NCBI RefSeq assembly: GCF_000144625.1
Contig: NC_014376.1
Location: forward strand, 4,364,501 to 4,428,500
Direction: 5' to 3'
DNA: 64,000 nt
Source of the DNA: [Clostridium] saccharolyticum WM1
GTDB lineage: Bacteria > Bacillota > Clostridia > Lachnospirales > Lachnospiraceae
The notes beneath the pieces were generated by a model. That model had not been told where the DNA came from. It saw nothing but the letters and a program-made list of their open reading frames with translations, and made no database searches. Positions within the stretch are counted from its first letter, which is position 1, and each line of letters opens with the position of its first letter. This document shows, in pieces, positions 1-64,000 of the stretch. The translations under genes and the position numbers were made by a program.

Positions 1-52
1 GAACAATGAATGCCAGTGCCAAAGCACCCAACCACGCCAGCCGCCGTTTCAT
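1..52 (-). CDS. N-terminus of a membrane protein, cut by window edge
   Basis: An ATG at 52-50 opens a frame that runs off the left edge. The 17 visible residues (MKRRLAWLGALALAFIV) are a short basic stretch followed by a hydrophobic run, as in a signal anchor or first membrane helix. A purine-rich AGGAAAAG lies upstream and the start falls 28 bases after the stop of the YhgE/Pip gene, so it is probably the next gene of the same operon. YhgE/Pip genes often come in pairs, but too little is visible to assign a family. Confidence 0.45.
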   Translation of the reverse strand, partial: MKRRLAWLGALALAFIV

Positions 53-80
53 ATCCGGCAGCTTCTTTTCCTGTCTCTTC

Positions 81-2276
81 TTACATAATTCCTGTCTGGC
101 TGAGTTTTTCTTCAAAAAATTCATTTAGTTTCAGCACCTTCTTCCGCAATACGATTCCAATCAGCAGTGATAGGGGAATATAGACCAGCACGTTTCCAAT
201 ATCTCTCCAATAGGCATTCCCATAGATTCCGCCCACACACTCTCTCATGGCATTTATGAGATGGGTAAAGGGAAGCAAAGGGTTCACCAGCTGGAAAAAC
301 CGTGGTGTCACCTGTATGGGGAAGGTACCGCCGGAACCTGCCACCTGAATAACCATGAAAACAACCACAATGGCCTTGCCCACGTCTCCAAAGGAAACTG
401 TCATGGCATAAATGATATTGGTGAATACAATGCTGGCAGCAACGGCTGCCAACACGAATTTCCCCGGGTAAAGGCACTGGATCTTCAGCATATACAAATC
501 TCCCAGGGATACTACCAGGGCCTGGGCGATTCCAAACAGCATAAAGGTTAGATACCTTCCAAAATAGGTTTCATACAGCTTAAGCCCCTGGGATCTGCTT
601 ACTTCCACCTTGCTCTTTACCAGTGCCGCCAAAATAAGTCCTCCCACCCAGATGGCCAGAATCGTATAGAAGGGAGCCATGGCAGAACCATAATTTTCTA
701 CCGGGTAAATCTTGTTGGTAACCATATCCGTGGGCATCTTAAGGAAATCACTGAGCTGCTCCGGGTCATTTTTCATGATTTCCATGATTTTGTTTAACTG
801 CTTATTATCCGCCAGCTTATTCACACCGTCAATCATATCATCCACCCGGTCCTGACTCCTGTTCATCAGGCTGACAGCGCTGTCCAAAGCCTCAATCAGA
901 CTCTGGGATGAAGCCGTTACGCTGGTAAGGGTGGTATCCATCTGGCCCACCATGCTTCCAATGCTGTCCAAAGCCCCCGAAGTGGCTCCCAAAGTATCAT
1001 AAGTCTTATCAAGGCCGTCCTTTAGGGGGATCTCCACCTTACCGTTATAAAAATCAAGTATGTCTGATATGGAATTGTAAGCGGTATCAAGAGAATTGCC
1101 GATGTCTTCCTTCATGTTATCCGGCAGTCTTTTCGTCTGCTTCACGGTCTGCTGGGCAGACTGCAGCTTCCTGGCCAGATCCTGCTGCTGTTTAACAGTA
1201 TTGGTAAGCTGCTGCTGAAGGTCTGTTACCTCCTTTAAGGGAACGGGCAGCTTCTGGTTGATCTCTCCTAACATTCTGTTTACACTGCTGCACTGGCTGA
1301 TGCTCCCCGAGACCAGATTTTCCATGGCTTTTAATGCATCCAATCCCCCGTCTGCGGATGCATCCGTAAGCCTGCCGATCACCTGGAAGGATTCGTACAC
1401 CGATTCCTCTATCTGCATAATTTGATCCAAAGTATCCTTAAGGCCTCCGGTCATTGTATCGGAAAAGCCTCTGGAGGAATCGATGAGGGTTTTTGCGCTT
1501 TCAGCGGATTTCCCTCCTGAATCAATCAGTTTGCTTACATCAGGAAGAGTTCCCTTCATTCCGTCATTTAAGCTGTTGACGGTGCGAAGGGTGGACTGAA
1601 GCATGGTAATGGTATCCACAAGCTGATTCAAATCCGCCTTTACATCCGTAAGCGAACTGACGGCATCGTTTCTGTCTGTTTCCTTATTTGTATCCCAGCC
1701 ATCGGAATATTTGTTCAGGATTTTCCCAACCACCCTTGAGGTGGAATTAATAAATGTCTCGTTGATCTGCTGCTGAACGCTCTCCACCCCTTTGCCGGTA
1801 ATTTTAGTGGCAATGGCATTCTTCTTCTCGTTTACATAATACTGAAGCATTGGGCGCTCAATGTGAGAGGTAAGAACGCTTGAAATTTTCTGGCTGAAAT
1901 CTTCCGGAACAATGACTGCCGCATAATATTTCCCGGCTTCCACCCCATCTATGGCTTCCTCCTTATTGACGAACTGCCAGCCGATCTGCTCGTTCTTTCT
2001 CAGCTCATCAAGTATCATTTCACCGATATTAAAGGAAGAATCATCAATATCCGTGTCAAATAAATTGTCAATGGAAGCTCCTTTATCCTGATTTACAACC
2101 GCGACCTTAAGTCCCTTTGTATTTGCATAGGGATCCCAGCTTGCAGCAATGTTAAACCATGCGTATAAGGCCGGAATCAGCATAAGGCCCAGTGAGATAA
2201 TAACGGCCACCGGATTAAGCGCTATGCGCTTTAAATCACCGGTAAATATTTTCAATATGTTTTTAACAGGTACCAT
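81..2276 (-). CDS. YhgE/Pip-family membrane protein
   Basis: 731 residues. One membrane helix near residues 20-42 is followed by a long extracellular region to about 530 that is rich in heptad-like and Gln/Ser segments. A block of about five helices then follows (from about residue 534 to 715), as in the C-terminal ABC-2-like part of YhgE/Pip proteins. This family includes the lactococcal phage infection protein; Gram-positive members are also linked to ESX/type VII secretion and export, and the exact role here is unknown. AGGAGG sits 5 bases before the ATG at 2276. The gene is followed by another membrane-protein start (52). Family assignment is firm, function is not. Confidence 0.85.
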   Translation of the reverse strand: MVPVKNILKIFTGDLKRIALNPVAVIISLGLMLIPALYAWFNIAASWDPYANTKGLKVAVVNQDKGASIDNLFDTDIDDSSFNIGEMILDELRKNEQIGWQFVNKEEAIDGVEAGKYYAAVIVPEDFSQKISSVLTSHIERPMLQYYVNEKKNAIATKITGKGVESVQQQINETFINSTSRVVGKILNKYSDGWDTNKETDRNDAVSSLTDVKADLNQLVDTITMLQSTLRTVNSLNDGMKGTLPDVSKLIDSGGKSAESAKTLIDSSRGFSDTMTGGLKDTLDQIMQIEESVYESFQVIGRLTDASADGGLDALKAMENLVSGSISQCSSVNRMLGEINQKLPVPLKEVTDLQQQLTNTVKQQQDLARKLQSAQQTVKQTKRLPDNMKEDIGNSLDTAYNSISDILDFYNGKVEIPLKDGLDKTYDTLGATSGALDSIGSMVGQMDTTLTSVTASSQSLIEALDSAVSLMNRSQDRVDDMIDGVNKLADNKQLNKIMEIMKNDPEQLSDFLKMPTDMVTNKIYPVENYGSAMAPFYTILAIWVGGLILAALVKSKVEVSRSQGLKLYETYFGRYLTFMLFGIAQALVVSLGDLYMLKIQCLYPGKFVLAAVAASIVFTNIIYAMTVSFGDVGKAIVVVFMVIQVAGSGGTFPIQVTPRFFQLVNPLLPFTHLINAMRECVGGIYGNAYWRDIGNVLVYIPLSLLIGIVLRKKVLKLNEFFEEKLSQTGIM

Positions 2277-2382
2277 GTGTGCCTCCTTGGTATATCGGCT
2301 TTCGAATTTTGCATTTCCGTATTATAATATTTTCCAGCGTTAATTGCAATGCCTGGTTTTCAATATCTTTATCAAAGAGCGC

Positions 2383-2431
2383 AAAAAAGCTGTTAAGGAA
2401 CTAAGGATAGATACCTTCACTTAACAGCTTT
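2383..2431 (-). terminator. Intrinsic terminator after deoC
   Basis: A 12-bp perfect stem (arms 2386-2397 and 2420-2431) on the leftward transcript is followed by a run of U (A run at 2383-2388 on the plus strand). It lies between the deoC stop and the YhgE gene and ends the SIS-deoC transcript. Confidence 0.8.
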
Positions 2432-2472
2432 CCACATAAATAGAATAAATACTTTATAAGGGACTTCCGGAT

Positions 2473-3159
2473 CTACATGCGGTTTTTAAGCTCTTCCACA
2501 ATGGAAACGCTAGCCGTGGAACCGATCCTGCTGACTCCAAGCTCTATCATCTTTAAAGCCATATCAAGGGTTCTTACTCCTCCTGCCGCCTTAATTTTGA
2601 TTTCATCGCCCACCAGCCGCTTCATCAGCATCACATCTTCAAAGGTAGCTCCGCCGGTTCCGAAGCCAGTGGATGTCTTGATAAAATCGGGACGTACGTT
2701 CCGTGCGATCCGGCACAGCTCCTCCTTCTCCTGATCTGTCAAATAGCAGTTTTCAAAAATCACTTTTGATATTACCTTGCTTTTTCTGCACACTTCCGTG
2801 ATCTCTGCCATTTCCTTTTCAATAAAACCGTAATTTTTTTCTTTCAGCTCCGTAATGTTGATCACATAGTCAATCTCATGGGATCCGTTTAAAATAGCGG
2901 TTTTTGTTTCGTTGACCTTATCTTCAATGGTCGTCTGCCCCAAAGGAAATCCTATGGCAGCCCCCACATGAACCGGGCTTCCATTTAACAGTTTCCGGCA
3001 GCGTACCACCTGAGCCGGATTAATGGCAACCATTTGGAAGCCATATTCCATACTTTCCTCACAAAGCTTTACAAAATCTTCATGGGATGCCCAGGCTCTC
3101 AGCTGGGTATGGTCAAAATATGCGGCCAGTTCCTTCTGGCTAATGTTCGTATTTTCCAT
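2473..3159 (-). CDS. deoC: Deoxyribose-phosphate aldolase
   Basis: 228 residues, the usual length for bacterial DERA. It is a class I aldolase TIM barrel: the Schiff-base lysine lies in FIKTSTGF (about residues 159-166) and the second lysine in KIKAAGGVRT (about 189-198). DERA cleaves 2-deoxyribose-5-phosphate to glyceraldehyde-3-phosphate and acetaldehyde in the cytoplasm. AAAGGAGG precedes the ATG. The gene starts 23 bases after the stop of the SIS-domain gene, so the two form one leftward operon, with no other nucleoside-catabolism gene nearby. That context leaves open a role on a related phosphosugar in the adjacent sugar locus. Confidence 0.92.
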   Translation of the reverse strand: MENTNISQKELAAYFDHTQLRAWASHEDFVKLCEESMEYGFQMVAINPAQVVRCRKLLNGSPVHVGAAIGFPLGQTTIEDKVNETKTAILNGSHEIDYVINITELKEKNYGFIEKEMAEITEVCRKSKVISKVIFENCYLTDQEKEELCRIARNVRPDFIKTSTGFGTGGATFEDVMLMKRLVGDEIKIKAAGGVRTLDMALKMIELGVSRIGSTASVSIVEELKNRM

Positions 3160-3182
3160 AACAGCCTCCTTTGCCGCTTTTA

Positions 3183-4289
3183 CTATTCCTCATCCGGACT
3201 CTCATAATTTTCTGTCTTACATGCAGCAGTATCTTTCATTTTCTTTAACAACGGATGCTGCTTCCAACGGTTTAAGGCTGTGGTGGCTTCATAGGCAAGG
3301 ATCTGGAAAAACGGCAGATAGCACAGCGGAGTCAGCAGCTCCGGAAGCTTAAAGGAGAGATTTAAGATCCCTTCCCCGGTACAGCCAGGCTGATTCGTTA
3401 TTAAGAACGATCTGCCGGTTACCTCCCGGCATGCTTCAAAGATGGTCTGGATCCGGCCGCTGCTGTTTCCTCCATCAATGAGAAATACCGTGTAGCCAGG
3501 TGTCATCTGAAGATTGGGTCCATGAAGGAATTCCTCAGATTCATAAGCAACGGAGGGAATTTTTACGGTTTCACCAATCTTTAAAGCTCCTTCCAGTGCC
3601 GTACCGTAATTGGCTCCGCAGCCGCACACATAAGCGTTTGTCATGGAGGTGAATTCCTTATAATGATCCCGGATAAATTTCATGGTTTCCTTTTGGACTG
3701 TTTCATGGATCTCGGCGGCCTTCTCCATCTCCCGGCACACCGCATCTGCCTCTTTCTCATTCATCAGTCCCTTTCTTGCGGCAGCCTCAAGGGTAAACAG
3801 CATCAGAAACAATGCAAAGGAGGTCACACCCTTTGTCACATATCCTACGGTCTCCACTCCTACCCCATAATCAATCAACACATCCGCATAATCCTTCATA
3901 TCACTGGAGGTATTTCCCGTTATCCCTATGGAAGCACGTCCCTGTTTGCGGATCATCTTCAGGGCATCAATGGAATTGGTGCTGTATCCGCTTTGGGAAA
4001 CAACAAAAACAAAATCCCTGTCCGTAAAGTCATGTTCACTGCAAAGAAAGGTAAAGGGTGATATAATCTTTACTTCCGATTTTAAATATTTCCTCATAAA
4101 CTGGCGGGCGCAGTAGGAACCATTATAGGATGAGCCGGAAGCCACGATCCAGATGCTTTCGTAATCCCCCTTTTCATATTCTGCAATCAGGGGGGCCGTC
4201 AGCTCTTTCCGGTTTTTAATGTTTCTAAGCATTACCTCAGGGGACTCCTCCACATACGTCATCATCGTTTCTTTGATTTTTTCATTCAT
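3183..4289 (-). CDS. SIS-domain sugar-phosphate deglycase/isomerase (GlmS-C/GfrF-like)
   Basis: 368 residues from the ATG at 4289, which has AAGGAG about 10 bases upstream; a longer frame to 4346 has no such site. Two SIS domains are visible. The first carries IVASGSSYNG (about residue 48) and FVVSQSGYSTNS (about 96); the second carries YVCGCGANYGTALEGALKIGET (split by the usual loop) and YESEEFLHGP, the pattern of the GlmS isomerase half and of glucoselysine-6-phosphate deglycase. There is no glutaminase domain. It stands divergently from a mannose-family PTS operon that has its own FrlB-like SIS enzyme, so two deglycases with different sugar preference are plausible. The exact substrate is inference. 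Confidence 0.78.
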   Translation of the reverse strand: MNEKIKETMMTYVEESPEVMLRNIKNRKELTAPLIAEYEKGDYESIWIVASGSSYNGSYCARQFMRKYLKSEVKIISPFTFLCSEHDFTDRDFVFVVSQSGYSTNSIDALKMIRKQGRASIGITGNTSSDMKDYADVLIDYGVGVETVGYVTKGVTSFALFLMLFTLEAAARKGLMNEKEADAVCREMEKAAEIHETVQKETMKFIRDHYKEFTSMTNAYVCGCGANYGTALEGALKIGETVKIPSVAYESEEFLHGPNLQMTPGYTVFLIDGGNSSGRIQTIFEACREVTGRSFLITNQPGCTGEGILNLSFKLPELLTPLCYLPFFQILAYEATTALNRWKQHPLLKKMKDTAACKTENYESPDEE

Positions 4290-4348
4290 TTTGTTACCGC
4301 TCCTTTTTTGTTTTAGTAAAAATGAGACAGAAGACATTTTGTGCAATA

Positions 4349-4376
4349 ATTATATCATATCTGATAGCATAGTCAA
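4349..4376 (-). promoter_or_regulatory. Promoter of the leftward SIS-deoC operon
   Basis: Read on the minus strand: TTGACT (4376-4371), a 16-base spacer, then TATAAT (4354-4349), 60 bases before the SIS start codon. It is close to the sigma-A consensus and lies back to back with the rightward promoter at 4415-4443. Confidence 0.7.
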
Positions 4377-4402
4377 TAATGTATTAAAAACATACAAAAA
4401 TT

Positions 4403-4443
4403 TGTAATTACATATTGACAAACTTTCTTCCTGAGACTATGAT
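4403..4443 (+). promoter_or_regulatory. PTS operon promoter with upstream palindrome
   Basis: TTGACA (4415-4420), exactly 17 bases, TATGAT (4438-4443): a near-consensus sigma-A promoter about 100 bases before the IIB start. The perfect palindrome TGTAATTACA (4403-4412) abuts the -35 box and is a candidate operator for the GntR regulator of this locus; that link is inference. Confidence 0.7.
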
Positions 4444-4546
4444 TTATTTATACATTGTTTATATTTTTTTTATAATATTGAGTGAGAATTTCAAAAAAAG
4501 CACAACATTTCAGAGGGGACAAAATTTTAAAAGGAGTGACAATCGT

Positions 4547-5023
4547 ATGCCCAACATTCTATTAACAAGGATTGATAACCGGCTGGTACATGGCCAGGTG
4601 GGATGCTCCTGGGTAGGAGCCATTGGATGTAACCTGATCGTAGTAGCAGATGATGAAGCTGCCGGTGATCCGGTTCAGCAATCTCTGATGAAGATGACCG
4701 CAGATTCTACCGGAGTAGGGATCCGGTTCTTTACCCTTCAAAAGACCATTGAGGTCATCCATAAGGCAGCCCCAAGCCAGAAGATATTTATTGTAGTGCG
4801 AAATCCTCAGGCTGCAAGAGTACTGGTAGAAGGCGGGGTTCCCATTGATAAGCTCTGCATCGGCAATATGCATGTGGCACCGGGGAAAAAGATGTCCAAT
4901 GAGCCTCATGTTTATTTGGGCGAACAGGATTTAGAGGATTTGAGAATGATCCGCGGGAAAGGGATCGATGTGTATATCCAGATTGCACCTGGAGATAAGA
5001 AGCATGATTTTGAGGTAAAGTAA
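4547..5023 (+). CDS. PTS system mannose-family IIB component
   Basis: 158 residues from the ATG at 4547, preceded by AAAGGAGTG. The N-terminus has RIDNRLVHGQV with the phospho-acceptor His15 typical of the mannose/sorbose IIB family (PF03830). IIB takes phosphate from IIA and passes it to the sugar during uptake through IIC/IID. First gene of the rightward operon; IIC follows after a 142-base gap holding a hairpin. The matching IIA is encoded separately at 9763, after the regulator, an uncommon order. Confidence 0.93.
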   Translation: MPNILLTRIDNRLVHGQVGCSWVGAIGCNLIVVADDEAAGDPVQQSLMKMTADSTGVGIRFFTLQKTIEVIHKAAPSQKIFIVVRNPQAARVLVEGGVPIDKLCIGNMHVAPGKKMSNEPHVYLGEQDLEDLRMIRGKGIDVYIQIAPGDKKHDFEVK

Positions 5024-5117
5024 AAGCACTTGTTAAGGGTCATGGAGATGGAGAAGTATCAGACCCCAAACTCTGTGTGCATAGCTTTATGCCTCGTAAC
5101 CCACAGCAATGATGATG

Positions 5118-5143
5118 AAAACCGCAGGTTTCATCTGCGGTTC
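5118..5143 (+). other. Hairpin between IIB and IIC
   Basis: An 8-bp perfect stem (AACCGCAG 5120-5127 with CTGCGGTT 5135-5142) and a 7-base loop stand about 20 bases before the IIC start. No U run follows, so it is not a terminator; an mRNA processing or stability element is likely. Confidence 0.5.
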
Positions 5144-5165
5144 ATAATAAAAAGGAGGGTTTTTT

Positions 5166-5948
5166 ATGCAAATCACTTTAATCCAGGGGATTTTGCTGGC
5201 CTTACTGGCCTTTATCTGTGCCTGTGATGCCTGCTGGGAAGCCTTTTTCTGGTTCCGCCCCATCGTTGTCGCATTTTTCGCCGGAATTATCCTGGGCGAT
5301 GTGCAGGTTGGCTTAGCCGCCGGTGCTGTTGCAGAACTTTCTTATCTGGGACTGCTGACCGTAGGCGGTACGGTTCCCCCTGATCCCCTTATGGCAGGTA
5401 TGATGACAACGGTCATCGCATTCACCACCGGCCAGAGTGCAGAAACGGCTCTGGGTCTGTCATTGCCCTTCGCTTTGCTGGCGCAGTGGGTAGGAATTGT
5501 CTGCAACACCACGTTCGCAGGTTTTTTACGTCCTCTGGATCGTGCTTGCGAGAACGCAGATACGAAGAAATTTACACAGATCGTTATCCTGGGAATTGTA
5601 ATAAAAGCGGGAATCTACGCTTTAATCACATTTCTGTCTGCCTTTGCTCTCCAGACCCAGATCGCAGGATTTGTCAACATGTTCCCGGAATGGCTGATTC
5701 ACGGGTTCGAGATATCCGGCGGCCTGCTTCCTGCAGTCGGTCTTACCCTGCTACTCGTTGTCATGCTGAAAAAGCAGAACGTGGCATATCTTTTTATTGG
5801 CTTTTTAATGATGACATTCTTAAAGCTGGGCAATATCCTTCCGGTAGCTATCGCAGGAATCGCTGTTGCATTCATTGGTTATCTCAATGATGAAACCATC
5901 AAAAAGAATGCCGTAACGGTAGGAGGTGCTGACGATGACGGTATCTAG
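5166..5948 (+). CDS. PTS system mannose-family IIC component
   Basis: 260 residues, very hydrophobic with about seven to eight membrane spans. It fits the sorbose-specific IIC family (PF03609), including the Gly-rich GDVQVGLAAGAVAELSYLG region near residues 42-60. With IID it forms the sugar-translocating membrane part. AAAAGGAGGG precedes the ATG. Its 3' end overlaps the IID start by 14 bases, implying translational coupling. Sugar specificity cannot be read from sequence; neighbours suggest a glycated amine or related amino sugar. Confidence 0.92.
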   Translation: MQITLIQGILLALLAFICACDACWEAFFWFRPIVVAFFAGIILGDVQVGLAAGAVAELSYLGLLTVGGTVPPDPLMAGMMTTVIAFTTGQSAETALGLSLPFALLAQWVGIVCNTTFAGFLRPLDRACENADTKKFTQIVILGIVIKAGIYALITFLSAFALQTQIAGFVNMFPEWLIHGFEISGGLLPAVGLTLLLVVMLKKQNVAYLFIGFLMMTFLKLGNILPVAIAGIAVAFIGYLNDETIKKNAVTVGGADDDGI

Positions 5949-6726
5949 AAATAAATTAACAAAAAAAGATATCAACCAGATGAGCCTGCTTTCCATACTG
6001 GAACAGTCCTGCTTCAGCTTTGAGCGCATGCAGGCTCCAGGCTTCTGCCTTGGATTGCTTCCCGGATTAAAGAAGATTTACGGCAGCCAGAAGGAAGAAA
6101 TCGCGGATGCCATGAAAAACAACATGGACTTTATTAACACCGAGCCCCATATGGCCACCTTCCTTCAGGGTCTCGTCCTTTCCCTGGAAGAAAACGGCCA
6201 GGACAGAGCCCTGATCAAAAATATTAAAACCGGTTTGTTCGGTCCTCTTGCAGGGCTGGGAGACGCTATCTTCTGGTTCACCCTGCTTCCTATATCGGCG
6301 GCGATCTGCTGTTCCCTTGCCAGCGGAGGCTCTGTACTGGGTCCCATCCTTTATATTGCCATCTGGTTTTTAGGTGCCATATCAAGACTGTGGTTCGGCC
6401 GTATGGGATATAACATGGGTGTGGGAGCCGTTGATTTAATCAGCTCCAACGCCAGTGCCATTACAAAGGCCGCCGGTATTCTGGGTATGATGGTAGTAGG
6501 TGGTCTGATACCAAGCTACGTATCTCTTCATTTTGCTGAAACGCTGGTTGCTCCCGGCGGCGTATCCATACAGGCGATCTTCGATTCCATTATGCCCAAC
6601 ATACTGCCTCTTGGGTTTGTATTTACCCTATACTGGCTGTTTAAGAAAAAGCATGTAAATACGCTGATGCTGATTATATTCATCATTCTGGTATCAATCG
6701 TATTGTCTTTCTTTAAAATCATGTAA
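5935..6726 (+). CDS. PTS system mannose-family IID component
   Basis: 263 residues from the ATG at 5935, chosen because AGGAGG (5921-5926) lies 8 bases upstream; a GTG at 5926 is in frame but overlaps that site. It matches the IID family (PF03613): an N-terminal cytoplasmic part with MQAPGFCLGLLPGLKKIY and EPHMATFLQGLVLSLEE, then membrane spans with GPLAGLGDAIFW. IID pairs with IIC in the membrane. It overlaps the IIC gene by 14 bases and is followed by a strong hairpin before the SIS gene. Confidence 0.93.
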   Translation: MTVSRNKLTKKDINQMSLLSILEQSCFSFERMQAPGFCLGLLPGLKKIYGSQKEEIADAMKNNMDFINTEPHMATFLQGLVLSLEENGQDRALIKNIKTGLFGPLAGLGDAIFWFTLLPISAAICCSLASGGSVLGPILYIAIWFLGAISRLWFGRMGYNMGVGAVDLISSNASAITKAAGILGMMVVGGLIPSYVSLHFAETLVAPGGVSIQAIFDSIMPNILPLGFVFTLYWLFKKKHVNTLMLIIFIILVSIVLSFFKIM

Positions 6727-6755
6727 CTCACGGAAGGAATCACATAGAATTCTGC

Positions 6756-6809
6756 CGGGGGCCGTACAGGAAGATCTGGAAGAATCAACCATCTCCTGTA
6801 TGGCCCCTG
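6756..6809 (+). other. Long intercistronic hairpin after IID
   Basis: Arms 6756-6771 and 6794-6809 pair over 16 bp with two G-U wobbles around a 22-base loop. No U run follows, so transcription should continue into the SIS gene at 6833. Such stems commonly protect or separate upstream and downstream parts of operon mRNA. Confidence 0.55.
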
Positions 6810-6832
6810 CGCATTTGAAAGGGAAATCAGCA

Positions 6833-7831
6833 ATGATTAATTTTAATGAAGAACAGATGATAAAAAACGGAGAAATCATATACAGGCAAAGAGAATCCAT
6901 CGAAAAAATCTCAGATACCCTGGCAAAAGAAGGATTTGACCTTTTATTCTTCACCTCCTCCGGCGGGTCCATGGCCATGATGCAGCCCTTTGAAATGTGG
7001 ATCAACCAGAAATCCGCCATACCCACAGGCTCTATGATCTCAGCGGATTTCACAGCCATGGGGTGTAACCGGATCACGGACAAAACCGTTGCATTCCTTA
7101 CCTCAAAATCCGGGGATACTCCGGATACGGTAGAAGCCGCCCGTTTCTTAAAGCAGAGAGGAGTGCGGCTGGTATCTGTGACCGGCGTCCCGGACTCCCC
7201 TCTTGAGAAGCTCTCGGATTTTAACATCACTTATGGAGAGGGACGCCCTCAGGAGCTGGTTTTTTATCTGCTCATAGGCCGCCTCCTTTGGAACCAGGGG
7301 GCGTTCCCGGACTATCCTAGGTTTGCAGAAGAACTGAAACACCTGGCAGCCGCCCTTGTGGAGGTCCGGAAACAGGCAGATCCATTCTGTCTGGAATATG
7401 CAAAAAAATATTGCAGGGAGCCGTATCATATCTGGATCGGCTCCGGGGATCTCTGGCCCATGGCATACTCTTATTCCATGTGTACCCTGGAGGAATCCCT
7501 GTGGCTTAAAACAAAGTCCGTAAGCTCGCCGGAATTTTTCCATGGTACCCTTGAGCTATTGGAGGATGATGTATGCGTAACACTTCTGGTCACAGAAGGG
7601 CCTACCAGGTTTCTGGATGAAAAGGTAAAGGCATTTGCCAGACAGCACACACACAAATTAACCTGCTTTGACGCAGGAGATTACGCCCTTCCGGGAATCA
7701 GTGCTTCCTTCCGAAGCCTGCTTTCCCCCGTGATCATGGCAGCCGTGCTCCAGCGGGTGAGTAAAAATATGGAAGCAGTTACCGGCCATTCCCTGGATAT
7801 CAGACGGTATTACAGGAAAGGCGGCTATTAA
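6833..7831 (+). CDS. frlB: FrlB-like SIS-domain 6-phosphate deglycase
   Basis: 332 residues from the ATG at 6833, which has only a weak GGGAA site; an in-frame upstream ATG at 6800 lies inside the hairpin arm. It has two SIS domains, with LFFTSSGGSMAMM (about 38-50), AFLTSKSGDTPDTVEA (about 86-101) and SSPEFFHGTLELLEDD in the second half. The C-terminus DIRRYYRKGGY resembles the DERRYY tail of E. coli FrlB as I recall it. FrlB cleaves fructoselysine-6-phosphate to glucose-6-phosphate and lysine. It lies between PTS IID and a FrlD-like kinase, consistent with Amadori-product use; the precise substrate is inferred. Confidence 0.75.
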   Translation: MINFNEEQMIKNGEIIYRQRESIEKISDTLAKEGFDLLFFTSSGGSMAMMQPFEMWINQKSAIPTGSMISADFTAMGCNRITDKTVAFLTSKSGDTPDTVEAARFLKQRGVRLVSVTGVPDSPLEKLSDFNITYGEGRPQELVFYLLIGRLLWNQGAFPDYPRFAEELKHLAAALVEVRKQADPFCLEYAKKYCREPYHIWIGSGDLWPMAYSYSMCTLEESLWLKTKSVSSPEFFHGTLELLEDDVCVTLLVTEGPTRFLDEKVKAFARQHTHKLTCFDAGDYALPGISASFRSLLSPVIMAAVLQRVSKNMEAVTGHSLDIRRYYRKGGY

Positions 7832-7849
7832 CAGGAAGGAGTCAACGAA

Positions 7850-8683
7850 ATGAAATTTCTCGGTTTAGGCGATAACGTAATTGATTATTACGTAAACACC
7901 AGGGACATGCATCCCGGCGGAAATGCGGTCAATACAGCCGTTCATGCGTCCAGGCTGGGCGCTGAGTCCGCTTATCTGGGCAATCTGGCTGATGATAAAC
8001 TGTCAGATGTGGTCCGCAAGGCACTTAAGGAGAATAAGGTAGATTTTTCCCACTGCACAACAGTAAAAGGAAGCACTACTAAATGCTGTGATTACACCGT
8101 GACCGGCGGAGAACATCACTTTGCCGGAATCAGGCTTGGGGAAAACTGGTCCGGCCCTATGACTCTGGACACCCACCATCTTAATTATATGGAAGCTTTT
8201 CATATCATCCACAGCTGCTGCAACGCAAAAATGGAGTCTGAAATCTCCAAGGCCGGCCGCCTTCCGGCTTTGCTTACCTATGATTTTTCTGTAAAGGAAA
8301 CATACAGGACGGATGAGTATCTGGCCCTTGTATGTCCCTGGTTGGACCTTGCCCTGTTTTCCTGCCATCCCATGGAGGAAAAGGATGCCTTTCATTTCTG
8401 CCGGAAAATCCACGGCCGGGGCGCAAAGCATGTCCTTCTCACTATGAGCCAGGCAGGCTCCTTTGTATCCAATGGGGAGATCATGGTAAAAGGGGATGCC
8501 TTTCATGTGGAGCCGGTGGACACCATGGGAGCCGGTGATGCCTTTCTCACTGCCTTTCTCATAAGCCTTGCAGGCCAGGGCTGGAAAAAAGGCAGCCGGA
8601 TGGGGAAACAATCCTTAAAAAAGGCCCTGGAAGACGGCGCCCGCTACGCGGCAGAAAACTGCATGGTAAATGGCGGCTTCTGA
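7850..8683 (+). CDS. frlD: PfkB-family kinase, FrlD-like
   Basis: 277 residues with AGGAAGGAG before the ATG. Ribokinase fold: N-terminal LGDNVIDYY and GGNAVNTAVHASRLG substrate-side motif (about 24-38), and the C-terminal DTMGAGDAFLTAFL anion-hole and catalytic base motif (Asp in GAGD, about 229). The N-terminus resembles fructoselysine 6-kinase FrlD as I recall it. A kinase together with a phosphorylating PTS is unusual: the PTS would already deliver a 6-phosphate. It may act on sugar entering by another route or on a pathway intermediate. It lies 18 bases after frlB. Confidence 0.75.
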   Translation: MKFLGLGDNVIDYYVNTRDMHPGGNAVNTAVHASRLGAESAYLGNLADDKLSDVVRKALKENKVDFSHCTTVKGSTTKCCDYTVTGGEHHFAGIRLGENWSGPMTLDTHHLNYMEAFHIIHSCCNAKMESEISKAGRLPALLTYDFSVKETYRTDEYLALVCPWLDLALFSCHPMEEKDAFHFCRKIHGRGAKHVLLTMSQAGSFVSNGEIMVKGDAFHVEPVDTMGAGDAFLTAFLISLAGQGWKKGSRMGKQSLKKALEDGARYAAENCMVNGGF

Positions 8684-8700
8684 TGCCGTTTCAAGCACCG

Positions 8701-8766
8701 CGGATATCCATCACGATATCCGTCAAAATAACGTTGCAGGTAAAATCACCCAATGGTATACTGTAC
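8701..8766 (+). promoter_or_regulatory. Hairpin and candidate operator before GntR gene
   Basis: CGGATATC (8701-8708) and GATATCCG (8715-8722) form a perfect 8-bp stem. Further on, TGGTATACTGTACAAAT (8753-8769) contains the palindrome GTATAC, the type of core found in operators of GntR/UTRA regulators. Autoregulation is inference. Confidence 0.35.
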
Positions 8767-8797
8767 AAATGGGATTTCCCTGCCATGGAGGTGTATC

Positions 8798-9547
8798 ATG
8801 AAGTTTGGATTTATACAAATTGATAAATACAGTCCGGTTCCATTGTACGAGCAGCTAAAAGCCTGCCTGATCAAGGCCATCCGAAACGGAACCCTGACTC
8901 CCGGACAAAAGCTGCCCACGGAAGATGAAATATGCCGCAAATTCAGCATATCCCGTCCTGTGGTCCGGCAGGCTTACGGGGAACTGGACAAACTTGGGCT
9001 GCTGGAGAGGAAACGGGGCTCCGGAAGCTTTGTAAAGTCAAATACAGACCGGGGAGTATTTTTGATGCAGCTTGTCAGCTACAGTGAGGAGCTGGCTATG
9101 ATTGGCATGAAGGCCGGAACTGATTTAAAAAAGAAGGAAGTGGCTCCCTATCATGCACAGATATACGAAAAACTCCGTTTAGAGCCTCAGCAGCACTGCC
9201 TTCATCTGGAGCGCATGCGCTATGCGGACAAACGCCCTTTTACCTATATTGAAAATTTTGTTCCCATGGACCTGTTCCCTGGAATTGAAAACCATGATTA
9301 TGGGACAGAATCTCTTTATCATATTATGAAGGATGGGTATGGCATTTATCCGGTAAAGGCGGTGAGATCCATACGGGCGGAAATCATCGATCCCGCTCAG
9401 GCACGGCTGTTTCACATTGAGAGAGGATCTCCGGTCCACATGCTGGAAAGCATCGCTTACGACCAGTATGACCGCCCCATAGACTACAGCATAGAAACAT
9501 ATCCAGGTAACACACACCGGTTTGACTTTGTTGTATACAGAGATTAA
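8798..9547 (+). CDS. GntR/HutC-family regulator with UTRA domain
   Basis: 249 residues from the ATG at 8798, with GGAGGTG 5 bases upstream. The N-terminal winged helix (about 10-75) has PLYEQLKACLIKAI, LPTEDEICRKFSISRPVVRQ and ERKRGSGSFV. The C-terminal UTRA ligand-binding domain (about 90-245) ends in IDYSIETYPGNTHRFDFVVYRD. Members bind sugar-phosphates or amines and repress adjacent uptake genes. Its position inside the operon, between the kinase and IIA, makes it the likely regulator of the locus. Confidence 0.9.
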   Translation: MKFGFIQIDKYSPVPLYEQLKACLIKAIRNGTLTPGQKLPTEDEICRKFSISRPVVRQAYGELDKLGLLERKRGSGSFVKSNTDRGVFLMQLVSYSEELAMIGMKAGTDLKKKEVAPYHAQIYEKLRLEPQQHCLHLERMRYADKRPFTYIENFVPMDLFPGIENHDYGTESLYHIMKDGYGIYPVKAVRSIRAEIIDPAQARLFHIERGSPVHMLESIAYDQYDRPIDYSIETYPGNTHRFDFVVYRD

Positions 9548-9561
9548 AATATGGATGCAGG

Positions 9562-9757
9562 AACGCCAAAGGCATACCTTTATGCCCGGAAAGCGTGGGC
9601 AGGAAAGAGGAACGCCAAAGGCATACCTTTATGCCCAGAAAGCGTGGGCAGGAAAGAGGAACGCCAAAGGCATACCTTTATGCCCAGAAAGCGTGGGCAG
9701 GAAAGAGGAACGCCAAAGGCATACCTTTATGCCCAGAAAGCGTGGGCAGGAAAGAGG
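9562..9757 (+). repeat. Four tandem 49-bp repeats before PTS IIA
   Basis: Four head-to-tail units of exactly 49 bp fill 9562-9610, 9611-9659, 9660-9708 and 9709-9757. Units 2-4 are identical; unit 1 differs at 9588 (G for A). Each unit holds a small hairpin (GGCATA-CCTT-TATGCC) and ends in GGAAAGAGG; the last copy of that end serves as the ribosome binding site of the IIA gene. The unit length is not a multiple of 3 and none of the three plus-strand frames has a stop across the array. Confidence 0.97.
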
Positions 9758-9762
9758 AAATT

Positions 9763-10200
9763 ATGATTGGAATTATTATTACGGGTCATGGAACATTTGC
9801 AACCGGCATATCAAGCGCACTGGAACTTCTTACAGGCCATCAGGATTTTATAGCTGCTATAGATTTTAAGGAGGATCACAGTGAGGAACAGCTTAAGGAG
9901 AATTTAAAAACTGCCTTCCAGCGTTTCCGGGATTGCGGGCAGATTCTGGTGCTGTGCGATATCCTGGGAGGCTCACCATTTAAAAATGCAGTGCTCTTAA
10001 GCTTTGGAGACGAACGGATCAAAGTCCTTTACGGAATAAACTTAGGCATGGCCGTGGAGCTGGCTATGCGCTGTATGACAGGACAGTTACCGGAAGCTGA
10101 CGCACTGGTGGAGGAGCTTATAGAAATCGGAAAAACACAGATCGGAAGATACCGGTATGAACCGGTAAATATATCCGAAGAATCAGAGGAAGGAATTTGA
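9763..10200 (+). CDS. PTS system mannose-family IIA component
   Basis: 145 residues from the ATG at 9763, with GGAAAGAGG (end of the fourth repeat) 5 bases upstream. The N-terminus MIGIIITGHGTFATGI places the phospho-accepting His at position 9, and CDILGGSPFKNA is the second conserved block of the EIIA-Man family (PF03610). It receives phosphate from HPr and passes it to IIB. The frame stays open upstream through the repeats to 9595, but the internal start has the proper site. It is separated from IIB/IIC/IID by three genes. Confidence 0.93.
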   Translation: MIGIIITGHGTFATGISSALELLTGHQDFIAAIDFKEDHSEEQLKENLKTAFQRFRDCGQILVLCDILGGSPFKNAVLLSFGDERIKVLYGINLGMAVELAMRCMTGQLPEADALVEELIEIGKTQIGRYRYEPVNISEESEEGI

Positions 10201-10203
10201 CCA

Positions 10204-10851
10204 ATGATAAAAGCAGTCATATTTGACATGGATGGAGTTTTAATCGACAGCGAGATTGTGTACTTAAATCACATGCATGAGAAGCTGAAGCTGAAGTACC
10301 CTGATATCAGAAGGGACGCGTTGTTTGCTGTCGTGGGAGCCACTGCCAAAAGAACCAAGGAAATACTCAGCGGAGTGATCGGGGAAGATGCTAATTCCCA
10401 GGAGTTTCAGGAATTGTATGCCGGAATATGGGTCGATTGCCGGCCGGATTACCCTTCCATCTTAAGAAAAGAAGTCCCCGAGCTCTTAAAGGAGATTCAA
10501 AGCAGGGGCTATCTGGTGGCACTGGCATCCTCTACCAGCCGGGCAGGGATCGAAGAGGTGCTAACCACCTGCGGGTTAACGGAATATTTTAACTATCTTG
10601 TAAGCGGCGAAGAATTTAAGGAAAGCAAGCCTAATCCTGAAATTTATCTCCACACAGCCGATGCCCTCCAGTGCACCCCCGGGGAGTGCCTGGTGGTTGA
10701 GGATTCCACCTATGGGATCATGGCGGCACATGGGGCGGGAATGACCGTGGCTTCCCTTATTGATGAAAGGTTCGGTTTTGACCAGAGTCTTGCGGATTAT
10801 CACATTCCTGGTCTTGGGGAGGTGTTGGAGATACTGGAACGGCTGAAATAA
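10204..10851 (+). CDS. HAD-superfamily phosphatase, beta-phosphoglucomutase-like
   Basis: 215 residues, starting 4 bases after the IIA stop. Motif I is FDMDGVLIDSE (nucleophile Asp9), motif II LASSTS, motif III Lys in KESKPNPEIYL, and motif IV VVEDSTYGIMAA. A helical C1 cap lies between residues about 20 and 80. The family includes sugar-phosphate phosphatases and beta-phosphoglucomutase. As last gene of the operon it may dephosphorylate a side product or relieve sugar-phosphate build-up; the substrate is unknown. Confidence 0.85.
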   Translation: MIKAVIFDMDGVLIDSEIVYLNHMHEKLKLKYPDIRRDALFAVVGATAKRTKEILSGVIGEDANSQEFQELYAGIWVDCRPDYPSILRKEVPELLKEIQSRGYLVALASSTSRAGIEEVLTTCGLTEYFNYLVSGEEFKESKPNPEIYLHTADALQCTPGECLVVEDSTYGIMAAHGAGMTVASLIDERFGFDQSLADYHIPGLGEVLEILERLK

Positions 10852-10899
10852 AAAAGCAGCTGGATATAAACCACTTTCATGATGAATCTTATGGGCGGT

Positions 10900-10960
10900 A
10901 AAGCAGGCGGGACAGATGGAATGGCTGCACTCCATTTCATCTGTCCCGTCTGCTTTTAAT
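10900..10960 (+). terminator. Intrinsic terminator of PTS operon
   Basis: A long stem (10900-10924 with 10931-10956) containing a 16-bp run with one G-U pair is followed by TTTTAAT. It lies 49 bases after the HAD stop and closes the rightward operon. Confidence 0.85.
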
Positions 10961-11044
10961 AATAACTTACATTCAGTTCTTTCGCTTATAATTCCAATAT
11001 AATTGCTCTCATCATGGAATATCGTTTGAAATATGATAGCAATT

Positions 11045-11494
11045 CTAATTAACCTGCATTCTGTAATTGATCCCATAAGCAAAAGATCCTGTTAGAAGAA
11101 CATTTGCAATATCAGCAATAGGTTGTGCAAATAACACACCCTGAACACCGAAGATTCTTGATAAAATAAGGACGAGGGGGATAAAGAACACGCCCTGGCG
11201 GCATATGCTTAAAATACCTCCCTGTTTTGATTTTCCCAACGCCAGAAAGAAGGTGCCATAAACCAACTGAAAGCCTAATGTCACAAATACAATACTATTT
11301 AATATAAGTGCTTCTTGGCCTACTTTCATAACAAAGGCATCATTCTTACTAAACAGCTCAATGATATTCCTTGAGAAAACAATAATTTCTATGGTAACAA
11401 AGGCGCAAAAGCCGCTTGTCAGTTTCAATGCAAACCTTTTAGCCTGTTCCACTCTTTCCCAATTCCCGGCTCCATAATTATATCCCACAAACGG
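11045..11494 (-). pseudogene. C-terminal remnant of a MATE efflux transporter
   Basis: About 149 codons encode the last four membrane spans of a MATE transporter. They begin at PFVGYNYGAGNWERV, a conserved mid-protein motif, and end GINYRMQVN; a full protein has about 450 residues. A TAG stop directly precedes the fragment, so the first two thirds are gone. The breakpoint (11494) lies about 80 bp outside the att site of the integrated element, so the loss may relate to an earlier integration or deletion at this tRNA locus. Not expected to be functional. Confidence 0.8.
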
Positions 11495-11520
11495 CTAAAC
11501 TTTAAGTACTTTTATTTATG

Positions 11521-11559
11521 TAAATTAAATGAGGATTCCCGAAACCCGGAAACCCTCAT
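11521..11559 (-). terminator. Former terminator of the tRNA-Gly transcript
   Basis: On the leftward strand a 13-bp stem (11559-11547 with 11541-11529, two G-U pairs) and 5-base loop are followed by TTTAATTT. It lies just beyond the left att copy, where the tRNA-Gly transcript would have ended before the element separated the two. Confidence 0.65.
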
Positions 11560-11576
11560 AAATGCTACGTCTTCTT

Positions 11577-11602
11577 AAGAGCGCGAGACGGGACTCGAAC
11601 CC
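11577..11602. repeat. Left attachment site (26-bp direct repeat)
   Basis: Identical over 26 bases to 19565-19590. It is the T-arm and acceptor 3' part of tRNA-Gly(GCC), not followed by the rest of a tRNA, as expected for the chromosomal tRNA 3' end displaced by integration. Nearby at 11660-11680 stands a doubled CTCTACCCC motif that also occurs by the right end. Confidence 0.88.
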
Positions 11603-11680
11603 TATCAATACCCTAAAAACATCGTAAATACAGGAGGTTTGAGAGTTGCTCTTCTGTACTCTACCCCATACTCTACCCCC

Positions 11681-11741
11681 ATATTTAGACTTTAAAAAGG
11701 AAAGCTGTCAAGGGTTTCGCAGGAACAGTGCTTGCCCTTGA
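11681..11741. repeat. 61-bp repeat, left copy flanking defence cassette
   Basis: About 95% identical to 14053-14113 and in the same orientation. It contains a nested inverted structure: outer TCAAGGG / CCCTTGA and inner GTTYC-GCA-GGAAC, with wobble-preserving differences between copies. Weaker similarity (for example TTTCCCCTT) continues for roughly 80 more bases. The stretch from here to 11992 holds no gene I can support. Confidence 0.85.
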
Positions 11742-11992
11742 CCTATCCGAAAAAATTCTAGTTATTCCAAAAACGGAAACGCTTAAGTAAGATACTTTCC
11801 CCTTATTAATATATTTCCTAAATATACATAATGAGTAATTCAATTTTGCTGACATAAGAATAATATCTTATGGATAACACAAAATTGATTCAGATTCCCC
11901 TTTTGTTTATGCAATATTCTGTATTATAATTCACGTGTCTCACAACTCTACTTAAGCAAAATGGAGCTAAACATCTACTTTTACTTGATTCT

Positions 11993-12625
11993 TTATAGCG
12001 CGGTCTTTAAATATGTTTGATGAGTATATCCAGTTTCGATAATAAGTAAGATTTCTGTCATCAAATCAATGATAAGTTTTGAAAAAAATTCAATGTCTTT
12101 TACTGTTATGGGTATTGAATCATCACCGTGTGAAATACTATTTCTAAATTTTAAAAATTTACCTAAACCTGTTTTAAATGAATCTGGTAATTGTTCAAGA
12201 TTAAAATATTGTAATATTTCATTCATCACAGAAAAATCAATATTCGACTTTGTGGGCAACTTATCAGTAATTACTAATGGCTGGCATATTGTGTTTTGAT
12301 AAAGGGATATAAACTCTTTCTTTGTTTTATAATTTGTTCTTGGATTTTCCAACTTCAATTTGTCAATACTTGATAAAGCATGCGTCAACAAATTAATATC
12401 CACATCATTTATTGGAATTGCTAAGCTATTAATCTCTTTAATATAAAGCCCAAAAGCTCTTTTCACAAATCCTTCCCACAACGCATACATTGAAGGTATA
12501 GAATACTTAATTAATAATTGCTTATGTTCTGTAGGCAAACGATACCGCAAAGGAATTGTTTTCAAACTTGCAAGCTCGGACATTCTCCAATTTATATCAT
12601 TATTTATCTCATCAATGAATGACAT
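11993..12625 (-). CDS. HEPN-domain protein (MAE_28990-like)
   Basis: 210 residues from the ATG at 12625, which has AAAGG 9 bases upstream; a TTG at 12643 is in frame but overlaps DUF262. The protein is all-helical in appearance. Near its C-terminus, FRNSISHGDDSI (about residues 168-179) carries the R-x4-H motif of HEPN ribonucleases, and the overall pattern (N-terminal YSIPSMYALWEGFVKRAF) resembles MAE_28990/MAE_18760-type HEPN proteins. HEPN proteins often cut RNA in anti-phage or toxin systems. It begins 4 bases after the DUF262 stop, so the two are translated together. Confidence 0.75.
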   Translation of the reverse strand: MSFIDEINNDINWRMSELASLKTIPLRYRLPTEHKQLLIKYSIPSMYALWEGFVKRAFGLYIKEINSLAIPINDVDINLLTHALSSIDKLKLENPRTNYKTKKEFISLYQNTICQPLVITDKLPTKSNIDFSVMNEILQYFNLEQLPDSFKTGLGKFLKFRNSISHGDDSIPITVKDIEFFSKLIIDLMTEILLIIETGYTHQTYLKTAL

Positions 12626-12629
12626 TATT

Positions 12630-13697
12630 TTAAGCCTTTCCAAATAGTTGCTTCGAATACTGAATGCGTTTTTTTACTCTATCAACAGAGTTGTTCCCTC
12701 CAGATCTTGTCAATCTACGATAAACATCATTTGTTTTTATTTGATTGATTTTTTCTTTGATTGAACTAGTTTCTACTTCTGTATATAAATCTATATTTTC
12801 TGCTATTCCTATCATTGTAGTATCATAAACGGCCGTAGAAAACAGTAGGCTGTTACTATACTTGAATGTTTGTTTGCCTAATGGTGCCAAAACATCAACC
12901 GTTCTTGTAAATATCTTTCGATAAGTATCATAATCAAAGTTACTGTTTTCTGCTGCTGATTTCATAAAATCTGTCATATGCTGAGCGATGCTCTTATGAA
13001 CAGAAACTTCTCCATAAAGAGACATAAACCTCAATACCAATTCTTCCAAATAAAGCTCATTTTTTTGTTGTTGAGTAATATCAACAATACTTATAAATCT
13101 TTCGTTGGAAGCAAGCTCTTTTAAGAAATCATTAAAAACAGAAGAAGTTTCTCTAAATAGTGAATTCCTTATCTCTTGATTTGTTAACGGAGCTCCTCCT
13201 GTGTTTAAACGATTGAATAGTTCAAAACGCAAATCATATTTACTATTCCACTTTATAATTTCTACACGGCATGAAGCTCTTTTGATATTTAATTGAATTT
13301 TATATGGCAGATCAGAACAATGATACCCTTCTAATTCTTTTATCAGATCACCATCACATAAAACCCAATTGTTTTTTTCAGGCATAGTTTTTAATACACC
13401 AAAAAAAGACAATATAGTGGATAGTCTTTGTAAACCATCTACCAATTCCCAGCGGCCATTTTCATCTTCTGCCACAAATATTGGGGGTATAGGGATTCCA
13501 ATAATTATTGATTCTAAAAACCTTGCTTTTTGATAATCTGACCATCGGTATAGTCTTTGAAAACTGGGGTTAATAATTATTTCTTCTTTTTCATACATAC
13601 TCATTATCTCACCAAACGACATATCTAATTTGTCTGTTTGCAGAGTATTTCTACCTTCCTCAATTGAGGACAGTAGTTCTTCTTGACTGGATTTCAT
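12630..13697 (-). CDS. DUF262-domain protein (ParB/Srx-fold)
   Basis: 355 residues from the ATG at 13697 (AAGGAG 8 bases upstream; an ATG at 13703 is too close to it). The N-terminal DUF262 region has INPSFQRLYRWSDYQKARFL and ELVDGLQRLSTIL, the QR-W and DGxQR motifs of this nucleotide-binding/nuclease fold, and LNTGGAPLTNQEIRNSLF. The C-terminal DUF1524 HNH nuclease of GmrSD enzymes is absent. DUF262 proteins act in type IV restriction and other defence systems. Here the partner is a HEPN protein, suggesting DUF262 senses or regulates and HEPN is the effector. Activity is inferred. Confidence 0.82.
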   Translation of the reverse strand: MKSSQEELLSSIEEGRNTLQTDKLDMSFGEIMSMYEKEEIIINPSFQRLYRWSDYQKARFLESIIIGIPIPPIFVAEDENGRWELVDGLQRLSTILSFFGVLKTMPEKNNWVLCDGDLIKELEGYHCSDLPYKIQLNIKRASCRVEIIKWNSKYDLRFELFNRLNTGGAPLTNQEIRNSLFRETSSVFNDFLKELASNERFISIVDITQQQKNELYLEELVLRFMSLYGEVSVHKSIAQHMTDFMKSAAENSNFDYDTYRKIFTRTVDVLAPLGKQTFKYSNSLLFSTAVYDTTMIGIAENIDLYTEVETSSIKEKINQIKTNDVYRRLTRSGGNNSVDRVKKRIQYSKQLFGKA

Positions 13698-14052
13698 ATT
13701 CATTTCTCCTTAACTGATTTAATTTTCACTTATTATTGATAATCTTAAATAGTATACTAAGCCCTATAGTTCATTACAGCTTTTGCATTATAGTTAAGAC
13801 TAGAGCTCATTCCAATTCCCCATTTTTCTATAAATAGATTAAAGCTTAAAATCTTATAAAGATTTTATCACACTTATAGGTGATTATCTATACTTTTATA
13901 AAAGTTCATGTAATACTTTACAAAAAGCAGGAAAAAATAAAAATCAACGTTTTATAACATCTTTTATGAAATCATCTATTCTATTATTTTATCCAAAAAT
14001 ATGTAATTAAAATGGACTTTATAAACTGTCTGTACATCTGTCTCCTCCCCTA

Positions 14053-14113
14053 ATATTTAGACTTTAAAAAGGAAAGCTGTCAAGGGTTCCGCAGGAACAA
14101 CGCTTGCCCTTGA
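14053..14113. repeat. 61-bp repeat, right copy flanking defence cassette
   Basis: Second copy of the repeat at 11681-11741, with the inner arms fully complementary (GTTCC-GCA-GGAAC) inside TCAAGGG / CCCTTGA. The two copies bracket exactly the HEPN and DUF262 genes plus their upstream region. The space 13698-14052 is AT-rich, should hold the DUF262 promoter, and shows no other gene. Confidence 0.85.
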
Positions 14114-14219
14114 TGGCTTGGAGCAGAAATGAAACCATCCCCAAAATAGTAATGCCTGGACAAGATGTTTTCCCCTTGTCCAGCTTGATTACATGCATTT
14201 TGTATACATATCATTTCTA

Positions 14220-14256
14220 AAGTAAAGGACTGGCTAAACTCACCAGTCCTTTACTT
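14220..14256. repeat. 14-bp perfect inverted repeat
   Basis: AAGTAAAGGACTGG (14220-14233) and its exact complement (14243-14256) are separated by 9 bases. It could be a two-way terminator without a clear U run, or a protein or element end. The stretch 14257-14448 holds nothing else I recognise. Confidence 0.6.
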
Positions 14257-14448
14257 ACGACCTCATATCAAAAGCTTTGTAAGCTGTCTACAGGCTGACA
14301 GACACACAAAAATAGCGGAAACCCCTAGCTTGATTACATTTCTTTCAATTTTAGCACGATCTCTTCTCCAGTGCTGTTAGTGTGCTAAGTGCTAATACGA
14401 TTGTTAATATGCTTGCCATTAATCTTTTGTTTACTGTAATTACACATC

Positions 14449-15525
14449 TTAGTGAGTTCTTTCCCATTCGGCTTTAAATTCATCAAATGCTTTATTATAT
14501 TCAGCCATGTACTCATCATCTTTTAGCTTTGCTATAGGAATACCACCATCGTACTCAGGGTGGGCCTTGTGGAAATCATCAAGCATAGCATTGTATCTCC
14601 TGGACTTCTCCATTTCGATACGCCTTGCTTCTTCATACGCTTCTTGCTTTGCAACATATTCAGGCCATAAAGAGTCTGATAGTAAATACTTGGGGTCTCC
14701 GGTCAACTGAAATTCTTTAATATCAGTGTAGTATTTTACACCATCAATTACTGTCTCGATAATAAAAGTATTGTTATTAGCTGATAAATCTAATAATTCA
14801 TAACTGTTATGAACTAATCCTGCCCTATCTAAGAATAACCTAAGCAATATGTGAATGTTCCGATTCTCAAATCCGAACCAGAATGTATTTAGGTAGCTAT
14901 CGGTTCCATTTTCCTCGCAATTAATCTTGGAAGATACCATTTTTGCAATCTCTATAGCTCTGTCCCGCTCGGGTAACTGCATCAGTCTAGGCATTTCAGA
15001 GTCCATCCATGCGAAAATAGATAAAATAGCGTCCCCTTTTGGGTAATTGCTCTTCACTTTTCCAATATACATGTCAGTTATATAATCGCACGCAAATTCT
15101 CCTCCTCTGTATGTCCGTCCGTCGTATCCCAGGCGGTCGATAAATGGCATCTGTCCTCCGGTGTAGTTGTATAGGGCTAAAACGGCACGAGGCTCTAATG
15201 CGTTTGACATCTTTCCGGACCAACTTAAGTATCTGTAATCTACATAAGCATTCTTCAGGTCTGTGCCATCAGGCAATACATAGTAATAGTCATCTTGCCT
15301 CTTCTGCCACGTACCTTCGATTCTCCCCGGATATTTGTGAAATTGATAAAAATCATCTTCTGCCCATGGGTTATCTTTTCCGCCAGGTAACGTGTTCGTA
15401 TCCACTTTATGTTTCTTATGTTCAAAAGCGCTATTGACAAATGGGTTCCATCCCCCAGCATAGGAAGTTATCGTGGGTACTGTTAATGTCAAAGCTAATA
15501 ATAAAACCATGATAGATTTCTTCAT
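14449..15525 (-). CDS. Secreted protein, degenerate transglutaminase-like
   Basis: 358 residues with a clear signal peptide (KKSIMVLLLALTLTVPTITSYAG) and AAGGGAA 8 bases before the ATG. Residues about 70-95 (GTWQKRQDDYYYVLPDGTDL) look like a cell-wall-binding repeat. Residues about 205-285 resemble the second half of a transglutaminase-like domain: LRLFLDRAGL, then VIDGVKYYTDI and YLLSDSLWPEY. The usual catalytic Cys and HAW motif are not present, so enzymatic activity is doubtful. The tail from 290 is charged and helical. It lies within the integrated element as cargo. Fold assignment is inference. Confidence 0.6.
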   Translation of the reverse strand: MKKSIMVLLLALTLTVPTITSYAGGWNPFVNSAFEHKKHKVDTNTLPGGKDNPWAEDDFYQFHKYPGRIEGTWQKRQDDYYYVLPDGTDLKNAYVDYRYLSWSGKMSNALEPRAVLALYNYTGGQMPFIDRLGYDGRTYRGGEFACDYITDMYIGKVKSNYPKGDAILSIFAWMDSEMPRLMQLPERDRAIEIAKMVSSKINCEENGTDSYLNTFWFGFENRNIHILLRLFLDRAGLVHNSYELLDLSANNNTFIIETVIDGVKYYTDIKEFQLTGDPKYLLSDSLWPEYVAKQEAYEEARRIEMEKSRRYNAMLDDFHKAHPEYDGGIPIAKLKDDEYMAEYNKAFDEFKAEWERTH

Positions 15526-15631
15526 CTATAATTTCCCTTATTCTTCAAATTATTTAATCATTAATAGAATTTCAGATCAATCTATTTCAAGGGAAAAGTC
15601 CCTTAATTTTATATGTCAATTCTAATGCTTT

Positions 15632-15815
15632 TCACTGTATCCAAGCACCGTCTGCACCTACTGCATATCCATCAGGTGTTATTGTATTTACAATCATATA
15701 TCCATCACTCCCCATATAATACCATCGACCGCTTTCTTTCGACTGATACCAAGTATCCACCAGATATGAGCCATCAGGATTTATGCAGAGCAGGCTGCCT
15801 ATGATCGTGCAATAA
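15632..15815 (-). pseudogene. Fragment of a cell-wall-binding repeat protein
   Basis: Read leftward, this stop-free frame encodes WYQSKESGRWYYMGSDGYM and TPDGYAVGADGAWIQ before a TGA at 15634-15632. That is the CW_binding_1 (choline-binding) repeat pattern and a typical C-terminus. No start codon, ribosome site or N-terminal domain remains. It lies just upstream of the secreted-protein gene on the same strand and may be a relic of a related gene. The rest of 15526-15860 shows no gene. Confidence 0.6.
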
Positions 15816-15860
15816 TTGATTCACTTAATACTAGTACAGTAGAGCGCTCGTTAGTTGATT

Positions 15861-16595
15861 ATGATTACCATGAATAACGGTAATGGAATCATTCGACCGT
15901 TTGTAGATGAAACATTTTGGCAGTACGGAGCTACCAGTTGGATTGAATGGGATATGATGAAAGACGGATATCGTTTCTTATTATCAGGCCCGTCAGGATC
16001 TGGAAAAACTACCCTTGCACAAGGTTTATTAAGCAGGTTGGCACGTCATTTACCAAGATGCCAGATATATATTTTAGATTATAAAAATATTGACTTCTCC
16101 TACTTAGAGGGAGCCAAACGTTACTTTAAACATGATTCCAGTACAGATGGCTTTCTTGAATTTTACGACATCTTTGAAACACGTTTATCGTGCAATGCTA
16201 CTTATCCCTGGCTAATTCTATACATAGACGAATATCCATCATGGTTATTAAGCCTACCGTCCAAAGTACAGAAAGAATTTATGTTAAAAATGGCTAGACT
16301 TTTAAATTTAAGCAGGGCAAAACAAATTCATATCTGTGTTTCATGTCAAAAGCCATTGGCAGATTTGTTTAGTTCCGGCAGTCGTGAGAGCTTTTCACAT
16401 AATGTTCTTTTACAGGCACCAAGCAAGGAAACAGTAGGTATGCTCATGCCAAATTTTAAGGATATCATAGAGACTTGCCCTACAGGTGTCGGTTATGTTA
16501 CTGTTAATGATTCTGACTTGACAAAAATAAGAGTTCCTTTTCCCAAAAATATAGACGCTATGCATAGGGACTTATGGAACGCAGTCAACAGATAG
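15861..16595 (+). CDS. Compact FtsK/HerA-like ATPase
   Basis: 244 residues from the ATG at 15861; TTG 15855 and ATG 15870 are alternatives and none has a clear ribosome site. Walker A is LLSGPSGSGKTTLAQ (about 40-54), followed by IYILDYKNIDFSYL, and Walker B is LILYIDEYPSWL (about 118-129). Downstream, SRAKQIHICVSCQKP resembles sensor motifs of FtsK/HerA/TraG translocases. There are no membrane helices and it is far shorter than TcpA or FtsK (400-800 residues), so it is either a minimal motor or N-terminally truncated. It sits directly before the origin-like hairpins and rep, which suggests a role in moving or mobilising the element's DNA. Confidence 0.72.
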   Translation: MITMNNGNGIIRPFVDETFWQYGATSWIEWDMMKDGYRFLLSGPSGSGKTTLAQGLLSRLARHLPRCQIYILDYKNIDFSYLEGAKRYFKHDSSTDGFLEFYDIFETRLSCNATYPWLILYIDEYPSWLLSLPSKVQKEFMLKMARLLNLSRAKQIHICVSCQKPLADLFSSGSRESFSHNVLLQAPSKETVGMLMPNFKDIIETCPTGVGYVTVNDSDLTKIRVPFPKNIDAMHRDLWNAVNR

Positions 16596-16601
16596 AATTG
16601 C

Positions 16602-16674
16602 TTCAGGGCGTCCGCCATGCGGAGCGTGGCGGGCAAGCCCTGAATGCCTGAAGGTGTAGTATTAACCTTTAGGC
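16602..16674 (+). promoter_or_regulatory. Origin-like double stem-loop with CRESS nonanucleotide-like loop
   Basis: Two adjacent hairpins lie between the ATPase stop and rep. Hairpin 1: TTCAGGGC (16602-16609) with GCCCTGAA (16637-16644), continued inside by GTCCGCCA / TGGCGGGC with one wobble. Hairpin 2: GCCTGAAGGT (16646-16655) with ACCTTTAGGC (16665-16674), one wobble, and the 9-base loop GTAGTATTA. The loop region reads TAGTATTAA at 16657-16665, one base from the circovirus origin sequence TAGTATTAC and two from the geminivirus TAATATTAC, where Rep nicks after TATT. It lies 66 bases before the rep start. Confidence 0.68.
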
Positions 16675-16739
16675 ACATATGTGTCATGTGTTTTAACACT
16701 TTAATACACTAAATAAGGAAGAAAGGAATAAACGCCATT

Positions 16740-17600
16740 ATGTCAACCCGTTCAAGGCGTATGCAAATCACCTGTAACAACCCACTTGACAAGGGGTTCA
16801 CTTCTGAAAAGATTAAAGAAATTATGCAAAGATGGAAAACTGAATATTATTGCTTCTGCTATGAGACCGGAGAATCCGGAACTCATCATTTCCACCTGTA
16901 TACCAAGTTTTGTCACGCTCAGATTACAGATACAATCTCCAAAACTTTTGGAAATGCTCATATCGAGGTAATTCGCAATTCAAGCTCGATTGATAACAGA
17001 GACTACATTCGTAAGGAAGGAGCCTACCTTGATTCCGAAAAGAAAACTACGAATCACATAGAAACTTTTTATGAATCCTGTGAATGTCCCATTGATGGAA
17101 AGGAAAATCAGGGACATAGAAATGATATTGATTTAATGATTTCCCTCGTACAGGACGGAGCTTCTAACATGGAAGTGGTTCAAGCTGTTTCCTCAATGGC
17201 TCTACGTATCCCGGCTATTGAACAATACCGCCAAGCCTATTGGGAAGAAAAGGGAAGAGGATACCGTCATATGGATATTTGGTATATATATGGAAAAACC
17301 CGGACAGGAAAGACTTCATATGTTTACCAATCCCACCATTCCAGTGAAATCTATTCCGTTGTGGATTATAAAGGGAATGGCATATGGGATAAATATGATA
17401 CGGCTAGAACCAGAGTTCTTTTACTTGATGAATACCGGAGCGCACTCCCCTTTTCCCTGATTCTGGCCCTCTGTGATGGACAGCCTTTAACTCTAAATTG
17501 CCGGTATGCCAACCGGGTCTGTCTCCATGAAACCGTGTATATCGTTTCCAATATTTCATTACTGGAACAATATCCCAATATCCAAAGGGAAGAACCGTAA
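16740..17600 (+). CDS. CRESS-DNA-type Rep (HUH endonuclease + SF3 helicase), C-terminally interrupted
   Basis: 286 residues to a TAA at 17598-17600. The HUH domain has motif I MQITCNNP (8-15), motif II HHFHLY with HUH His50/His52, and motif III RDYIRKEG with catalytic Tyr89 and Lys92. A linker (about 110-180) follows, then an SF3 helicase: Walker A GKTRTGKTS (185-193), Walker B RVLLLDEY (225-232), motif C VYIVSN (266-271). This is the architecture of circovirus/geminivirus Reps and of bacterial pCRESS plasmid Reps. It nicks the origin and starts rolling-circle replication. Reading on in the same frame past the TAA gives 66 more residues of convincing Rep C-terminus. AAAGG is about 14 bases before the ATG. 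Confidence 0.85.
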   Translation: MSTRSRRMQITCNNPLDKGFTSEKIKEIMQRWKTEYYCFCYETGESGTHHFHLYTKFCHAQITDTISKTFGNAHIEVIRNSSSIDNRDYIRKEGAYLDSEKKTTNHIETFYESCECPIDGKENQGHRNDIDLMISLVQDGASNMEVVQAVSSMALRIPAIEQYRQAYWEEKGRGYRHMDIWYIYGKTRTGKTSYVYQSHHSSEIYSVVDYKGNGIWDKYDTARTRVLLLDEYRSALPFSLILALCDGQPLTLNCRYANRVCLHETVYIVSNISLLEQYPNIQREEP

Positions 17601-17801
17601 TCATGGAATGCCTTTCTTGCCCGTATCAACCATGTAAGGCATTATTATGAGATCGGGCAATACAAGGATTACACCGTAGAAGAATATCTTACCACGGAGC
17701 AGAATCCCCACCTGAAAGAATTTGAATCCTGCAATCCTGATTCTACCCCATTTAAAAACACTTCCCCTATTCCCATTCAGTTGGAGCTTCCTCCATTATA
17801 A
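17601..17801 (+). pseudogene. In-frame C-terminal tail of Rep after premature stop
   Basis: Directly after the TAA at 17598 the same frame stays open to a TAA at 17799-17801. It encodes SWNAFLARINHVRHYYEIG and an acidic/proline-rich end finishing PIQLELPPL. The SWNAFLARI stretch matches what normally follows motif C in such Reps and probably includes the arginine finger. A single base change (for example CAA, AAA or GAA to TAA) explains the interruption. Either rep is inactivated, the 286-residue form suffices, or the stop is read through. Confidence 0.72.
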
Positions 17802-17826
17802 AGTCAGGGGACACGAAAGGAACCTT

Positions 17827-17991
17827 ATGCAAAAAGTTATTATATATTTCACCCCGTCAGAATTGGCAGCCGTAAGAGGGATTTCACTATCCAGCTTGTT
17901 TGAAGCAATCAGGCAGAAACAAATCCCTTATGTTAAAACGGAGGAGGGAATGAAAATCCCGGTAACTTACTATATTGACAATGATTCTTGA
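17827..17991 (+). CDS. Small excisionase-like helix-turn-helix protein
   Basis: 54 residues from the ATG at 17827 with AAAGGA 5 bases upstream. Residues 8-36 (FTPSELAAVRGISLSSLFEA, then IRQKQIPYVKTEEG) have the MerR/HTH_17 layout of small excisionases and plasmid DNA-binding proteins. It lies between rep and the integrase, the usual place of xis in tRNA-integrating elements. It probably directs excision or controls rep/int expression. Family call is by pattern only. Confidence 0.6.
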   Translation: MQKVIIYFTPSELAAVRGISLSSLFEAIRQKQIPYVKTEEGMKIPVTYYIDNDS

Positions 17992-18184
17992 TACACTTGC
18001 AACGAAAATAAATGTACAAATATATCATAATACGAAAAAACAAACCATTGAATGACTACCATCTAAAAATACCTATTAAAAATCACACGAAAAAACAAAC
18101 TTCTGCAAGCTGTATCATCTCGAAAGGATGGTACATTTTTTGTGTAATTTTAACAATGATTCTTGCAATACAACTAGAAACAAA

Positions 18185-18213
18185 TGGACATTTTTGTCTA
18201 AATGTGATATAAT
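18185..18213 (+). promoter_or_regulatory. Promoter at the integrase start
   Basis: TGGACA (18185-18190), 17 bases, TATAAT (18208-18213), a near-consensus sigma-A promoter. Its -10 box overlaps the ATG at 18212, so transcripts from it would use a later start such as ATG 18251 (MKKQQKKEN). Two forms of integrase are therefore possible. Confidence 0.55.
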
Positions 18214-19471
18214 GGACTTAGATACAGAAGAGCTTCTCGAATTATATAACATGAAAAAACAGCAAAAAAAAGAGAATGCCATACTACAAGGGCACCTTGA
18301 AAACTTTTACCATATCTGGACAAACGACAAAGGAACCTTTCTCTCCTATCTACCTGATTCCACAAAACCAAAAGGACGAAAGCCCGTTACTGCTACCACA
18401 AAAGAAAAGCTGGAACGTAAAATCATTGACTTTTATCTGGAACTGGAACAGAACGAAAAAAATCAGAAGGAACAGGAACGGTTATCCACCATAAGAAGCA
18501 TTTATCCTTTATGGCTGAATATTAAAGGTCTGGAAACCAAGGCTACCAGCTATATCCGAAGAATTGATAATGACTGGAACGCTTATTATTCTACTGACCC
18601 TATCTTTGATCTGGATATCCGAACCTTTACAAAAGCTATTTTAAAGGAATGGGCATTGAATAAAGTAAGGGATAAGGGGCTGACTAAAACCCAATATTAT
18701 AACATGTCCATGATTATCCGTCAGTGCCTTGATTATGCCGTTGACCATGAACTGATTCCTCTTAATCCTTACAATCAATTCACTGTAGATAAAAAGCTGT
18801 TAAAGAAAGTAAAACAGCCGGAAGATGGGACACAAGTATTTCTTACCAATGAGCGTCCATTGATTCAGTGTGAAGCATGGTCAGACTTTGAGGAAAAAAA
18901 TTGCACTTCTGCTTTAGCCATTCCGCTTGCATTTCAATTAGGTGTACGCTTAGGGGAACTTATCGCAATCAAAGAAACCGATATTTCCTCAGATGGAAAG
19001 TATCTACATATTCAGCGAATGGTTCAGAAACAGGAACGACAACGTCCAGACGGGTCATGGTATCCTGCCAGATGGGAAGCCGTGGAGCATACAAAATCCT
19101 CCGCTGGTGACCGCACGATTTATCTGACCGAGGAAGCAAGACGTATCATCAAAGTGATTCTTGAATCCAACAAGGAAAACGGTTTCTATGATAATGACTT
19201 CCTGTTTATCCATGATGGAAAGCGAATCAATCCAAGAGCCGTTGATACCCGTATCCGTAAATACTGCGATCATATCAATATATCCAGTAAAAGCACTCAT
19301 AAGATACGGAAAACCTATATTTCTTCTCTTCTTGATGGCGGTATTAACATCAATGAGATACGAAAACAGGTCGGTCATGAGGACGAGCGCACCACTCTGA
19401 AAAACTACTGCTTCAACCGGAAAACCAGTGTTGAAAATGAATCCGATATGGAAAAAGCTTTAGCGGTTTAA
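18212..19471 (+). CDS. int: Tyrosine integrase
   Basis: 419 residues from the ATG at 18212 (alternatives 18128 and 18251). An N-terminal arm-binding/SAM-like part (about 90-190) precedes the catalytic domain. Visible catalytic elements: Arg in FQLGVRLGELIAI, Lys region near EHTKSSAGDR, HxxR in THKIRKTYISSLL, His in VGHEDERTTLKNYC and the following Tyr of KNYCF. It recombines the element with the tRNA-Gly 3' end. It ends 94 bases from the right att copy; the doubled motif TCTACCCC at 19473-19490 also occurs by the left att and may be its arm-binding site. Confidence 0.93.
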   Translation: MDLDTEELLELYNMKKQQKKENAILQGHLENFYHIWTNDKGTFLSYLPDSTKPKGRKPVTATTKEKLERKIIDFYLELEQNEKNQKEQERLSTIRSIYPLWLNIKGLETKATSYIRRIDNDWNAYYSTDPIFDLDIRTFTKAILKEWALNKVRDKGLTKTQYYNMSMIIRQCLDYAVDHELIPLNPYNQFTVDKKLLKKVKQPEDGTQVFLTNERPLIQCEAWSDFEEKNCTSALAIPLAFQLGVRLGELIAIKETDISSDGKYLHIQRMVQKQERQRPDGSWYPARWEAVEHTKSSAGDRTIYLTEEARRIIKVILESNKENGFYDNDFLFIHDGKRINPRAVDTRIRKYCDHINISSKSTHKIRKTYISSLLDGGININEIRKQVGHEDERTTLKNYCFNRKTSVENESDMEKALAV

Positions 19472-19564
19472 TGTCTACCCCGGTCTACCCCCCAAAAAGA
19501 CATTTTTATAAAACAAAAAAAGCTTGAATCCCTTGTAAAATCAAGGTTCCAGCTACTTATTAAA

Positions 19565-19590
19565 AAGAGCGCGAGACGGGACTCGAACCC
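19565..19590. repeat. Right attachment site (26-bp direct repeat)
   Basis: Identical to 11577-11602. It covers the 3' part of the intact tRNA-Gly gene plus three flanking bases, so the tRNA is restored after integration. Confidence 0.88.
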
Positions 19591-19640
19591 GCGACCCCGA
19601 CCTTGGCAAGGTCGTACTCCACCAACTGAGCCACTCGCGC
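19568..19640 (-). tRNA. tRNA-Gly(GCC)
   Basis: 73 bases. The acceptor pairs GCGCGAG (5' end at 19640) with CTCGCGC; the anticodon stem-loop GACCTTGCCAAGGTC gives GCC; the T-arm has GGGTTCGAGTCCC. CCA is not encoded. It is the integration target of the element to its left. Confidence 0.95.
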
Positions 19641-19976
19641 ATAAAACAATTTTTTATTCATTTCTTACAACACTGGCATTATATCATATGTCATAAATAA
19701 ATGCAAGAGGATGCAACTAATTTTTTGATTTTTTTGTGCAATTCAAGACCAAATCTGTTTACTGGTTCAAGCCTTTCTGGATATACCAGTTACTGCAGAA
19801 ATATCCACCACTTTTTTTATTCCATTCTTCCATTACTTTATATCCCTGCAGAATGTTCCTTTTCATTCCTGTCCATAATCCCAATATATCCACCATTTTA
19901 TAAGCCAAAAGCCTGATAACCTTTGAAATTAGGCTTATATACCTGGCATTCTTAATTTGGCTGCATATCTCTCTTT
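19641..19976. other. Intergenic stretch without a supported gene
   Basis: AT-rich, 336 bases. A 45-codon leftward frame (start near 19899) lacks a ribosome site and I do not call it. A possible terminator for the rhodanese gene is the inverted pair TAAGCC / GGCTTA around 19910-19940. It probably also holds the tRNA-Gly promoter close to 19640. Confidence 0.5.
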
Positions 19977-20291
19977 TTACCCTTTTTCCAGTGCACCGCG
20001 GTAGTCAGCGATACCCCCAATATTTGTAACGGTATAGCCTTTGGCCCGTAAGTAACGGCAGGCCTGCCCGCTGCGGGCTCCGCTTTGGCAATAGACAAAA
20101 ACAGGATTATTTTTATCAATTTTAATGGATTCCAAACAATCCAAAGGCAGATTCATGCTGCCAGGAACATGACCTCCTGTATATTCCTGTGCCGTACGTA
20201 CATCAAGGAGCACCGCATTGGGGGTGTTCCTTGCCTGTTCCATTCCCACAGCAAAATCCGATCGGTTTGTTAAAAAACCAAATATACTCAT
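19977..20291 (-). CDS. Rhodanese-like domain protein
   Basis: 104 residues forming a single rhodanese domain. The active loop is VFVYCQSGARSGQACRYL, with catalytic Cys in the six-residue CQSGAR loop, and the conserved LLDVRTAQEYTGGHVPGSMNLPL lies upstream. It is a cytoplasmic sulphur-transfer protein (or possible single-domain GlpE/PspE-like carrier) with no signal peptide. GGAGATAG stands before the ATG. It is monocistronic by position. Confidence 0.9.
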   Translation of the reverse strand: MSIFGFLTNRSDFAVGMEQARNTPNAVLLDVRTAQEYTGGHVPGSMNLPLDCLESIKIDKNNPVFVYCQSGARSGQACRYLRAKGYTVTNIGGIADYRGALEKG

Positions 20292-20595
20292 TTCACTATC
20301 TCCTTTCCATACGTTTGATATTCGTTCTGCCCATCCCGATCCTGGTATTAACCCGGCAGTTGGGCCTTGAGACTCCTTTTGGCTCTGAAGTAAGTATACC
20401 GGATTTATGGAAATCTATCAGTGACATTGTTACGCAAAGGGTCAATTTCCTGTTTTTCGATCAACCAATCCCCTCCTGCTTTTCCAAAATACATGTTAGA
20501 GCAGCAAAAATGACCCTGAACCAGTTAAAAGCCAGGTCCAGAGTCACGTGCCTTTGGTTCCCAATTCTAATGGGTTTTATTCTGATTTCAGAAGC
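20292..20595. other. Intergenic stretch without a supported gene
   Basis: 304 bases between the rhodanese and GGDEF genes, both leftward. Short open frames on both strands (for example 29 codons leftward beginning MYFGKAGGDWL) could be remnants, but none has enough length or a clear start to call. Nothing else recognised. Confidence 0.4.
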
Positions 20596-21711
20596 CTATG
20601 GGCCGGCATAAATCACAATGCAGTTCCTGCCGTTATTCTTGGCTTCATACAGTGCCACATCGGCGGCTCTTAAAAGCGCCTCAGGACCGGCGGGCTGTAT
20701 ATCCGTACAAGCAAGTCCGCAGCTAAAGGTGATGATTCTTCTATCAATTTGGTTGAGGGAAGAGGATTCCATTATCGTCCGCATTTCATCACAGATCCTA
20801 TACGCTTCCTTTACATGATAGCCTTTCAACAGGATTGCGAACTCTTCCCCTCCGATTCGGAAGGCTTTAATATCCTCCGTCTGGTTGCTTTTGAGAATTT
20901 GCGACAGATGAAGCAGCACCCGGTCGCCAGCGGCATGGCCGTAAACGTCATTAACACGTTTGAATTTATCAACATCAATAACCGCAAGGGTAAGACAGCT
21001 ATTTTCATATCTGCATTCTTCCACCATTCCGGTCAAACAGGCATCAAAGGTTCCCCGGTTATACAGACCTGTAAATGGATCAAGCTTTAACTGTTCCTGC
21101 ATATTTTCCTTCAGATCGTATAAATGCATTAACGAATTTAATTGATTATGACCATTCCGTATCATAATTTTAGCCAGCAGATAGGAGCAAAATAAAATAT
21201 CCCACGAAACGAATACTGCCATAAGCACGCCGCTGTTATCATTTCCACCTTTTAGCAGTATGATCCCGCTGAGAACCAGAGCAGCACTGTTGATCAGAAA
21301 GATCCGCCTTGTCATTTTAATATCAGCAAAAATTGTAGAGGCAAATACCGACATGGAGAATGTTCCAAGCAAAACAGTGGCAATCCTGTGGGTGGAAGAA
21401 AGATAAAAGGAAAGGGCCGTATAAAGAAGCAACACCAGGTATTCCTTGAACAAAAGAGGAATACGGGGCAAACGGACAAGGTAGTCCACAAGCAGGTTCA
21501 AAGCCGGTAGTCCGATGGCAGGCAGCACAATATAATTGCGAAGATAAACATCCGGAGGACCGGTAAGAATATTCTTCGCTGCATAGTACCAGACTATATG
21601 CGCCAATATGATCATAGCGACCGTGGCATAACCGGCATTAACTAGATAGCGGCACCATCTTATGGGCGTAATTACGGTCTCCGCCTCATTAACGTTAAAA
21701 TCCTGATCCAT
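20596..21711 (-). CDS. Membrane-bound diguanylate cyclase (GGDEF)
   Basis: 371 residues from the ATG at 21711 (GGAGG 13 bases upstream; the open frame continues to 21798). Residues about 20-190 contain six to seven membrane spans. The GGDEF domain (about 215-370) has DPFTGLYNRGTFD, DVDKFKRVNDVYGHAAGDRVL and the active-site loop FRIGGEEFAILL. No RxxD inhibitory site is seen five residues before the loop. It should make cyclic di-GMP at the membrane in response to a signal sensed by the transmembrane part. Confidence 0.9.
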   Translation of the reverse strand: MDQDFNVNEAETVITPIRWCRYLVNAGYATVAMIILAHIVWYYAAKNILTGPPDVYLRNYIVLPAIGLPALNLLVDYLVRLPRIPLLFKEYLVLLLYTALSFYLSSTHRIATVLLGTFSMSVFASTIFADIKMTRRIFLINSAALVLSGIILLKGGNDNSGVLMAVFVSWDILFCSYLLAKIMIRNGHNQLNSLMHLYDLKENMQEQLKLDPFTGLYNRGTFDACLTGMVEECRYENSCLTLAVIDVDKFKRVNDVYGHAAGDRVLLHLSQILKSNQTEDIKAFRIGGEEFAILLKGYHVKEAYRICDEMRTIMESSSLNQIDRRIITFSCGLACTDIQPAGPEALLRAADVALYEAKNNGRNCIVIYAGP

Positions 21712-21811
21712 AGGCTTAATATCACCTCCCCAAACGCTTTCCCCTTCGATTATATATGAAAAATCTGCAAACAGCAATCTGCTTTTATTCCCTGACAATT
21801 TTCATTTTAAG

Positions 21812-21885
21812 AGTATGTCATGTTGTAAGTGGCGGATTTTGAATTCCTCCGGGTTCCATGACTCCCCGCCATAACATGACATACT
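21812..21885. repeat. 74-bp imperfect palindrome
   Basis: Arms AGTATGTCATGTT (21812-21824) and its exact complement (21873-21885) enclose a second stem GGCGG / CCGCC (21831-21835, 21866-21870). It lies in the divergent region between the GGDEF and VOC genes. Size and form suit a REP- or MITE-like element, or a terminator-like structure without U run. Confidence 0.6.
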
Positions 21886-21939
21886 GATGTCCTGTTTCAA
21901 GTGGTATCATATCAATATACAAATACAAGGAGGAAAACG

Positions 21940-22374
21940 ATGAATCGGTTGAATGTTGTTTGTTTAGGTGTTAAGGATATGGAAAGGGCTATCAGGTTTT
22001 ATAAGGATGGCCTGGGATTTCAAACGAAAGAGACAAGCTATACGCCCCCAGTCATTTTTTTCAATACGTCTGCCGGTATAAAGCTTGAGCTTTTTCCGCT
22101 GGATTTGTTGGCTAAAGATATTAACAGCCATAACCCGCCCCCTGTTGGAACCGGCTTTAGCGGAATCACCCTTGCCTATAACGCAAAGAGCAGGGAAGAA
22201 GTACATCAAATCATGGAACTTGCCAAAAAGGCAGGTGCAAAGGTTGAAAAAGAACCCCAGGAAGTGTTCTGGGGCGGTTATCACGCCTATTTTTCCGACC
22301 TGGACGGATATTACTGGGAGGTGGCCTACGGCCCTGATTTCAGCTTTGATGAAAATGATATGCTTCTGTTATAA
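21940..22374 (+). CDS. VOC/glyoxalase-family protein
   Basis: 144 residues from the ATG at 21940 with AAGGAGG 8 bases upstream. It has one vicinal oxygen chelate unit: N-terminal LNVVCLGVKDMERAIRFYKDGLGF and C-terminal HAYFSDLDGYYWEVAYGPDF, with the Glu of YYWEV in the usual metal position. The family includes glyoxalases, resistance proteins and dioxygenases; no substrate can be named. It stands alone, divergent from the cyclase. Confidence 0.85.
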   Translation: MNRLNVVCLGVKDMERAIRFYKDGLGFQTKETSYTPPVIFFNTSAGIKLELFPLDLLAKDINSHNPPPVGTGFSGITLAYNAKSREEVHQIMELAKKAGAKVEKEPQEVFWGGYHAYFSDLDGYYWEVAYGPDFSFDENDMLLL

Positions 22375-22606
22375 ATGCCGGTTCTCCCGGCTGTCTGGGG
22401 ACCAAGAGAATCAAAGAATCATGAATTTTCAAATGCACTTCCATGGGAACAGAATATTTTAAATCTGTGAAGATCGTCGTTTTTATTCGCCCCACCCAAT
22501 GTGACATGATTTCGTCTTAGCATTTTCCTGTGAGCCAAACATAAAAACAAAATGACTATACAAAAAAAGAGCCTCTAGCAGACAATGACCGCAATCAGAC
22601 TCTTAA

Positions 22607-22677
22607 AGCGGGTGATGGGAATCGAACCCACGTATCTAGCTTGGAAGGCTAGTGTTCTACCATTGAACTACACCCGC
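22607..22677 (-). tRNA. tRNA-Gly(UCC)
   Basis: 71 bases; acceptor GCGGGTG / CACCCGC, anticodon stem-loop CTAGCCTTCCAAGCTAG gives TCC, T-arm GTGGGTTCGATTCCCAT. It lies 44 bases downstream of tRNA-Phe on the same strand. Confidence 0.95.
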
Positions 22678-22721
22678 AAGGAATTTCAAAAAAGATTTCA
22701 AAAGTGCTTTGAAAAGCACAA

Positions 22722-22794
<73 letters not shown>

Positions 22795-22884
22795 ATAACC
22801 ATCTGCAACACGGATAATTTTACAAGATTTCTTTCCTCTTGTCAAGACAAGTTTTCTAAAATATGTTAAAAAACCCAAGTTGGC

Positions 22885-23766
22885 TTACCGGATTGTTTTC
22901 CAAAGCAGCTGTCCGCTATGGAAAATTACAGCCATCCGCCCCGAATCCTTTAGCCAGGAGAGGTAAGAACGAACAGTACTCCCCACAAGTGCATACTGTT
23001 CAAAGTTCATTTCCAGGCCATAATGGTTGAAAAGCTGCTGTAAGACCGTCTCAAAATTTATAGGGTTTTCACAAATTCCAAGTATTCTGTCTGCTATTTC
23101 ATGAACCTTATCTATGTTAGTCTGAGCCAATGGTGCTATGTTGTCTGTGGCTTCTGCATGAGCAGGCACAAAAATTTTTGCTTTTAGATTCTTAACCATT
23201 TCCAGGGTCTCTAAATAAGAGGATACATCATAAATGAACCCGATTTGATACTTTTCCAGTGTTTCTTTGCTTGATAAGCAGTCCGCCAGATAAACCACGT
23301 CATCCATATCCCGGAAACCTGCCATATCAAAAAAATGGCCCGGCAGAGGAATAACGCTCATGCCTTTGGGAAGAACTGCCTCTGTAAGATATTCTGCACT
23401 GCTTTCCTGGGCCATAAGAAATTTGCGCCGCAAGTCCGTCGGCGGAAATCCGCCGTATAAAAAGGACGGTTCCAGGATGGTATGATTTGTAAAGTCACAT
23501 TCAATACCCGGAGCATAAATTCTGCATCCGGTCTTGCTTTGCAGATACTTATTGCCGCCGATATGATCGGCATTGGAATGCGTATTAAAAATCGCCGTCA
23601 GCCGCCATTCATTGGCATCCAATATCTGCCGGACTTTTCGTCCCGCATCCTTATCGCTCCCGCTGTCAATAAGACATACCTCCGTATGGTTCAGCTTTAC
23701 AATACCAATCTTTGCCGGACTTTGAACATAATAACTATTAGCACCTACCTGATGTAATTCGTACAT
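22885..23766 (-). CDS. MBL-fold metallo-hydrolase
   Basis: 293 residues from the ATG at 23766, preceded by GGAGGG. Metallo-beta-lactamase fold: CLIDSGSDKDAGRKV (about 34-48), the metal motif FNTHSNADHIGGNKY (H-x-N-A-D-H, with Asn in place of the second His of HxHxDH), IPLPGHFFDMAGF, VYLADCLSS and FVPAHAEA. The altered metal motif may mean single-metal binding. A winged-helix-like C-terminal part (about 230-290) follows. The substrate is unknown. Beginning and end are not coupled to neighbours. Confidence 0.82.
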   Translation of the reverse strand: MYELHQVGANSYYVQSPAKIGIVKLNHTEVCLIDSGSDKDAGRKVRQILDANEWRLTAIFNTHSNADHIGGNKYLQSKTGCRIYAPGIECDFTNHTILEPSFLYGGFPPTDLRRKFLMAQESSAEYLTEAVLPKGMSVIPLPGHFFDMAGFRDMDDVVYLADCLSSKETLEKYQIGFIYDVSSYLETLEMVKNLKAKIFVPAHAEATDNIAPLAQTNIDKVHEIADRILGICENPINFETVLQQLFNHYGLEMNFEQYALVGSTVRSYLSWLKDSGRMAVIFHSGQLLWKTIR

Positions 23767-23895
23767 TGAGAACCCTCCAATCCCATGAATATCAAATAGC
23801 TTGTTATCCATTCAGTCTGCCGGCTTCAAAAATTTGGCCGGCGCCGCGATCTCCGGCATTAATAGAAACATTAGCAGGATAAAGAATAATCCAGG

Positions 23896-24831
23896 TCACA
23901 GAAAAGGGAGTGTGGGATACTCCCGGATGGACCTTCCTTTCCGCAGCGTAATTTTATCTCTCTCTTCCACCTTTCCGCAAAGCAGGGGACTATTTGCATT
24001 ATATAATGCAGACATCCTCTTCACTGCTTCCGCGCTGTCATTGGCATAGCAGTACCTGCACCCGGCCAGGCAGGTATCATAGGCTCCCACCTCAATGCTT
24101 TCCAGGCAGCCGCATTCCATTCTCTGATTTTTATCCTTTCTCCGGCATACCGGGCCGCCTAACAGATGTTCTGCCATCAAAGGATCAATGCAGCTTCCCC
24201 TGGACACTCCCACAGAACTTAAATCAATCTTTTCTGCACATGCCTCAATCCTGAGACCGTAGGCGTCTGCAATCCTGGCCAGCCCTCCCCCCAGCTTCTT
24301 CATCCCTTCTTCACTCAACTCATTTACCGGGATACCACTCATGTTTCGTTCTGTTTTCCCATACTTGTCCAGAAAACTGATCACGACCTTTTCCGCCGAC
24401 CCCCATACACTCCCGGCGATCTTCTCAAAGGCCCGCAAATGGTATTCCTCATTGTATCGGCTGTTAAGAAATATGGGATCATAACGCCATACCATACGGT
24501 CCTTTCCCACCTGTTCCGCCGTCTTATTGAACACATTGATCATTCGTCTTTTATCCGGCAGCCCGGGCTCCACATCCTCCCCATATCCAGTCAGCGTGAA
24601 TTGGATGTAAAAAGGAGTGTCTCCCAGCTCCCGGATCCGTTTCATCATTGGCTCCGGGTTTTTCGTCCAGAATACGATTAACTCCACCTGATCCGGAGAA
24701 AGGTCGATGCGGCTGATCTGACGGCTGTTCCTTGGATTTCTTACATAAAGGTATCCTTCCTTCCGTCTGTTAAAAAACCAATCCGGATAAAACTGCGGAA
24801 TATCCGTCCGCCTGCTGACACTGAGTATCAT
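23896..24831 (-). CDS. DUF1848-family protein with C-terminal cysteine cluster
   Basis: 311 residues from the ATG at 24831 (AAAGGAGAGG upstream; the open frame reaches 24897). N-terminal MILSVSRRTDIPQFYPDWFFNR and VFWTKNP are hallmarks of DUF1848. The C-terminal part has CGCLESIEVGAYDTCLAGC then RYCYA, a cysteine cluster that could bind a metal or Fe-S centre. The family is uncharacterised; radical-SAM-like chemistry has been suggested by the Cys pattern, but I would not claim it. Monocistronic, leftward. Confidence 0.85.
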   Translation of the reverse strand: MILSVSRRTDIPQFYPDWFFNRRKEGYLYVRNPRNSRQISRIDLSPDQVELIVFWTKNPEPMMKRIRELGDTPFYIQFTLTGYGEDVEPGLPDKRRMINVFNKTAEQVGKDRMVWRYDPIFLNSRYNEEYHLRAFEKIAGSVWGSAEKVVISFLDKYGKTERNMSGIPVNELSEEGMKKLGGGLARIADAYGLRIEACAEKIDLSSVGVSRGSCIDPLMAEHLLGGPVCRRKDKNQRMECGCLESIEVGAYDTCLAGCRYCYANDSAEAVKRMSALYNANSPLLCGKVEERDKITLRKGRSIREYPTLPFL

Positions 24832-25078
24832 ACCGTCCCTCTCCTTTCTCTTCTTCGTAAAGCCATTATACGCCGTCAAAGGGCCGGCTTCAACCATATC
24901 CTGCTATAATCTTTGATTTTAAGTTAATTCGTGCCGTAAATAGAAGGACTTTGTAAAACAAAAATCATGGCATACGGCTGGAAAAACTTGGCAACATGTT
25001 TCGGCGCCCATCTGGGAATTCTGTTTAATGAAATGAAGCAGTTTTTTAATTGAAATCATTTATGATCGGAGGATCACC

Positions 25079-25471
25079 ATGAAGAACGAACCCGTATTCT
25101 TAACTGACAAAAACCATAACATCATTCTGGAATCCATTACCGGAACTCCCAATGCCGCACTTCCGGACAGCTTAAAACCATTTGAAGTTTTGGAACCCAA
25201 TACTTCAGACGGCGCTGCAGAAAAGCATGTCCCCGTTATTGAATCAGAGGGAAACCATGTGACAATAAAGGTCGGCAGCATATTCCACCCCATGACTGAG
25301 GATCACAGCATTGCCTGGATCTGTTTGCAGACAACGGCAGGAACTGTCATGAGGGTAAGCTTAAGTCCGAATTGTCAGCCAATGGCATGCTTTACACTGG
25401 AAAAAGGTGATACTCCAAAGGCAGCTTTTGCTTACTGCAATCTTCATGGATTCTGGAAAACAGAGGCATAA
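25079..25471 (+). CDS. Superoxide reductase lacking the rubredoxin-type centre
   Basis: 130 residues. The catalytic neelaredoxin-type domain is complete: EKHVPVIE, FHPMTEDHSIAWI and AYCNLHGFWK supply the four His and one Cys ligands of the iron site. The N-terminal part (1-38), which in desulfoferrodoxin binds a second iron through four Cys, has no cysteine at all (MKNEPVFLTDKNHNIILES). The enzyme reduces superoxide to peroxide in anaerobes, here probably taking electrons directly from rubredoxin. GGAGG precedes the ATG and a strong terminator follows. Monocistronic. Confidence 0.9.
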   Translation: MKNEPVFLTDKNHNIILESITGTPNAALPDSLKPFEVLEPNTSDGAAEKHVPVIESEGNHVTIKVGSIFHPMTEDHSIAWICLQTTAGTVMRVSLSPNCQPMACFTLEKGDTPKAAFAYCNLHGFWKTEA

Positions 25472-25472
25472 C

Positions 25473-25508
25473 AAAAAAAGCCTTCCCAAACCGGGATTGG
25501 CTTTTTTT
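25473..25508 (+). terminator. Terminator of superoxide reductase gene
   Basis: AAAAAAAGCC pairs with GGCTTTTTTT around an inner CCC / GGG step; U run follows. It starts 2 bases after the stop codon. Confidence 0.85.
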
Positions 25509-25668
25509 ATTTTAATATGCTGACATCGTCTATATGGCACCCTGACAGGGCATCCCCAAACGGTCCCTTCTTCATGTGCTATCACTGCCTGGCCTTAGAA
25601 ATAAGGCATCCGACACCATATCCATAAAGTCTGCTGTGAGAACTCAATAGGCTAAATGCACACCACTT

Positions 25669-26397
25669 CTATTTATGAAAATGTACCGTAAAATTACACT
25701 TGTCCCCTCTTGTATAGGATCTGGAATACTCTATGACCCTTTCATCCTCATCATAGGTGGTGCAGGAAAAAAGGAATACTGTCTGGTCTTTGGAAATATC
25801 CAGAAGCCTTGCATCCGCCTGGGTAAGCTGGACCAGATCCAGGGTCTGCCATGCCCTTACCGGATTTATGCCATAGAATTTATAAATTTCAAACATGCTG
25901 AATACCGAAAGATCAATGCCTTCTACCTTGGGAACCAGATCATAGGGAATATAAATCTCCTGCATGGCAATAGGCTCTCCGTTTGCAAAATCTAGCCGTT
26001 TAATATAATACAGGCTTTCCTCTTCGCCCATATGAAACATTTCCCCATATTTGGGGCCTGCTGGCCGCTGGCCTCTCTGTAATATCTTTTTCTTTGGCTG
26101 AATTTTTTTATCATCCATTGTCTGGGAAAATCCACCCAGGACCTCCAGATCCCGTTCAATGGGTGCCATGACATAAACGCCCTTCCCCTGGACTCGTTTC
26201 AAAAGACCTTCCTTTACCAGCTCATCAATGGCACTTCGCACGGTCAGCCTGTTGATGCCGTACATTTCCGCCAGGGCATTCTCAGACGGTATCGCTGTTC
26301 CCGGAAGGTATTCTCCCTCTTCGATTTTATTTCTGACCACTTCCCTTAACTGTAAGTAAATGGACGATTGATAATCTATTTCAGTCGGCTTCTTCAA
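25669..26397 (-). CDS. GntR/UTRA-family regulator
   Basis: 242 residues from a TTG at 26397, chosen because AAGGAG lies 8 bases upstream and the domain begins right after; the open frame continues to 26463. Winged helix: SSIYLQLREVVRNKIEEGEY, IPSENALAEMYGINRLTVRS, KRVQGKGVYV. UTRA domain from about 85 to 240, ending EYSRSYTRGDKCNFTVHF. No catabolic or transport gene lies beside it except a second GntR regulator, so its target is probably elsewhere. Confidence 0.88.
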   Translation of the reverse strand: MKKPTEIDYQSSIYLQLREVVRNKIEEGEYLPGTAIPSENALAEMYGINRLTVRSAIDELVKEGLLKRVQGKGVYVMAPIERDLEVLGGFSQTMDDKKIQPKKKILQRGQRPAGPKYGEMFHMGEEESLYYIKRLDFANGEPIAMQEIYIPYDLVPKVEGIDLSVFSMFEIYKFYGINPVRAWQTLDLVQLTQADARLLDISKDQTVFLFSCTTYDEDERVIEYSRSYTRGDKCNFTVHFHK

Positions 26398-26659
26398 CGT
26401 AAAATCTCCTTCCTTACCAGGCTCCCCTGCATTCCAGCATAATACGGGAATTGGTTGACCCATTTCAAGCGTTCTATCATCTCTGTTCCCTCCAGAAGAC
26501 CCTTTAAAAAACCTGGGATGCCGCCGTCTCCTGATCCCATGGCATCCTCTGCCCTACAGGGAATCATTCCATACTAAAAAAACCCTTTCCCAGTATATAA
26601 CCCGGTTCTCCCAGGGTAACAATGGTCAATTCCTTGGCATGACCTCCAAGCCGAACATA

Positions 26660-27382
26660 TCAGAGCCGTTGTAACTCACTGGCAAAACAGACGTATTCTG
26701 AGCGGGTAATGGATTTAAAGTATTCAAATACTTTTCCGTTTTCATCAACAGCAACTCCTGATTGGCTGATCACCGGCTCTCCCTTGCTGACACTTAAATC
26801 CTGTGCTTCCTTTTCATCGCAGTAAGCGATGCTCAGCACCTCCCTGCCTCCTGTAATATCCAGGCCATATTCCTTTTTTAGAATTTCATACAGGGATGCA
26901 TTTTCTGTAATATGCATTTCAAGCTTTGGGAAACGCTGGTAATCCAGATAGGATGTCTCATACATGACGGGACGGCCTTCCAGAAGCCGGATGCGGGCCA
27001 CGCGCAATAGCTTGTGACCAAGGGGAAGCTCCATCTTTTTCCCGATGGATTTTGTTGTTTCATATAGTTCCACTGCAACCACTTTTGTTGAAACTTCCCT
27101 GCCTGCTTTCCAGGCAGTCTCATAAAAGCCCTCCACATCCTGAAGATTTTTCATAAGCTTTTTCCTTGACACATAGGTCCCGGAACCATTTTTGCTGTAG
27201 ATCTTTCCTTCCAGGACCAACTGCCTGATAGCACTCCTGAGGGTCGTCCTGTTAAGATTCCACATGGTGCACATGGCTCGCTCTGAAGGCAGTTTATCAT
27301 CTGGCTTTAACTTTTTTTCAATAATATGATTTTCTATCTTTTCCATCGCTTCTTCGCGGGGTCTTTGATTTTCCGGACTCAT
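26660..27382 (-). CDS. GntR/UTRA-family regulator
   Basis: 240 residues from the ATG at 27382 (AGGAAAAGGA upstream; frame open to 27418). The winged helix has LPSERAMCTMWNLNRTTLRS and KNGSGTYVSRKK; the UTRA domain runs from about 85 with GHKLLRVARIRLLEGRPVMYE and ends FEYFKSITRSEYVCFAS. It is distinct from the neighbouring GntR protein. It lies 262 bases upstream of that gene on the same strand and about 100 bases after the chemoreceptor gene start of its own operon side. No ligand can be inferred. Confidence 0.88.
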   Translation of the reverse strand: MSPENQRPREEAMEKIENHIIEKKLKPDDKLPSERAMCTMWNLNRTTLRSAIRQLVLEGKIYSKNGSGTYVSRKKLMKNLQDVEGFYETAWKAGREVSTKVVAVELYETTKSIGKKMELPLGHKLLRVARIRLLEGRPVMYETSYLDYQRFPKLEMHITENASLYEILKKEYGLDITGGREVLSIAYCDEKEAQDLSVSKGEPVISQSGVAVDENGKVFEYFKSITRSEYVCFASELQRL

Positions 27383-27482
27383 GGCAGATATTCCTTTTCC
27401 TGTAGATTTTATTTCCAATGATATCTAATTAAATCTTAAGTCATCCGCCACCTGGTGTCAACTCGCTGACACGAAAACTTTA

Positions 27483-29438
27483 CTAATCTGTTCTTTGGTT
27501 CCCGTTTATTATGAATTTCGAAACCTCCTGTTTTAAAATTCCGGCCTGTGCTGCCAGCTCTTCACTGGAGGAGGAGCTTTCCTGGGCGGTTGCAGCATTC
27601 GCCTGAACGACAGCCGATACCTGATACAGCCCTTCCCTGATCTGTTCCATGGTCCGGGCCTGCTCCTGGGAAGCGGCTTGGATCTCTTGGATTACCTGTT
27701 CCAGAAGTGCGGATTTTCCGGAGATCTTCTTAAGGACTTCCGCCGTCTCATCCGTCTGCTGCTTTCCCTCGGATACCGCCTTTCCCGTACGGCCGATCAA
27801 CTGGGCCGTCTGTTTTGCCGCTTCCGCGGATTTGGCCGATAAGTTTCTTACCTCTTCCGCAACTACTGCAAATCCCCGTCCCGCATCTCCGGCACGGGCT
27901 GCTTCCACAGCAGCATTTAAGGCTAAAATATTGGTCTGGAACGCAATATCCTCAATCATTTTCGTAATCCCGGATATCTTTTCAGAAAACAGGCTTATTT
28001 CTTTCATGGTCGCATGAAGACTCTCCATATGCCGGTTTCCTGATTTGACCATTGATGCGGATTGATTGACATAATCCCAGGCTTTCTTCACATGATCCGC
28101 ATTATTTACGGCCTTTCCAGAAACATTTGCAATGGATGCATTTAATTCCTCCACGGTTTCTGCCTGTACGGCTGCCCCGGAAGCAAGGGCCTGTGAAACA
28201 TCGGAAACCTGCCCGGCCCTATAATTGACTTCCTCGGATGAGGAACGGATCGTTATCATGGTATCATTTAAGCGGGCTGCGATCATTTCCATGGAACTGC
28301 GTATGCCGTTAAATTCTCCGGGATATCTGCAGCTGCTTCGGACGGATAAGTTCCCATAGGAAATCTCCTGTAAAAACCGGGATATATCATAGATAATATT
28401 TCTGTACGTTCCTGCCATTTCATTGACCTTTTCCCCGATTCTGCCAATTTCATCCCTGCGTTCCAGGCTAAGCTCGACACCCAGATCTCCGGCAGACAGC
28501 CTGTCAATGGCATCAACTACCCGTCCCATGGGTCTTGTGATCCGGTTGGTGATCCGAAGCATGGCAAAGACTGCTAATATCAAAGACACAATACCCAGAA
28601 TGACTGCATTTAACATGGAAGTCATGACGCCGGACATAAATTCCGATTCTGAGGCCGTTACATTTACGGACCAGCCATTGGTACCTTTTACGGGAGTGTA
28701 GGAACCGAACTTTTTTTCTCCGTTCCATTGGTAGAAACCAAAACCGGTTTCCCCTCTGGTCATTGCAGCCTCCAGCTTTGCAATCTCTCCGTATACGGCC
28801 TGATTGCTTTTTGCAGCCTCCGTATTATTTTGCCGTGACAATACCTGGGAAAAATCTTCATATGCCACTTTTGTTCCATCCCGGTTTATAATATAAGTAC
28901 TCCCCGTATCTCCAAGCTTTGTATCAGCGATCATTGTCTCAAAAACAGAATATGGGAATTCCAGAATAATCACCAGGTCATCATAAGGGTACGCATATTC
29001 ATAGGAAACGGAGTCCTTATGAATCATTGGATCTGACAGAAAAGGGGTCCCCTTTTTTGCCTGCACATAGGTATTTTCCTGTTTATAGGATTTTCCATTG
29101 ACAATGGACAGCCCGTCAGCGGATATAATATCGATATTATTAAGGCCATACTGGGAACATGAGATCCTTAAAAATATGTTGATATTTCCATCTTTTTGTA
29201 AATTACCTTTCATGTAAAGGGCTATGGATTCGGCTATGATGGAATACTCCTTTAGCTGCTGGGTGATTTTTTCTGAAACCAGCTCCGAAGTTTCCTTCAG
29301 GCTTTTTGCCAGGGATTTTCTGGTGGTATCGTATGTCAGATAAATAGAGCCTGCAGACAGCACGAATACAATGGAAATGATACAAGCCATTGTAAAGGTC
29401 ACCAGCTCTTTTTTTATTCCCCTATTGTTTCTTTTCAT
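27483..29438 (-). CDS. Methyl-accepting chemotaxis protein
   Basis: 651 residues. TM1 about 12-34, a periplasm-facing dCache sensor (about 40-275) with [16 protein letters not shown]2 about 280-300, HAMP (about 300-355), then the signalling domain with the hairpin tip region [20 protein letters not shown] and [20 protein letters not shown]. dCache domains in Firmicutes commonly bind amino acids or other small molecules. No chemotaxis genes flank it. It ends [11 protein letters not shown] without a CheR-binding pentapeptide. Confidence 0.93.
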
Positions 29439-29642
29439 ATTTAGTTATCCTCCCATATCCGAATGATACCCTGCAGGTCCTTCTCACAGCGGTTCAATGG
29501 GTATATCGGACAATATTCAGATAACTATATAGTATTTACCTATTTTTTACAATAACTTGTGCAATTTTTTACAAACAGAGAAGAACAAGTGGCCAGTAAC
29601 CTGTTTCTAAGTGGGAGCCCCCTGTTTCTTTCTTCTATGGAA

Positions 29643-29684
29643 TTAAAAAAGAGCTGCCGCATCTTCATGCAACAGCTTTTTATC
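29643..29684 (-). terminator. Terminator of tRNA-Tyr/tRNA-Leu transcript
   Basis: On the leftward strand AAAAAGCTG pairs with CAGCTCTTTTTT across an inner GCAT / ATGC step, followed by U. It starts directly after tRNA-Leu. Confidence 0.8.
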
Positions 29685-29685
29685 A

Positions 29686-29771
29686 TGCCGGCGACCGGAA
29701 TCGAACCGGTACGGGAGGTAAGTCCCGCAGGATTTTAAGTCCTGTGCGTCTGCCAGTTCCGCCACGCCGGC
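29686..29771 (-). tRNA. tRNA-Leu(UAA)
   Basis: 86 bases with a long variable arm; acceptor GCCGGCG / CGCCGGC, anticodon loop CTTAAAA gives TAA, T-arm CCGGTTCGATTCCGG. Confidence 0.95.
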
Positions 29772-29811
29772 ATTCTCTGATACCGTTCCACTTCTTACGA
29801 ACGGTATTAAA

Positions 29812-29893
29812 TGGGTGGAGAAGGATTCGAACCTTCGAAGTCGTCGACAACAGATTTACAGTCTGCCCCCTTTGGCCGCTCGGGAACCCACCC
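29812..29893 (-). tRNA. tRNA-Tyr(GUA)
   Basis: 82 bases, class II with long variable arm; 5' GGGTGGGTTCCCGAGCGGCC, anticodon loop CTGTAAA gives GTA, T-arm AAGGTTCGAATCCTT. First of a two-tRNA transcript with tRNA-Leu. Confidence 0.93.
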
Positions 29894-29973
29894 ATGCTTT
29901 TTATAAGCAAGCGAGTGTTATTTTATCATAGAGGCATTAAAAAATCAAGGTTTTTTTATAAAAAATATAATTT

Positions 29974-32103
29974 CTAATCCCGGTCCGCCACCAGTAAAAG
30001 GGAGCTGGTTCCCGGCATGGAGACAAGCACCTGGCCATCCTTTACTCCATAGGGAATTCTGCCCACATTATACCCATTTTCATAGGTCAGCATGTAACGG
30101 GACATGGTTTCTCCATCCCTCATCCCCAACTGCCATACCGGGATCATGACCTGCCGCTCTTCGGTCAAATTATTGACCGCAACCACGCAAATACTGTCAC
30201 CCAAAAAACGCCCATAGGAAATCAGATGCTTCCCGGCCAGAAGCCGTTTCAAAGACCCAAGGCGCAGAGCCGGTATGCTATGGTGAAGGCCTGTCATGTA
30301 CCGGTGAAATTCGATCAGTTCCAGATCCTCTCTGCCCCATGGATAAGTCCTCCGGTTATCCGGGTCCGTCCAGCCGCAGACCCCTGCCTCATCCCCATAA
30401 TAAATGGTGGGAGCGCCGGGCCAGGTCATCTGGATCATCACCGCCTCCCGGAAAATCCCATTATGGATGCCCTGGGAAGCAGCCTCCGGGCCCAGCGTGG
30501 AGGTCCTCCCTACTCTTTGGTTGGTCCTTGTCATAAATCGGGAATGGTCATGGTTTGACAGCTCATTCATGGCAGCCTGGATGGAGCCCGTCATCATACG
30601 GCTCATATGATAATTCATGGATTTAAAAAAGCTTTCTCCGTCTCCAAACAGACTGGGGTTGCTTTCATCGCTGTGCTTTTCCATACCTGTAAGAAACCAG
30701 GTCACCGGCTCCATAAATGCATCGTAATTCATAACCGTATCCCACTGGTCCCCCTGAAGCCAGCCGGATGGATCCCCATAGTGCTCCGCCAGCACAAGGG
30801 CCTCCGGATTGGCCTCCTTTACCGCATTTCTGAAATCTCTCCAGAACTTATGGTTGTAATCGCTGCTGTGGCCTAAATCAGCCGCCACGTCAAGGCGCCA
30901 TCCGTCTACCTTGTAAGGCGGGGAGACCCATTTCCGGGCGATCCGCAGGATGTATTCATACAGGGTCTGTGAATCCTCATAATTAAGCTTTGGAAGTGTG
31001 GAATGTCCCCACCAGCCGTCATAGGAACCGTTATAGGGCCATGCTTCCCCGTCGTAAAATTTAAAAAACGTCCGGTAAGGACTGTCCTTTGATACATAGG
31101 CTCCCGGCTCGTACCTCCCTGACATTTCATAAATACGCTCTCCATCCAGCCATTTATTAAAAGAACCGCAATGATTAAATACCCCATCCAGGATCACTTT
31201 CATCCCCCGCTTGTGTACTTCTTCCACAAACCGGGCAAAAAAATCATTGCTGGCTTCTAAATTCTCCTTATCCGTTGTCCGGATCATGTATTTCGTGGCA
31301 GACCGGTTATCCTCTGCATCAGGTGCCACCGGCTGCCCTCCATCCTTTAGGATCACCCCATAATGGGGATCAATGTGGTCGTAGTCCTGACAATCATACT
31401 TATGATTGGAGGGAGATACAAATATGGGATTAAAATAAATTACATCGACTCCCAGGTTCTTTAAGTAATCCAGCTTATCCCATACCCCCTGCAGATCACC
31501 GCCGTAAAAATACCCCACATCCATCTGGTTGGGATATTTCTCCCAGTCCTCCACACGGGACACAGGCCGGCCAATGTATACATATTCCCTGTCCACCACA
31601 TCATTGGTCCTGTCTCCGTTGCAGAACCGGTCTACATAGATCTGATACATAACGGCTCCCTTTGCCCAGTCAGGGGTAGAAAAACCAGGAACTATACGAA
31701 AATTAAACCCTTCCTGATTCTCCCCGGAAATGCCCAGACGGTTATAGTAACAGACCTCCTGGCCCTTCACCACCTTAAAGCAATAACTGATTTTCTCATA
31801 CACTGCCGTTAATCTATATTTATAATAATCAAACAGCCCGTCGGACTCTGCCTTTTCCATGGCTGTTTCTCCGCATAATCCTGCCTGAATATAACAGACC
31901 TGGTCCACATCATCCTTTGCCGTCCGAAAAAATAGGATCACATCATCCCCCATACCGGGTTCTGCCGGGAATCGGAAACTTTCTGTCTCATCGGTAAATA
32001 ACGCATCTCTATTTAACGCCTCAGCCTGGAAGCACATATCATTTTCATTTCCTTTCTCGTGGTCTACACATTCTATTTTATCCGATTGAATCAAAATATA
32101 CAA
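29974..32103 (-). CDS. Alpha-amylase-family glycosidase (neopullulanase-like, GH13)
   Basis: 709 residues, no signal peptide, so cytoplasmic. An N-terminal beta-sandwich (about 1-130) resembles CBM34 of neopullulanase/cyclomaltodextrinase. The GH13 barrel shows region I DGVFNH, region II GWRLDVAAD (nucleophile Asp), region III LAEHYGD (acid Glu) and region IV LSNHDHSRF (Asp). The C-terminal beta domain ends in SSLLLVADRD. It should hydrolyse maltodextrins or cyclodextrins imported by ABC transporters; no transporter is adjacent. A terminator-like hairpin lies just upstream. Confidence 0.9.
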   Translation of the reverse strand: MYILIQSDKIECVDHEKGNENDMCFQAEALNRDALFTDETESFRFPAEPGMGDDVILFFRTAKDDVDQVCYIQAGLCGETAMEKAESDGLFDYYKYRLTAVYEKISYCFKVVKGQEVCYYNRLGISGENQEGFNFRIVPGFSTPDWAKGAVMYQIYVDRFCNGDRTNDVVDREYVYIGRPVSRVEDWEKYPNQMDVGYFYGGDLQGVWDKLDYLKNLGVDVIYFNPIFVSPSNHKYDCQDYDHIDPHYGVILKDGGQPVAPDAEDNRSATKYMIRTTDKENLEASNDFFARFVEEVHKRGMKVILDGVFNHCGSFNKWLDGERIYEMSGRYEPGAYVSKDSPYRTFFKFYDGEAWPYNGSYDGWWGHSTLPKLNYEDSQTLYEYILRIARKWVSPPYKVDGWRLDVAADLGHSSDYNHKFWRDFRNAVKEANPEALVLAEHYGDPSGWLQGDQWDTVMNYDAFMEPVTWFLTGMEKHSDESNPSLFGDGESFFKSMNYHMSRMMTGSIQAAMNELSNHDHSRFMTRTNQRVGRTSTLGPEAASQGIHNGIFREAVMIQMTWPGAPTIYYGDEAGVCGWTDPDNRRTYPWGREDLELIEFHRYMTGLHHSIPALRLGSLKRLLAGKHLISYGRFLGDSICVVAVNNLTEERQVMIPVWQLGMRDGETMSRYMLTYENGYNVGRIPYGVKDGQVLVSMPGTSSLLLVADRD

Positions 32104-32129
32104 CCCTGCCTTTCTATGACAAAGGCAGA

Positions 32130-32161
32130 AAAAACGGCCAGCGGGGCAGCTGACCGTTTTT
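32130..32161. terminator. Two-way terminator-like hairpin
   Basis: AAAAACGGCCAGC (32130-32142) and GCTGACCGTTTTT (32149-32161) pair with one mismatch and have A/T runs on both sides. It lies between the ftsH terminator and the GH13 start. Confidence 0.7.
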
Positions 32162-32325
32162 CGGAGAAGGTATTTCGTTTCTTATGGGGTGTAGCAAAAA
32201 CTATATAATGTATTGGGGGGGTTTACGATTATTACTATACCACGGCAGAGAAAATAAGTGTGCACAAACATCATTTTTTTACTTATAATTTTTTATGCAT
32301 TTTTTCTCTGCCTCCGCACTAAACA

Positions 32326-32380
32326 CAAAAAAGCGCAGATTCCAGAGAAAAACTTAGATATTTTCCCGGATTCTGCGCTT
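32326..32380 (-). terminator. Terminator of the ftsH operon
   Basis: A 13-bp stem (GGATTCTGCGCTT 32368-32380 with AAGCGCAGATTCC 32331-32343, one mismatch) followed on the leftward strand by a U run. It lies 29 bases after the ftsH stop. With the hairpin at 32130 it accounts for the 305-base gap. Confidence 0.85.
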
Positions 32381-32408
32381 CTATCCAATTGAAGCCGGCA
32401 GAAGGCTT

Positions 32409-34229
32409 TTAGCCTTCTGCAGCTGCAGAGAACAGATTTTCGAATTCCTGCTGGCCAATCTTTTCTTTTTCCATGAGCAGCTTACAGCAGGCATGGAGAA
32501 TCTCCTCATGCTTTAAGATGATTTCCTTTGCCTTATCATAACACTCATCAATGATTCGTTTTACTTCGTTGTCAATGGTATTGGCTACCTGGCCGCCATA
32601 GCTCTTTGCATGAGCCAGATCCCTGCCGATAAAGACCTCATCACCATCGTTGTCATAATTAATCATGCCCACCTTATCGGACATTCCATACTGAGTCACC
32701 ATGGCTCTGGCCGTGGCTGTGGCCTGCTTGATATCCTGGGAGGCTCCGGTAGTGATATCACCGAATATAAGCTCCTCAGCGATCCTTCCGCCTAAATCCA
32801 CCATGATGTCCTGAAGCATCTTGCCTCTGGTGTTGAACATATGGTCATTTTCAGGCAATGGCATGGTATATCCGGCTGCTCCCACACCCGTAGGAATAAT
32901 GGAAATGGTATGCACCGGTCCTTCGTCAGGAAGCAGATGGAATAAAATTGCATGGCCTGCTTCGTGGTAAGCGGTGATCCTCTTTTCCTTCTCGGTTATT
33001 ACCTTGCTCTTTTTTTCAGCTCCGATCCCCACCTTTACAAAGGCCTTATCAACATCCGCCTGGTTAATGAATTTCTTACTGTTTCTGGCTGCATAAATAG
33101 CGGCCTCATTCATAAGGTTCTCTAAATCCGCACCGGTGAATCCAGCCGTTGTCTGTGCAATTCTCCTTAAATCCACATCTTCTCCCAATGGTTTTTCCTT
33201 GGAGTGGACTTTAAGGATTTCCTCTCTTCCTTTAACATCAGGCCTGCCGACTCCAACCTTCCGGTCAAAACGACCGGGACGCAGGATCGCCGGGTCCAGG
33301 ATATCCACCCGGTTTGTAGCCGCCATAACGATGATACCTTCATTGATCCCGAAGCCATCCATCTCGACAAGAAGCTGGTTTAAGGTCTGCTCTCTCTCAT
33401 CGTGACCGCCGCCCATACCCGTTCCTCTGCGGCGGGCTACGGCATCTATCTCATCGATGAATATGATACATGGGGCATGCTTTTTGCCTTCTTCAAACAA
33501 ATCTCTCACGCGGGATGCACCCACACCTACAAACATTTCCACAAAATCGGAACCGGAAATGGAGAAAAACGGCACTCCTGCCTCTCCTGCCACTGCCTTG
33601 GCAAGAAGGGTCTTTCCTGTTCCGGGAGGTCCCACAAGAAGGATCCCCTTTGGAATCCGGGCTCCCACACTGGTATACTTCTGAGGATTCTTTAAGAAGT
33701 CGACCACTTCTTCCAGCTCCTCTTTTTCCTCTTCCAGCCCTGCTACCTTACCGAAGTTCACCTTATTGGCATCTTTTGCAAGATGAGCCCGGCTTCTTCC
33801 AAAATTCATCATTTTGGCATTGGCGCTTCCTGCCCCTGCTCTGGCATTCATCAGCATAAACAAAAAAACTAAAACTACTGCCGTCAGGATCAACGGAAGC
33901 GTAATGGTCAGAAATAAATTCTCCTTTTGTACTGCATCCACCGTATAGGTGATTCCATTTCGGTCCAAACGATCCTGAATTTCAATGACATTAGACACAT
34001 TGGCCTGTTTTGATGAACCGTCAGTCATGGCCATCTCGATCCTTCCTGTTGGGGGCGGGTCGTTCTGCCTGATGGTTGCTGAGGTAATGGTCCCATTATC
34101 AATCGCCTGCATCAGCTCCTGGTTGGTAATGATCCCACTCTTTTGGGGCAGTCTACTGGCAAATATAAGCATGATGACCAGAAGGAGCAAAAATCCCAAA
34201 CCTCTGAATGGTTGCTGTTGTTTCAACAT
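32409..34229 (-). CDS. ftsH: ATP-dependent zinc metalloprotease FtsH
   Basis: 606 residues. Two membrane helices (about 12-28 and 108-128) flank a small external domain. AAA+ module: Walker [14 protein letters not shown], Walker [14 protein letters not shown] with [20 protein letters not shown]. The zinc protease motif is HEAGH, with the third ligand Asp further on. It degrades membrane and regulatory proteins. It is last gene of the tilS-hpt-ftsH block, an order also found in Bacillus subtilis, and starts 10 bases after hpt. Confidence 0.97.
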
Positions 34230-34238
34230 GCTGCCTCC

Positions 34239-34766
34239 TTATTGCTGTTCTATAACTCCAATATATGGTAAATTCCTGTATAACTGATCGAAGTCCAGGC
34301 CATATCCGATGATAAACTGATCCGGTACGGTAAAACAGGTATATTTTACCTTGACCTGATCCTTCACCCGGCGCTCCGGTTTATCAAGAAGGGTACAAAG
34401 TTCAATGCTGTTTGGGTTCCTCTGCTTTAACACTTCGATCAGATAGGCCAGGGTATTGCCGGAATCAATGATATCTTCCACAATCAATACATCCTTTCCT
34501 TCGATAGGATCATCAAGATCCTTGATGATCTTGACGATTCCGCTGGATACCGTTCCGGCACCGTAGCTGGATACGGACATGAAATCCATGGTAAGGGGCA
34601 GTTCGATCCTCTTAGCAAGCTCACAGGTAAAGAAAACGCCTCCCTTTAAAATACAGATCAGGTGAAGAGGTTTTCCCTTATAATCTCTGCTGATTTGGTC
34701 TGCGACTTCTTTTACTCTTTTTGCCACCTCTTCTTCTGATAACAATATACGTATCTTATCATCCAT
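34239..34766 (-). CDS. hpt: Hypoxanthine phosphoribosyltransferase
   Basis: 175 residues. PRPP-binding loop DVLIVEDIIDSGNTLAYL (about 95-112) and N-terminal LHLICILKGGVFFTCELA are typical of HGPRT. It salvages hypoxanthine and guanine to IMP and GMP. Its start overlaps the tilS stop by 8 bases, implying coupling, as in many Firmicutes where TilS, HprT and FtsH are neighbours. Confidence 0.95.
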   Translation of the reverse strand: MDDKIRILLSEEEVAKRVKEVADQISRDYKGKPLHLICILKGGVFFTCELAKRIELPLTMDFMSVSSYGAGTVSSGIVKIIKDLDDPIEGKDVLIVEDIIDSGNTLAYLIEVLKQRNPNSIELCTLLDKPERRVKDQVKVKYTCFTVPDQFIIGYGLDFDQLYRNLPYIGVIEQQ

Positions 34767-36135
34767 CGTTTCTTCCTCCGTTAAACTGTATTTGTATTAC
34801 TGTATGGGTATCATCTGTTATCTTATAGTATTCACTGATCCGGTATCCGATGACCCAGAGGACATGGGAACCTTCCGCTACAAGGGGAATTTTTTCCCGT
34901 TCGTCTTTGGGAATTTTTTCATCAATCATAAATGATTTAATGGTTTTTCTGCCGCCTCCGGCCAGTGTCATGTAATCTCCGGTTTTCCGATACCTCACAG
35001 AGAGTGCACATTTGATTTTATCATAATCAAACCATTTCGTATACCCGTTTTTAGGAATTTCCTGGCCTTTTTTGTAGGGAAAAGTTTTAAAATCCAGTTC
35101 AGGGAGAAGAAAATCCCGTTCCTTATCCACAGGCTCTTCCTGTTCCTTTCTTTTTATCCACAATTCCCCGTTGGTACGCACAGCAATAAGGCCGCAGGGC
35201 AGATCCACCTGTCTGCGGTCAGAACCAAAAAGAAGCGCTGCCGCGCTTTCCACGTGAGTCATGGTAATATCCTTCATGGATTCATTGACAGACCGGATCA
35301 TCCTCCGGATCACATAGTTTCTTATAATGTTATCTTCTGCCAAAAGAACCGCTGCATCAATACCACAGGCTGGCCTTAAGCCGGACGCTTCCATTTCTCC
35401 CACTCCCCGGGCCTTTAATATTTTTTCGGCTTGTTTTTCCAGATATGCATCGGCCTGTGCGGCCATTTCCCCCGCATGCAGGATATTTTCTCCTGCCCGC
35501 CTGTTGACTTCTTCCCTGATTTCCGGCAGGATCCGGCGCCGTATGCGGTTTCTCACATAGTCCGTCTGGGCGTTGGTGGAGTCCTCACAATAAGATATCC
35601 TTTTTTCCTCCAGATATGCAAGAATTTCCTCTCTTCCAACACACAGCAGGGGACGGACAATTCTGTCCCGCAGCGGGCGCATTCCTCCAAGCCCCTTTAA
35701 CCCGGTTCCCCGGAACAGGTTATATAGAATGGTCTCCGCCTGGTCATCCCTGTGATGGGCCACCGCTATTTTCGTTCCGGAAAAATCCAGTCTCTCTTTT
35801 TCAAAGATCTGGTAACGGAGATGCCTTCCGGCTTCTTCTACCGACATTCCATGCTCCCCGGCATAAAGGGCAGCATCTACCTGAACGCAGGAAAAAGACA
35901 CTCCCAGCCTTGCCGATAAATCCCTGGAGTAATCCCTGTCCCGGTCCGCCTCTTTCCCTCTTAGGCCGTGATGGACATGGACCGCCTTCAGTTCCAGCCC
36001 CAGTTCTTCCTTAAGTTCATTTAAAACTACAAGAAGACAGACCGAATCGGCTCCTCCGGAAAGCGCCACGATGACGCGGTCCCCCGGAGCAAACAGCCGG
36101 TTCCGTCTGATATAATCCAATATCGTTCTGTACAT
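34759..36135 (-). CDS. tilS: tRNA(Ile)-lysidine synthase
   Basis: 458 residues. N-terminal PP-loop ATPase motif VALSGGADSVCLLV (about 22-35), KAVHVHHGLRG, and the central AHHRDDQAETILYNLFRGTGL that marks TilS. The C-terminal TilS substrate-binding domain (about 370-445) includes LSVRYRKTGDYMTL and KTIKSFMIDEKIP. It converts C34 of tRNA-Ile(CAU) to lysidine and is essential. AAGGAAGGTGG precedes the ATG. Confidence 0.96.
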   Translation of the reverse strand: MYRTILDYIRRNRLFAPGDRVIVALSGGADSVCLLVVLNELKEELGLELKAVHVHHGLRGKEADRDRDYSRDLSARLGVSFSCVQVDAALYAGEHGMSVEEAGRHLRYQIFEKERLDFSGTKIAVAHHRDDQAETILYNLFRGTGLKGLGGMRPLRDRIVRPLLCVGREEILAYLEEKRISYCEDSTNAQTDYVRNRIRRRILPEIREEVNRRAGENILHAGEMAAQADAYLEKQAEKILKARGVGEMEASGLRPACGIDAAVLLAEDNIIRNYVIRRMIRSVNESMKDITMTHVESAAALLFGSDRRQVDLPCGLIAVRTNGELWIKRKEQEEPVDKERDFLLPELDFKTFPYKKGQEIPKNGYTKWFDYDKIKCALSVRYRKTGDYMTLAGGGRKTIKSFMIDEKIPKDEREKIPLVAEGSHVLWVIGYRISEYYKITDDTHTVIQIQFNGGRNDG

Positions 36136-36209
36136 TCAGCCACCTTCCTTAGTTGATTTTCTCCCCTCCATATTATAAATATACCCATAAAACATGTCTG
36201 TTGCAATTA

Positions 36210-37625
36210 TTATTTTCTTTTCCAGATCCCGGCAGTGAGAACCGTCATGTCATCGGCCGCCCGATCGGTAAAGGATCTTGCGAACAAAAGGACCCTGTCT
36301 GCCATATCCTGGGGATTTTTAACCGGCATCCCGGCTATGAACTCCTTTAGCATCAGCTCCTTATCATCCCCAGGAAGGGCATCCAGCACTCCGTCACTTA
36401 CCATAATGATCCGGTTATCATCCCATAGCTTCTTAGACAGAAGAACCGGCTCCACCGGGTTCAGGATCCCCATAGGAACCTCGCCTGCTTCCAAAAGCTC
36501 CACCCCCTTTTCACTAAGGATATAAGTGGCTGCAGCCCCCAGCTTCATGGCTTCCAGGATCCCTGTCTTCAAATCAATGCAGCACAAATCCAGGGTTGCC
36601 GGATGCTGGGCAATTCCGGTCAGAAGAAGGACCGTGTTGACCATCTTTAAAGCCGCCCTGGCTGAAAAGCCGGCTTCCAAAAGCCTTTGGGTCAGTTCGA
36701 TGACCTGCCTGCTCTCCTCTTCGGCAATCCTGCCGCTTCCCATGCCGTCTGACAGGCTCATAATGACTTGTCCGGGCTGAACTTGTCCAAAGGTGTAATT
36801 ATCTCCGGATACCTCTTCTCCGCTTTTCACCGCCTTGGCTACTCCGTAAAGGACCCGGTATTCTCCCTTTTCAACAAACCGTATGGTGTCGGCCTGCTTT
36901 GTCACTAAATTCCTGCCGTCGGGGGCCACCGTCCATTCCCCTTCCTCTATGGCATTTTCCAGGATCTCCGCAGCTTCCTTTACGGTCACACACCGGCCGT
37001 TTAAGGTTCTCATGGTCAGGAATGCTTCTCTCTGATGATTTTCATATTCTAAAATAAGCATTTTTTCTACGATGATATGGTTGCGGCGGAATGCACGCTT
37101 AATTTCATCCTCCCAATCCGGAGTGATGTCGATGGAATGCTCTACCTGATGAGAAAATTCCTCCAGGATCACAGCCAGCTCCTTAAACTGGACGATAACT
37201 GCATCACGGCTTTCCAAAAAACGGTTTTTCCATGCCAGATTCATGGTGGCCCTTCCCAGGCCCCTGTTTAAATGGGCCATGTACTCATCCTTCCTCTTAC
37301 AGGTTTCAAGAAAAAAACGGGGCATGTCCCCGTAGTCCACACTCCCTTTTTGTTCAAATGCACGAACCAGATATTGCAGATAATATTGATTGTCCTGTTC
37401 TTTCCCGGAATACACAATGCATTTGTTGCAGCCTGCGCATACCATAGCCGCCGCCGTCTGAAGGGCCGCAATGCCGTCTTCCTTAGTAAGTCCCTGTTCT
37501 GCCGACAAGTCATCTGTACAAGCTCTGGCTAGCTCTCCCAAAGAGTTTGCCATGTCGTTTAATCTCTTTGCTGTATATACATTCACATCAGCCATATCGT
37601 GATGTGCCGCCTTACGTCTGAACAC
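36210..37625 (-). CDS. spoIIE: Stage II sporulation protein E, short soluble form
   Basis: 471 residues from a GTG at 37625 with AGGAGGG 6 bases upstream. The C-terminal PP2C phosphatase domain (about 255-470) carries VIMSLSDGMGSGRIAEE, IIMVSDGVLDALPGDD and DRAADDMTVL, which supply metal-binding Asp residues. The middle region resembles SpoIIE region II. The B. subtilis protein has about 827 residues with ten N-terminal membrane spans; none are present here. SpoIIE dephosphorylates SpoIIAA to activate sigma-F. Position between divIC and tilS matches B. subtilis, which supports the identity. Localisation to the septum must differ. Confidence 0.85.
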   Translation of the reverse strand: MFRRKAAHHDMADVNVYTAKRLNDMANSLGELARACTDDLSAEQGLTKEDGIAALQTAAAMVCAGCNKCIVYSGKEQDNQYYLQYLVRAFEQKGSVDYGDMPRFFLETCKRKDEYMAHLNRGLGRATMNLAWKNRFLESRDAVIVQFKELAVILEEFSHQVEHSIDITPDWEDEIKRAFRRNHIIVEKMLILEYENHQREAFLTMRTLNGRCVTVKEAAEILENAIEEGEWTVAPDGRNLVTKQADTIRFVEKGEYRVLYGVAKAVKSGEEVSGDNYTFGQVQPGQVIMSLSDGMGSGRIAEEESRQVIELTQRLLEAGFSARAALKMVNTVLLLTGIAQHPATLDLCCIDLKTGILEAMKLGAAATYILSEKGVELLEAGEVPMGILNPVEPVLLSKKLWDDNRIIMVSDGVLDALPGDDKELMLKEFIAGMPVKNPQDMADRVLLFARSFTDRAADDMTVLTAGIWKRK

Positions 37626-37781
37626 AAAAATCCCTCCTGCCTGTATCATGGTTTAAACCACATTATATACAGGCCGAAGGGAAATATTTGTCAAAATGGC
37701 TGTCTCCTGACCAAAAATCGTACGACAGCTTTCTTCTTTTTTGTCCATGTTCTCTGGACATAGAGGGATACCCGAAGAAAA

Positions 37782-38105
37782 TTACTGTCTCCGCGACGGC
37801 TTCAGAAGAATCTCATCAGGATTCACCAGTCCCAGCTTCTGCTTTGCGACCTCTTCAATATATTGCTTTGTTTGGACATAGACCCGGTATTCCTCTAATT
37901 TCTTGGAACGTTCCTCTTCCTTGTCCACCTGGGCCTGAAGATTCTCCAGACGGAGCTCATATTCCCGCTCCCTTTCCTTTAATCCGGCTCCTTTAATCGT
38001 AACAATCACGGCAAGGCTGAACACAACAAAGGTTATACCAATAAGAGCCATCCGGTTTCCCCATTTATCTTTTCTCTTTCTTCTTGATTTTCCCATTTTG
38101 TTCAT
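37782..38105 (-). CDS. divIC: Septum formation initiator DivIC/FtsB family
   Basis: 107 residues with AGAGGTGAT before the ATG. A basic cytoplasmic N-terminus (KSRRKRKDKW), a membrane helix (about 18-40), then a coiled coil rich in Glu/Lys (about 42-75) and YIEEVAKQKLGLVNPDEIL, the FtsB/DivIC signature. It forms the FtsQ/FtsL/FtsB-type division complex. It starts 4 bases after yabQ. Confidence 0.9.
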   Translation of the reverse strand: MNKMGKSRRKRKDKWGNRMALIGITFVVFSLAVIVTIKGAGLKEREREYELRLENLQAQVDKEEERSKKLEEYRVYVQTKQYIEEVAKQKLGLVNPDEILLKPSRRQ

Positions 38106-38109
38106 ACAA

Positions 38110-38472
38110 TCACCTCTGACGCCGCTTCTTTCTTTGGTTACAGCTATCCATTTTTATTTTAAGATATTTTCGAAAATGTTTCAAGAGTTTTAGGAAATGT
38201 CTGCTAATTATTTTATCATACAAAAACATTCCTATAAATACTCCGGCAACGGCGTATCCTCTTAATCCTCCATCATTCTGTTCATACAGCAGGGAAAACG
38301 TGACCAGAGCAGCATAAACCCAGTATATCATGTCCTCGATTCCTATAAACACATAGGAGTGAGGAATAAAAATACGGAAAATACGCAACAGGTCATATGT
38401 GATCATTAGCCCTGCGCCTGTTAAAAAGCTGTAGAGCAGAAGTTTTACTTCATAAACAATATGAACGCTCAT
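38110..38472 (-). CDS. yabQ: Spore cortex protein YabQ
   Basis: 120 residues with three to four membrane spans (about 8-28, 45-62, 70-90) and a basic tail (LKIKMDSCNQRKKRRQR). The spans and the TYDLLRIFR segment suit YabQ, a sporulation membrane protein needed for cortex formation. Gene order yabP-yabQ-divIC is as in B. subtilis. A folded 105-base spacer separates it from yabP. Confidence 0.85.
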   Translation of the reverse strand: MSVHIVYEVKLLLYSFLTGAGLMITYDLLRIFRIFIPHSYVFIGIEDMIYWVYAALVTFSLLYEQNDGGLRGYAVAGVFIGMFLYDKIISRHFLKLLKHFRKYLKIKMDSCNQRKKRRQR

Positions 38473-38500
38473 ATGACTCCTTCTGTGGCATTATTTTCTT

Positions 38501-38554
38501 AGGGTCATTAAGCGAGGTGCCAGCCGGGCTACCAATCAGCCCTCCCGTGACCCT
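38501..38554 (-). other. Structured spacer between yabP and yabQ
   Basis: Outer arms AGGGTCA (38501-38507) and TGACCCT (38548-38554) enclose GGGCT / AGCCC (38526-38530, 38538-38542). It is GC-richer than the surrounding genes and has no U run. It could be an mRNA processing stem, a small REP-like element or an RNA leader for yabQ. Confidence 0.45.
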
Positions 38555-38576
38555 CAGGCGAACCGGACTTCCCGTT

Positions 38577-38861
38577 TTATTTAAACAGCCTGGAAATCAG
38601 GGATTCCCCTGACCTGCGCAGTGCTTCATTGGAGGAATAGGTAATACTCTCAATATTGCCGTTTAAATCCACTTCCCCTTTTTCAAGGGTCAGGCGGCTG
38701 ACGTGAAGATCCTTTCCTTTCAGGGTCAAAAGCCCCATGTCGGTATCCAGGACCACCTGATTTTCATCAAAGGATACCACTTCCCGTATTCCTGTCATCG
38801 TACCGGAGCCCCTGTTTTCTATTGTCAGCCTATGAGGGCATATATTCATCTTTTCTTCCAT
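38577..38861 (-). CDS. yabP: Sporulation protein YabP
   Basis: 94 residues, the family length. The YabP/YqfC beta-rich domain is visible: HRLTIENRGSGTMTGIREVVSFDENQVVLDTDMG and LLTLKGKDLHVSRLTLEKGEV. It is needed, with YabQ, for cortex assembly under sigma-E control in Bacillus. It is the fourth gene of the leftward mazG-hup-rqcP-yabP-yabQ-divIC series, 89 bases after rqcP. Confidence 0.9.
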   Translation of the reverse strand: MEEKMNICPHRLTIENRGSGTMTGIREVVSFDENQVVLDTDMGLLTLKGKDLHVSRLTLEKGEVDLNGNIESITYSSNEALRRSGESLISRLFK

Positions 38862-38950
38862 ACAAAAACCTCCTAATATACCTGTCTAAAGTATATTAGG
38901 AGGCACGCTCCAATATTACTGAAATTTATCGTACGTATCCAATCTGTAAG

Positions 38951-39190
38951 CTAGAGATATCGGTAAAGCTCCTTTGCTTCATCCTTTTTAACTGTTTCCG
39001 CCACATCAAGAACTTCCACCTTTACCGAGCTTGTCCCAAAATGGATCTCTATTATATCGCCTTCCTTAATGGTTAAGGAAGCTTTCGCAGGTTTATCATT
39101 GACAAGTACACGGCCTGCATCACAGGCTTCGTTCGCTACTGTTCTTCTCTTGATCAGACGGGAAACCTTAAGAAACTTATCCAGCCTCAT
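38951..39190 (-). CDS. rqcP: S4-domain RNA-binding protein RqcP (YabO)
   Basis: 79 residues, a stand-alone S4 domain: MRLDKFLKVSRLIKRRTVAN, DAGRVLVNDKPAKAS and IKEGDIIEIHFG. RqcP/Hsp15-type proteins bind the 50S subunit with peptidyl-tRNA and work with RqcH in tagging stalled chains. It begins 3 bases after the hup stop, so the two are coupled. Confidence 0.92.
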   Translation of the reverse strand: MRLDKFLKVSRLIKRRTVANEACDAGRVLVNDKPAKASLTIKEGDIIEIHFGTSSVKVEVLDVAETVKKDEAKELYRYL

Positions 39191-39193
39191 GAA

Positions 39194-39469
39194 TTAAGCG
39201 TTCACCATATCCTTTAAAGCCTTTCCAGCTTTAAATTTTGGTGTCTTAGAAGCAGGAATGTTCATAACTTCACCGCTCTTTGGATTCCTTCCTTCTCTAG
39301 CCGCTCTTTCAGATACCTCAAATGTACCAAAACCAACCAACTGGATCTTCTCGCCTTTAACCAGTTCCTCAGATATTACATCTGTCAAAGCCTTTACTGC
39401 CTTCTCCGCATCCTTTTTGGACAGTTCTGCTTTTTCTGCGACTGCTGCGATTAACTCTGCTTTGTTCAT
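39194..39469 (-). CDS. hup: DNA-binding protein HU
   Basis: 91 residues from the ATG at 39469 with AGGAGG 8 bases upstream; the frame extends to 39496 without a better start. Typical [41 protein letters not shown] and [13 protein letters not shown]. It is a nucleoid protein. Its place beside mazG and rqcP is conserved in many clostridia. Confidence 0.96.
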
Positions 39470-39559
39470 TGATATCTTCCTCCTAGAATGTAGCACCAGG
39501 CTACGATTTTTCGCATAACACGATTACTATATCATTTATAGCTGTTTCTCCCGTTTTTG

Positions 39560-39952
39560 TCAAGGTTTTTCGCACTTTTGAAGGGCTTTCTCCTGCTTTT
39601 TTATTGCATCCCAAAGAGCCTGTCCCTCCTGCTGCAAATGATCCTTTTTTTCGCCAAAAACATGGGGGTGCCTGCGTATCATTTTTTCACAGATTCCATT
39701 CACCACATCCTCTATGGAAAAATCACCTGCTTCCTTTGCAATCCGGCTGTACAGCATGACCAGAAACAGGACATCCCCCAGCTCTTCACAAAGATTTTCC
39801 ATATCCTTATGATCAATGGCTTCCAGAACCTCTCCGCTTTCCTCTTTCAGGCATTTTTTCAAACTTTCATAAGTCTGTTCCCTGTCCCAGGGACAGCCTT
39901 CATGGGACCGCAGTTTATTTGTAATATTTACTAAATCCTCGAAAGTATACAT
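39560..39952 (-). CDS. mazG: MazG-type nucleotide pyrophosphohydrolase
   Basis: 130 residues, single MazG domain: LRSHEGCPWDREQTYESLK, then metal-binding EESGEVLEAIDHKD and EELGDVLFLVMLYSRIA. Full MazG and YabN have 260 or more residues, with a second domain or a methylase; here only the N-terminal catalytic unit remains. It removes pyrophosphate from noncanonical or excess NTPs. It heads the leftward hup-rqcP-yabP series. Confidence 0.92.
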   Translation of the reverse strand: MYTFEDLVNITNKLRSHEGCPWDREQTYESLKKCLKEESGEVLEAIDHKDMENLCEELGDVLFLVMLYSRIAKEAGDFSIEDVVNGICEKMIRRHPHVFGEKKDHLQQEGQALWDAIKKQEKALQKCEKP

Positions 39953-40140
39953 GACTCTCCTCCTTTTGGGATGATTGTAACACCGGCCGGCAATCTCATC
40001 TTCATTCTCCTGCGCTCATTATACCATATCCTGGCTGTACCATGGGAATACTTTCTTTTTTAATTCTGAAGATTTTCTGACAATTGCTTGTCCCCCCTGT
40101 TAAAAAAAAGCTTGTTCCATTATAATAAGGGGGACTTAAA

Positions 40141-41139
40141 ATGAAACCGGAGGTAGCCATGAAACATTTTAGCATATGGAAAAAAATAGCAGCTTGCGTG
40201 CTGTTTTTAAACATCGTATTTACAGCATTTACCACAGAGCTTCTGACTCCCGCCCCCTCGGCCGGGGACTTAACCATGCGGGGCATGAGCTTTGGTCCGT
40301 CCCTTAATATCGGACCTGGAAGCAAAATATTTAACGGCGGCAGTTTATCTCTGCTTGCGGATTACGACAACCGGCAGATGCTTTCCATGATTTTGCAGGA
40401 CAAGGACGGAACCCTTGTGGTCATTGACGGCGGCTGGGATATTGATGCCGCCCACTTAACGGAAGTACTCCGTTCCAAAGGCGGGCACGTATCCGGATGG
40501 TTTATTACTCATCCTCACTCTGACCATGTGGGGGCTCTTGTTCAGATTCTGAAAAACCCGGACAGCCAGATTACCATTGATCATATCTATTATTCCCTGG
40601 CGGACTTATCCTGGTATGAAAAAGTGGAGCCTTCCCGGAACGATATGGTACACAGCCTGATATCAGCCTTTGCAGCTCTTCCCGCTGAAAAGCTCCGCAC
40701 TGTGCAGAAGGACCAGGAGATCCAGCTGGGGCAGATCAAGGCCAAGGTTTTAAACGACCCTTATCTTCTGGATGCCACCTCCGTAAATAACAGCTCTGTT
40801 GCTTATAAATTTTTCTTAAATAACGTAAGCATCCTGGTACTGGGCGATATGGGACCGGAAGCCGGTGAACTGCTGGCAGCACAGCGCAGTGCAGAGGATT
40901 TAAAAAGCGACATTGTCCAGATGTCCCATCACGGCCAGTACGGCGTCAACAAGGAAGTATATGCCATGATAAAACCTCAGATCGCCCTATGGCCCTGTCC
41001 CCTCTGGCTGTGGAACAACGATAACGGCGGCGGCATCGGAAGCGGAGACTGGAAAACCCTGGAGACCAGGAAATGGATGGAAGAGCTGGGGGTTAAAGTA
41101 AATTACAGCATCAAGGACGGAGACCAGATCATCTATTAA
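40141..41139 (+). CDS. Secreted or anchored MBL-fold hydrolase (ComEC-C-like)
   Basis: 332 residues from the ATG at 40141 (AAGGGGG 7 bases upstream); an ATG at 40159 with GGAGG is equally good. A hydrophobic helix (about 12-34) acts as signal or anchor. The catalytic fold has VVIDGGWDIDAAHL, the metal motif FITHPHSDHVGALVQI, ILVLGDMGPEAGELL and IVQMSHHGQYGV, as in ComEC C-terminal and related extracellular nucleases or phosphodiesterases. Divergent from mazG and closed by a strong terminator. Substrate unknown. Confidence 0.82.
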   Translation: MKPEVAMKHFSIWKKIAACVLFLNIVFTAFTTELLTPAPSAGDLTMRGMSFGPSLNIGPGSKIFNGGSLSLLADYDNRQMLSMILQDKDGTLVVIDGGWDIDAAHLTEVLRSKGGHVSGWFITHPHSDHVGALVQILKNPDSQITIDHIYYSLADLSWYEKVEPSRNDMVHSLISAFAALPAEKLRTVQKDQEIQLGQIKAKVLNDPYLLDATSVNNSSVAYKFFLNNVSILVLGDMGPEAGELLAAQRSAEDLKSDIVQMSHHGQYGVNKEVYAMIKPQIALWPCPLWLWNNDNGGGIGSGDWKTLETRKWMEELGVKVNYSIKDGDQIIY

Positions 41140-41151
41140 CGGATCCCTTCG

Positions 41152-41203
41152 AAAAAAGAAACGGCACCCGAACACAAAACCAGTGTTCCTGCCGTTTCTT
41201 TTT
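41152..41203 (+). terminator. Terminator of the MBL gene
   Basis: AAAAAAGAAACGGC (41152-41165) pairs with GCCGTTTCTTTTT (41191-41203), with an inner GAACAC / GTGTTC stem; U run at the end. Confidence 0.88.
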
Positions 41204-41260
41204 ATGGGGCAATACGCCCAACAGAATATCTTTACAATCAATGGGCGCCTGCTGCAGCAA

Positions 41261-41291
41261 CTGGGAAAAACAGTAAAACGTGTTTTCCCAG
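41261..41291 (-). terminator. Hairpin after the small acidic ORF
   Basis: CTGGGAAAA (41261-41269) and TTTTCCCAG (41283-41291) form a 9-bp stem 35 bases beyond the stop of the small ORF. No long U run on the leftward strand, so terminator function is uncertain. Confidence 0.45.
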
Positions 41292-41325
41292 CCCTATCTT
41301 TTTGGATTATTACAGAAGCACCTGG

Positions 41326-41469
41326 TTAATTTCCTCCGGGGCCGTCCCGTCTGGGCCGCTCCGATTCCGGCAGTGGTTCAACGTAGAATCCATCCTTGTA
41401 TGGCTCCGTATCAATTTCCGGGATATCCCCATCGCTGTAGTCATCTTCCTCTGGTACAAAAACCTTCAT
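41326..41469 (-). CDS. Small acidic hypothetical protein
   Basis: 47 codons with an excellent ribosome site (AGGAGGTG, 7 bases before the ATG at 41469). The product starts MKVFVPEEDDYSDGDIPEID and ends RPRRDGPGGN; it is rich in Asp, Glu and Pro and has no membrane helix. It lies 38 bases after the spoVT stop on the same strand and may be cotranscribed. I do not recognise a family. The strong start signal and codon-like composition support it as real. Confidence 0.6.
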   Translation of the reverse strand: MKVFVPEEDDYSDGDIPEIDTEPYKDGFYVEPLPESERPRRDGPGGN

Positions 41470-41507
41470 ATTTGTTCACCTCCTGATTCATGTATGCCGG
41501 CCGGCAG

Positions 41508-42056
41508 TTACCCTTCCATCTGACGGCCTAAAAATCCTGCTGCCGTTGTTGCCAGCTTTGTTTCCATATCTCCAAAACGCGCTCTTGGCTCTCTGCTTAA
41601 TAAGGCCACAGCCCCGATGGCATCACCTTCACAGATAATGGGGGCCACCACCTGTGCCGTTATCCCTTCCAGGGTTTCTCCTGACAGGGGAATAAAGCCC
41701 TTATCGTCTTTTCCGGCCACCACAACCGTGCGCTCGTTAATGAGGTTCTCTAATTGCTTGCTGATGGTTTTCTGGAGAAGTTCCTTTTTAGACCCTCCTG
41801 CCACTGCAATGATCTGATCCCTGTCGCTGATACATACGGTAAGTCCGGTAGTCTGAGCCATGGCTTCTGCATATTGGGAAGCAAAAGCAGTAAGTTCTAC
41901 CATCGGAGAATATTTCTTTAGGATGATTTCTCCTTCCCTGTCTGTAAATATTTCAAGCGGAGTCCCTTCTCTTAACCGGAGCGTCCTTCTGATCTCTTTT
42001 GGTATCACCACGCGTCCCAGGTCGTCAATTCTTCTTACAATACCAGTTGCTTTCAT
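41508..42056 (-). CDS. spoVT: Stage V sporulation protein T
   Basis: 182 residues. The N-terminal swapped-hairpin AbrB domain (1-50) reads MKATGIVRRIDDLGRVVIPK then EIRRTLRLREGTPLEIF. The C-terminal GAF-like domain (about 60-180) includes GFIPLSGETLEGITAQVV and AIGAVALLSREPRARFG. SpoVT regulates sigma-G genes in the forespore. The next rightward genes mfd and pth follow the Bacillus order pth-mfd-spoVT. AGGAATTTT is upstream of the ATG. Confidence 0.95.
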   Translation of the reverse strand: MKATGIVRRIDDLGRVVIPKEIRRTLRLREGTPLEIFTDREGEIILKKYSPMVELTAFASQYAEAMAQTTGLTVCISDRDQIIAVAGGSKKELLQKTISKQLENLINERTVVVAGKDDKGFIPLSGETLEGITAQVVAPIICEGDAIGAVALLSREPRARFGDMETKLATTAAGFLGRQMEG

Positions 42057-42155
42057 AATTAAAATTCCTCCATCTTGTGCGTTTTAATATCACTGATATT
42101 ATTTTGCTACGAAAGCACCAGATTATACTTAAGTCTGCCATTTTTCCCAAAATTT

Positions 42156-42198
42156 AAAATCAGGGCCGACTGTTAAAAAAAAGTCGAACCCTGATTTT
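42156..42198 (-). terminator. Terminator between small ORF and spoVT
   Basis: AAAATCAGGG (42156-42165) and CCCTGATTTT (42189-42198) with an inner GACT / AGTC; leftward U run. It closes the transcript of the 61-residue ORF and insulates spoVT. Confidence 0.8.
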
Positions 42199-42251
42199 CT
42201 AAATCATTCTTAGTTTATTCCTTGAAGAAGCAAGGATCAATGCAGTCCAGA

Positions 42252-42437
42252 TTAAAAGTCCCCCTGCCTGACACGCTGTTGTACTTCCTTAGAGGATGAT
42301 AAATAGCCTTCATGGGCCGCCTTTGCAGCCGCGTTATCTGGAATGGGTGTTACAAAATGGTTTTCAAAAGAACCATACTTTTGAATCGTCAATTCATTTG
42401 ATACTCTCTGTAGAAGATACATACCTAAAACGTCCAT
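42252..42437 (-). CDS. Small hypothetical protein
   Basis: 61 residues from the ATG at 42437 with AAAGGTGG 5 bases upstream; the frame reaches 42446. Sequence starts MDVLGMYLLQRVSNELTIQK and ends EVQQRVRQGDF; amphipathic helices are likely and there is no membrane span. It lies between mfd and spoVT, with its own promoter region (AT-rich, 42447-42579) and a strong terminator, so it appears to be an independent gene. Family not recognised. Confidence 0.62.
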   Translation of the reverse strand: MDVLGMYLLQRVSNELTIQKYGSFENHFVTPIPDNAAAKAAHEGYLSSSKEVQQRVRQGDF

Positions 42438-42579
42438 AGCTACCACCTTTCTCCGAACTATAAAATTTGCAGGAAAGAAAGCATCTGGGACTTAATCCCT
42501 TCTTCTACTACTATTATATCATAAAATAGACAAAAATCAACTGGATTATTTGTGTTTTAAGTGTTAATTTTTACATTTA

Positions 42580-45500
42580 TTAATTTTTTTCAGACAACTC
42601 CAACATTTGCTTCAATATCACCTCTGCCTGGCTGATCATGGCATCGGTGGATGGATTCTTCTTCCGGTCAAGATACGAAAACCTGGGTTCTTCTCCCATC
42701 TGGAACTTTAAATCTCCCTTATACCGGTCAATAATCGTGGGGATTCCTTCCACCTTCAGCTTTGCATTCTTATACATGGTCAGGCGGATCTCCTGGCGGT
42801 TAATGTTCACTTCGGTTACATAGGCACTTTGGGCCAGGGCTTTTAAGCTGGCTACCTTTAACAGGTTATCCACCGGCTTTGGAATATCCCCAAATCGATC
42901 CATGAGCTCATCCTGCATATCCATATATTCATCTTCATTCTCAATGCCGGAAATCCGTTTGTAAATGTCAAGCTTCTGATATTCATTCTTAATATAGGAA
43001 GTGGGGATGTAAGCGTCTATATCACAGTCCACCACGGTCTCATAGCTTTCCTCTTCTTTCCTCTGTCCTTTCAGCTCTAAAACGGCCTGATTTAAGAGCT
43101 TGCAGTAAAGGTCATATCCCACCGCTTCCATATGTCCGTGCTGTTCCGCTCCCAGAACATTTCCCGCTCCCCGGATCTCTAAATCCCGCATGGCGATTTT
43201 GATCCCTGAGCCCAGCTCTGTAAATTCCCGGATAGCCTGAAGGCGCTTTTCTGCTTCCTCCTTCAGCAGCTTATCCCTCTTATACATAAGAAACGCATAG
43301 GAGGTGCGGCTGGAGCGGCCCACCCGCCCCCGAAGCTGGTATAGCTGGGAAAGACCCATGTGGTCCGCATCCTGTATGATCATGGTATTGGCATTGGGAA
43401 TGTCTAGGCCGGTTTCAATGATGGTAGTGCAGACCAGAACGTCGATTTCCCCGTTTACAAAGTCAAACATGATCCGTTCCAGCTCATGCTCATGCATCTG
43501 CCCGTGGGCAAAGGTAACCGCTGCTTCCGGAACCAGTCCGGATATATGGTTTGCCACCTCGTCTATGTTGCTTACCCGGTTGTATACATAATAAACCTGT
43601 CCTCCCCTGGAAAGCTCCCGGTGAATGGCCTCCCGCACCATTTCATCGTTATATTCCATGACATAGGTCTGTATCGGCATACGGTCCACGGGAGGTTCTT
43701 CCAGAACGCTCATGTCCCGGATCCCTACCAGGCTCATATGCAGGGTCCTGGGAATGGGAGTTGCCGTTAAGGTGAGCACATCCACATTTTCCTTCAGCTG
43801 CTTGATCTTTTCCTTATGAGCCACGCCGAAACGCTGTTCCTCATCTATGATAAGCAGTCCCAGATCCTTAAACTGCACATCCTTTGACAGGACCCGGTGG
43901 GTTCCGATCACAATATCCACCATGCCGCGCTTTAAATCCTCCAGGGTTTTTTTCATCTGGCCGGGTGTTCGGAAACGGGACATCAAGTCCACCCGGACTG
44001 GAAAATCCTTCATCCGCTGGGCAAAGGTATTATAATGCTGCTGGGCAAGAATGGTAGTAGGGACCAGGTAGACCACCTGCTTTCCATCCTGGACCGCCTT
44101 AAAGGCAGCTCTTAAAGCAATCTCCGTCTTTCCGTATCCCACGTCACCGCAGATCAGACGATCCATGATCTTCCGGCTCTCCATATCTGATTTGGTGGAC
44201 TCTATGGCATCCCATTGGTCCTCCGTCTCCTCATAAGGAAACATCTCTTCAAATTCCTTCTGCCATACCGTATCTTCTCCGTACTGGAAGCCGTGGGTCT
44301 GCTGTCTGGCCGCATAGAGCTGCACCAGCTCCTTCGCAATCTCTTTCACAGCCCCCTTTACCCTGGTCTTGGTTCTGTTCCACTGCTCTCCTCCCAGCCG
44401 GTTCAGCTTTGGCTTTTTCGCATCCGCACCGGCGTATTTCTGGATTCCGTCAAGTCTTGTGGCAGGAAGATATAAGTTTCCGTTATCCGCATACTCCACT
44501 TTTAAGTAATCCTTGATGATGCCATCCTGCTCAATTTTTTCAATGCCCCGGTAAATTCCAAGACCATGGTCCTCATGAACCACGTAATCACCAATGGAAA
44601 GATCGGAAAAGTTCTGGATTTTAGTCCCTTCATAGGAGGACTTTTTCCTTTTCCGCCTCTTTTTTTCCATTCCGAACATATCGCCTTCCGTGATGACGAT
44701 AAATTTTATCATGGAATATTCAAATCCCCGGTGAAGGTTTCCGAAGGTGACCAGAATTTCTCCTGGTTTCACCTCCTGGCTTTCTCCTCCCTCATCAGGG
44801 CAGTAAGCCCGCAGATCATATTCCCTTAAATCCCCTGCCAGACGGCTGGCCCTGGTTCTGGAAGCGGATAAAAGGATCACCCGGTATCCTTCCTTTTTCC
44901 ATCTGGTTAAATCCTTTATTAGAAGCTCAAATCCATTTTGATAGGTATTTACATTTTTCACCTGAAAGCTGTAACGGTTCTTTACCGTAAAGCCGGAAAG
45001 CTTCTGTTCCAGACCGGTCAAATATACCGTAGATTTTGTCTGGACCCTTGCAAGCATTTCCTTCGCGGAGAAAAGAAGTCCGGTCTGTCCCGGAAGAAGG
45101 TAACCGTTTTCCAGACGGTGGATCATGCTTTCCCGAAACTCCATTTCTACAGTTTCCCCTTTTTCCCGAAGCCGCTCCGGCTCATCCAGGAATACCACAG
45201 AATTTTCTCCATGAAAATACTCCAGAAAAGACACGCTCTCCTGGCAGAAATAATGGATATAACCGTCCAGTCCATGCTGTCTGAATCCATCTTTCAGCCC
45301 CTCTAAAAATTCAGAGACAATGGAACGGATCCTGGAAGACTCCTGGATCTTTGACTGGGCCCGTAAATCCTTTTCATATTTTTTGGCTTCCTTTTCAAGA
45401 ACACGGATCCCTTCCTCGATCTGAGCTCCTGTCAGAGCCATCTCCGTAGCCGGATAGATCCGTATGCTTTCCAGCTGCTCTATGGATCTCTGACTCTCGA

Positions 45501-46119
45501 TATCAAAGGTCCTGATAGAGTCCACCTCATCATCCCACAGCTCTATGCGCACAGGCAGCTCCTCTGTTAAGGGGAACACATCAATGATCCCTCCCCGGAT
45601 GGAGAACTGTCCCATGCCATCCACCTGTCCCATGCGTTCATACCCCAGCTCAATAAGACGCTTTTTCCACTCTTCCACATCAATGGTCTGACCGCCTTCC
45701 ACAGACAGCACCTGCTCCTTTAAATACTTAAGCGGGAGAAGGTGGTCCATAAGTCCGTCAAAGGTGGTGACCACCCAGCCGGAGGTTTTTTCCATTAACT
45801 GCCGGAATACGGTCATCCGCTGTTTGGTCAGCAAATTTCCATGGATATCTGCACTGAAAAACAGAAGATCTCTTGCCGGGTACAGCCACACATCCGGTTC
45901 AAAGAACCGAAGATCCTCATAGATCTCCCTTGCCCTTGTATCGTCATAGGTGACCACCAGCCTAAAGCCTTCCTGCTTTGCCGCTTCATACATCAGGTGG
46001 ACTTTCTGGGAATCCATGCAGCCGCTTGCCATAACAGGGCCGGCCTTTTTTAACAGATCGCTGGAAAGATCCTCAAAATCCTTTAATTCCCTTAATGGTT
46101 TTTCAAATAGATCACTCAT
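42580..46119 (-). CDS. mfd: Transcription-repair coupling factor
   Basis: 1179 residues, usual for Mfd. The UvrB-homology N-terminus (1-350) has [13 protein letters not shown]; the RNA polymerase interaction domain lies near 475-560 with [18 protein letters not shown]. The helicase/translocase has Walker [22 protein letters not shown] box [18 protein letters not shown] and TATPIPRTL; the translocation motif and TRCF C-terminal domain follow. It removes stalled RNA polymerase at lesions and recruits UvrA. It starts 10 bases after the pth stop. Confidence 0.97.
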
Positions 46120-46128
46120 GAAATCTCC

Positions 46129-46695
46129 TTATTTCTTTCTGTTAAAAAAATTCATTGCTGCTTCCGCTCCTTCTGTGACCATCATGATGGCAGCCTCTGC
46201 CGCATCCTGATAGGCCTGGTCCATAACCCCTTCCTGCTCCCTGGGGAAACGGCCCAGAACATAGTCCGCCAGATCCATTTCCTTTGGTTTTTCTCCCACT
46301 CCCACCCGGATCCTTGAAAATTCCTGGGTTCCCAGATGGTTTATGATGTTCTTTAAGCCGTTGTGACCTCCTGCGCTTCCCTTGGTCCGGATCCTTAGCT
46401 GGCCCTCTGCTAAGTTGATGTCATCGCAGATAATGATGATGTGGTCCGGCTCCACCTTATAAAAATCCGCCATAGCCCGGATGCTTTCGCCGCTTAAATT
46501 CATAAAAGTCTGGGGTTTTGATAAAATAACTTTTTCCGGTCCGATTCTTCCGGTTCCGCAAAATGCCCTGTGCTTTTTTTCCGTCACCCTGGCTCCCAGT
46601 TTGTCCGCCAGAATATCCACAGCCTCAAACCCTACATTGTGCCTGGTCTTTTCATATTCCCTTGTGGGGTTTCCTAATCCTGCGATGATATACAT
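46129..46695 (-). CDS. pth: Peptidyl-tRNA hydrolase
   Basis: 188 residues. MYIIAGLGNPTREYEKTRHN with the catalytic His in TRHNVGF, KPQTFMNLSGESI and the ICDDINLAEGQLRIR then KGSAGGHNGLKNI blocks are diagnostic. It frees tRNA from peptidyl-tRNA. First gene of pth-mfd. AAGGAGAA precedes the ATG. Confidence 0.97.
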   Translation of the reverse strand: MYIIAGLGNPTREYEKTRHNVGFEAVDILADKLGARVTEKKHRAFCGTGRIGPEKVILSKPQTFMNLSGESIRAMADFYKVEPDHIIIICDDINLAEGQLRIRTKGSAGGHNGLKNIINHLGTQEFSRIRVGVGEKPKEMDLADYVLGRFPREQEGVMDQAYQDAAEAAIMMVTEGAEAAMNFFNRKK

Positions 46696-46771
46696 GATGA
46701 TTCTCCTTATTATTGTCTATATTAATTACAGTTCCGATTCATGACTTTTTAGAGGTTTCAAACGCCCGAAA

Positions 46772-46867
46772 AGCGTTAGATTTCCCAATGCCGGGGGTCT
46801 AACGCTGCTTTACATTTTATCAGTTCAATCTTAAGATGTAAAGGCAAACACTGCCTTTTTTGTTTTT
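46772..46867 (+). other. Stem-loop plus rightward intrinsic terminator
   Basis: AGCGTTAGA / TCTAACGCT (46772-46780, 46798-46806) is followed by a terminator hairpin AAGGCA-AACAC-TGCCTT (46841-46857) and a long T run. No coding gene reads rightward into it, so it may end a short RNA started between pth and 46770. The terminator is the target of the insertion sequence at 46871. Confidence 0.45.
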
Positions 46868-46870
46868 TAA
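46847..46870. repeat. Left 24-bp target-site duplication
   Basis: Identical to 47939-47962, directly flanking the insertion sequence. It contains the 3' arm and T run of an intrinsic terminator. Confidence 0.85.
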
Positions 46871-47938
46871 TGTAGGTTTGTCAATCATGTGTTACACTCA
46901 CCGCCAAATAATTCATGAGTACTTGCCGCGGAGTTTTCCATCCCAAAGGACGCATGGGAAAGCAGTTATAGCTCCTGCTGTTGTATAGCTTTAGTTGCTT
47001 AGCGAAATCTTGAAAGCTATAAAACGTATGGGTGGCATAGAAACGCTCATTGTCCTTGCGATGACTCCGTTCTACCTTGCCATTGTGCCGGGGAGTAAAC
47101 GGCCGGATCAGCTTATGCTTTATGCCATACCGTTCCAGATGAACCTGAAATAGAGTTGGTTTCTCCCTGTGAGTGGTAAAGCGGTTCGTAAATTCCGTAC
47201 CATTGTCAGTCTGAATGCATTCAATCTGAGCAGGGAAGGCCTTTACCAGATGATCCAGAAACTGGGCGGAGGAATAGGTGTTGTGTTCCTCAAAGGCTTC
47301 TACAAAACGCCACCTGGAATACTCATCAATGGCTGTATATTGAAAAAAATGCTTCCCAATAACCTGACTGTTCTTTAAGCAGGCAGAGGGAACGAATTTT
47401 ACATCTACTTGCAGCCGCTGGCCGGGATAATTCATTTGTTCGTACGGCTTTGGGATATACTTAGGGTTAGGAGGCTTAACAGCCATAATACCCTGCTTTT
47501 TGAGGAATCGGTATAAGCCTGGAATTGAGCGTGAATACCCCCGCTGCATAAGTTTCACCCAGAAAACAACCAGGCCAGCATGAGGATTGCGCTTACGCAT
47601 ATCCAGAATCAACTTGATTTCCTCAGAGGAATGCTGGTTGGGATGGTGAAGAGGTCGCCTGGATCGCTCCCTGAGGGATTCAATAGAGCCGTCAAAGCGC
47701 CGTTTCCAGCGGTAGATATACTGCCGGTTGGTCTTGTACTTGATGGCAGCTTTAGAGACACCATGTTTTTGGGCATAATTAAGGAGTGATAGACGAAACC
47801 TCATATCTTGTGTTATACTAGCCATGCGGAGATACCTCTTTCTGTTTGTGTTTTGGTTTGGCGATTAAAATATAACACAGAAATGGTATTTCCGTCTTTT
47901 TAATTATTCAGTTGTAACACATGTATTGTAATCCTACA
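46871..47938. mobile_element. Insertion sequence with DDE transposase, 1068 bp
   Basis: Ends are imperfect 26-bp inverted repeats beginning TGTAGG (46871-46896 and 47913-47938, 20 of 26 matching, the inner ATGTGTTACA perfect). Exact 24-bp direct repeats flank it. One transposase gene fills it. A target duplication this long points to the IS1202-type group rather than classical IS481 members (about 4-15 bp). Confidence 0.88.
46881..47825 (-). CDS. IS transposase (IS481/IS1202-like DDE)
   Basis: 314 residues. Two N-terminal helix-turn-helix units (about 5-60; RLSLLNYAQKHGVSKAAIKY, YRWKRRFDGSIESL), then an rve integrase core: LQVDVKFVP (Asp), IQTDNGTEFTNRF (Asp) and HNGKVERSHRKDNERF (Glu), giving a DDE triad. 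The C-terminal GWKTPRQVLMNYL is common in such enzymes. It appears intact. AGAGGT stands 8 bases before the ATG. It reads against the downstream AraC gene. Confidence 0.9.
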   Translation of the reverse strand: MASITQDMRFRLSLLNYAQKHGVSKAAIKYKTNRQYIYRWKRRFDGSIESLRERSRRPLHHPNQHSSEEIKLILDMRKRNPHAGLVVFWVKLMQRGYSRSIPGLYRFLKKQGIMAVKPPNPKYIPKPYEQMNYPGQRLQVDVKFVPSACLKNSQVIGKHFFQYTAIDEYSRWRFVEAFEEHNTYSSAQFLDHLVKAFPAQIECIQTDNGTEFTNRFTTHREKPTLFQVHLERYGIKHKLIRPFTPRHNGKVERSHRKDNERFYATHTFYSFQDFAKQLKLYNSRSYNCFPMRPLGWKTPRQVLMNYLAVSVTHD

Positions 47939-47962
47939 AACACTGCCTTTTTTGTTTTTTAA
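47939..47962. repeat. Right 24-bp target-site duplication
   Basis: Exact copy of 46847-46870. Here the 5' arm of the terminator is missing, so this copy cannot fold into the hairpin. Confidence 0.85.
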
Positions 47963-48027
47963 ACAGTTGAAAAGAAAAATGCTTCCAGTTATAATAAGGA
48001 TAATTTTGTATTGGAAAGAGGGATACC

Positions 48028-50160
48028 GTGAAAAAGTATAATAATCTGCAATATATCTGGCTGAAATCATTCCTTATACTGATCCTGCTTCTCCTCTTGA
48101 TAGAAGCCCCGTTTTTATACTGGATCAGTGTAACCATTAAAAAAGAAGCCGCCCGCAGCAGCAATTATTCCATTGATTTCCTTGGCCAGACTCTTGACAG
48201 CGATCTGACTTCCATTCAAAAGCTGGCATCCGATTTTATTTACAGGGCAAATTTAAAGCTTCCCCTTGATTCCCTTGATAACCGGCAGGCCTTTAAGTCC
48301 CATTCTGCTTATGAATTCGTAGATAATATGAAGTCCTTAAAAACAGCCAACGCGGTCATCAAGGATCTATGCGTCTATTATCCGGACAGAGGCTATATCG
48401 TAGGTACAAGAGGAAGCTATCCGGCCGGCCTCTACTACCTCTTAGGCAACCACCTGGATAAAAGCGGTTTTTCAGACTGGCTGAACGCCGTAACACCTCC
48501 CAACAAGCAGGGATTCTTTACAGCAAACCTTCACGGGGAAGAGGATTTATTTTATATCAAGACTCTTTACCAGGAACAGAAAAACAAGGAAATATACCTG
48601 ATCATTACCATTGACCGGAACGAAATGCAGGCCATTCTAAAACGGGCCAACAAGGACCGGCATCAGCTGGCCGCTATTCTAACCGAAAGCGGAAAGCTAT
48701 ATACCTTCTCCGGAAATGAATGTCTGGTGGAGCTGGCTTTTTCCCGCCCCCTGGAACAGTTAAAAAACGGATATTTTGAGGGAAGCCGCTACTTAGTGGC
48801 CCGTTCTTCCCAACCCACAGGCTATCATTACCTGCTTATTATGGACAAGGCCGAAGTGCTGGGCATCTTAAACGTGATCAATCGGATCCTTTTGATTACC
48901 CTCTTCCTCTGCCTGGCAGGCGGAACTCTTGCTTCTCTATATCTTGCATCCAGAAACAGCCGCCCCATGTTAAGCCTGCTGCGGCACTTAAAGGAAAATG
49001 GTGCCTCGGAGGAAACCGATGTTTATGCCTTTATCCGAAAACGGATTGATGAGTTAATGGAACAGAATGAAAGCTCCATGGAGCTTTTGGACGGGCAGAT
49101 GCGTATTATCAAATCCTCCTTTGTAAAAAATCTCCTCTCCTGCGGTTACCCGGATGAGCAGACCGTGGGCATTATGGCTGACGTCTATGGAATCACCTTT
49201 GAAAATCCATGGTTCTGCGTCATTGTAATATCAGGCAGAGACGGCATTGGGGAAAACGCCCTGAAGAGCCTGGAAAATGTTCTGGAATCTGTTAAATCAC
49301 CGGATTGCGCCGTGTATCATTCTTATTTTCAGGACAAACTCCACGTTATTCTGAACATGGAGGGAACGGAAACCGGAATGCAGGAATCTATCGGGCGCAT
49401 CCTGGAACTGCTGACTTCTCCAAGTAACCTGGAAACCGGGGGCCTTACCTGCACTGCCGGAACATTCTATGACAACCCGTCAAAGATTCTCTACAGCTAC
49501 CGGGAAGCCCTGGCAGCCGGAGAAGACCGGGATTTGATCCTGTATGAAGAAAACAGTAAAATCATGTCCGAATTTCAGAAGAATATTCTTTCAAAGGATT
49601 ACAGCAGTGCTTTGAATATGACGGATCTGCTCTTTGACCAGTACCTTGGCAAGGCCGACCCGGTGACTTTAAAATACCGGATTTACGGAATCTTAAACCA
49701 GCTTTTGGATGCCTTAAAGCAGGAAGGGCAGGAGGGGGAATCCAATTATTATTCTGATACCAGTATATCCAGGGATTACAGGACCATTATCCTGGATTTA
49801 TTAAGCCGTCTGATCGACGGAAAGGAAACGCCGGACCAGGATAAGGCCTTTTCCATCCCACGGATCAAATCCTTTATTGAAAAGAATTACAGCGATCCTA
49901 CCTTAAGTCTGAATACCATTGCCAATGAACTCGGATTATCCAATTCTTATGTTTCCAGGCTGTTTAAGAGGGAATGCCAGATGGGCATTGTGGAATATAT
50001 CAACCGCTTCCGGATCGAGGAGGCGAAGAAAATGTTGCAGACCGACAGCTTAAACATTAAAGGCGTTGCCATTAAAGTGGGCTTTTCAAGCGATATCAGC
50101 TTTATCCGGGTATTTAAAAAATATGAAAACGTGACTCCGGGGAAATTTACCGCCGATTAG
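48028..50160 (+). CDS. Membrane-bound AraC-family regulator (YesN/YtcD-like sensor)
   Basis: 710 residues from a GTG at 48028 preceded by AGAGGG. TM1 about 12-34, an extracellular sensor (about 35-285), TM2 about 288-308, then a cytoplasmic linker. An AraC-type double HTH ends the protein (about 610-708: IKSFIEKNYSDPTLSLNTIA, NELGLSNSYVSRLFK, VGFSSDISFIRVFKKYENVT). It senses an extracellular ligand, probably a sugar, and activates the adjacent ABC transporter operon. The insertion sequence ends about 90 bases upstream and may have replaced or moved its promoter. Confidence 0.88.
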   Translation: MKKYNNLQYIWLKSFLILILLLLLIEAPFLYWISVTIKKEAARSSNYSIDFLGQTLDSDLTSIQKLASDFIYRANLKLPLDSLDNRQAFKSHSAYEFVDNMKSLKTANAVIKDLCVYYPDRGYIVGTRGSYPAGLYYLLGNHLDKSGFSDWLNAVTPPNKQGFFTANLHGEEDLFYIKTLYQEQKNKEIYLIITIDRNEMQAILKRANKDRHQLAAILTESGKLYTFSGNECLVELAFSRPLEQLKNGYFEGSRYLVARSSQPTGYHYLLIMDKAEVLGILNVINRILLITLFLCLAGGTLASLYLASRNSRPMLSLLRHLKENGASEETDVYAFIRKRIDELMEQNESSMELLDGQMRIIKSSFVKNLLSCGYPDEQTVGIMADVYGITFENPWFCVIVISGRDGIGENALKSLENVLESVKSPDCAVYHSYFQDKLHVILNMEGTETGMQESIGRILELLTSPSNLETGGLTCTAGTFYDNPSKILYSYREALAAGEDRDLILYEENSKIMSEFQKNILSKDYSSALNMTDLLFDQYLGKADPVTLKYRIYGILNQLLDALKQEGQEGESNYYSDTSISRDYRTIILDLLSRLIDGKETPDQDKAFSIPRIKSFIEKNYSDPTLSLNTIANELGLSNSYVSRLFKRECQMGIVEYINRFRIEEAKKMLQTDSLNIKGVAIKVGFSSDISFIRVFKKYENVTPGKFTAD

Positions 50161-50164
50161 GAAT

Positions 50165-50286
50165 GCAAAAAAAGTTAATTTTATCCTCGGAAGCGCAAAA
50201 ATAGTTAATATATCTAAATTTAAGATGTTTTTTATTGATTTTTTTGTGCAAGTTGTATTGACTTTTTCTTTTTTATTCATTATCAT
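50165..50286 (+). promoter_or_regulatory. ABC operon promoter with paired direct repeats
   Basis: GCAAAAAAAGTTAAT (50165-50179) recurs as GCAAAAATAGTTAAT (50195-50209), start-to-start 30 bases, the arrangement of AraC-family activator sites. Downstream, TTGACT (50258-50263), exactly 17 bases, TATCAT (50281-50286) forms a sigma-A promoter. Binding by the adjacent AraC protein is inference. Confidence 0.6.
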
Positions 50287-50296
50287 AACACTAACC

Positions 50297-50335
50297 GCAA
50301 GGGGGCTGAGATAAATAATCTTAGTGCCCTTTTGC
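50297..50335 (+). other. 5' leader hairpin of ABC operon
   Basis: AAGGG..CT.AGAT pairs with ATCT.AG..CCCTT around AAATA, closed by GCAA / TTGC. It lies at the very start of the expected transcript, 30 bases before the binding-protein start codon. No U run of terminator type. Confidence 0.5.
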
Positions 50336-50364
50336 ACAACACCCCCAAAAAAGGAGAGAGTCTT

Positions 50365-51642
50365 ATGAAAAAAAGAAACGTATGCGCACTGCTTCTATCC
50401 ACCCTTCTTGCAGCGGCAGCGGTCACCGGATGCGGCACATCCAATCCCGGTTCTGCTAAAAATCAGGAATCCGCTTCCGGGAAGACCTTAAAAATCTGGA
50501 TGCCCCCCTTTGGCACAGAGGATATTTCCGACCAGGCTTTCTGGGAAGAGCAGTTAAAGCCCTTAACGGAAGAAACCGGTGCAAAGATTGAAATTGAAGT
50601 TGTTCCATGGAGCAATTATGAAGAAAAATACCTGACTGCCATCACCGCCGGGCAGGGACCGGACATTGGATACATGTATTCGGAAATGCTCAGCGATTTT
50701 ATTGACATGGGCGCTTTAGAGCCGCTGACCAATTACTTTACGGATGCGGAAAAGGAAAACTATATTTATTTTGATAAGGGAACCATTAACGGCGTACAAT
50801 ATACCCTTCCCATTGTTGTTGGCAATCCAAGCGTTTTATTCTGTAATATGGATATTTTGAACGCTTCCGGCTTTACCGCACCGCCAAAGACCTGGGATGA
50901 ATTCATCCAGTATGCCACAAAGATCAAAAACGATTCTCCGGACGTGCAGCCCTTTCAGCAGCAGTGGGCGGAAACCTCCATCGGAGGCCTGAACTCCATC
51001 TTCTATCCTTATCTGTGGCAGAGCGGCGGCAGCATCTTCTCTGAGGACGGCAAGACCCTGACCCTGGATACGCCTGAGGCGCTGGAGGCCGCCCAGTTTT
51101 TATATGACTTAAAATTCAAGTACGGCATTCTTCCTGATTCCTCAACTTCCATGACCGAATCCGATGTAAAGGATGCCTTCATCGCGGGCAAGGTTGCCAT
51201 GGCCGCTATTGGAAGCACCTTAAGCAGCGACCTGGACAAGGCAGGGATAAATTGGGATTACAGCACCTCTCTTGTAAATAAAACAGGAGGCACCTTCTGT
51301 GCAGCCGATGCACTGGTACTTTTAAGCAGCAGCCAGAATAAGGAGCTTGCTGCAAGGGCCATGAAGCTGATGACCAGCGCAAAGGTCATGGAGCAGTTCC
51401 ATACCAAGCTGTACAGCATGCCGCCGATTACAAAGGATGAGGCATATAATGACAACCCCAAATTTGAAGATATGTATAAAAACGATACCGCCTATTTCCA
51501 TACACTTCCCGTAGTCGCCGGCTCCTTTAAGATTTATGACACTTTGTATAAGAATCTGCAGCTGATGATGCTTGATGAATTAAGTCCGGAAGAGGCACTG
51601 AAAGATACCTCAACTTATGCGGAAACCATCTTAGACCAGTAA
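50365..51642 (+). CDS. Extracellular sugar-binding lipoprotein of ABC transporter
   Basis: 425 residues from the ATG at 50365 with AAGGAGAG upstream. Signal peptide with lipobox VTGC at about residue 22, then a Ser/Ala/Gly linker. The mature part is a class I solute-binding protein of the maltose/oligosaccharide type: LKIWMPPFGTEDISDQAFWE, ITAGQGPDIGYMYSEML, NGVQYTLPIVVG and AFIAGKVAMAAIGS. It delivers a glycan to the two permeases that follow. No ATPase gene is present; such systems use a shared MsmK-like ATPase. Confidence 0.92.
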   Translation: MKKRNVCALLLSTLLAAAAVTGCGTSNPGSAKNQESASGKTLKIWMPPFGTEDISDQAFWEEQLKPLTEETGAKIEIEVVPWSNYEEKYLTAITAGQGPDIGYMYSEMLSDFIDMGALEPLTNYFTDAEKENYIYFDKGTINGVQYTLPIVVGNPSVLFCNMDILNASGFTAPPKTWDEFIQYATKIKNDSPDVQPFQQQWAETSIGGLNSIFYPYLWQSGGSIFSEDGKTLTLDTPEALEAAQFLYDLKFKYGILPDSSTSMTESDVKDAFIAGKVAMAAIGSTLSSDLDKAGINWDYSTSLVNKTGGTFCAADALVLLSSSQNKELAARAMKLMTSAKVMEQFHTKLYSMPPITKDEAYNDNPKFEDMYKNDTAYFHTLPVVAGSFKIYDTLYKNLQLMMLDELSPEEALKDTSTYAETILDQ

Positions 51643-51652
51643 GGAGCCTGAT

Positions 51653-52543
51653 ATGAAGAGTAAAACAAAAGAAGCTTTGCAGGGCTATCTGTACATACTG
51701 CCGAGCTTTATCCTTCTCATGGTTTTCTCGGTCATACCGATTTTCATGTGCCTGTATTTCAGCTTTACCAAATATAACATTCTTCAGGCACCGGAATTTA
51801 CCGGCCTTAAAAATTATTTCAGGCTGGCCCAGGACCCTTTTGTCCGGTCCTCCCTTAAAAATACCCTGGTCTATACCTTTGTTGTCGTTCCTGTACAGAC
51901 TCTTCTGTCCATGGGAATTGCTGCTGTAATCGCAGCATGCTTCCGCCGCCGCTTTTTGCGGTACGGCGGGCTGCTGCGCAGTGCCATGTTCATTCCGGTC
52001 ATTTCATCGGCCATCCTGGTGGGAACCTTATGGTCCTTCCTGTTATCCACGGACAGCGGCATTATCAATCAGATCCTGGCCTTGATTAAGATCCCTGCCG
52101 TCAACTGGCTGGGCACCACACAGACTGCACTGCTCAGCGTGTGTGCGGTCTCTGTCTGGAAGAACGTTGGCTATTTTATGGTGATCTTTTATGCAGGTAT
52201 TATGGATATCTCCGGTTCTCTTTATGAGGCTGCGGAGGTGGATGGCGCCACCAGGATCCAGCAGTTTTTATTTATCACAGTTCCGGGATTAAAGCCCATC
52301 ATCTATCTGGTGGTGACTTTGGGGACCATCTGGTCGTTCCAGGTATTTGATATTGTATACGCTATGACCGGCGGCGGCCCGGGCCGTTCTACGGTGACCC
52401 TGGTGCTGACCATATACAATGCGGCTTTTAAAGAATACAGCATGGGCTACGCCAGCTCCGCTGCCTTCCTCCTGTTTCTCATTGTCATCCTGCTTTCAGC
52501 GGTCCAGAAACGGTTATTTGCAGAAAAGGAGAATTTGGCATGA
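51653..52543 (+). CDS. Sugar ABC transporter permease (MalF/UgpA type)
   Basis: 296 residues with six membrane spans. The EAA loop EAAEVDGATRIQQFLFITVPGLKP (split motif, about 195-218) is the ATPase contact. Typical N-terminus YLYILPSFILLMVFSVIPIF. It starts 10 bases after the binding protein and overlaps the next permease by 4 bases. Confidence 0.93.
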   Translation: MKSKTKEALQGYLYILPSFILLMVFSVIPIFMCLYFSFTKYNILQAPEFTGLKNYFRLAQDPFVRSSLKNTLVYTFVVVPVQTLLSMGIAAVIAACFRRRFLRYGGLLRSAMFIPVISSAILVGTLWSFLLSTDSGIINQILALIKIPAVNWLGTTQTALLSVCAVSVWKNVGYFMVIFYAGIMDISGSLYEAAEVDGATRIQQFLFITVPGLKPIIYLVVTLGTIWSFQVFDIVYAMTGGGPGRSTVTLVLTIYNAAFKEYSMGYASSAAFLLFLIVILLSAVQKRLFAEKENLA

Positions 52544-53358
52544 AAAATCAAAACGTTACGCTCTGTACCATAGTACTTGCAGCGGTATTGGGCCTGTTCG
52601 CCCTTACAGCGGTATTCCCTTTCCTTTATATGGCGCTGCTGTCCTTTACCCAATCCAAAAGCCTGACCTTTTCCTTATCAGAGATAAGCCTGGATTTTAC
52701 CAATTACCGCAGGGTGTTTTCCAATACCAATTTCTTTTCTGCTTTAAGAAACAGCATTCTTGTTTCCGGTCTTTCCTGCATGTTTAACTGCCTGATCTCC
52801 TCCATGGCGGCTTATGGTTTTGAAAAAAAGGAGTTTCCGGGAAAGGAAAAGATTTTCAGCCTGTATCTGGCTACTCTCATGGTTCCCGGGCAGGTGACTT
52901 TGATACCGGTCTTTATCATCATGAAACAGCTTGGGCTTTTAAACACCTATTTTGCCCTGATCGTGGTTATCATTAACGCTTTCGGCGTGTTCCTGATCCG
53001 CCAGTTCATGAAAGGCGTGCCCGATGAGCTCATAGAGGCCGCCAAGGTGGATGGGTGCCCCGAGCTGTGGATCTTTACAGGGATCGTCATTCCCTTAATC
53101 AAGCCGGTGCTCATTTCCCTGGTGGTATTCACCTTCATTTCCTCCTGGAATGACTTTATTTGGCCCCTGGTCATTGCCACTTCTTCCGAAATGCAGACTT
53201 TGACCCTGGCCCTGTCCCTGTTAAAAGGTCATTTCAGCACCAATTACGGCCTGGTTATGGCCGGCTCTACCTTGACCTTTCTCTTCCCGTTTATTCTGTA
53301 TGTGTTCTTACAGAAACAATTTGTGGAAGGCATTGCCTTAAGCGGCGTGAAGGGTTGA
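52540..53358 (+). CDS. Sugar ABC transporter permease (MalG/UgpE type)
   Basis: 272 residues, six spans. The EAA loop is LIEAAKVDGCPELWIFTGIV; the N-terminal GLFALTAVFPFLYMALLSFT and the C-terminal FVEGIALSGVKG ending are typical of CUT1 second permeases. Overlaps the first permease by 4 bases (ATGA), so translation is coupled. Confidence 0.93.
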   Translation: MKNQNVTLCTIVLAAVLGLFALTAVFPFLYMALLSFTQSKSLTFSLSEISLDFTNYRRVFSNTNFFSALRNSILVSGLSCMFNCLISSMAAYGFEKKEFPGKEKIFSLYLATLMVPGQVTLIPVFIIMKQLGLLNTYFALIVVIINAFGVFLIRQFMKGVPDELIEAAKVDGCPELWIFTGIVIPLIKPVLISLVVFTFISSWNDFIWPLVIATSSEMQTLTLALSLLKGHFSTNYGLVMAGSTLTFLFPFILYVFLQKQFVEGIALSGVKG

Positions 53359-53377
53359 TAACGGAAAGGAGAATCTT

Positions 53378-55036
53378 ATGGAACCATGTTCCGGTACTTG
53401 CCAAATGATCGTATTAAGCTCCCTGGAAAAGGTTTTTCCCCATGTGGAGCCTGTATTCTCACCGGAGTGCTGCCGCTTCAGCGGCCTTTACGGAGAAGTC
53501 GTCTCCTTTCAGGCTGCCTGCTGTTTGAGAGGTCTGAGAAAGGAAACCTTTCGGGTTCAGGTAACCTCGGATTTAAAAGAAAGCATCCGGATCCGTCAGG
53601 TGCTTAACGTACCCTCCTCTTACCCTGCCCATGAAAAGCGGGACAGCAATTACATAAGCCATGCCCCGGGACTTTATCCGGACCTTCTTAGGGATCTTGA
53701 GGATAACAGTCTGGTTCTGGTCCCCGGCCACTGGCAGAGCCTGTGGATCGATGTCGCCATTCCTGATTTTATTCCTGGAGGAACCTATCCGGTCACCATC
53801 TCCCTGATGGACAGCCGCAGCAGGGAAGCCGCCTTAGTCAGCACTGATATGGAAGTGATCCCCGTCCCCCTTCCGGCTCAGGACCTTTTACATACGGAAT
53901 GGTTTCACGGAGACTGTCTTGCGGATTATTACAAGGTTCCTATCTTCTCCGAGATGCATTGGAGTATTCTGGAAAAATTTATTTTCCTTTATGGAAACAG
54001 GGGAATGAATATGATTCTCACCCCCATTTTCACACCGCCCCTGGATACTGCGGTAGGCGGGGAACGCACCACCATCCAGCTTGTCTCCATCCGTCAGGAA
54101 AGAGAACGGTATCTCTTTGACTTCTCCCGCCTGGAACGTTGGGTTAAGATCTGCAAAATGGCAGGGATCCGGTATTTCGAAATGGCCCACTTATTTACCC
54201 AGTGGGGTGCTTACCACGCTCCCAAGATCATGGTCACACGGGGCGGAGAAGAAATCAGGCTCTTTGGATGGGATACTCCTTCCACCGGGGCATACACCGC
54301 ATTCCTGGATCAGTTCCTTCCTGCCTTAAAGGAGGAATTGGATCGTCTTGGGATTCTTGAAAATACTTTTTTCCATATTTCCGACGAGCCGGAAAAAGAT
54401 CATCTGGAATCATATGCCCTTGCCAGGGAATCTGTTATGCCCCATTTAAAGGACTGCAAACTTTTAGATGCCCTGTCCGACTATTCCTTCTATGAAATGG
54501 GCATCGTCGAACGCCCGGTCTGTGCTACCGACCATATAGAGCCCTTCCTGGACCATAAAGTTCCACATCTATGGAGCTACTACTGCACCGCTCAATGCGT
54601 GGATGTATCCAACCGCTTCATGGCCATGCCCTCAGCCAGAAACCGGGCTTACGGCCTGCAGGTATATAAATATGGAATGGAGGGAATCCTACACTGGGGT
54701 TTCAACTTTTATAATTCCGAACATTCCCGTCACCACATAAATCCATATGAGGTGACGGATTGTGAAGGCAGCTTCCCTTCCGGCGATGCTTTCCTGGTTT
54801 ATCCCGGTTCTGATGGCATTCCGGAGGAATCCATACGCCTTATGGTCCTTTGCGAGGCCAAGCAGGATCACAGGGCACTAAAGCTGCTGGAATCACATAT
54901 TGGAAAAGAAGCTGTCATCAGGCTTTTGGAAGAGGATTTATCCCATCCCATCACCTTCAGCATCTATCCAAAATCAAGCGCCTACTTTCTAGGCGTAAGA
55001 AATAAGATCAACCGGATGATTAAAAAATACATATAA
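53378..55036 (+). CDS. DUF4091-domain protein, probable glycoside hydrolase
   Basis: 552 residues, AAAGGAGAA before the ATG, no signal peptide. N-terminal beta-rich part to about 165, then a TIM-barrel-like region: LHTEWFHGDCLADYYKVPIF, RYFEMAHLFTQWGAYHAPK, FFHISDEPEKDHLESYA (conserved Asp-Glu pair of DUF4091) and GILHWGFNFYNSE. DUF4091 proteins accompany polysaccharide-use loci and are treated as candidate glycosidases. As last gene after an oligosaccharide ABC transporter it probably acts on the imported glycan in the cytoplasm. The bond is unknown. Confidence 0.82.
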   Translation: MEPCSGTCQMIVLSSLEKVFPHVEPVFSPECCRFSGLYGEVVSFQAACCLRGLRKETFRVQVTSDLKESIRIRQVLNVPSSYPAHEKRDSNYISHAPGLYPDLLRDLEDNSLVLVPGHWQSLWIDVAIPDFIPGGTYPVTISLMDSRSREAALVSTDMEVIPVPLPAQDLLHTEWFHGDCLADYYKVPIFSEMHWSILEKFIFLYGNRGMNMILTPIFTPPLDTAVGGERTTIQLVSIRQERERYLFDFSRLERWVKICKMAGIRYFEMAHLFTQWGAYHAPKIMVTRGGEEIRLFGWDTPSTGAYTAFLDQFLPALKEELDRLGILENTFFHISDEPEKDHLESYALARESVMPHLKDCKLLDALSDYSFYEMGIVERPVCATDHIEPFLDHKVPHLWSYYCTAQCVDVSNRFMAMPSARNRAYGLQVYKYGMEGILHWGFNFYNSEHSRHHINPYEVTDCEGSFPSGDAFLVYPGSDGIPEESIRLMVLCEAKQDHRALKLLESHIGKEAVIRLLEEDLSHPITFSIYPKSSAYFLGVRNKINRMIKKYI

Positions 55037-55193
55037 AAAGTTCATCCGAAGCATGGATATCTCTTGTCATTTCCATATTCACTATGATAGAATAAAGCTG
55101 TTGCGCTTATATAAGTTCATAATCGGTTGAGCGTTTCTACCAACTACCATAATAGTTGACTATAAGGGTTAAAAGGAAAAAGGAGTGATGTTC

Positions 55194-56609
55194 ATGAAGG
55201 ATGTTTCAAAAAATTATGATGTAATCATCATCGGTGCAGGCCCCTCCGGCATTTTCTGTGCCTATGAGCTGATCGAGAAAAAACCGGACCTTAAGATCCT
55301 TATGATCGAAAAGGGCCGCCGGATTGAAAACCGGACCTGTCCCAAGAGAACCACAAAAACATGCGTAGGCTGCAAACCATGCTCCATCACCACAGGCTTT
55401 GCCGGAGCCGGGGCATTTTCCGACGGAAAATTATCCTTATCTCCCGACGTCGGCGGAAATCTTCCTGAAATACTTGGATATGATAAGACTGTGGAGCTGT
55501 TAAAGGAATCAGACAACATTTATTTGAAATTCGGCGCAGATACCAATGTTTACGGCATTGATAAGCAGAAGGAGATCCAGGAGATCCGCCGTAAGGCCAT
55601 TGGAGCCAACTTAAAGCTGATCGAATGCCCCATCCGCCATTTGGGAACGGAAGAAGGCTATAAAATCTACACCCGCCTCCAGGAGCATTTATTGGAGCAG
55701 GGGGTTGAAATGGCGTTTCATACGATGGTAAAAGATATCATCATCGAAGATAATAGAGCAAAAGGCGTCATCACGGACAAGGAAGAAGTCTGTTATGCGC
55801 CGGAAATCGTGTCTGCCATCGGCCGGGAAGGCTCTGACTGGTTCAGCCACATCTGTAAAAACCACGGGATCGAGACAAAAGTAGGAACCGTGGACATCGG
55901 AGTCCGGGTTGAGGTCCGGGATGAGGTCATGGAGTTTTTAAATAAAAATCTTTATGAGGCCAAGCTTGTTTACCATACTCCTACTTTTGACGATAAAGTA
56001 CGTACCTTCTGTACCAACCCTTCCGGTGAGGTCGCCACAGAGTACTATGAGAACGGTCTGGCAGTGGTTAACGGTCATGCTTACAAATCCCAGGAATATA
56101 AGACAAACAACACCAATTTTGCCATCCTGGTATCCAAAAACTTCACAAAACCCTTTAAGACGCCTATCGAATACGGCAAACAGATCGCCCAGCTAAGCAA
56201 CATGCTCTGTGACGGCAAGATCCTGGTACAGACCTTCGGCGACTTCCAGAGAGGCAGACGTACCACAGAGGAGCGTTTATGCCGCAACAATCTGATTCCC
56301 ACCTTAAAGGATGCAGTTCCAGGCGATTTATCTCTTGTATTCCCTCACCGCATTATGGTTGACATAAAGGAAATGCTTCTCGCCCTGGACAAGGTGACTC
56401 CGGGTATTGCCAGTGATGAGACCCTGTTGTATGGTGTAGAGGTGAAGTTCTACTCCAATAAGGTGGTAGTCAATACTGATTTTGAGACCAGCGTGGAAGG
56501 CCTTCGCGCCATCGGTGACGGTGCTTCCGTAACAAGGGGACTTCAACAGGCGTCTGCCAACGGGCTGAGCGTGGCAAGAAGCATTCTGACCGCCATGAAC
56601 GAAAAATAA
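55194..56609 (+). CDS. FAD-dependent oxidoreductase (NAD(P)/FAD, YtfP/HI0933-like group)
   Basis: 471 residues from the ATG at 55194 (AGGAG 8 bases upstream; ATG 55188 and GTG 55185 are in frame). Dinucleotide-binding DVIIIGAGPSGIFCAYEL (about 9-26), a cysteine-containing segment RTCPKRTTKTCVGCKPCSIT (about 46-65), GFAGAGAFSDGKLSLSPDVG, and the C-terminal FAD contact AIGDGASVTRGLQQASANGL. Large FAD proteins of this kind are widespread in clostridia and have no assigned reaction. The four clustered Cys could bind a metal. Monocistronic with its own terminator. Confidence 0.85.
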   Translation: MKDVSKNYDVIIIGAGPSGIFCAYELIEKKPDLKILMIEKGRRIENRTCPKRTTKTCVGCKPCSITTGFAGAGAFSDGKLSLSPDVGGNLPEILGYDKTVELLKESDNIYLKFGADTNVYGIDKQKEIQEIRRKAIGANLKLIECPIRHLGTEEGYKIYTRLQEHLLEQGVEMAFHTMVKDIIIEDNRAKGVITDKEEVCYAPEIVSAIGREGSDWFSHICKNHGIETKVGTVDIGVRVEVRDEVMEFLNKNLYEAKLVYHTPTFDDKVRTFCTNPSGEVATEYYENGLAVVNGHAYKSQEYKTNNTNFAILVSKNFTKPFKTPIEYGKQIAQLSNMLCDGKILVQTFGDFQRGRRTTEERLCRNNLIPTLKDAVPGDLSLVFPHRIMVDIKEMLLALDKVTPGIASDETLLYGVEVKFYSNKVVVNTDFETSVEGLRAIGDGASVTRGLQQASANGLSVARSILTAMNEK

Positions 56610-56630
56610 GTTAATTTTCAAAAGCAAGAT

Positions 56631-56682
56631 AAACAGACAGATAGGGAGTCCCTGACGGTACTCCCTATCTGTCTGTTTCCTT
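56631..56682. terminator. Two-way terminator between convergent genes
   Basis: A perfect 19-bp stem (56631-56649 with 56660-56678) and 10-base loop, T-rich on the right and A-rich on the left. It separates the rightward FAD gene from the leftward HAD gene. Confidence 0.9.
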
Positions 56683-56722
56683 ATTGCAGGATTCTTGACA
56701 AAGGCTTCTCAGATTCCGGAAA

Positions 56723-57520
56723 TTATATCAGTCCCAGCTTTTTCATGGCATAAGCCACCCCGTCATCCTCTACATTTTTCGTATAAAAAGTCGCATAAGG
56801 CTCCAGCTCCACACTATGATGCCCCATAAGAATACAGTTCTTGGCATATTCAAACATGGATAAGTCATTGGTGCTGTCACCGAACACATAGGCATCCTTA
56901 AGGGCAATGCCGTAATGTTCCAAAATCATCTCAATGGCCGTTGCCTTGGAATATCCGGAGGGAATGCATTCATAAAATCCGCTGCCCCGGTCAATGATCT
57001 CAAAGTCCAGACCCAGGGCTTGGGAAAAGCCTTTTAAATCGCTTTTTTCATCTGCAAATACGCAGAACTTATCATAGTCGTAGCAATCCTCTTCCCAGCC
57101 ATATGGAGAAAGATTACCTTCCTGTTCTACGATTTTTTTCAGTTCTTCCAACTGGGGAAAGCGGGAGGTTTCTTTTCTGAAATAGCAGCTTTCGGTTCCC
57201 TCTAATACCCCATCAAGATCATGATCCCGAATGATTCTTTTGATCTCGATTCCACGTTCATGGGGGATCGCAGCGGAGAAAAGGACCTTATCGCCTATAA
57301 CGATACGGGTACCGCATCCGCAGCAGTAGCCATCCACTGCAATGAGCGGTTCAATGGGTCCGATGAGACAATGGGTTCTTCCGGAATTAATAAATACCAG
57401 ATGGCCGTTTTTCCGTGCCCGTTCAACTGCCTGAATGGCACTTTCCGGCACATTCCGGTTTACCTCGGAAAAGAGGGTACCGTCAATGTCGAAAAACAGG
57501 GCCTTTCTTCCTTCACTCAT
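56723..57520 (-). CDS. HAD-IIB (Cof-type) hydrolase
   Basis: 265 residues. Motif I LFFDIDGTLFSE (nucleophile Asp), motif II INSGRTH, C2 cap in the middle (about 85-190), motif III Lys in GYSKATAIEMIL and motif IV VFGDSTNDLSMFEYA. Cof-type enzymes dephosphorylate sugar phosphates, flavin or pyridoxal phosphates; no substrate is evident. It overlaps the end of xpt by 4 bases, so it is translationally coupled to it. Confidence 0.9.
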   Translation of the reverse strand: MSEGRKALFFDIDGTLFSEVNRNVPESAIQAVERARKNGHLVFINSGRTHCLIGPIEPLIAVDGYCCGCGTRIVIGDKVLFSAAIPHERGIEIKRIIRDHDLDGVLEGTESCYFRKETSRFPQLEELKKIVEQEGNLSPYGWEEDCYDYDKFCVFADEKSDLKGFSQALGLDFEIIDRGSGFYECIPSGYSKATAIEMILEHYGIALKDAYVFGDSTNDLSMFEYAKNCILMGHHSVELEPYATFYTKNVEDDGVAYAMKKLGLI

Positions 57521-58101
57521 TGGTCACCCCGAAAGCAAATAGTTCCTGTGGTTTCGTCCATACTTTCCACAATCGCCAGGGATTCCACACGGATTCCTTC
57601 TGCCCTTAACCGGTCCCCTCCGGGCTGGAAGCCTTTTTCGATCACAATTCCCGCGCCCACCAGCTTAGCACCGGAATCCTTTACAATGGCAGCCAGGCCT
57701 TCCAGGGCTTTTCCGTTGGCCAGGAAATCATCAATAAGCAATACCTTGTCACCGGCTCCCAGAAACTCCTTGGAAACCATGATGTCATAGGTCCTTCCGT
57801 GGGTAAAGGACTCCACCGGGGTAGTATAAACGTCGCCTGCTATGTTCTTAGTCTTGGATTTCTTTGCAAATACCACAGGAACGTTGAAATATTGAGCCAC
57901 GATACAGGCAATTCCAATGCCGGAAGCCTCAATTGTCAGGATCTTATTGACTTCATAATCGGCAAAGCGTCTCTTAAACTCCTTTCCGATCTCTACGAAC
58001 AGCTTAATATCCATCTGGTGATTCAAAAAGCTGTCCACTTTCAGTACATCACCGGACTTAATCTTTCCATCCTTCCGTATTCTGTCCTTTAAAAGCTGCA
58101 T
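57517..58101 (-). CDS. xpt: Xanthine phosphoribosyltransferase
   Basis: 194 residues, typical Xpt length. MQLLKDRIRKDGKIKSGDVL and FLNHQMDIKL at the N-terminus and the PRPP loop DKVLLIDDFLANGKALEGL are diagnostic. It converts xanthine to XMP. AGGAGGAGG precedes the ATG. No purine-riboswitch signature is seen in the upstream 170 bases, though a long hairpin lies there. Confidence 0.94.
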   Translation of the reverse strand: MQLLKDRIRKDGKIKSGDVLKVDSFLNHQMDIKLFVEIGKEFKRRFADYEVNKILTIEASGIGIACIVAQYFNVPVVFAKKSKTKNIAGDVYTTPVESFTHGRTYDIMVSKEFLGAGDKVLLIDDFLANGKALEGLAAIVKDSGAKLVGAGIVIEKGFQPGGDRLRAEGIRVESLAIVESMDETTGTICFRGDQ

Positions 58102-58180
58102 AAAGGTTCCTCCTCCTCATAGAATCCGCAGTGCAGCCGGCGAAGCTTACCGCTTTACCGGTCACGGGCATCCGCCCTAT

Positions 58181-58245
58181 GAAACAGGACATTAACCCAT
58201 TCGCTTACGTGCAAGCACGACGCAAATGGATTGATGCCCTGTTTC
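58181..58245 (-). other. Long hairpin upstream of xpt
   Basis: GAAACAGG (58181-58188) pairs with CCTGTTTC (58238-58245), continued by CAT / ATG and CCATT / AATGG (58197-58201, 58225-58229). It lies between the lipoprotein foldase gene and xpt, both leftward. No clear U run; leader structure or readthrough barrier. Confidence 0.5.
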
Positions 58246-58270
58246 GCACTGCTCTTTGCTTTCGTGAAAT

Positions 58271-59377
58271 TTATTTAATAACTGCTTTTTCTGTTAGGAA
58301 ATCCATTACCTTATTGTTCATAATATAATCATCCACATCAAACTGGCCTGCGGTCTCAATCATTTTATCTACGCTCTCATAGCCCATCTGGTCTGCTACT
58401 TCCTTGCGGTCCTCATCGGTAATCTGGATTCCCTCTTTCTCCGCAATTGCACTGACCACCAGTCTCTGCTCTACGGTGGCTTCTGCCTGGGTCTTTAAGA
58501 TTTCTTTAAATTCTTCCTCTCCCATTCCGGAAAAAGCCCCCACAAAGGTTTTAAAATCCATTCCGTAAGCGGCTGCCTGGTTTGAATATCTGGCAATCAA
58601 GTTGTTGAAGTTGGCATCGACGGCCTCCTGCTTCGGTTCTACCTTGGAAGCATTTAAAATGGCTGTATAAATATCACTCTTCATCTTCTGCTCTGCTTCA
58701 TCACTCTTATTCTTTAAAAGAGTCTGCATTTTATCTTCTTTGTATTCAGCTACGGTCTTAAAGGACGTATTTTCCTGAACAAATGCATCGTTTAATTCCG
58801 GGACCTGCTCTTCCTTAACGGCATTGACTGTAACGTCAAATACAACCGCTTTTCCTGCCAGGTCTGCATTCTGGTAGCCTTCCGGAAAGGTAAGATTTAA
58901 GGTCTTCTTGTCCCCCTTTTTTGCTCCAACAAGACCTTCCTCAAAGCCTTCGATAAACTGGCCGGAGCCAATGGTCAAGTCATAGCCCTGAGCAGTGCCG
59001 CCGTCAAATGCAACGCCATCCTTTGTACCTACATAGTCAATGTTGACTACGTCACCATTCTGGACCGCCCGGTCTACCTCTGCATCCTTTGCATGAGCGG
59101 ATAAATCGCTCTGAACCGCCTGGTTCACTTCGTCATCGGTGACCTCCACGGAATCCTTGGACACTTCAATTCCCTTGTATTCTCCAAGGGTGACGGTTCC
59201 GTTATCCATTCCCGTCAGATCCTCCACAGCCAGAGTTTCCTGTGCCGCTGATTCGGTTGCTTCTGCCGCTTCCGTCCCTGTCTCAGCCGGCTTTGCTGCA
59301 GGCTTTTTACCACAACCGGAAATAAGGGCGGCGGCAAGCATACCGCACATACAAATTTTAAAAATTTTCTTCATCAT
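58271..59377 (-). CDS. Lipoprotein form of trigger factor (FKBP-type foldase)
   Basis: 368 residues from tandem ATGs (59377/59374) after AAGGATT. The N-terminus is a lipoprotein signal: KKIFKICMCGMLAAALISGC with lipobox ISGC, then an Ala/Glu/Thr-rich linker. Next comes an FKBP-like PPIase domain (about 95-180: GDVVNIDYVGTKDGVAFDGG, LTIGSGQFIEGFEEGLVGAK) and the helical trigger-factor C-terminal domain (about 185-365). The ribosome-binding N-domain is missing. It should act outside the membrane as a chaperone-isomerase, a role PrsA fills in other Firmicutes. Confidence 0.88.
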   Translation of the reverse strand: MMKKIFKICMCGMLAAALISGCGKKPAAKPAETGTEAAEATESAAQETLAVEDLTGMDNGTVTLGEYKGIEVSKDSVEVTDDEVNQAVQSDLSAHAKDAEVDRAVQNGDVVNIDYVGTKDGVAFDGGTAQGYDLTIGSGQFIEGFEEGLVGAKKGDKKTLNLTFPEGYQNADLAGKAVVFDVTVNAVKEEQVPELNDAFVQENTSFKTVAEYKEDKMQTLLKNKSDEAEQKMKSDIYTAILNASKVEPKQEAVDANFNNLIARYSNQAAAYGMDFKTFVGAFSGMGEEEFKEILKTQAEATVEQRLVVSAIAEKEGIQITDEDRKEVADQMGYESVDKMIETAGQFDVDDYIMNNKVMDFLTEKAVIK

Positions 59378-59553
59378 ACAATCCTTTTTCTTTCTATTTT
59401 TAATCGTTGATAATAAAATTGCTTCCAGTCAGTTATACCATATCGGACAAGGTAAAAAAAGCCTTTTACCGAAATTAACAAAAATTTCAAAATTCCTTAA
59501 TGGTTTGGGAGCATGCTTTTTATCAGCAAAAATTCCATGGATCTTCAACCCCA

Positions 59554-60948
59554 TTATTTGTAAAATGCGCGGAATGCTTTGTATGTATTGTATACATCAA
59601 GCTTGGCCGAAAGCTCGAAGGGGGAATGCATGGATAGAATGGGCACACCTAAATCCACTACATCCACATCCATATGAGCTACATATTTGGCAATGGTACC
59701 GCCGCCGCCCTGATCCACGGCCCCAAGCTCTCCGATCTGCCAGTAAACGCCTTCCTGCTCCATCATGGCGATGACCTTTGCCATCAGCTCCGCGCTTGCA
59801 TCATTGGAACCGGATTTTCCCCGGACGCCGGTGTACTTGGTCAATACGCAGCCCTTATTTAAGAAGCAGGAATTACGCTCCTCGTATACCTGGGCAAAGG
59901 TGGGATCATAAGCCGCGTTTACATCAGAGGATAAGCAGATGGAGTTTCTAAGTACCTTTCTTACATCAACACGGGCCATGGCAGCCAGGTCTTCCATGTA
60001 ATGAAGGACAAAATCCGAATCCAGGCCGGTATTTCCCTCGGAGCCCACTTCCTCTTTATCCGCAAGAACAGTGACCGTGGTATATTCCGGCATGTTGGCA
60101 TCGATCTCAGCCATCAGGGCCGTATAGGCGCATACTCTGTCATCCTGTCCGTAAGCGCCGATCATGCTGCGGTCCAGTCCTACGTCACAGGCCTTCTGGG
60201 CAGGTACCATCTCGATCTCGGCACGGAAAAAATCTGCCTCTGTGATCCCGTAGCGCTCGTTCAGCAGCTTTAGGGCCAGTAGCTTCACAGGGTCTTTAAG
60301 TTCTGCTTCGTCAATAAACGGAATGGATCCTATGAGTACATTCAGCTCCTCTCCTTTTAACCCATCCCTTAATTTTCTGTCATTCTGCTCCGCTGACAGA
60401 TGGGGAAGAAGATCTGTCACGCAGAATACGGGATCGCCTTCTTTTTCCCCGATATTCACCTCCACGATCTCTCCGTTTTTCTTTACTACCACCCCGTGAA
60501 TGGCTAAGGGTACCGTTCCCCACTGGTATTTGCGGATGCCGCCGTAATAATGTGTCTTAAAATAAGCCAGGTCGCTTTTTTCATATGCAGGGTTGGGTTT
60601 TAAGTCAAGCCTGGGAGAATCGATGTGGGCGCCGTTGATGCGCACTCCCTGTTCCAATCCCGCCTTGCCGAACGTAGTGGCGATGATAGACTTGCCGCGG
60701 TTTACATAATATACCTTGTTGCCTGCCTGATAGTCCTTTCCTTCTTCAAAGGGACGATATCCCTGCATCTCAAGCATTGCCACAGCTTCTCTCACACATT
60801 CCCGCTCGGTCTTTCCGTTGTCCAGGAACCTTTTATAGCCCTCACAGAACATCTCCGCTTCTTCACGCTGAGAAGGTGCCTCCTTGGCGATATGCGGAAA
60901 TTTAAATGTCAGTTCTTCCTGCAGTTGTTGTCCTTTTGTTTTTTCCAT
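59554..60948 (-). CDS. M18-family aminopeptidase
   Basis: 464 residues, normal for clostridial M18 enzymes. Metal ligands lie in INGAHIDSPRLDLKP (His), ADKEEVGSEGNTG (Glu pair), LSSDVNAAYDP (Asp) and PILSMHSPFELSAK (His). Zinc-dependent, cytoplasmic, forming large tetrahedral complexes in this family; it removes N-terminal, often acidic, residues from peptides. It is upstream of the foldase gene with a 176-base gap. AGGAGGAAT precedes the ATG. Confidence 0.92.
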   Translation of the reverse strand: MEKTKGQQLQEELTFKFPHIAKEAPSQREEAEMFCEGYKRFLDNGKTERECVREAVAMLEMQGYRPFEEGKDYQAGNKVYYVNRGKSIIATTFGKAGLEQGVRINGAHIDSPRLDLKPNPAYEKSDLAYFKTHYYGGIRKYQWGTVPLAIHGVVVKKNGEIVEVNIGEKEGDPVFCVTDLLPHLSAEQNDRKLRDGLKGEELNVLIGSIPFIDEAELKDPVKLLALKLLNERYGITEADFFRAEIEMVPAQKACDVGLDRSMIGAYGQDDRVCAYTALMAEIDANMPEYTTVTVLADKEEVGSEGNTGLDSDFVLHYMEDLAAMARVDVRKVLRNSICLSSDVNAAYDPTFAQVYEERNSCFLNKGCVLTKYTGVRGKSGSNDASAELMAKVIAMMEQEGVYWQIGELGAVDQGGGGTIAKYVAHMDVDVVDLGVPILSMHSPFELSAKLDVYNTYKAFRAFYK

Positions 60949-60972
60949 TGTTATAATTCCTCCATCATTTAC

Positions 60973-61458
60973 TTAAGGGCATTTGCCCAAATTTACTCTA
61001 TTCGTTGTTTCACAGATTTCTTCGCTGTCAAGGACCAGGGTGAACGGTCCGTCGTTTAAAAGCTCTACCTTCATATCCGCTCCGAAGCTGCCATGCTCAA
61101 CCCGGTTGCCATAGGACTTTAACCGCTTCACGATGTATTCATAAAGATGGTTGGCAAGCTGAGGGTTCCCCGCCTTCGTAAAGCTTGGCCGGTTGCCTTT
61201 TTTGCAGTCCGCATAAAGGGTGAACTGGCTGACCACCAGGATCTCTCCGCCAACCTCCTTTAAGGAAAGGTTGGTCTTCCCGTTTTCATCGGGAAAGATC
61301 CTCAGCTTGCATATTTTATCCGCCATTTTATCCGCAATGGCTTCCGTATCCGTCTCAGAAACTCCAAGAAGGAGCAGGAAGCCATTTTCAATGGCGCCGG
61401 TCTGCTGCTCAGAAACCGTGACTTTCGCATGGGCAACCCGCTGTAACACGATCTTCAT
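60973..61458 (-). CDS. dtd: D-aminoacyl-tRNA deacylase
   Basis: 161 residues from the ATG at 61458 (GGAG 7 bases upstream; ATG 61464 is too close). MKIVLQRVAHAKVTVSEQQT, VVSQFTLYADCKKGNRPSF and the C-terminal LLNDGPFTLVLDSE (Gly-cisPro-type motif) identify DTD. It hydrolyses D-amino acids from tRNA. It lies 24 bases upstream of the aminopeptidase gene, so they probably share a transcript. Confidence 0.95.
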   Translation of the reverse strand: MKIVLQRVAHAKVTVSEQQTGAIENGFLLLLGVSETDTEAIADKMADKICKLRIFPDENGKTNLSLKEVGGEILVVSQFTLYADCKKGNRPSFTKAGNPQLANHLYEYIVKRLKSYGNRVEHGSFGADMKVELLNDGPFTLVLDSEEICETTNRVNLGKCP

Positions 61459-61475
61459 ATCCATTCTCCTGTCTG

Positions 61476-63275
61476 CTATTTTAATACAAGTCTTAAGTAT
61501 TCCAAAAGGCTCTCAGTGGCTGCTTCCCGGTAGAGGATCTCTCTGGCTATCACCGGATAGTCCGTGATAATATTATCAACTCCAAGCATCTTCATCCGCT
61601 CCATCTCACTTTTGCTGTTCACGGTCCATGCATGGACTGCTTTCCCCTTTTCATGGGCAGCCTCAACCAGCCGCTCGCTTACAAAACTGGACCGGAGGCT
61701 GATGAAGTCGATATCATCACTGGAATAATAGTCTCCATAGGCGGCTGAAATGATATAACCGGTACGGATCTCAGGGTCCAGCTCCTTGATTCTGGCCAGA
61801 TAGGAAAACCGGACAGAGGTCACCACGCACTGTTCCCTCATCTGGTGTTTATCAATGAGCTCCGCCACCTTATCCGGCAGCCTGCTGCCGCTTCCCAAGT
61901 CCTTGATCTCAATGTTTATGTTGATCCGGCCCTTGCAAAATTCCATGGTTTCCTCTAAGGACGGGATCCGCTCCCCCTGGAAGTCGGCGGAAAACCATGT
62001 TCCCACATCAATCTTCTGCAATTCCTCAAAGGTATAAAAGCTGATTGGCCGGTTGATGCCTGATACTCTTTTTAAGCTGTCATCATGCCCCAGGACCACC
62101 ACGCCATCCTTTGTCTCCTGAACATCGATTTCTACATAATCTGCCAGGTCATCCAATGCTTTTGCCATGGCTGCCATGGTGTTTTCAGGAGCTTTACCGG
62201 AGCTGCCCCGGTGGGCGGTGATCTGAATCATGCTCAGCATATCAGCCGTAATTGCAGAACCGTTCCGCACCACTCCAAAAAGAGAAAGCAGGCTGAATAC
62301 CGCCGCTGCTGCCATAAACAGGGCTGCCAGCCTCCTGTCCCCATACTTGCCTCCGGAATAATCGCTGATCCTGGATTTTTTTACAAGCTTGCTGGTGAAC
62401 CTGAAATACTGGACGCTTAATGCCCCGTAGTTTCCCAGAGTCAGGAGCATACTGGTTAAAAAGATCAGTACCAGTTCAATCCGGTCACATGCCGCAGGAA
62501 GGATAGCCAGGGCCAGGTTATTGTCGGTAAACAGGGTCACTCCAACAGCAGCAATCAGCACGCAGAATGCATAAACCAGCCAAAGTCCTGCCACAGCTGC
62601 CGCATAATAGACGGACAACAGGACCACCACTTTAAAAATCCGGCGCCTTAACAGCCACAGGCTTCTGAAATAACCATCCCTGAAACTTTTCTGTTCCACC
62701 ATACAGCCATGAAAGGTATAGACTCCCGGAATAACAGCCGCCAGCAAAAGCAACAGAAGGAGCATAACGGACAGCTTTCCCGCAGGCTTTTTTAATATCT
62801 CGGATATAACAAAATTAAGGGGCTTAACATGGGTCAGCATCTGATATATGAGATACAGATTCACAAGCACGTAATCTGCCAGAACCAGAAGCCCTAACCG
62901 CCAATTTTTTCTGCGGATCTCCAGGACAAGCTTTAAAAAGCCTCCTGCCAGGATCTCCCAGGGCTTCAGCCTCCGGGAGTAGTAGGCCCCCTCATACAAG
63001 GTCAGAAGGCAGCCGGTCTCAAGGGTAAGGATCAGAATCCCCACCACCGCCATGACTGCCATCACAAGGACCGTCCATGGCTTTACCAGGAAATAGCCGA
63101 TGTTGGCGGCAGTCAGATAACTGTATCCGGCCATCCTCAACGCAAATAAAAGGCCTTTGTTTAAGAGCAGCAGATACAGGGTCGTGGTGACCAGCCGAAA
63201 CAGCAATTCGAAAACAAACGCATTTTTTTGATTGAGCTTTATGAGCTTCCAGGTGTCTTTTGTTAATGTACCCAT
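61476..63275 (-). CDS. Membrane-anchored glycerophosphodiester phosphodiesterase
   Basis: 599 residues. The N-terminal half (1-330) has about seven to eight membrane spans (GPDPase_memb type). The C-terminal GDPD domain (about 345-590) has QITAHRGSSGKAPENTMAAM with the catalytic His, YVEIDVQETKDGVVVLGHD with metal-binding Glu/Asp and second His, and AVHAWTVNSKSEMERM. It splits glycerophosphodiesters to glycerol-3-phosphate and an alcohol, likely at the outer face for lipid or teichoic acid recycling. It ends 17 bases before dtd. Confidence 0.93.
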   Translation of the reverse strand: MGTLTKDTWKLIKLNQKNAFVFELLFRLVTTTLYLLLLNKGLLFALRMAGYSYLTAANIGYFLVKPWTVLVMAVMAVVGILILTLETGCLLTLYEGAYYSRRLKPWEILAGGFLKLVLEIRRKNWRLGLLVLADYVLVNLYLIYQMLTHVKPLNFVISEILKKPAGKLSVMLLLLLLLAAVIPGVYTFHGCMVEQKSFRDGYFRSLWLLRRRIFKVVVLLSVYYAAAVAGLWLVYAFCVLIAAVGVTLFTDNNLALAILPAACDRIELVLIFLTSMLLTLGNYGALSVQYFRFTSKLVKKSRISDYSGGKYGDRRLAALFMAAAAVFSLLSLFGVVRNGSAITADMLSMIQITAHRGSSGKAPENTMAAMAKALDDLADYVEIDVQETKDGVVVLGHDDSLKRVSGINRPISFYTFEELQKIDVGTWFSADFQGERIPSLEETMEFCKGRININIEIKDLGSGSRLPDKVAELIDKHQMREQCVVTSVRFSYLARIKELDPEIRTGYIISAAYGDYYSSDDIDFISLRSSFVSERLVEAAHEKGKAVHAWTVNSKSEMERMKMLGVDNIITDYPVIAREILYREAATESLLEYLRLVLK

Positions 63276-63305
63276 GTCGTAACCTTCTTTTTGCCAAGAG
63301 GATTA

Positions 63306-63342
63306 GAAAACGCAGCCTCAGCGAGGGGAACGTTGAGGCTGC
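63306..63342 (-). terminator. Terminator of the alarmone synthetase gene
   Basis: GCAGCCTCA (63312-63320) and TGAGGCTGC (63334-63342) form a perfect 9-bp stem; on the leftward strand TTTTCT follows. It starts 6 bases after the stop. Confidence 0.8.
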
Positions 63343-63347
63343 ATCTA

Positions 63348-64000
63348 TTAAATCAAATCTCCCTCATCCATCAAGTCCTCTCCTGCTGTCTCCCGCTGCT
63401 GTGCCTCACTTAATTCCAGAATCGCCTGGTTTAAGGAAAACATCTTCCCATCCAGCATATTTACCACATCAGCGCAAGCCTTCAGCTCCTGCTGCAAATA
63501 CGCCGGGGCATTGCCTTCAAACTTATAATATATCTTATGCTCCAGGCTTGCCCAGAAATCCATGGCAATCGTCCTGATCTGAATCTCCACTTTTGTGTCC
63601 ACCGGCCCATCCGTCAGATAGATGGGAATGGTAACCACCATATGATAGCTTTTATAACCGTTGGGTTTTGGATACTTAATATAATCCTTCACATAAAGAA
63701 CCGTAACATCGCTTTGCTTTGTAATCATCTCCGCAATCTGGTAAATATCCGATGTAAAAGAACAGATAATCCGTATCCCTGCAATATCATTTAACTTTTC
63801 CACCATATTGTCGATCGTCACGTCATAGCCATACCGTTTCAGCTTTTTTACAATGCTGTCCGGCGTCTTAAGCCTTGACTTGATGTGTTCAATGGGGTTG
63901 TAATTGTAGATATGCACAAACTCATTATTAAGTATTTCAATTTTTGTACTGATTTCCTTTAATGCCGAGTCATACAAAAACATCACAGATTTCCACTGAT
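63348..64000 (-). CDS. Small alarmone synthetase (RelQ/YjbM-like), start outside window
   Basis: At least 217 codons. The frame stays open to the right edge with QWKSVMFLYDSALKEI, which resembles the normal N-terminus, so the ATG at 63983 or GTG at 63986 is probably internal. RelA/SpoT synthetase motifs: KTPDSIVKKLKRYGY, DIAGIRIICSF, YIKYPKPNGYKSYHMVV and VEIQIRTIAMDFWASLEHK. No hydrolase or regulatory domain is present. It makes (p)ppGpp from ATP and GTP/GDP. A terminator follows. Confidence 0.9.
   Translation of the reverse strand, partial: QWKSVMFLYDSALKEISTKIEILNNEFVHIYNYNPIEHIKSRLKTPDSIVKKLKRYGYDVTIDNMVEKLNDIAGIRIICSFTSDIYQIAEMITKQSDVTVLYVKDYIKYPKPNGYKSYHMVVTIPIYLTDGPVDTKVEIQIRTIAMDFWASLEHKIYYKFEGNAPAYLQQELKACADVVNMLDGKMFSLNQAILELSEAQQRETAGEDLMDEGDLI

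Follow-up and report, generated by a model that had tools for sequence, protein, structure and literature searches.

A probable decayed integrative mobilizable element with a CRESS-type Rep and a predicted virus-type origin in Clostridium saccharolyticum WM1

Bacterial genes for CRESS-type Rep proteins are often preceded by a hairpin whose loop carries the CRESS-virus nonanucleotide TAGTATTAC or a variant of it. Given a survey of these hairpins, and their presence in plasmid p4M and in phage records, a viral-type origin, predicted from sequence, thus appears to travel with Rep in bacteria. Here, we describe one case, an 8-kb locus that is probably a decayed integrative mobilizable element (IME) of the pCRESS1-3 type; “the window” refers to the whole 64,000-nucleotide stretch of DNA analyzed. 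We also put forward a joint reading, whose chances we judge to be about even: the circo-/nanovirus-type origin (hairpin, TAGTATTAC loop, and iterons) would be a bacterial invention native to integrative mobilizable elements, p4M, and the filamentous-phage group, passed to eukaryotic CRESS viruses with Rep as a single portable cassette. The same site would perhaps also serve as oriT in the elements, and in the window clade the DNA-bridging loop of Rep and the base at position +2 of the site seem to have changed together.

Shared ancestry of most eukaryotic CRESS viruses with bacterial plasmid Reps has been argued from Rep proteins (PMC6668415). If the cis-acting origin is shared too, that ancestry gains evidence independent of the proteins, and the question becomes approachable by oligonucleotide cleavage. 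Many relatives of the element have both the Rep enzyme and the predicted replication start in common with small animal and plant DNA viruses, which bears on the source of the viral copying machinery. IMEs with non-canonical relaxases gain a concrete predicted nick site, which we did not find in the literature searched, and the hairpin and nonanucleotide offer a simple sequence signature by which genomes can be screened for elements of this type.

An integrated element at a tRNA-Gly gene

The element comprises 7,988 bp bounded by exact att copies at a tRNA-Gly gene. Its features, in window coordinates with strand, are:

11577–11602, no strand: attL, 26-bp core, identical to 19565–19590
11993–12643, minus: HEPN protein (MAE_28990-like), cargo, second gene of a defense-like pair (PF18737, E 1.2e-31)
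12630–13703, minus: DUF262/GmrSD_N protein, cargo, NsnA/PD-T4-2_A-like (PF03235, E 1e-26)
14449–15525, minus: secreted-type protein, cargo, one weak choline-binding-like repeat (PF19085, E 0.012, below cut-off)
15632–15760, minus: fragment with one choline-binding repeat (PF19085, E 9e-12)
15782–15877, plus: remnant of a membrane-protein gene, last ~32 codons (~96 bp); blastn match starts at 15782, equivalent to L011:6931
15855–16595, plus: TcpA/FtsK-type ATPase, 246 aa, motor domain only (profile match to PDB 6o1w, TcpA)
16645–16675, plus: predicted origin hairpin with a stem of 11 bp, folding as single-stranded DNA at −8.5 kcal/mol (z −4.4)
16657–16665, plus: nonanucleotide TAGTATTAA in the hairpin loop, the window form of CRESS-virus TAGTATTAC
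16679–16691, plus: tandem 7-nt repeats (ATGTGTC ATGTGT), candidate iterons, just 3′ of the hairpin
16740–17600, plus: CRESS-type HUH-SF3 Rep, 286 aa, frame truncated by an in-frame TAA
17601–17801, plus: stranded C-terminal part of the rep frame, containing the R295 position; the full-length match has one TAA inside it
17827–17991, plus: small HTH protein, excisionase-like (TIGR01764, E 0.0065; HTH_17, E 0.018; both under cut-off), its ATG start taken within ORF 17722–17991
18128–19471, plus: tyrosine integrase, 447 aa (PF00589, E 7e-20; phrog_1, E 1.8e-38)
19565–19590, no strand: attR, within the tRNA-Gly 3′ end, identical to 11577–11602
19567–19640, minus: tRNA-Gly(gcc), target gene, left intact, its 3′ end covered by the right att copy

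The identity of the two att copies, which lie ~8 kb apart, extends into neither flank. An integrase of its own and att repeats at a tRNA gene give the element, on sequence grounds, the marks of site-specific integration. A 24-bp piece of the att core, searched with up to two mismatches allowed, occurs at six sites in the 4.66-Mb genome, all exact; the reversed pattern gave no matches. Three are tRNA-Gly sites (800402, 3677351, and 4384067), and the other three (839123, 847616, and 4376079) we read as att remnants. An earlier sequence-only description of the locus (the first-pass annotation) is borne out by these data for the exact 26-bp att copies, the tyrosine integrase, and a defense cassette carried as cargo; the excisionase likeness that it proposed for the small HTH protein is suggested by matches below cut-off.

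The DUF262 protein matches the PADLOC models NsnA (5e-60) and PD-T4-2_A (4e-54). Like the PD-T4-2 and Nsn systems of PADLOC, the cassette pairs a DUF262 protein with an adjoining partner gene, but the HEPN partner here has no PADLOC model match. By eye, the secreted-type protein has a look-alike in a sister element of the same genome (see below).

With TcpA as the best match of its ATPase, the element has the layout known from integrated pCRESS plasmids and from IMEs published with PF02407 “relaxases”, and it is of this known kind. TcpA-like ATPase, Rep, and integrase genes lie on one strand at 18 of the 44 distinct Rep loci (the window is one of the 18), so that synteny extends to other genomes, as the first-pass annotation had expected. 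This order is found next to several tRNA genes across many genera, and close relatives are found in Hungatella effluvii, Brotaphodocola catenula, and Clostridium sp. AT4.

Rep and the decay of the window copy

In Pfam, the window Rep matches Viral_Rep (PF02407) at E 2e-6, above cut-off, and RNA_helicase (PF00910) at E 3.5e-4, just below it. The PF02407 match is of the putative relaxase type, kin to rolling-circle initiators, and exceeds the cut-off even though the window copy is truncated. A profile built from 16 relatives matches PDB 7lar, “ATP-dependent helicase Rep”, with E 3e-26 across both nuclease and helicase. The HUH histidines, the tyrosine and lysine of motif III, the Walker lysine, and R295 are invariant in 16 of 16 Reps. 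In the window clade, motif III reads YIRK, not YLxH, and HUH and SF3 domains with such a motif III are typical of pCRESS1-3. The sole plasmid match is p4M, whose Rep is 25% identical to that of the window (E 5e-14) and sits on a very long branch in a Rep tree drawn without viral or other pCRESS sets. These results favor the kinship with pCRESS and CRESS Reps that had been proposed and run against placement in a non-CRESS family; the HUH-SF3 assignment itself holds for the PF02407 match, but the frame is broken at 286 aa by the TAA at 17598–17600. This stop precedes a conserved arginine, R295, which is invariant in alignment A1.

The sister element (L011, genome positions 839123–847616), 38.7 kb from another tRNA-Gly gene, has an intact 353-aa Rep, identical to the window Rep across the 286 residues, and an ATPase 85% identical to that of the window. 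An interval for a mosaic breakpoint near the origin, 16657–17360, is too wide for a conclusion. Just before its ATPase, the sister carries a full membrane-protein gene (L011:6836–7729); in the window, this gene is deleted except for its tail. The stop codon in rep could be a sequencing or assembly error in an otherwise intact gene, given that it is one difference between two nearly identical copies. We give this little credence: the genome is a single 4.66-Mb contig, and the missing membrane-protein gene points to decay independently of the stop. By sequence, then, the window copy is decayed, with a truncated Rep and a lost membrane-protein gene.

Searches by family, sequence, and fold gave no convincing match for the sister membrane protein (its model has a mean pLDDT of 74.5 and pTM of 0.49), so its putative coupling role is argued from position. 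Its position and the relative L047, in which the motor is part of a 411-aa protein and follows an N-terminal extension, suggest a link to the membrane part of coupling proteins. Two genes before it, encoding 107 and 127 aa, have no Pfam or PHROGs family match.

The ATPase: coupling protein, segregation motor, or phage protein

The first-pass annotation saw no coupling protein, a view that does not hold for the motor domain. The ATPase profile best matches PDB 6o1w, the TcpA coupling protein of pCW3 (E 4e-22), with FtsK close behind. In a Foldseek search with the sister ATPase, TcpA was top (TMq 0.71) and FtsK next; the two are about equal and not separated by fold. The motor domain is therefore of the TcpA coupling type by sequence profile, with the putative membrane part missing in the window copy.

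Could the element instead be a purely replicative integrated pCRESS plasmid, incapable of transfer, whose ATPase serves segregation or replication? The FtsK fold match is as good as that to TcpA, the p4M ATPase is annotated FtsK/SpoIIIE, and MOB-suite types p4M as non-mobilizable. In addition, no FA-type helper genes were found: a genome search for helper markers gave no match to TpcC (PF12642) or MobT (PF02486), and thus a helper of the kind suggested for these IMEs was not seen; six VirD4-type matches were recorded. However, the sequence profile places the ATPase nearest to a coupling protein of conjugation, the same gene order stands beside several tRNA genes in many genera, and MOB-suite would probably not recognize a PF02407-type relaxase. 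We therefore consider a replicative plasmid unlikely and favor a mobilizable element.

Six phage-collection records have the same Rep family, which raises the idea of a filamentous prophage (inovirus) remnant with Rep and a Zot-like morphogenesis ATPase. Five of them (L059–L063) are filed as Inoviridae, each with a gene annotated Zot, which falls into Zot/protein-I families in both records examined for this. A match to a coat protein (phrog_1646, E 6e-5) occurs in one record, and the integrated relative L069 likewise has a Zot-type neighbor. The window ATPase, by contrast, matches TcpA and FtsK, not Zot/pI, and profiles of both types assign it to the TcpA type (E 3e-93, the ATPase itself being a row of the profile). 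No coat-type match was found among seven larger proteins and seven small ORFs scanned. We rejected the inovirus identity as extremely unlikely. As for a CRESS-DNA virus, a capsid-type match was absent among eight proteins (Pfam) and among the seven larger proteins and seven small ORFs (PHROGs).

A predicted origin upstream of rep

At the window locus, a nick is predicted between 16663 and 16664, by comparison with TAGTATT↓AC of a nanovirus; the window-clade site has A instead of C at +2. A hairpin with a conserved nonanucleotide near rep is what characterizes CRESS-type origins, as are iteron-like repeats beside it.

For the survey, 71 Rep loci were reduced to 44 distinct ones by comparing the first 300 nt of each matched stretch, which merged the sister with the window and kept near-identical elements of different genomes (L057 and L077). 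With the most upstream start codon taken as the rep start, hairpin plus nonanucleotide occurred within 500 nt upstream of rep at 30 of the 44 distinct loci, versus 1.08 expected from dinucleotide shuffles, and inside rep at none of the 44. The 14 misses include p4M, whose hairpin lies outside the 500-nt stretch and is matched in the wider region. There, 35 of 41 Reps of at least 250 aa had a match, versus 3.15 expected. Eight of the 44 loci lacked one: two fragments (L029 and L083), one at a contig end (L072), two with a histidine-type motif III (L036, YLTH; L035, YYTH), and three real exceptions (L048, L049, and L054). About three of the 36 wider-region matches may be due to chance, L053 being the likeliest.

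When no motif was given, the 9-mer most shared upstream of rep was TAGTATTAC, at 25/44 loci. The stems are diverse and compensating, with 27 different 10-nt left arms among 28 sites in 27 loci. The mean perfect stem is 10.5 bp, versus 4.65 with right arms permuted (maximum 5.82 in 500); two of the 28 sites (L059 and L074) have a perfect stem of only 4 bp, which is longer if one mismatch is allowed. Tandem repeats lie 3′ of the hairpin at 20 of 36 loci, including the window, and 5′ at one of 36, with shuffles giving 1.2 on average and at most 5. Plasmid p4M has the same order of ATPase, hairpin (variant TAGTGTTAC), and rep, and the nonanucleotide is present in five filamentous-phage records with the same Rep family. 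Viral-contig scans with L012 and phage Reps gave no matches; a scan with the sister Rep gave one record, with an identical Rep (L084). No report of a nonanucleotide hairpin before rep in such elements was found in the literature searched.

A stable hairpin between two same-strand genes might also be a transcription terminator or a regulatory hairpin. This is very unlikely, since it is the loop that is conserved and the stems that vary freely, the opposite of what a terminator needs, and this loop is where CRESS-virus origins are cleaved. Moreover, the tandem repeats are almost confined to one side, and the hairpin is kept in p4M and the phage records despite different neighbors. We therefore prefer an origin.

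Possible mechanism

From the observed anatomy, homology, synteny, lesions, sister element, and conservation of hairpin, loop, and flanking repeats, we infer how an intact relative would operate. Excision at the tRNA-Gly att site would be the work of integrase and the HTH protein. Rep would bind the repeats next to the hairpin that immediately precedes rep and nick the loop nonanucleotide (TAGTATT↓AC; TAGTATT↓AA in the window) with the motif III tyrosine; rolling-circle replication of the excised circle would follow, driven by the SF3 helicase of Rep. The protein encoded just before the TcpA-type ATPase would hold the ATPase at the membrane, and the ATPase would deliver the strand with bound Rep into the mating pore provided by a helper conjugative element, so that the origin of replication may double as the origin of transfer. 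Mobilization by Rep and ATPase, as the first-pass annotation suggested, makes good sense for the family, but the window copy is unlikely to achieve it by itself, because the membrane-protein gene and the Rep C-terminus are lost. In that copy, excision may still work, and replication and transfer would occur only in trans, e.g., from the sister.

Comparison with known systems

Integrative elements of Firmicutes had been said to use Rep_trans or MOB relaxases as a rule; this overlooks IMEs in which TcpA accompanies a relaxase of the PF02407 or PF01719-PF00910 type (PMC5357655). IME class 7 of that study shares with the window element a PF02407 putative relaxase (rolling-circle-initiator kin), an FtsK-related TcpA, and a tyrosine integrase, in the compact order TcpA, relaxase, excisionase, integrase. 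It comprises only two streptococcal examples, for which no origin was found in PMC5357655, whereas the elements described here come from Lachnospiraceae and relatives, and that of the window uses a tRNA-Gly site. Elements of the window type also have ATPase and membrane protein on separate genes, and the window copy is decayed. The pCW3 TcpA (PDB 6o1w) resembles the ATPase in its motor domain, the best match by profile and fold, but the motor here is a separate 246-aa protein.

The p4M-like cluster, named after p4M, corresponds to pCRESS1-3 (PMC6668415). Its members likewise have a nuclease-helicase Rep without YLxH in motif III and are mostly integrated in chromosomes, and p4M is related to the window element by sequence. 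The locus had been described as a chromosomally maintained plasmid relative; kinship with p4M agrees with this, but the chromosomal state is usual for the kind, since 97.5% of Reps outside pCRESS7 and pCRESS9 are in site-specifically integrated elements (PMC6668415). The main text of that paper contains no mention of FtsK, mobiliz-, stem-loop, or nonanucleotide.

Phytoplasma extrachromosomal DNA with a geminivirus-like Rep (PMC3154185) is a further bacterial replicon in which the nonanucleotide was sought. The canonical form was not found there, a variant with eight conserved nucleotides is mentioned as not shown, and no hairpin survey was found in that account. A further likeness is to circovirus and nanovirus origins (PMC7826260, PMC10434203), which have a hairpin with a 9–11 bp stem and a 10–13 nt loop and the loop sites TAGTATT↓AC (nanovirus) and AAGTATT↓AC (PCV2). 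The origins described here differ in lying on bacterial chromosomes, in having A for C at +2 in the window clade, and in carrying their repeats mostly on the 3′ side only.

A predicted viral-type origin upstream of rep

The Rep family of the integrated element at 11577–19590 reveals a predicted viral-type origin in bacteria, a reading well supported at the sequence level; beyond that level, we infer its mechanism. The features concerned are as follows:

G000:C1:4364501-4428500, the window, in a single-contig genome of 4,662,871 bases
16645-16675, predicted origin hairpin between ATPase and Rep, its loop containing TAGTATTAA

De-duplication reduced 71 Rep loci to 44 distinct ones, which were scanned for [TCA]A[GA]T[AG]TTA[CA], a pattern picked after the first loci were inspected, enclosed by a stem that measured 8 bp or more and could contain one mismatch. 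Hairpin and motif occurred together in 30 of the 44 loci, where shuffles give 1.08, and never inside rep (0/44). When the region was widened and the first base relaxed, 35 of the 41 Reps with a length of 250 aa or more had a hairpin (3.15 expected), as did one of the three shorter Reps (<250 aa); ~3 of these 36 hits are expected by chance, the weakest being L053 (GAATGTTAC, 8 bp with a mismatch). The eight loci with no hairpin after widening comprise two fragments (L029 and L083), one contig end (L072), two Reps with motif III of YLTH and YYTH (L036 and L035, respectively), and L048, L049, and L054. Because the scan pattern was picked after inspection, a motif-free search was also run. With no pattern given, the 9-mer common to most upstream regions was TAGTATTAC (25/44 loci), followed by its shifted neighbor (24); the best 9-mer inside rep reached only 9 loci.

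Among the 28 sites (27 loci) that match TAGTATTAC/A exactly, 27 distinct left arms occur, and the mean pairing is 10.5 bp, as against 4.65 when right arms are permuted (maximum 5.82 in 500 permutations). Tandem repeats with a period of 5–9 nt lie 3′ of the hairpin in 20 of 36 loci and on the 5′ side in one of 36, with base shuffles giving 1.2 and at most 5; those in the window read ATGTGTC ATGTGT. Separately, a second, G+C-rich hairpin lies directly ahead of the origin hairpin (window 16604–16642), and a similar one was seen by eye in several relatives (e.g., L012, L045, L046, and L056).

The Rep family and its replicons

A profile of 16 Reps matched chain 7lar, which we take to be the porcine circovirus 2 Rep, across both nuclease and helicase (E 3e-26). 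Motif III is Y-x-x-K, in contrast to the YLxH given for pCRESS4–8 in part of PMC6668415. Database proteins matching Rep at E ≤ 1e-3 number 180 (120 among the matches listed), and the free plasmid p4M is the sole plasmid match. In samples that overlap and each contain the source genome, Rep was found in 23/299 genomes of the family (E ≤ 1e-3), 12/391 of the class, and 5/398 of the phylum (both E ≤ 1e-10).

The Rep family also occurs in six “bajarodino virus” records, at 32–48% identity to two query Reps. Five were fetched (L059–L063: PQ006184, PQ006121, PQ006138, PQ006165, and PQ006124); the sixth shares its name and length with one of these. Each of the five is filed under Inoviridae, includes a gene annotated as Zot, and has a TAGTATTAC hairpin ahead of rep; one of the filamentous-phage records has a coat-protein match. 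In the Rep tree, phage Reps are interspersed with Reps from integrated elements, in a region of weak resolution. A CRESS-type cassette seems to serve replication in these bacterial viruses. With the phage records added to p4M and the integrative mobilizable elements (IMEs), Rep is found alongside a predicted TAGTATTAC-type origin in bacterial replicons of three kinds. A further locus, L069, resembles these records in having a CRESS-type Rep and a TAGTATTAC origin hairpin.

The ATPase and gene order

The first-pass annotation named the genes of the element, and the same genes were found, with two corrections: Rep stops early (see below), and the ATPase best matches TcpA, with FtsK close behind. 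A profile of 14 ATPase relatives, p4M included, had 6o1w as its best solved structure (E 4e-22), followed by EccC and FtsK chains. An AlphaFold model of the ATPase from the sister element, a second related element in the same genome (mean pLDDT 88), likewise returned 6o1w, the pCW3 coupling protein TcpA, as the top Foldseek match (TM 0.71 by query), with FtsK nearly equal (E 2.1e-10 vs 1.6e-10). In 18 of the 44 loci, Rep is preceded within about 2 kb by a TcpA-type protein and followed by an integrase, all on one strand; several of these 18 loci had supplied rows to the profiles used. Nearby tRNA genes include Gly, Cys, Ser, and Lys, and those near named relatives are Gly and Thr. IMEs with this TcpA-Rep-integrase layout and suspected mobilization via TcpA helpers are described in sections of PMC5357655 and PMC5704250, and integrated pCRESS plasmids in part of PMC6668415.

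The window element and its sister

The 26-bp ends of the element (11577–19590) are identical, without further extension of identity, and the right end lies inside the 3′ portion of tRNA-Gly(gcc). Six copies of a 24-bp segment of the att core exist genome-wide: three at tRNA-Gly sites, one at the left end of the window element, and two, at 839123 and 847616, that bound the sister (8,493 bp; L011, 836000–853000). The sister Rep, identical over 286 residues, lies between the latter two, in a gene order that includes proteins of 127, 107, and 297 aa, the ATPase (246 aa), Rep (353 aa), a small HTH protein, and the integrase (447 aa). A 45,309-base IMG/VR contig carries the same Rep. The stretch beside the sister starts (judged by eye) with small membrane proteins and a long ORF that carries repeats of wall-binding type, and it spans the 38.7 kb between the sister and the tRNA-Gly gene at 800.4 kb; we tentatively read this as a prophage-like element and an IME accreted in tandem at one tRNA gene.

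From 15782 onward, a position within the 3′ end of the 297-aa gene, window and sister are continuously homologous; upstream, a fragment with a choline-binding repeat stands in place of the rest of that gene. Over 15781–16580 there are 128 differences in 800 (about 16% of positions); over 16658–19612 there are seven, all between 17360 and 19525 and including the Rep stop (17598–17600). From the start of homology, the stop, and the pattern of differences, the window element is, as judged from sequence, a decayed copy and close kin of the sister across its right part. The integrase and HTH genes, the two att sites, and the predicted origin persist in it; overall, it is an unexceptional, decayed example of a type of element already known. 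The truncated Rep has probably lost its arginine finger, since R295, invariant in 16/16 aligned Reps, falls past the stop, the 7lar match also has an arginine pair at this place, and the finger of a redondovirus Rep is the pair Arg291/Arg292 (PMC12981564, in part).

Several further observations concern these elements. Across 15781–19612, the mosaic turns to near identity with the sister past the origin hairpin, with the switch at or after the left arm. The flank outside attL, att included (11500–11602), shares 97% identity across 103 bp with sequence beside the tRNA-Gly at 800.4 kb and abuts a MatE-type gene (11045–11488); the two may be what is left of an element that once occupied this site. 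A repeat of ~57–69 bp with an inverted-repeat core has two copies in the window (11685–11741 and 14057–14113) and one less similar copy in the sister (L011, about 11471–11540), with no further copies found elsewhere in the genome. A third related element of this genome (L012, G000:C1:198000-212000, at 4501–9331), lies near tRNA-Cys, and its frames for Rep (336 aa), the ATPase, a membrane protein, and the integrase are open. Secreted-type cargo proteins lie in or beside elements at window 14449–15525, L011:10019-11017 (weak transglutaminase-like match, E 0.022), L012:10703-11359 (wall-binding repeats), and L064:2268-2894 (no match in a family search).

Comparison with known origins

The terms nonanucleotide, nonamer, and stem-loop are all absent from the main text of PMC6668415. 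Among the matches listed, no title or abstract start described such a hairpin with the nonanucleotide for either pCRESS elements or IMEs, in a search that reached few subscription papers, bioRxiv preprints, or supplements. In the sections seen, PMC8780604 mentions the nonanucleotide for viral Reps. The nearest prior statements seen on a bacterial nonanucleotide origin, each from part of its source, are a variant with eight conserved nucleotides in a phytoplasma replicon, mentioned as not shown (PMC3154185), and SPHINX/BMMF plasmids, which were searched for the viral nonanucleotide without success (PMC10378824, PMC11202718).

Four loci (the window, L064, L065, and L066; tree support 100/100) form a clade in which the last nonanucleotide position is A, not C, and the bridging loop of Rep has the form HIEVIRNS or HVEIIRSS. 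TATTAC loci mostly have an H-x-E/D-x-x-x-G loop, from which L077 deviates; the hairpin-less L054 likewise has an extra residue there. According to excerpts of PMC7826260, the PCV2 bridging loop, ARCHIEKAKG, contacts positions −6, −5, +1, and +2. Loop and last site base may have changed together in a possible recognition change, which, being a single evolutionary event, serves as a lead and not as statistical evidence.

Viral origins, as portrayed in parts of PMC7826260 and PMC10653810, have the same parts as the predicted bacterial origin here: hairpin, nonanucleotide loop, and iterons. Their stems are 9–11 bp and their loops 10–13 nt, with TAGTATT*AC in a nanovirus and AAGTATT*AC in PCV2 (PMC7826260, same sections). 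The placement of iterons differs: those of geminiviruses are upstream or on both sides, and those of nanoviruses on both sides (PMC10653810, in part), whereas the candidate iterons here lie almost entirely on the 3′ side.
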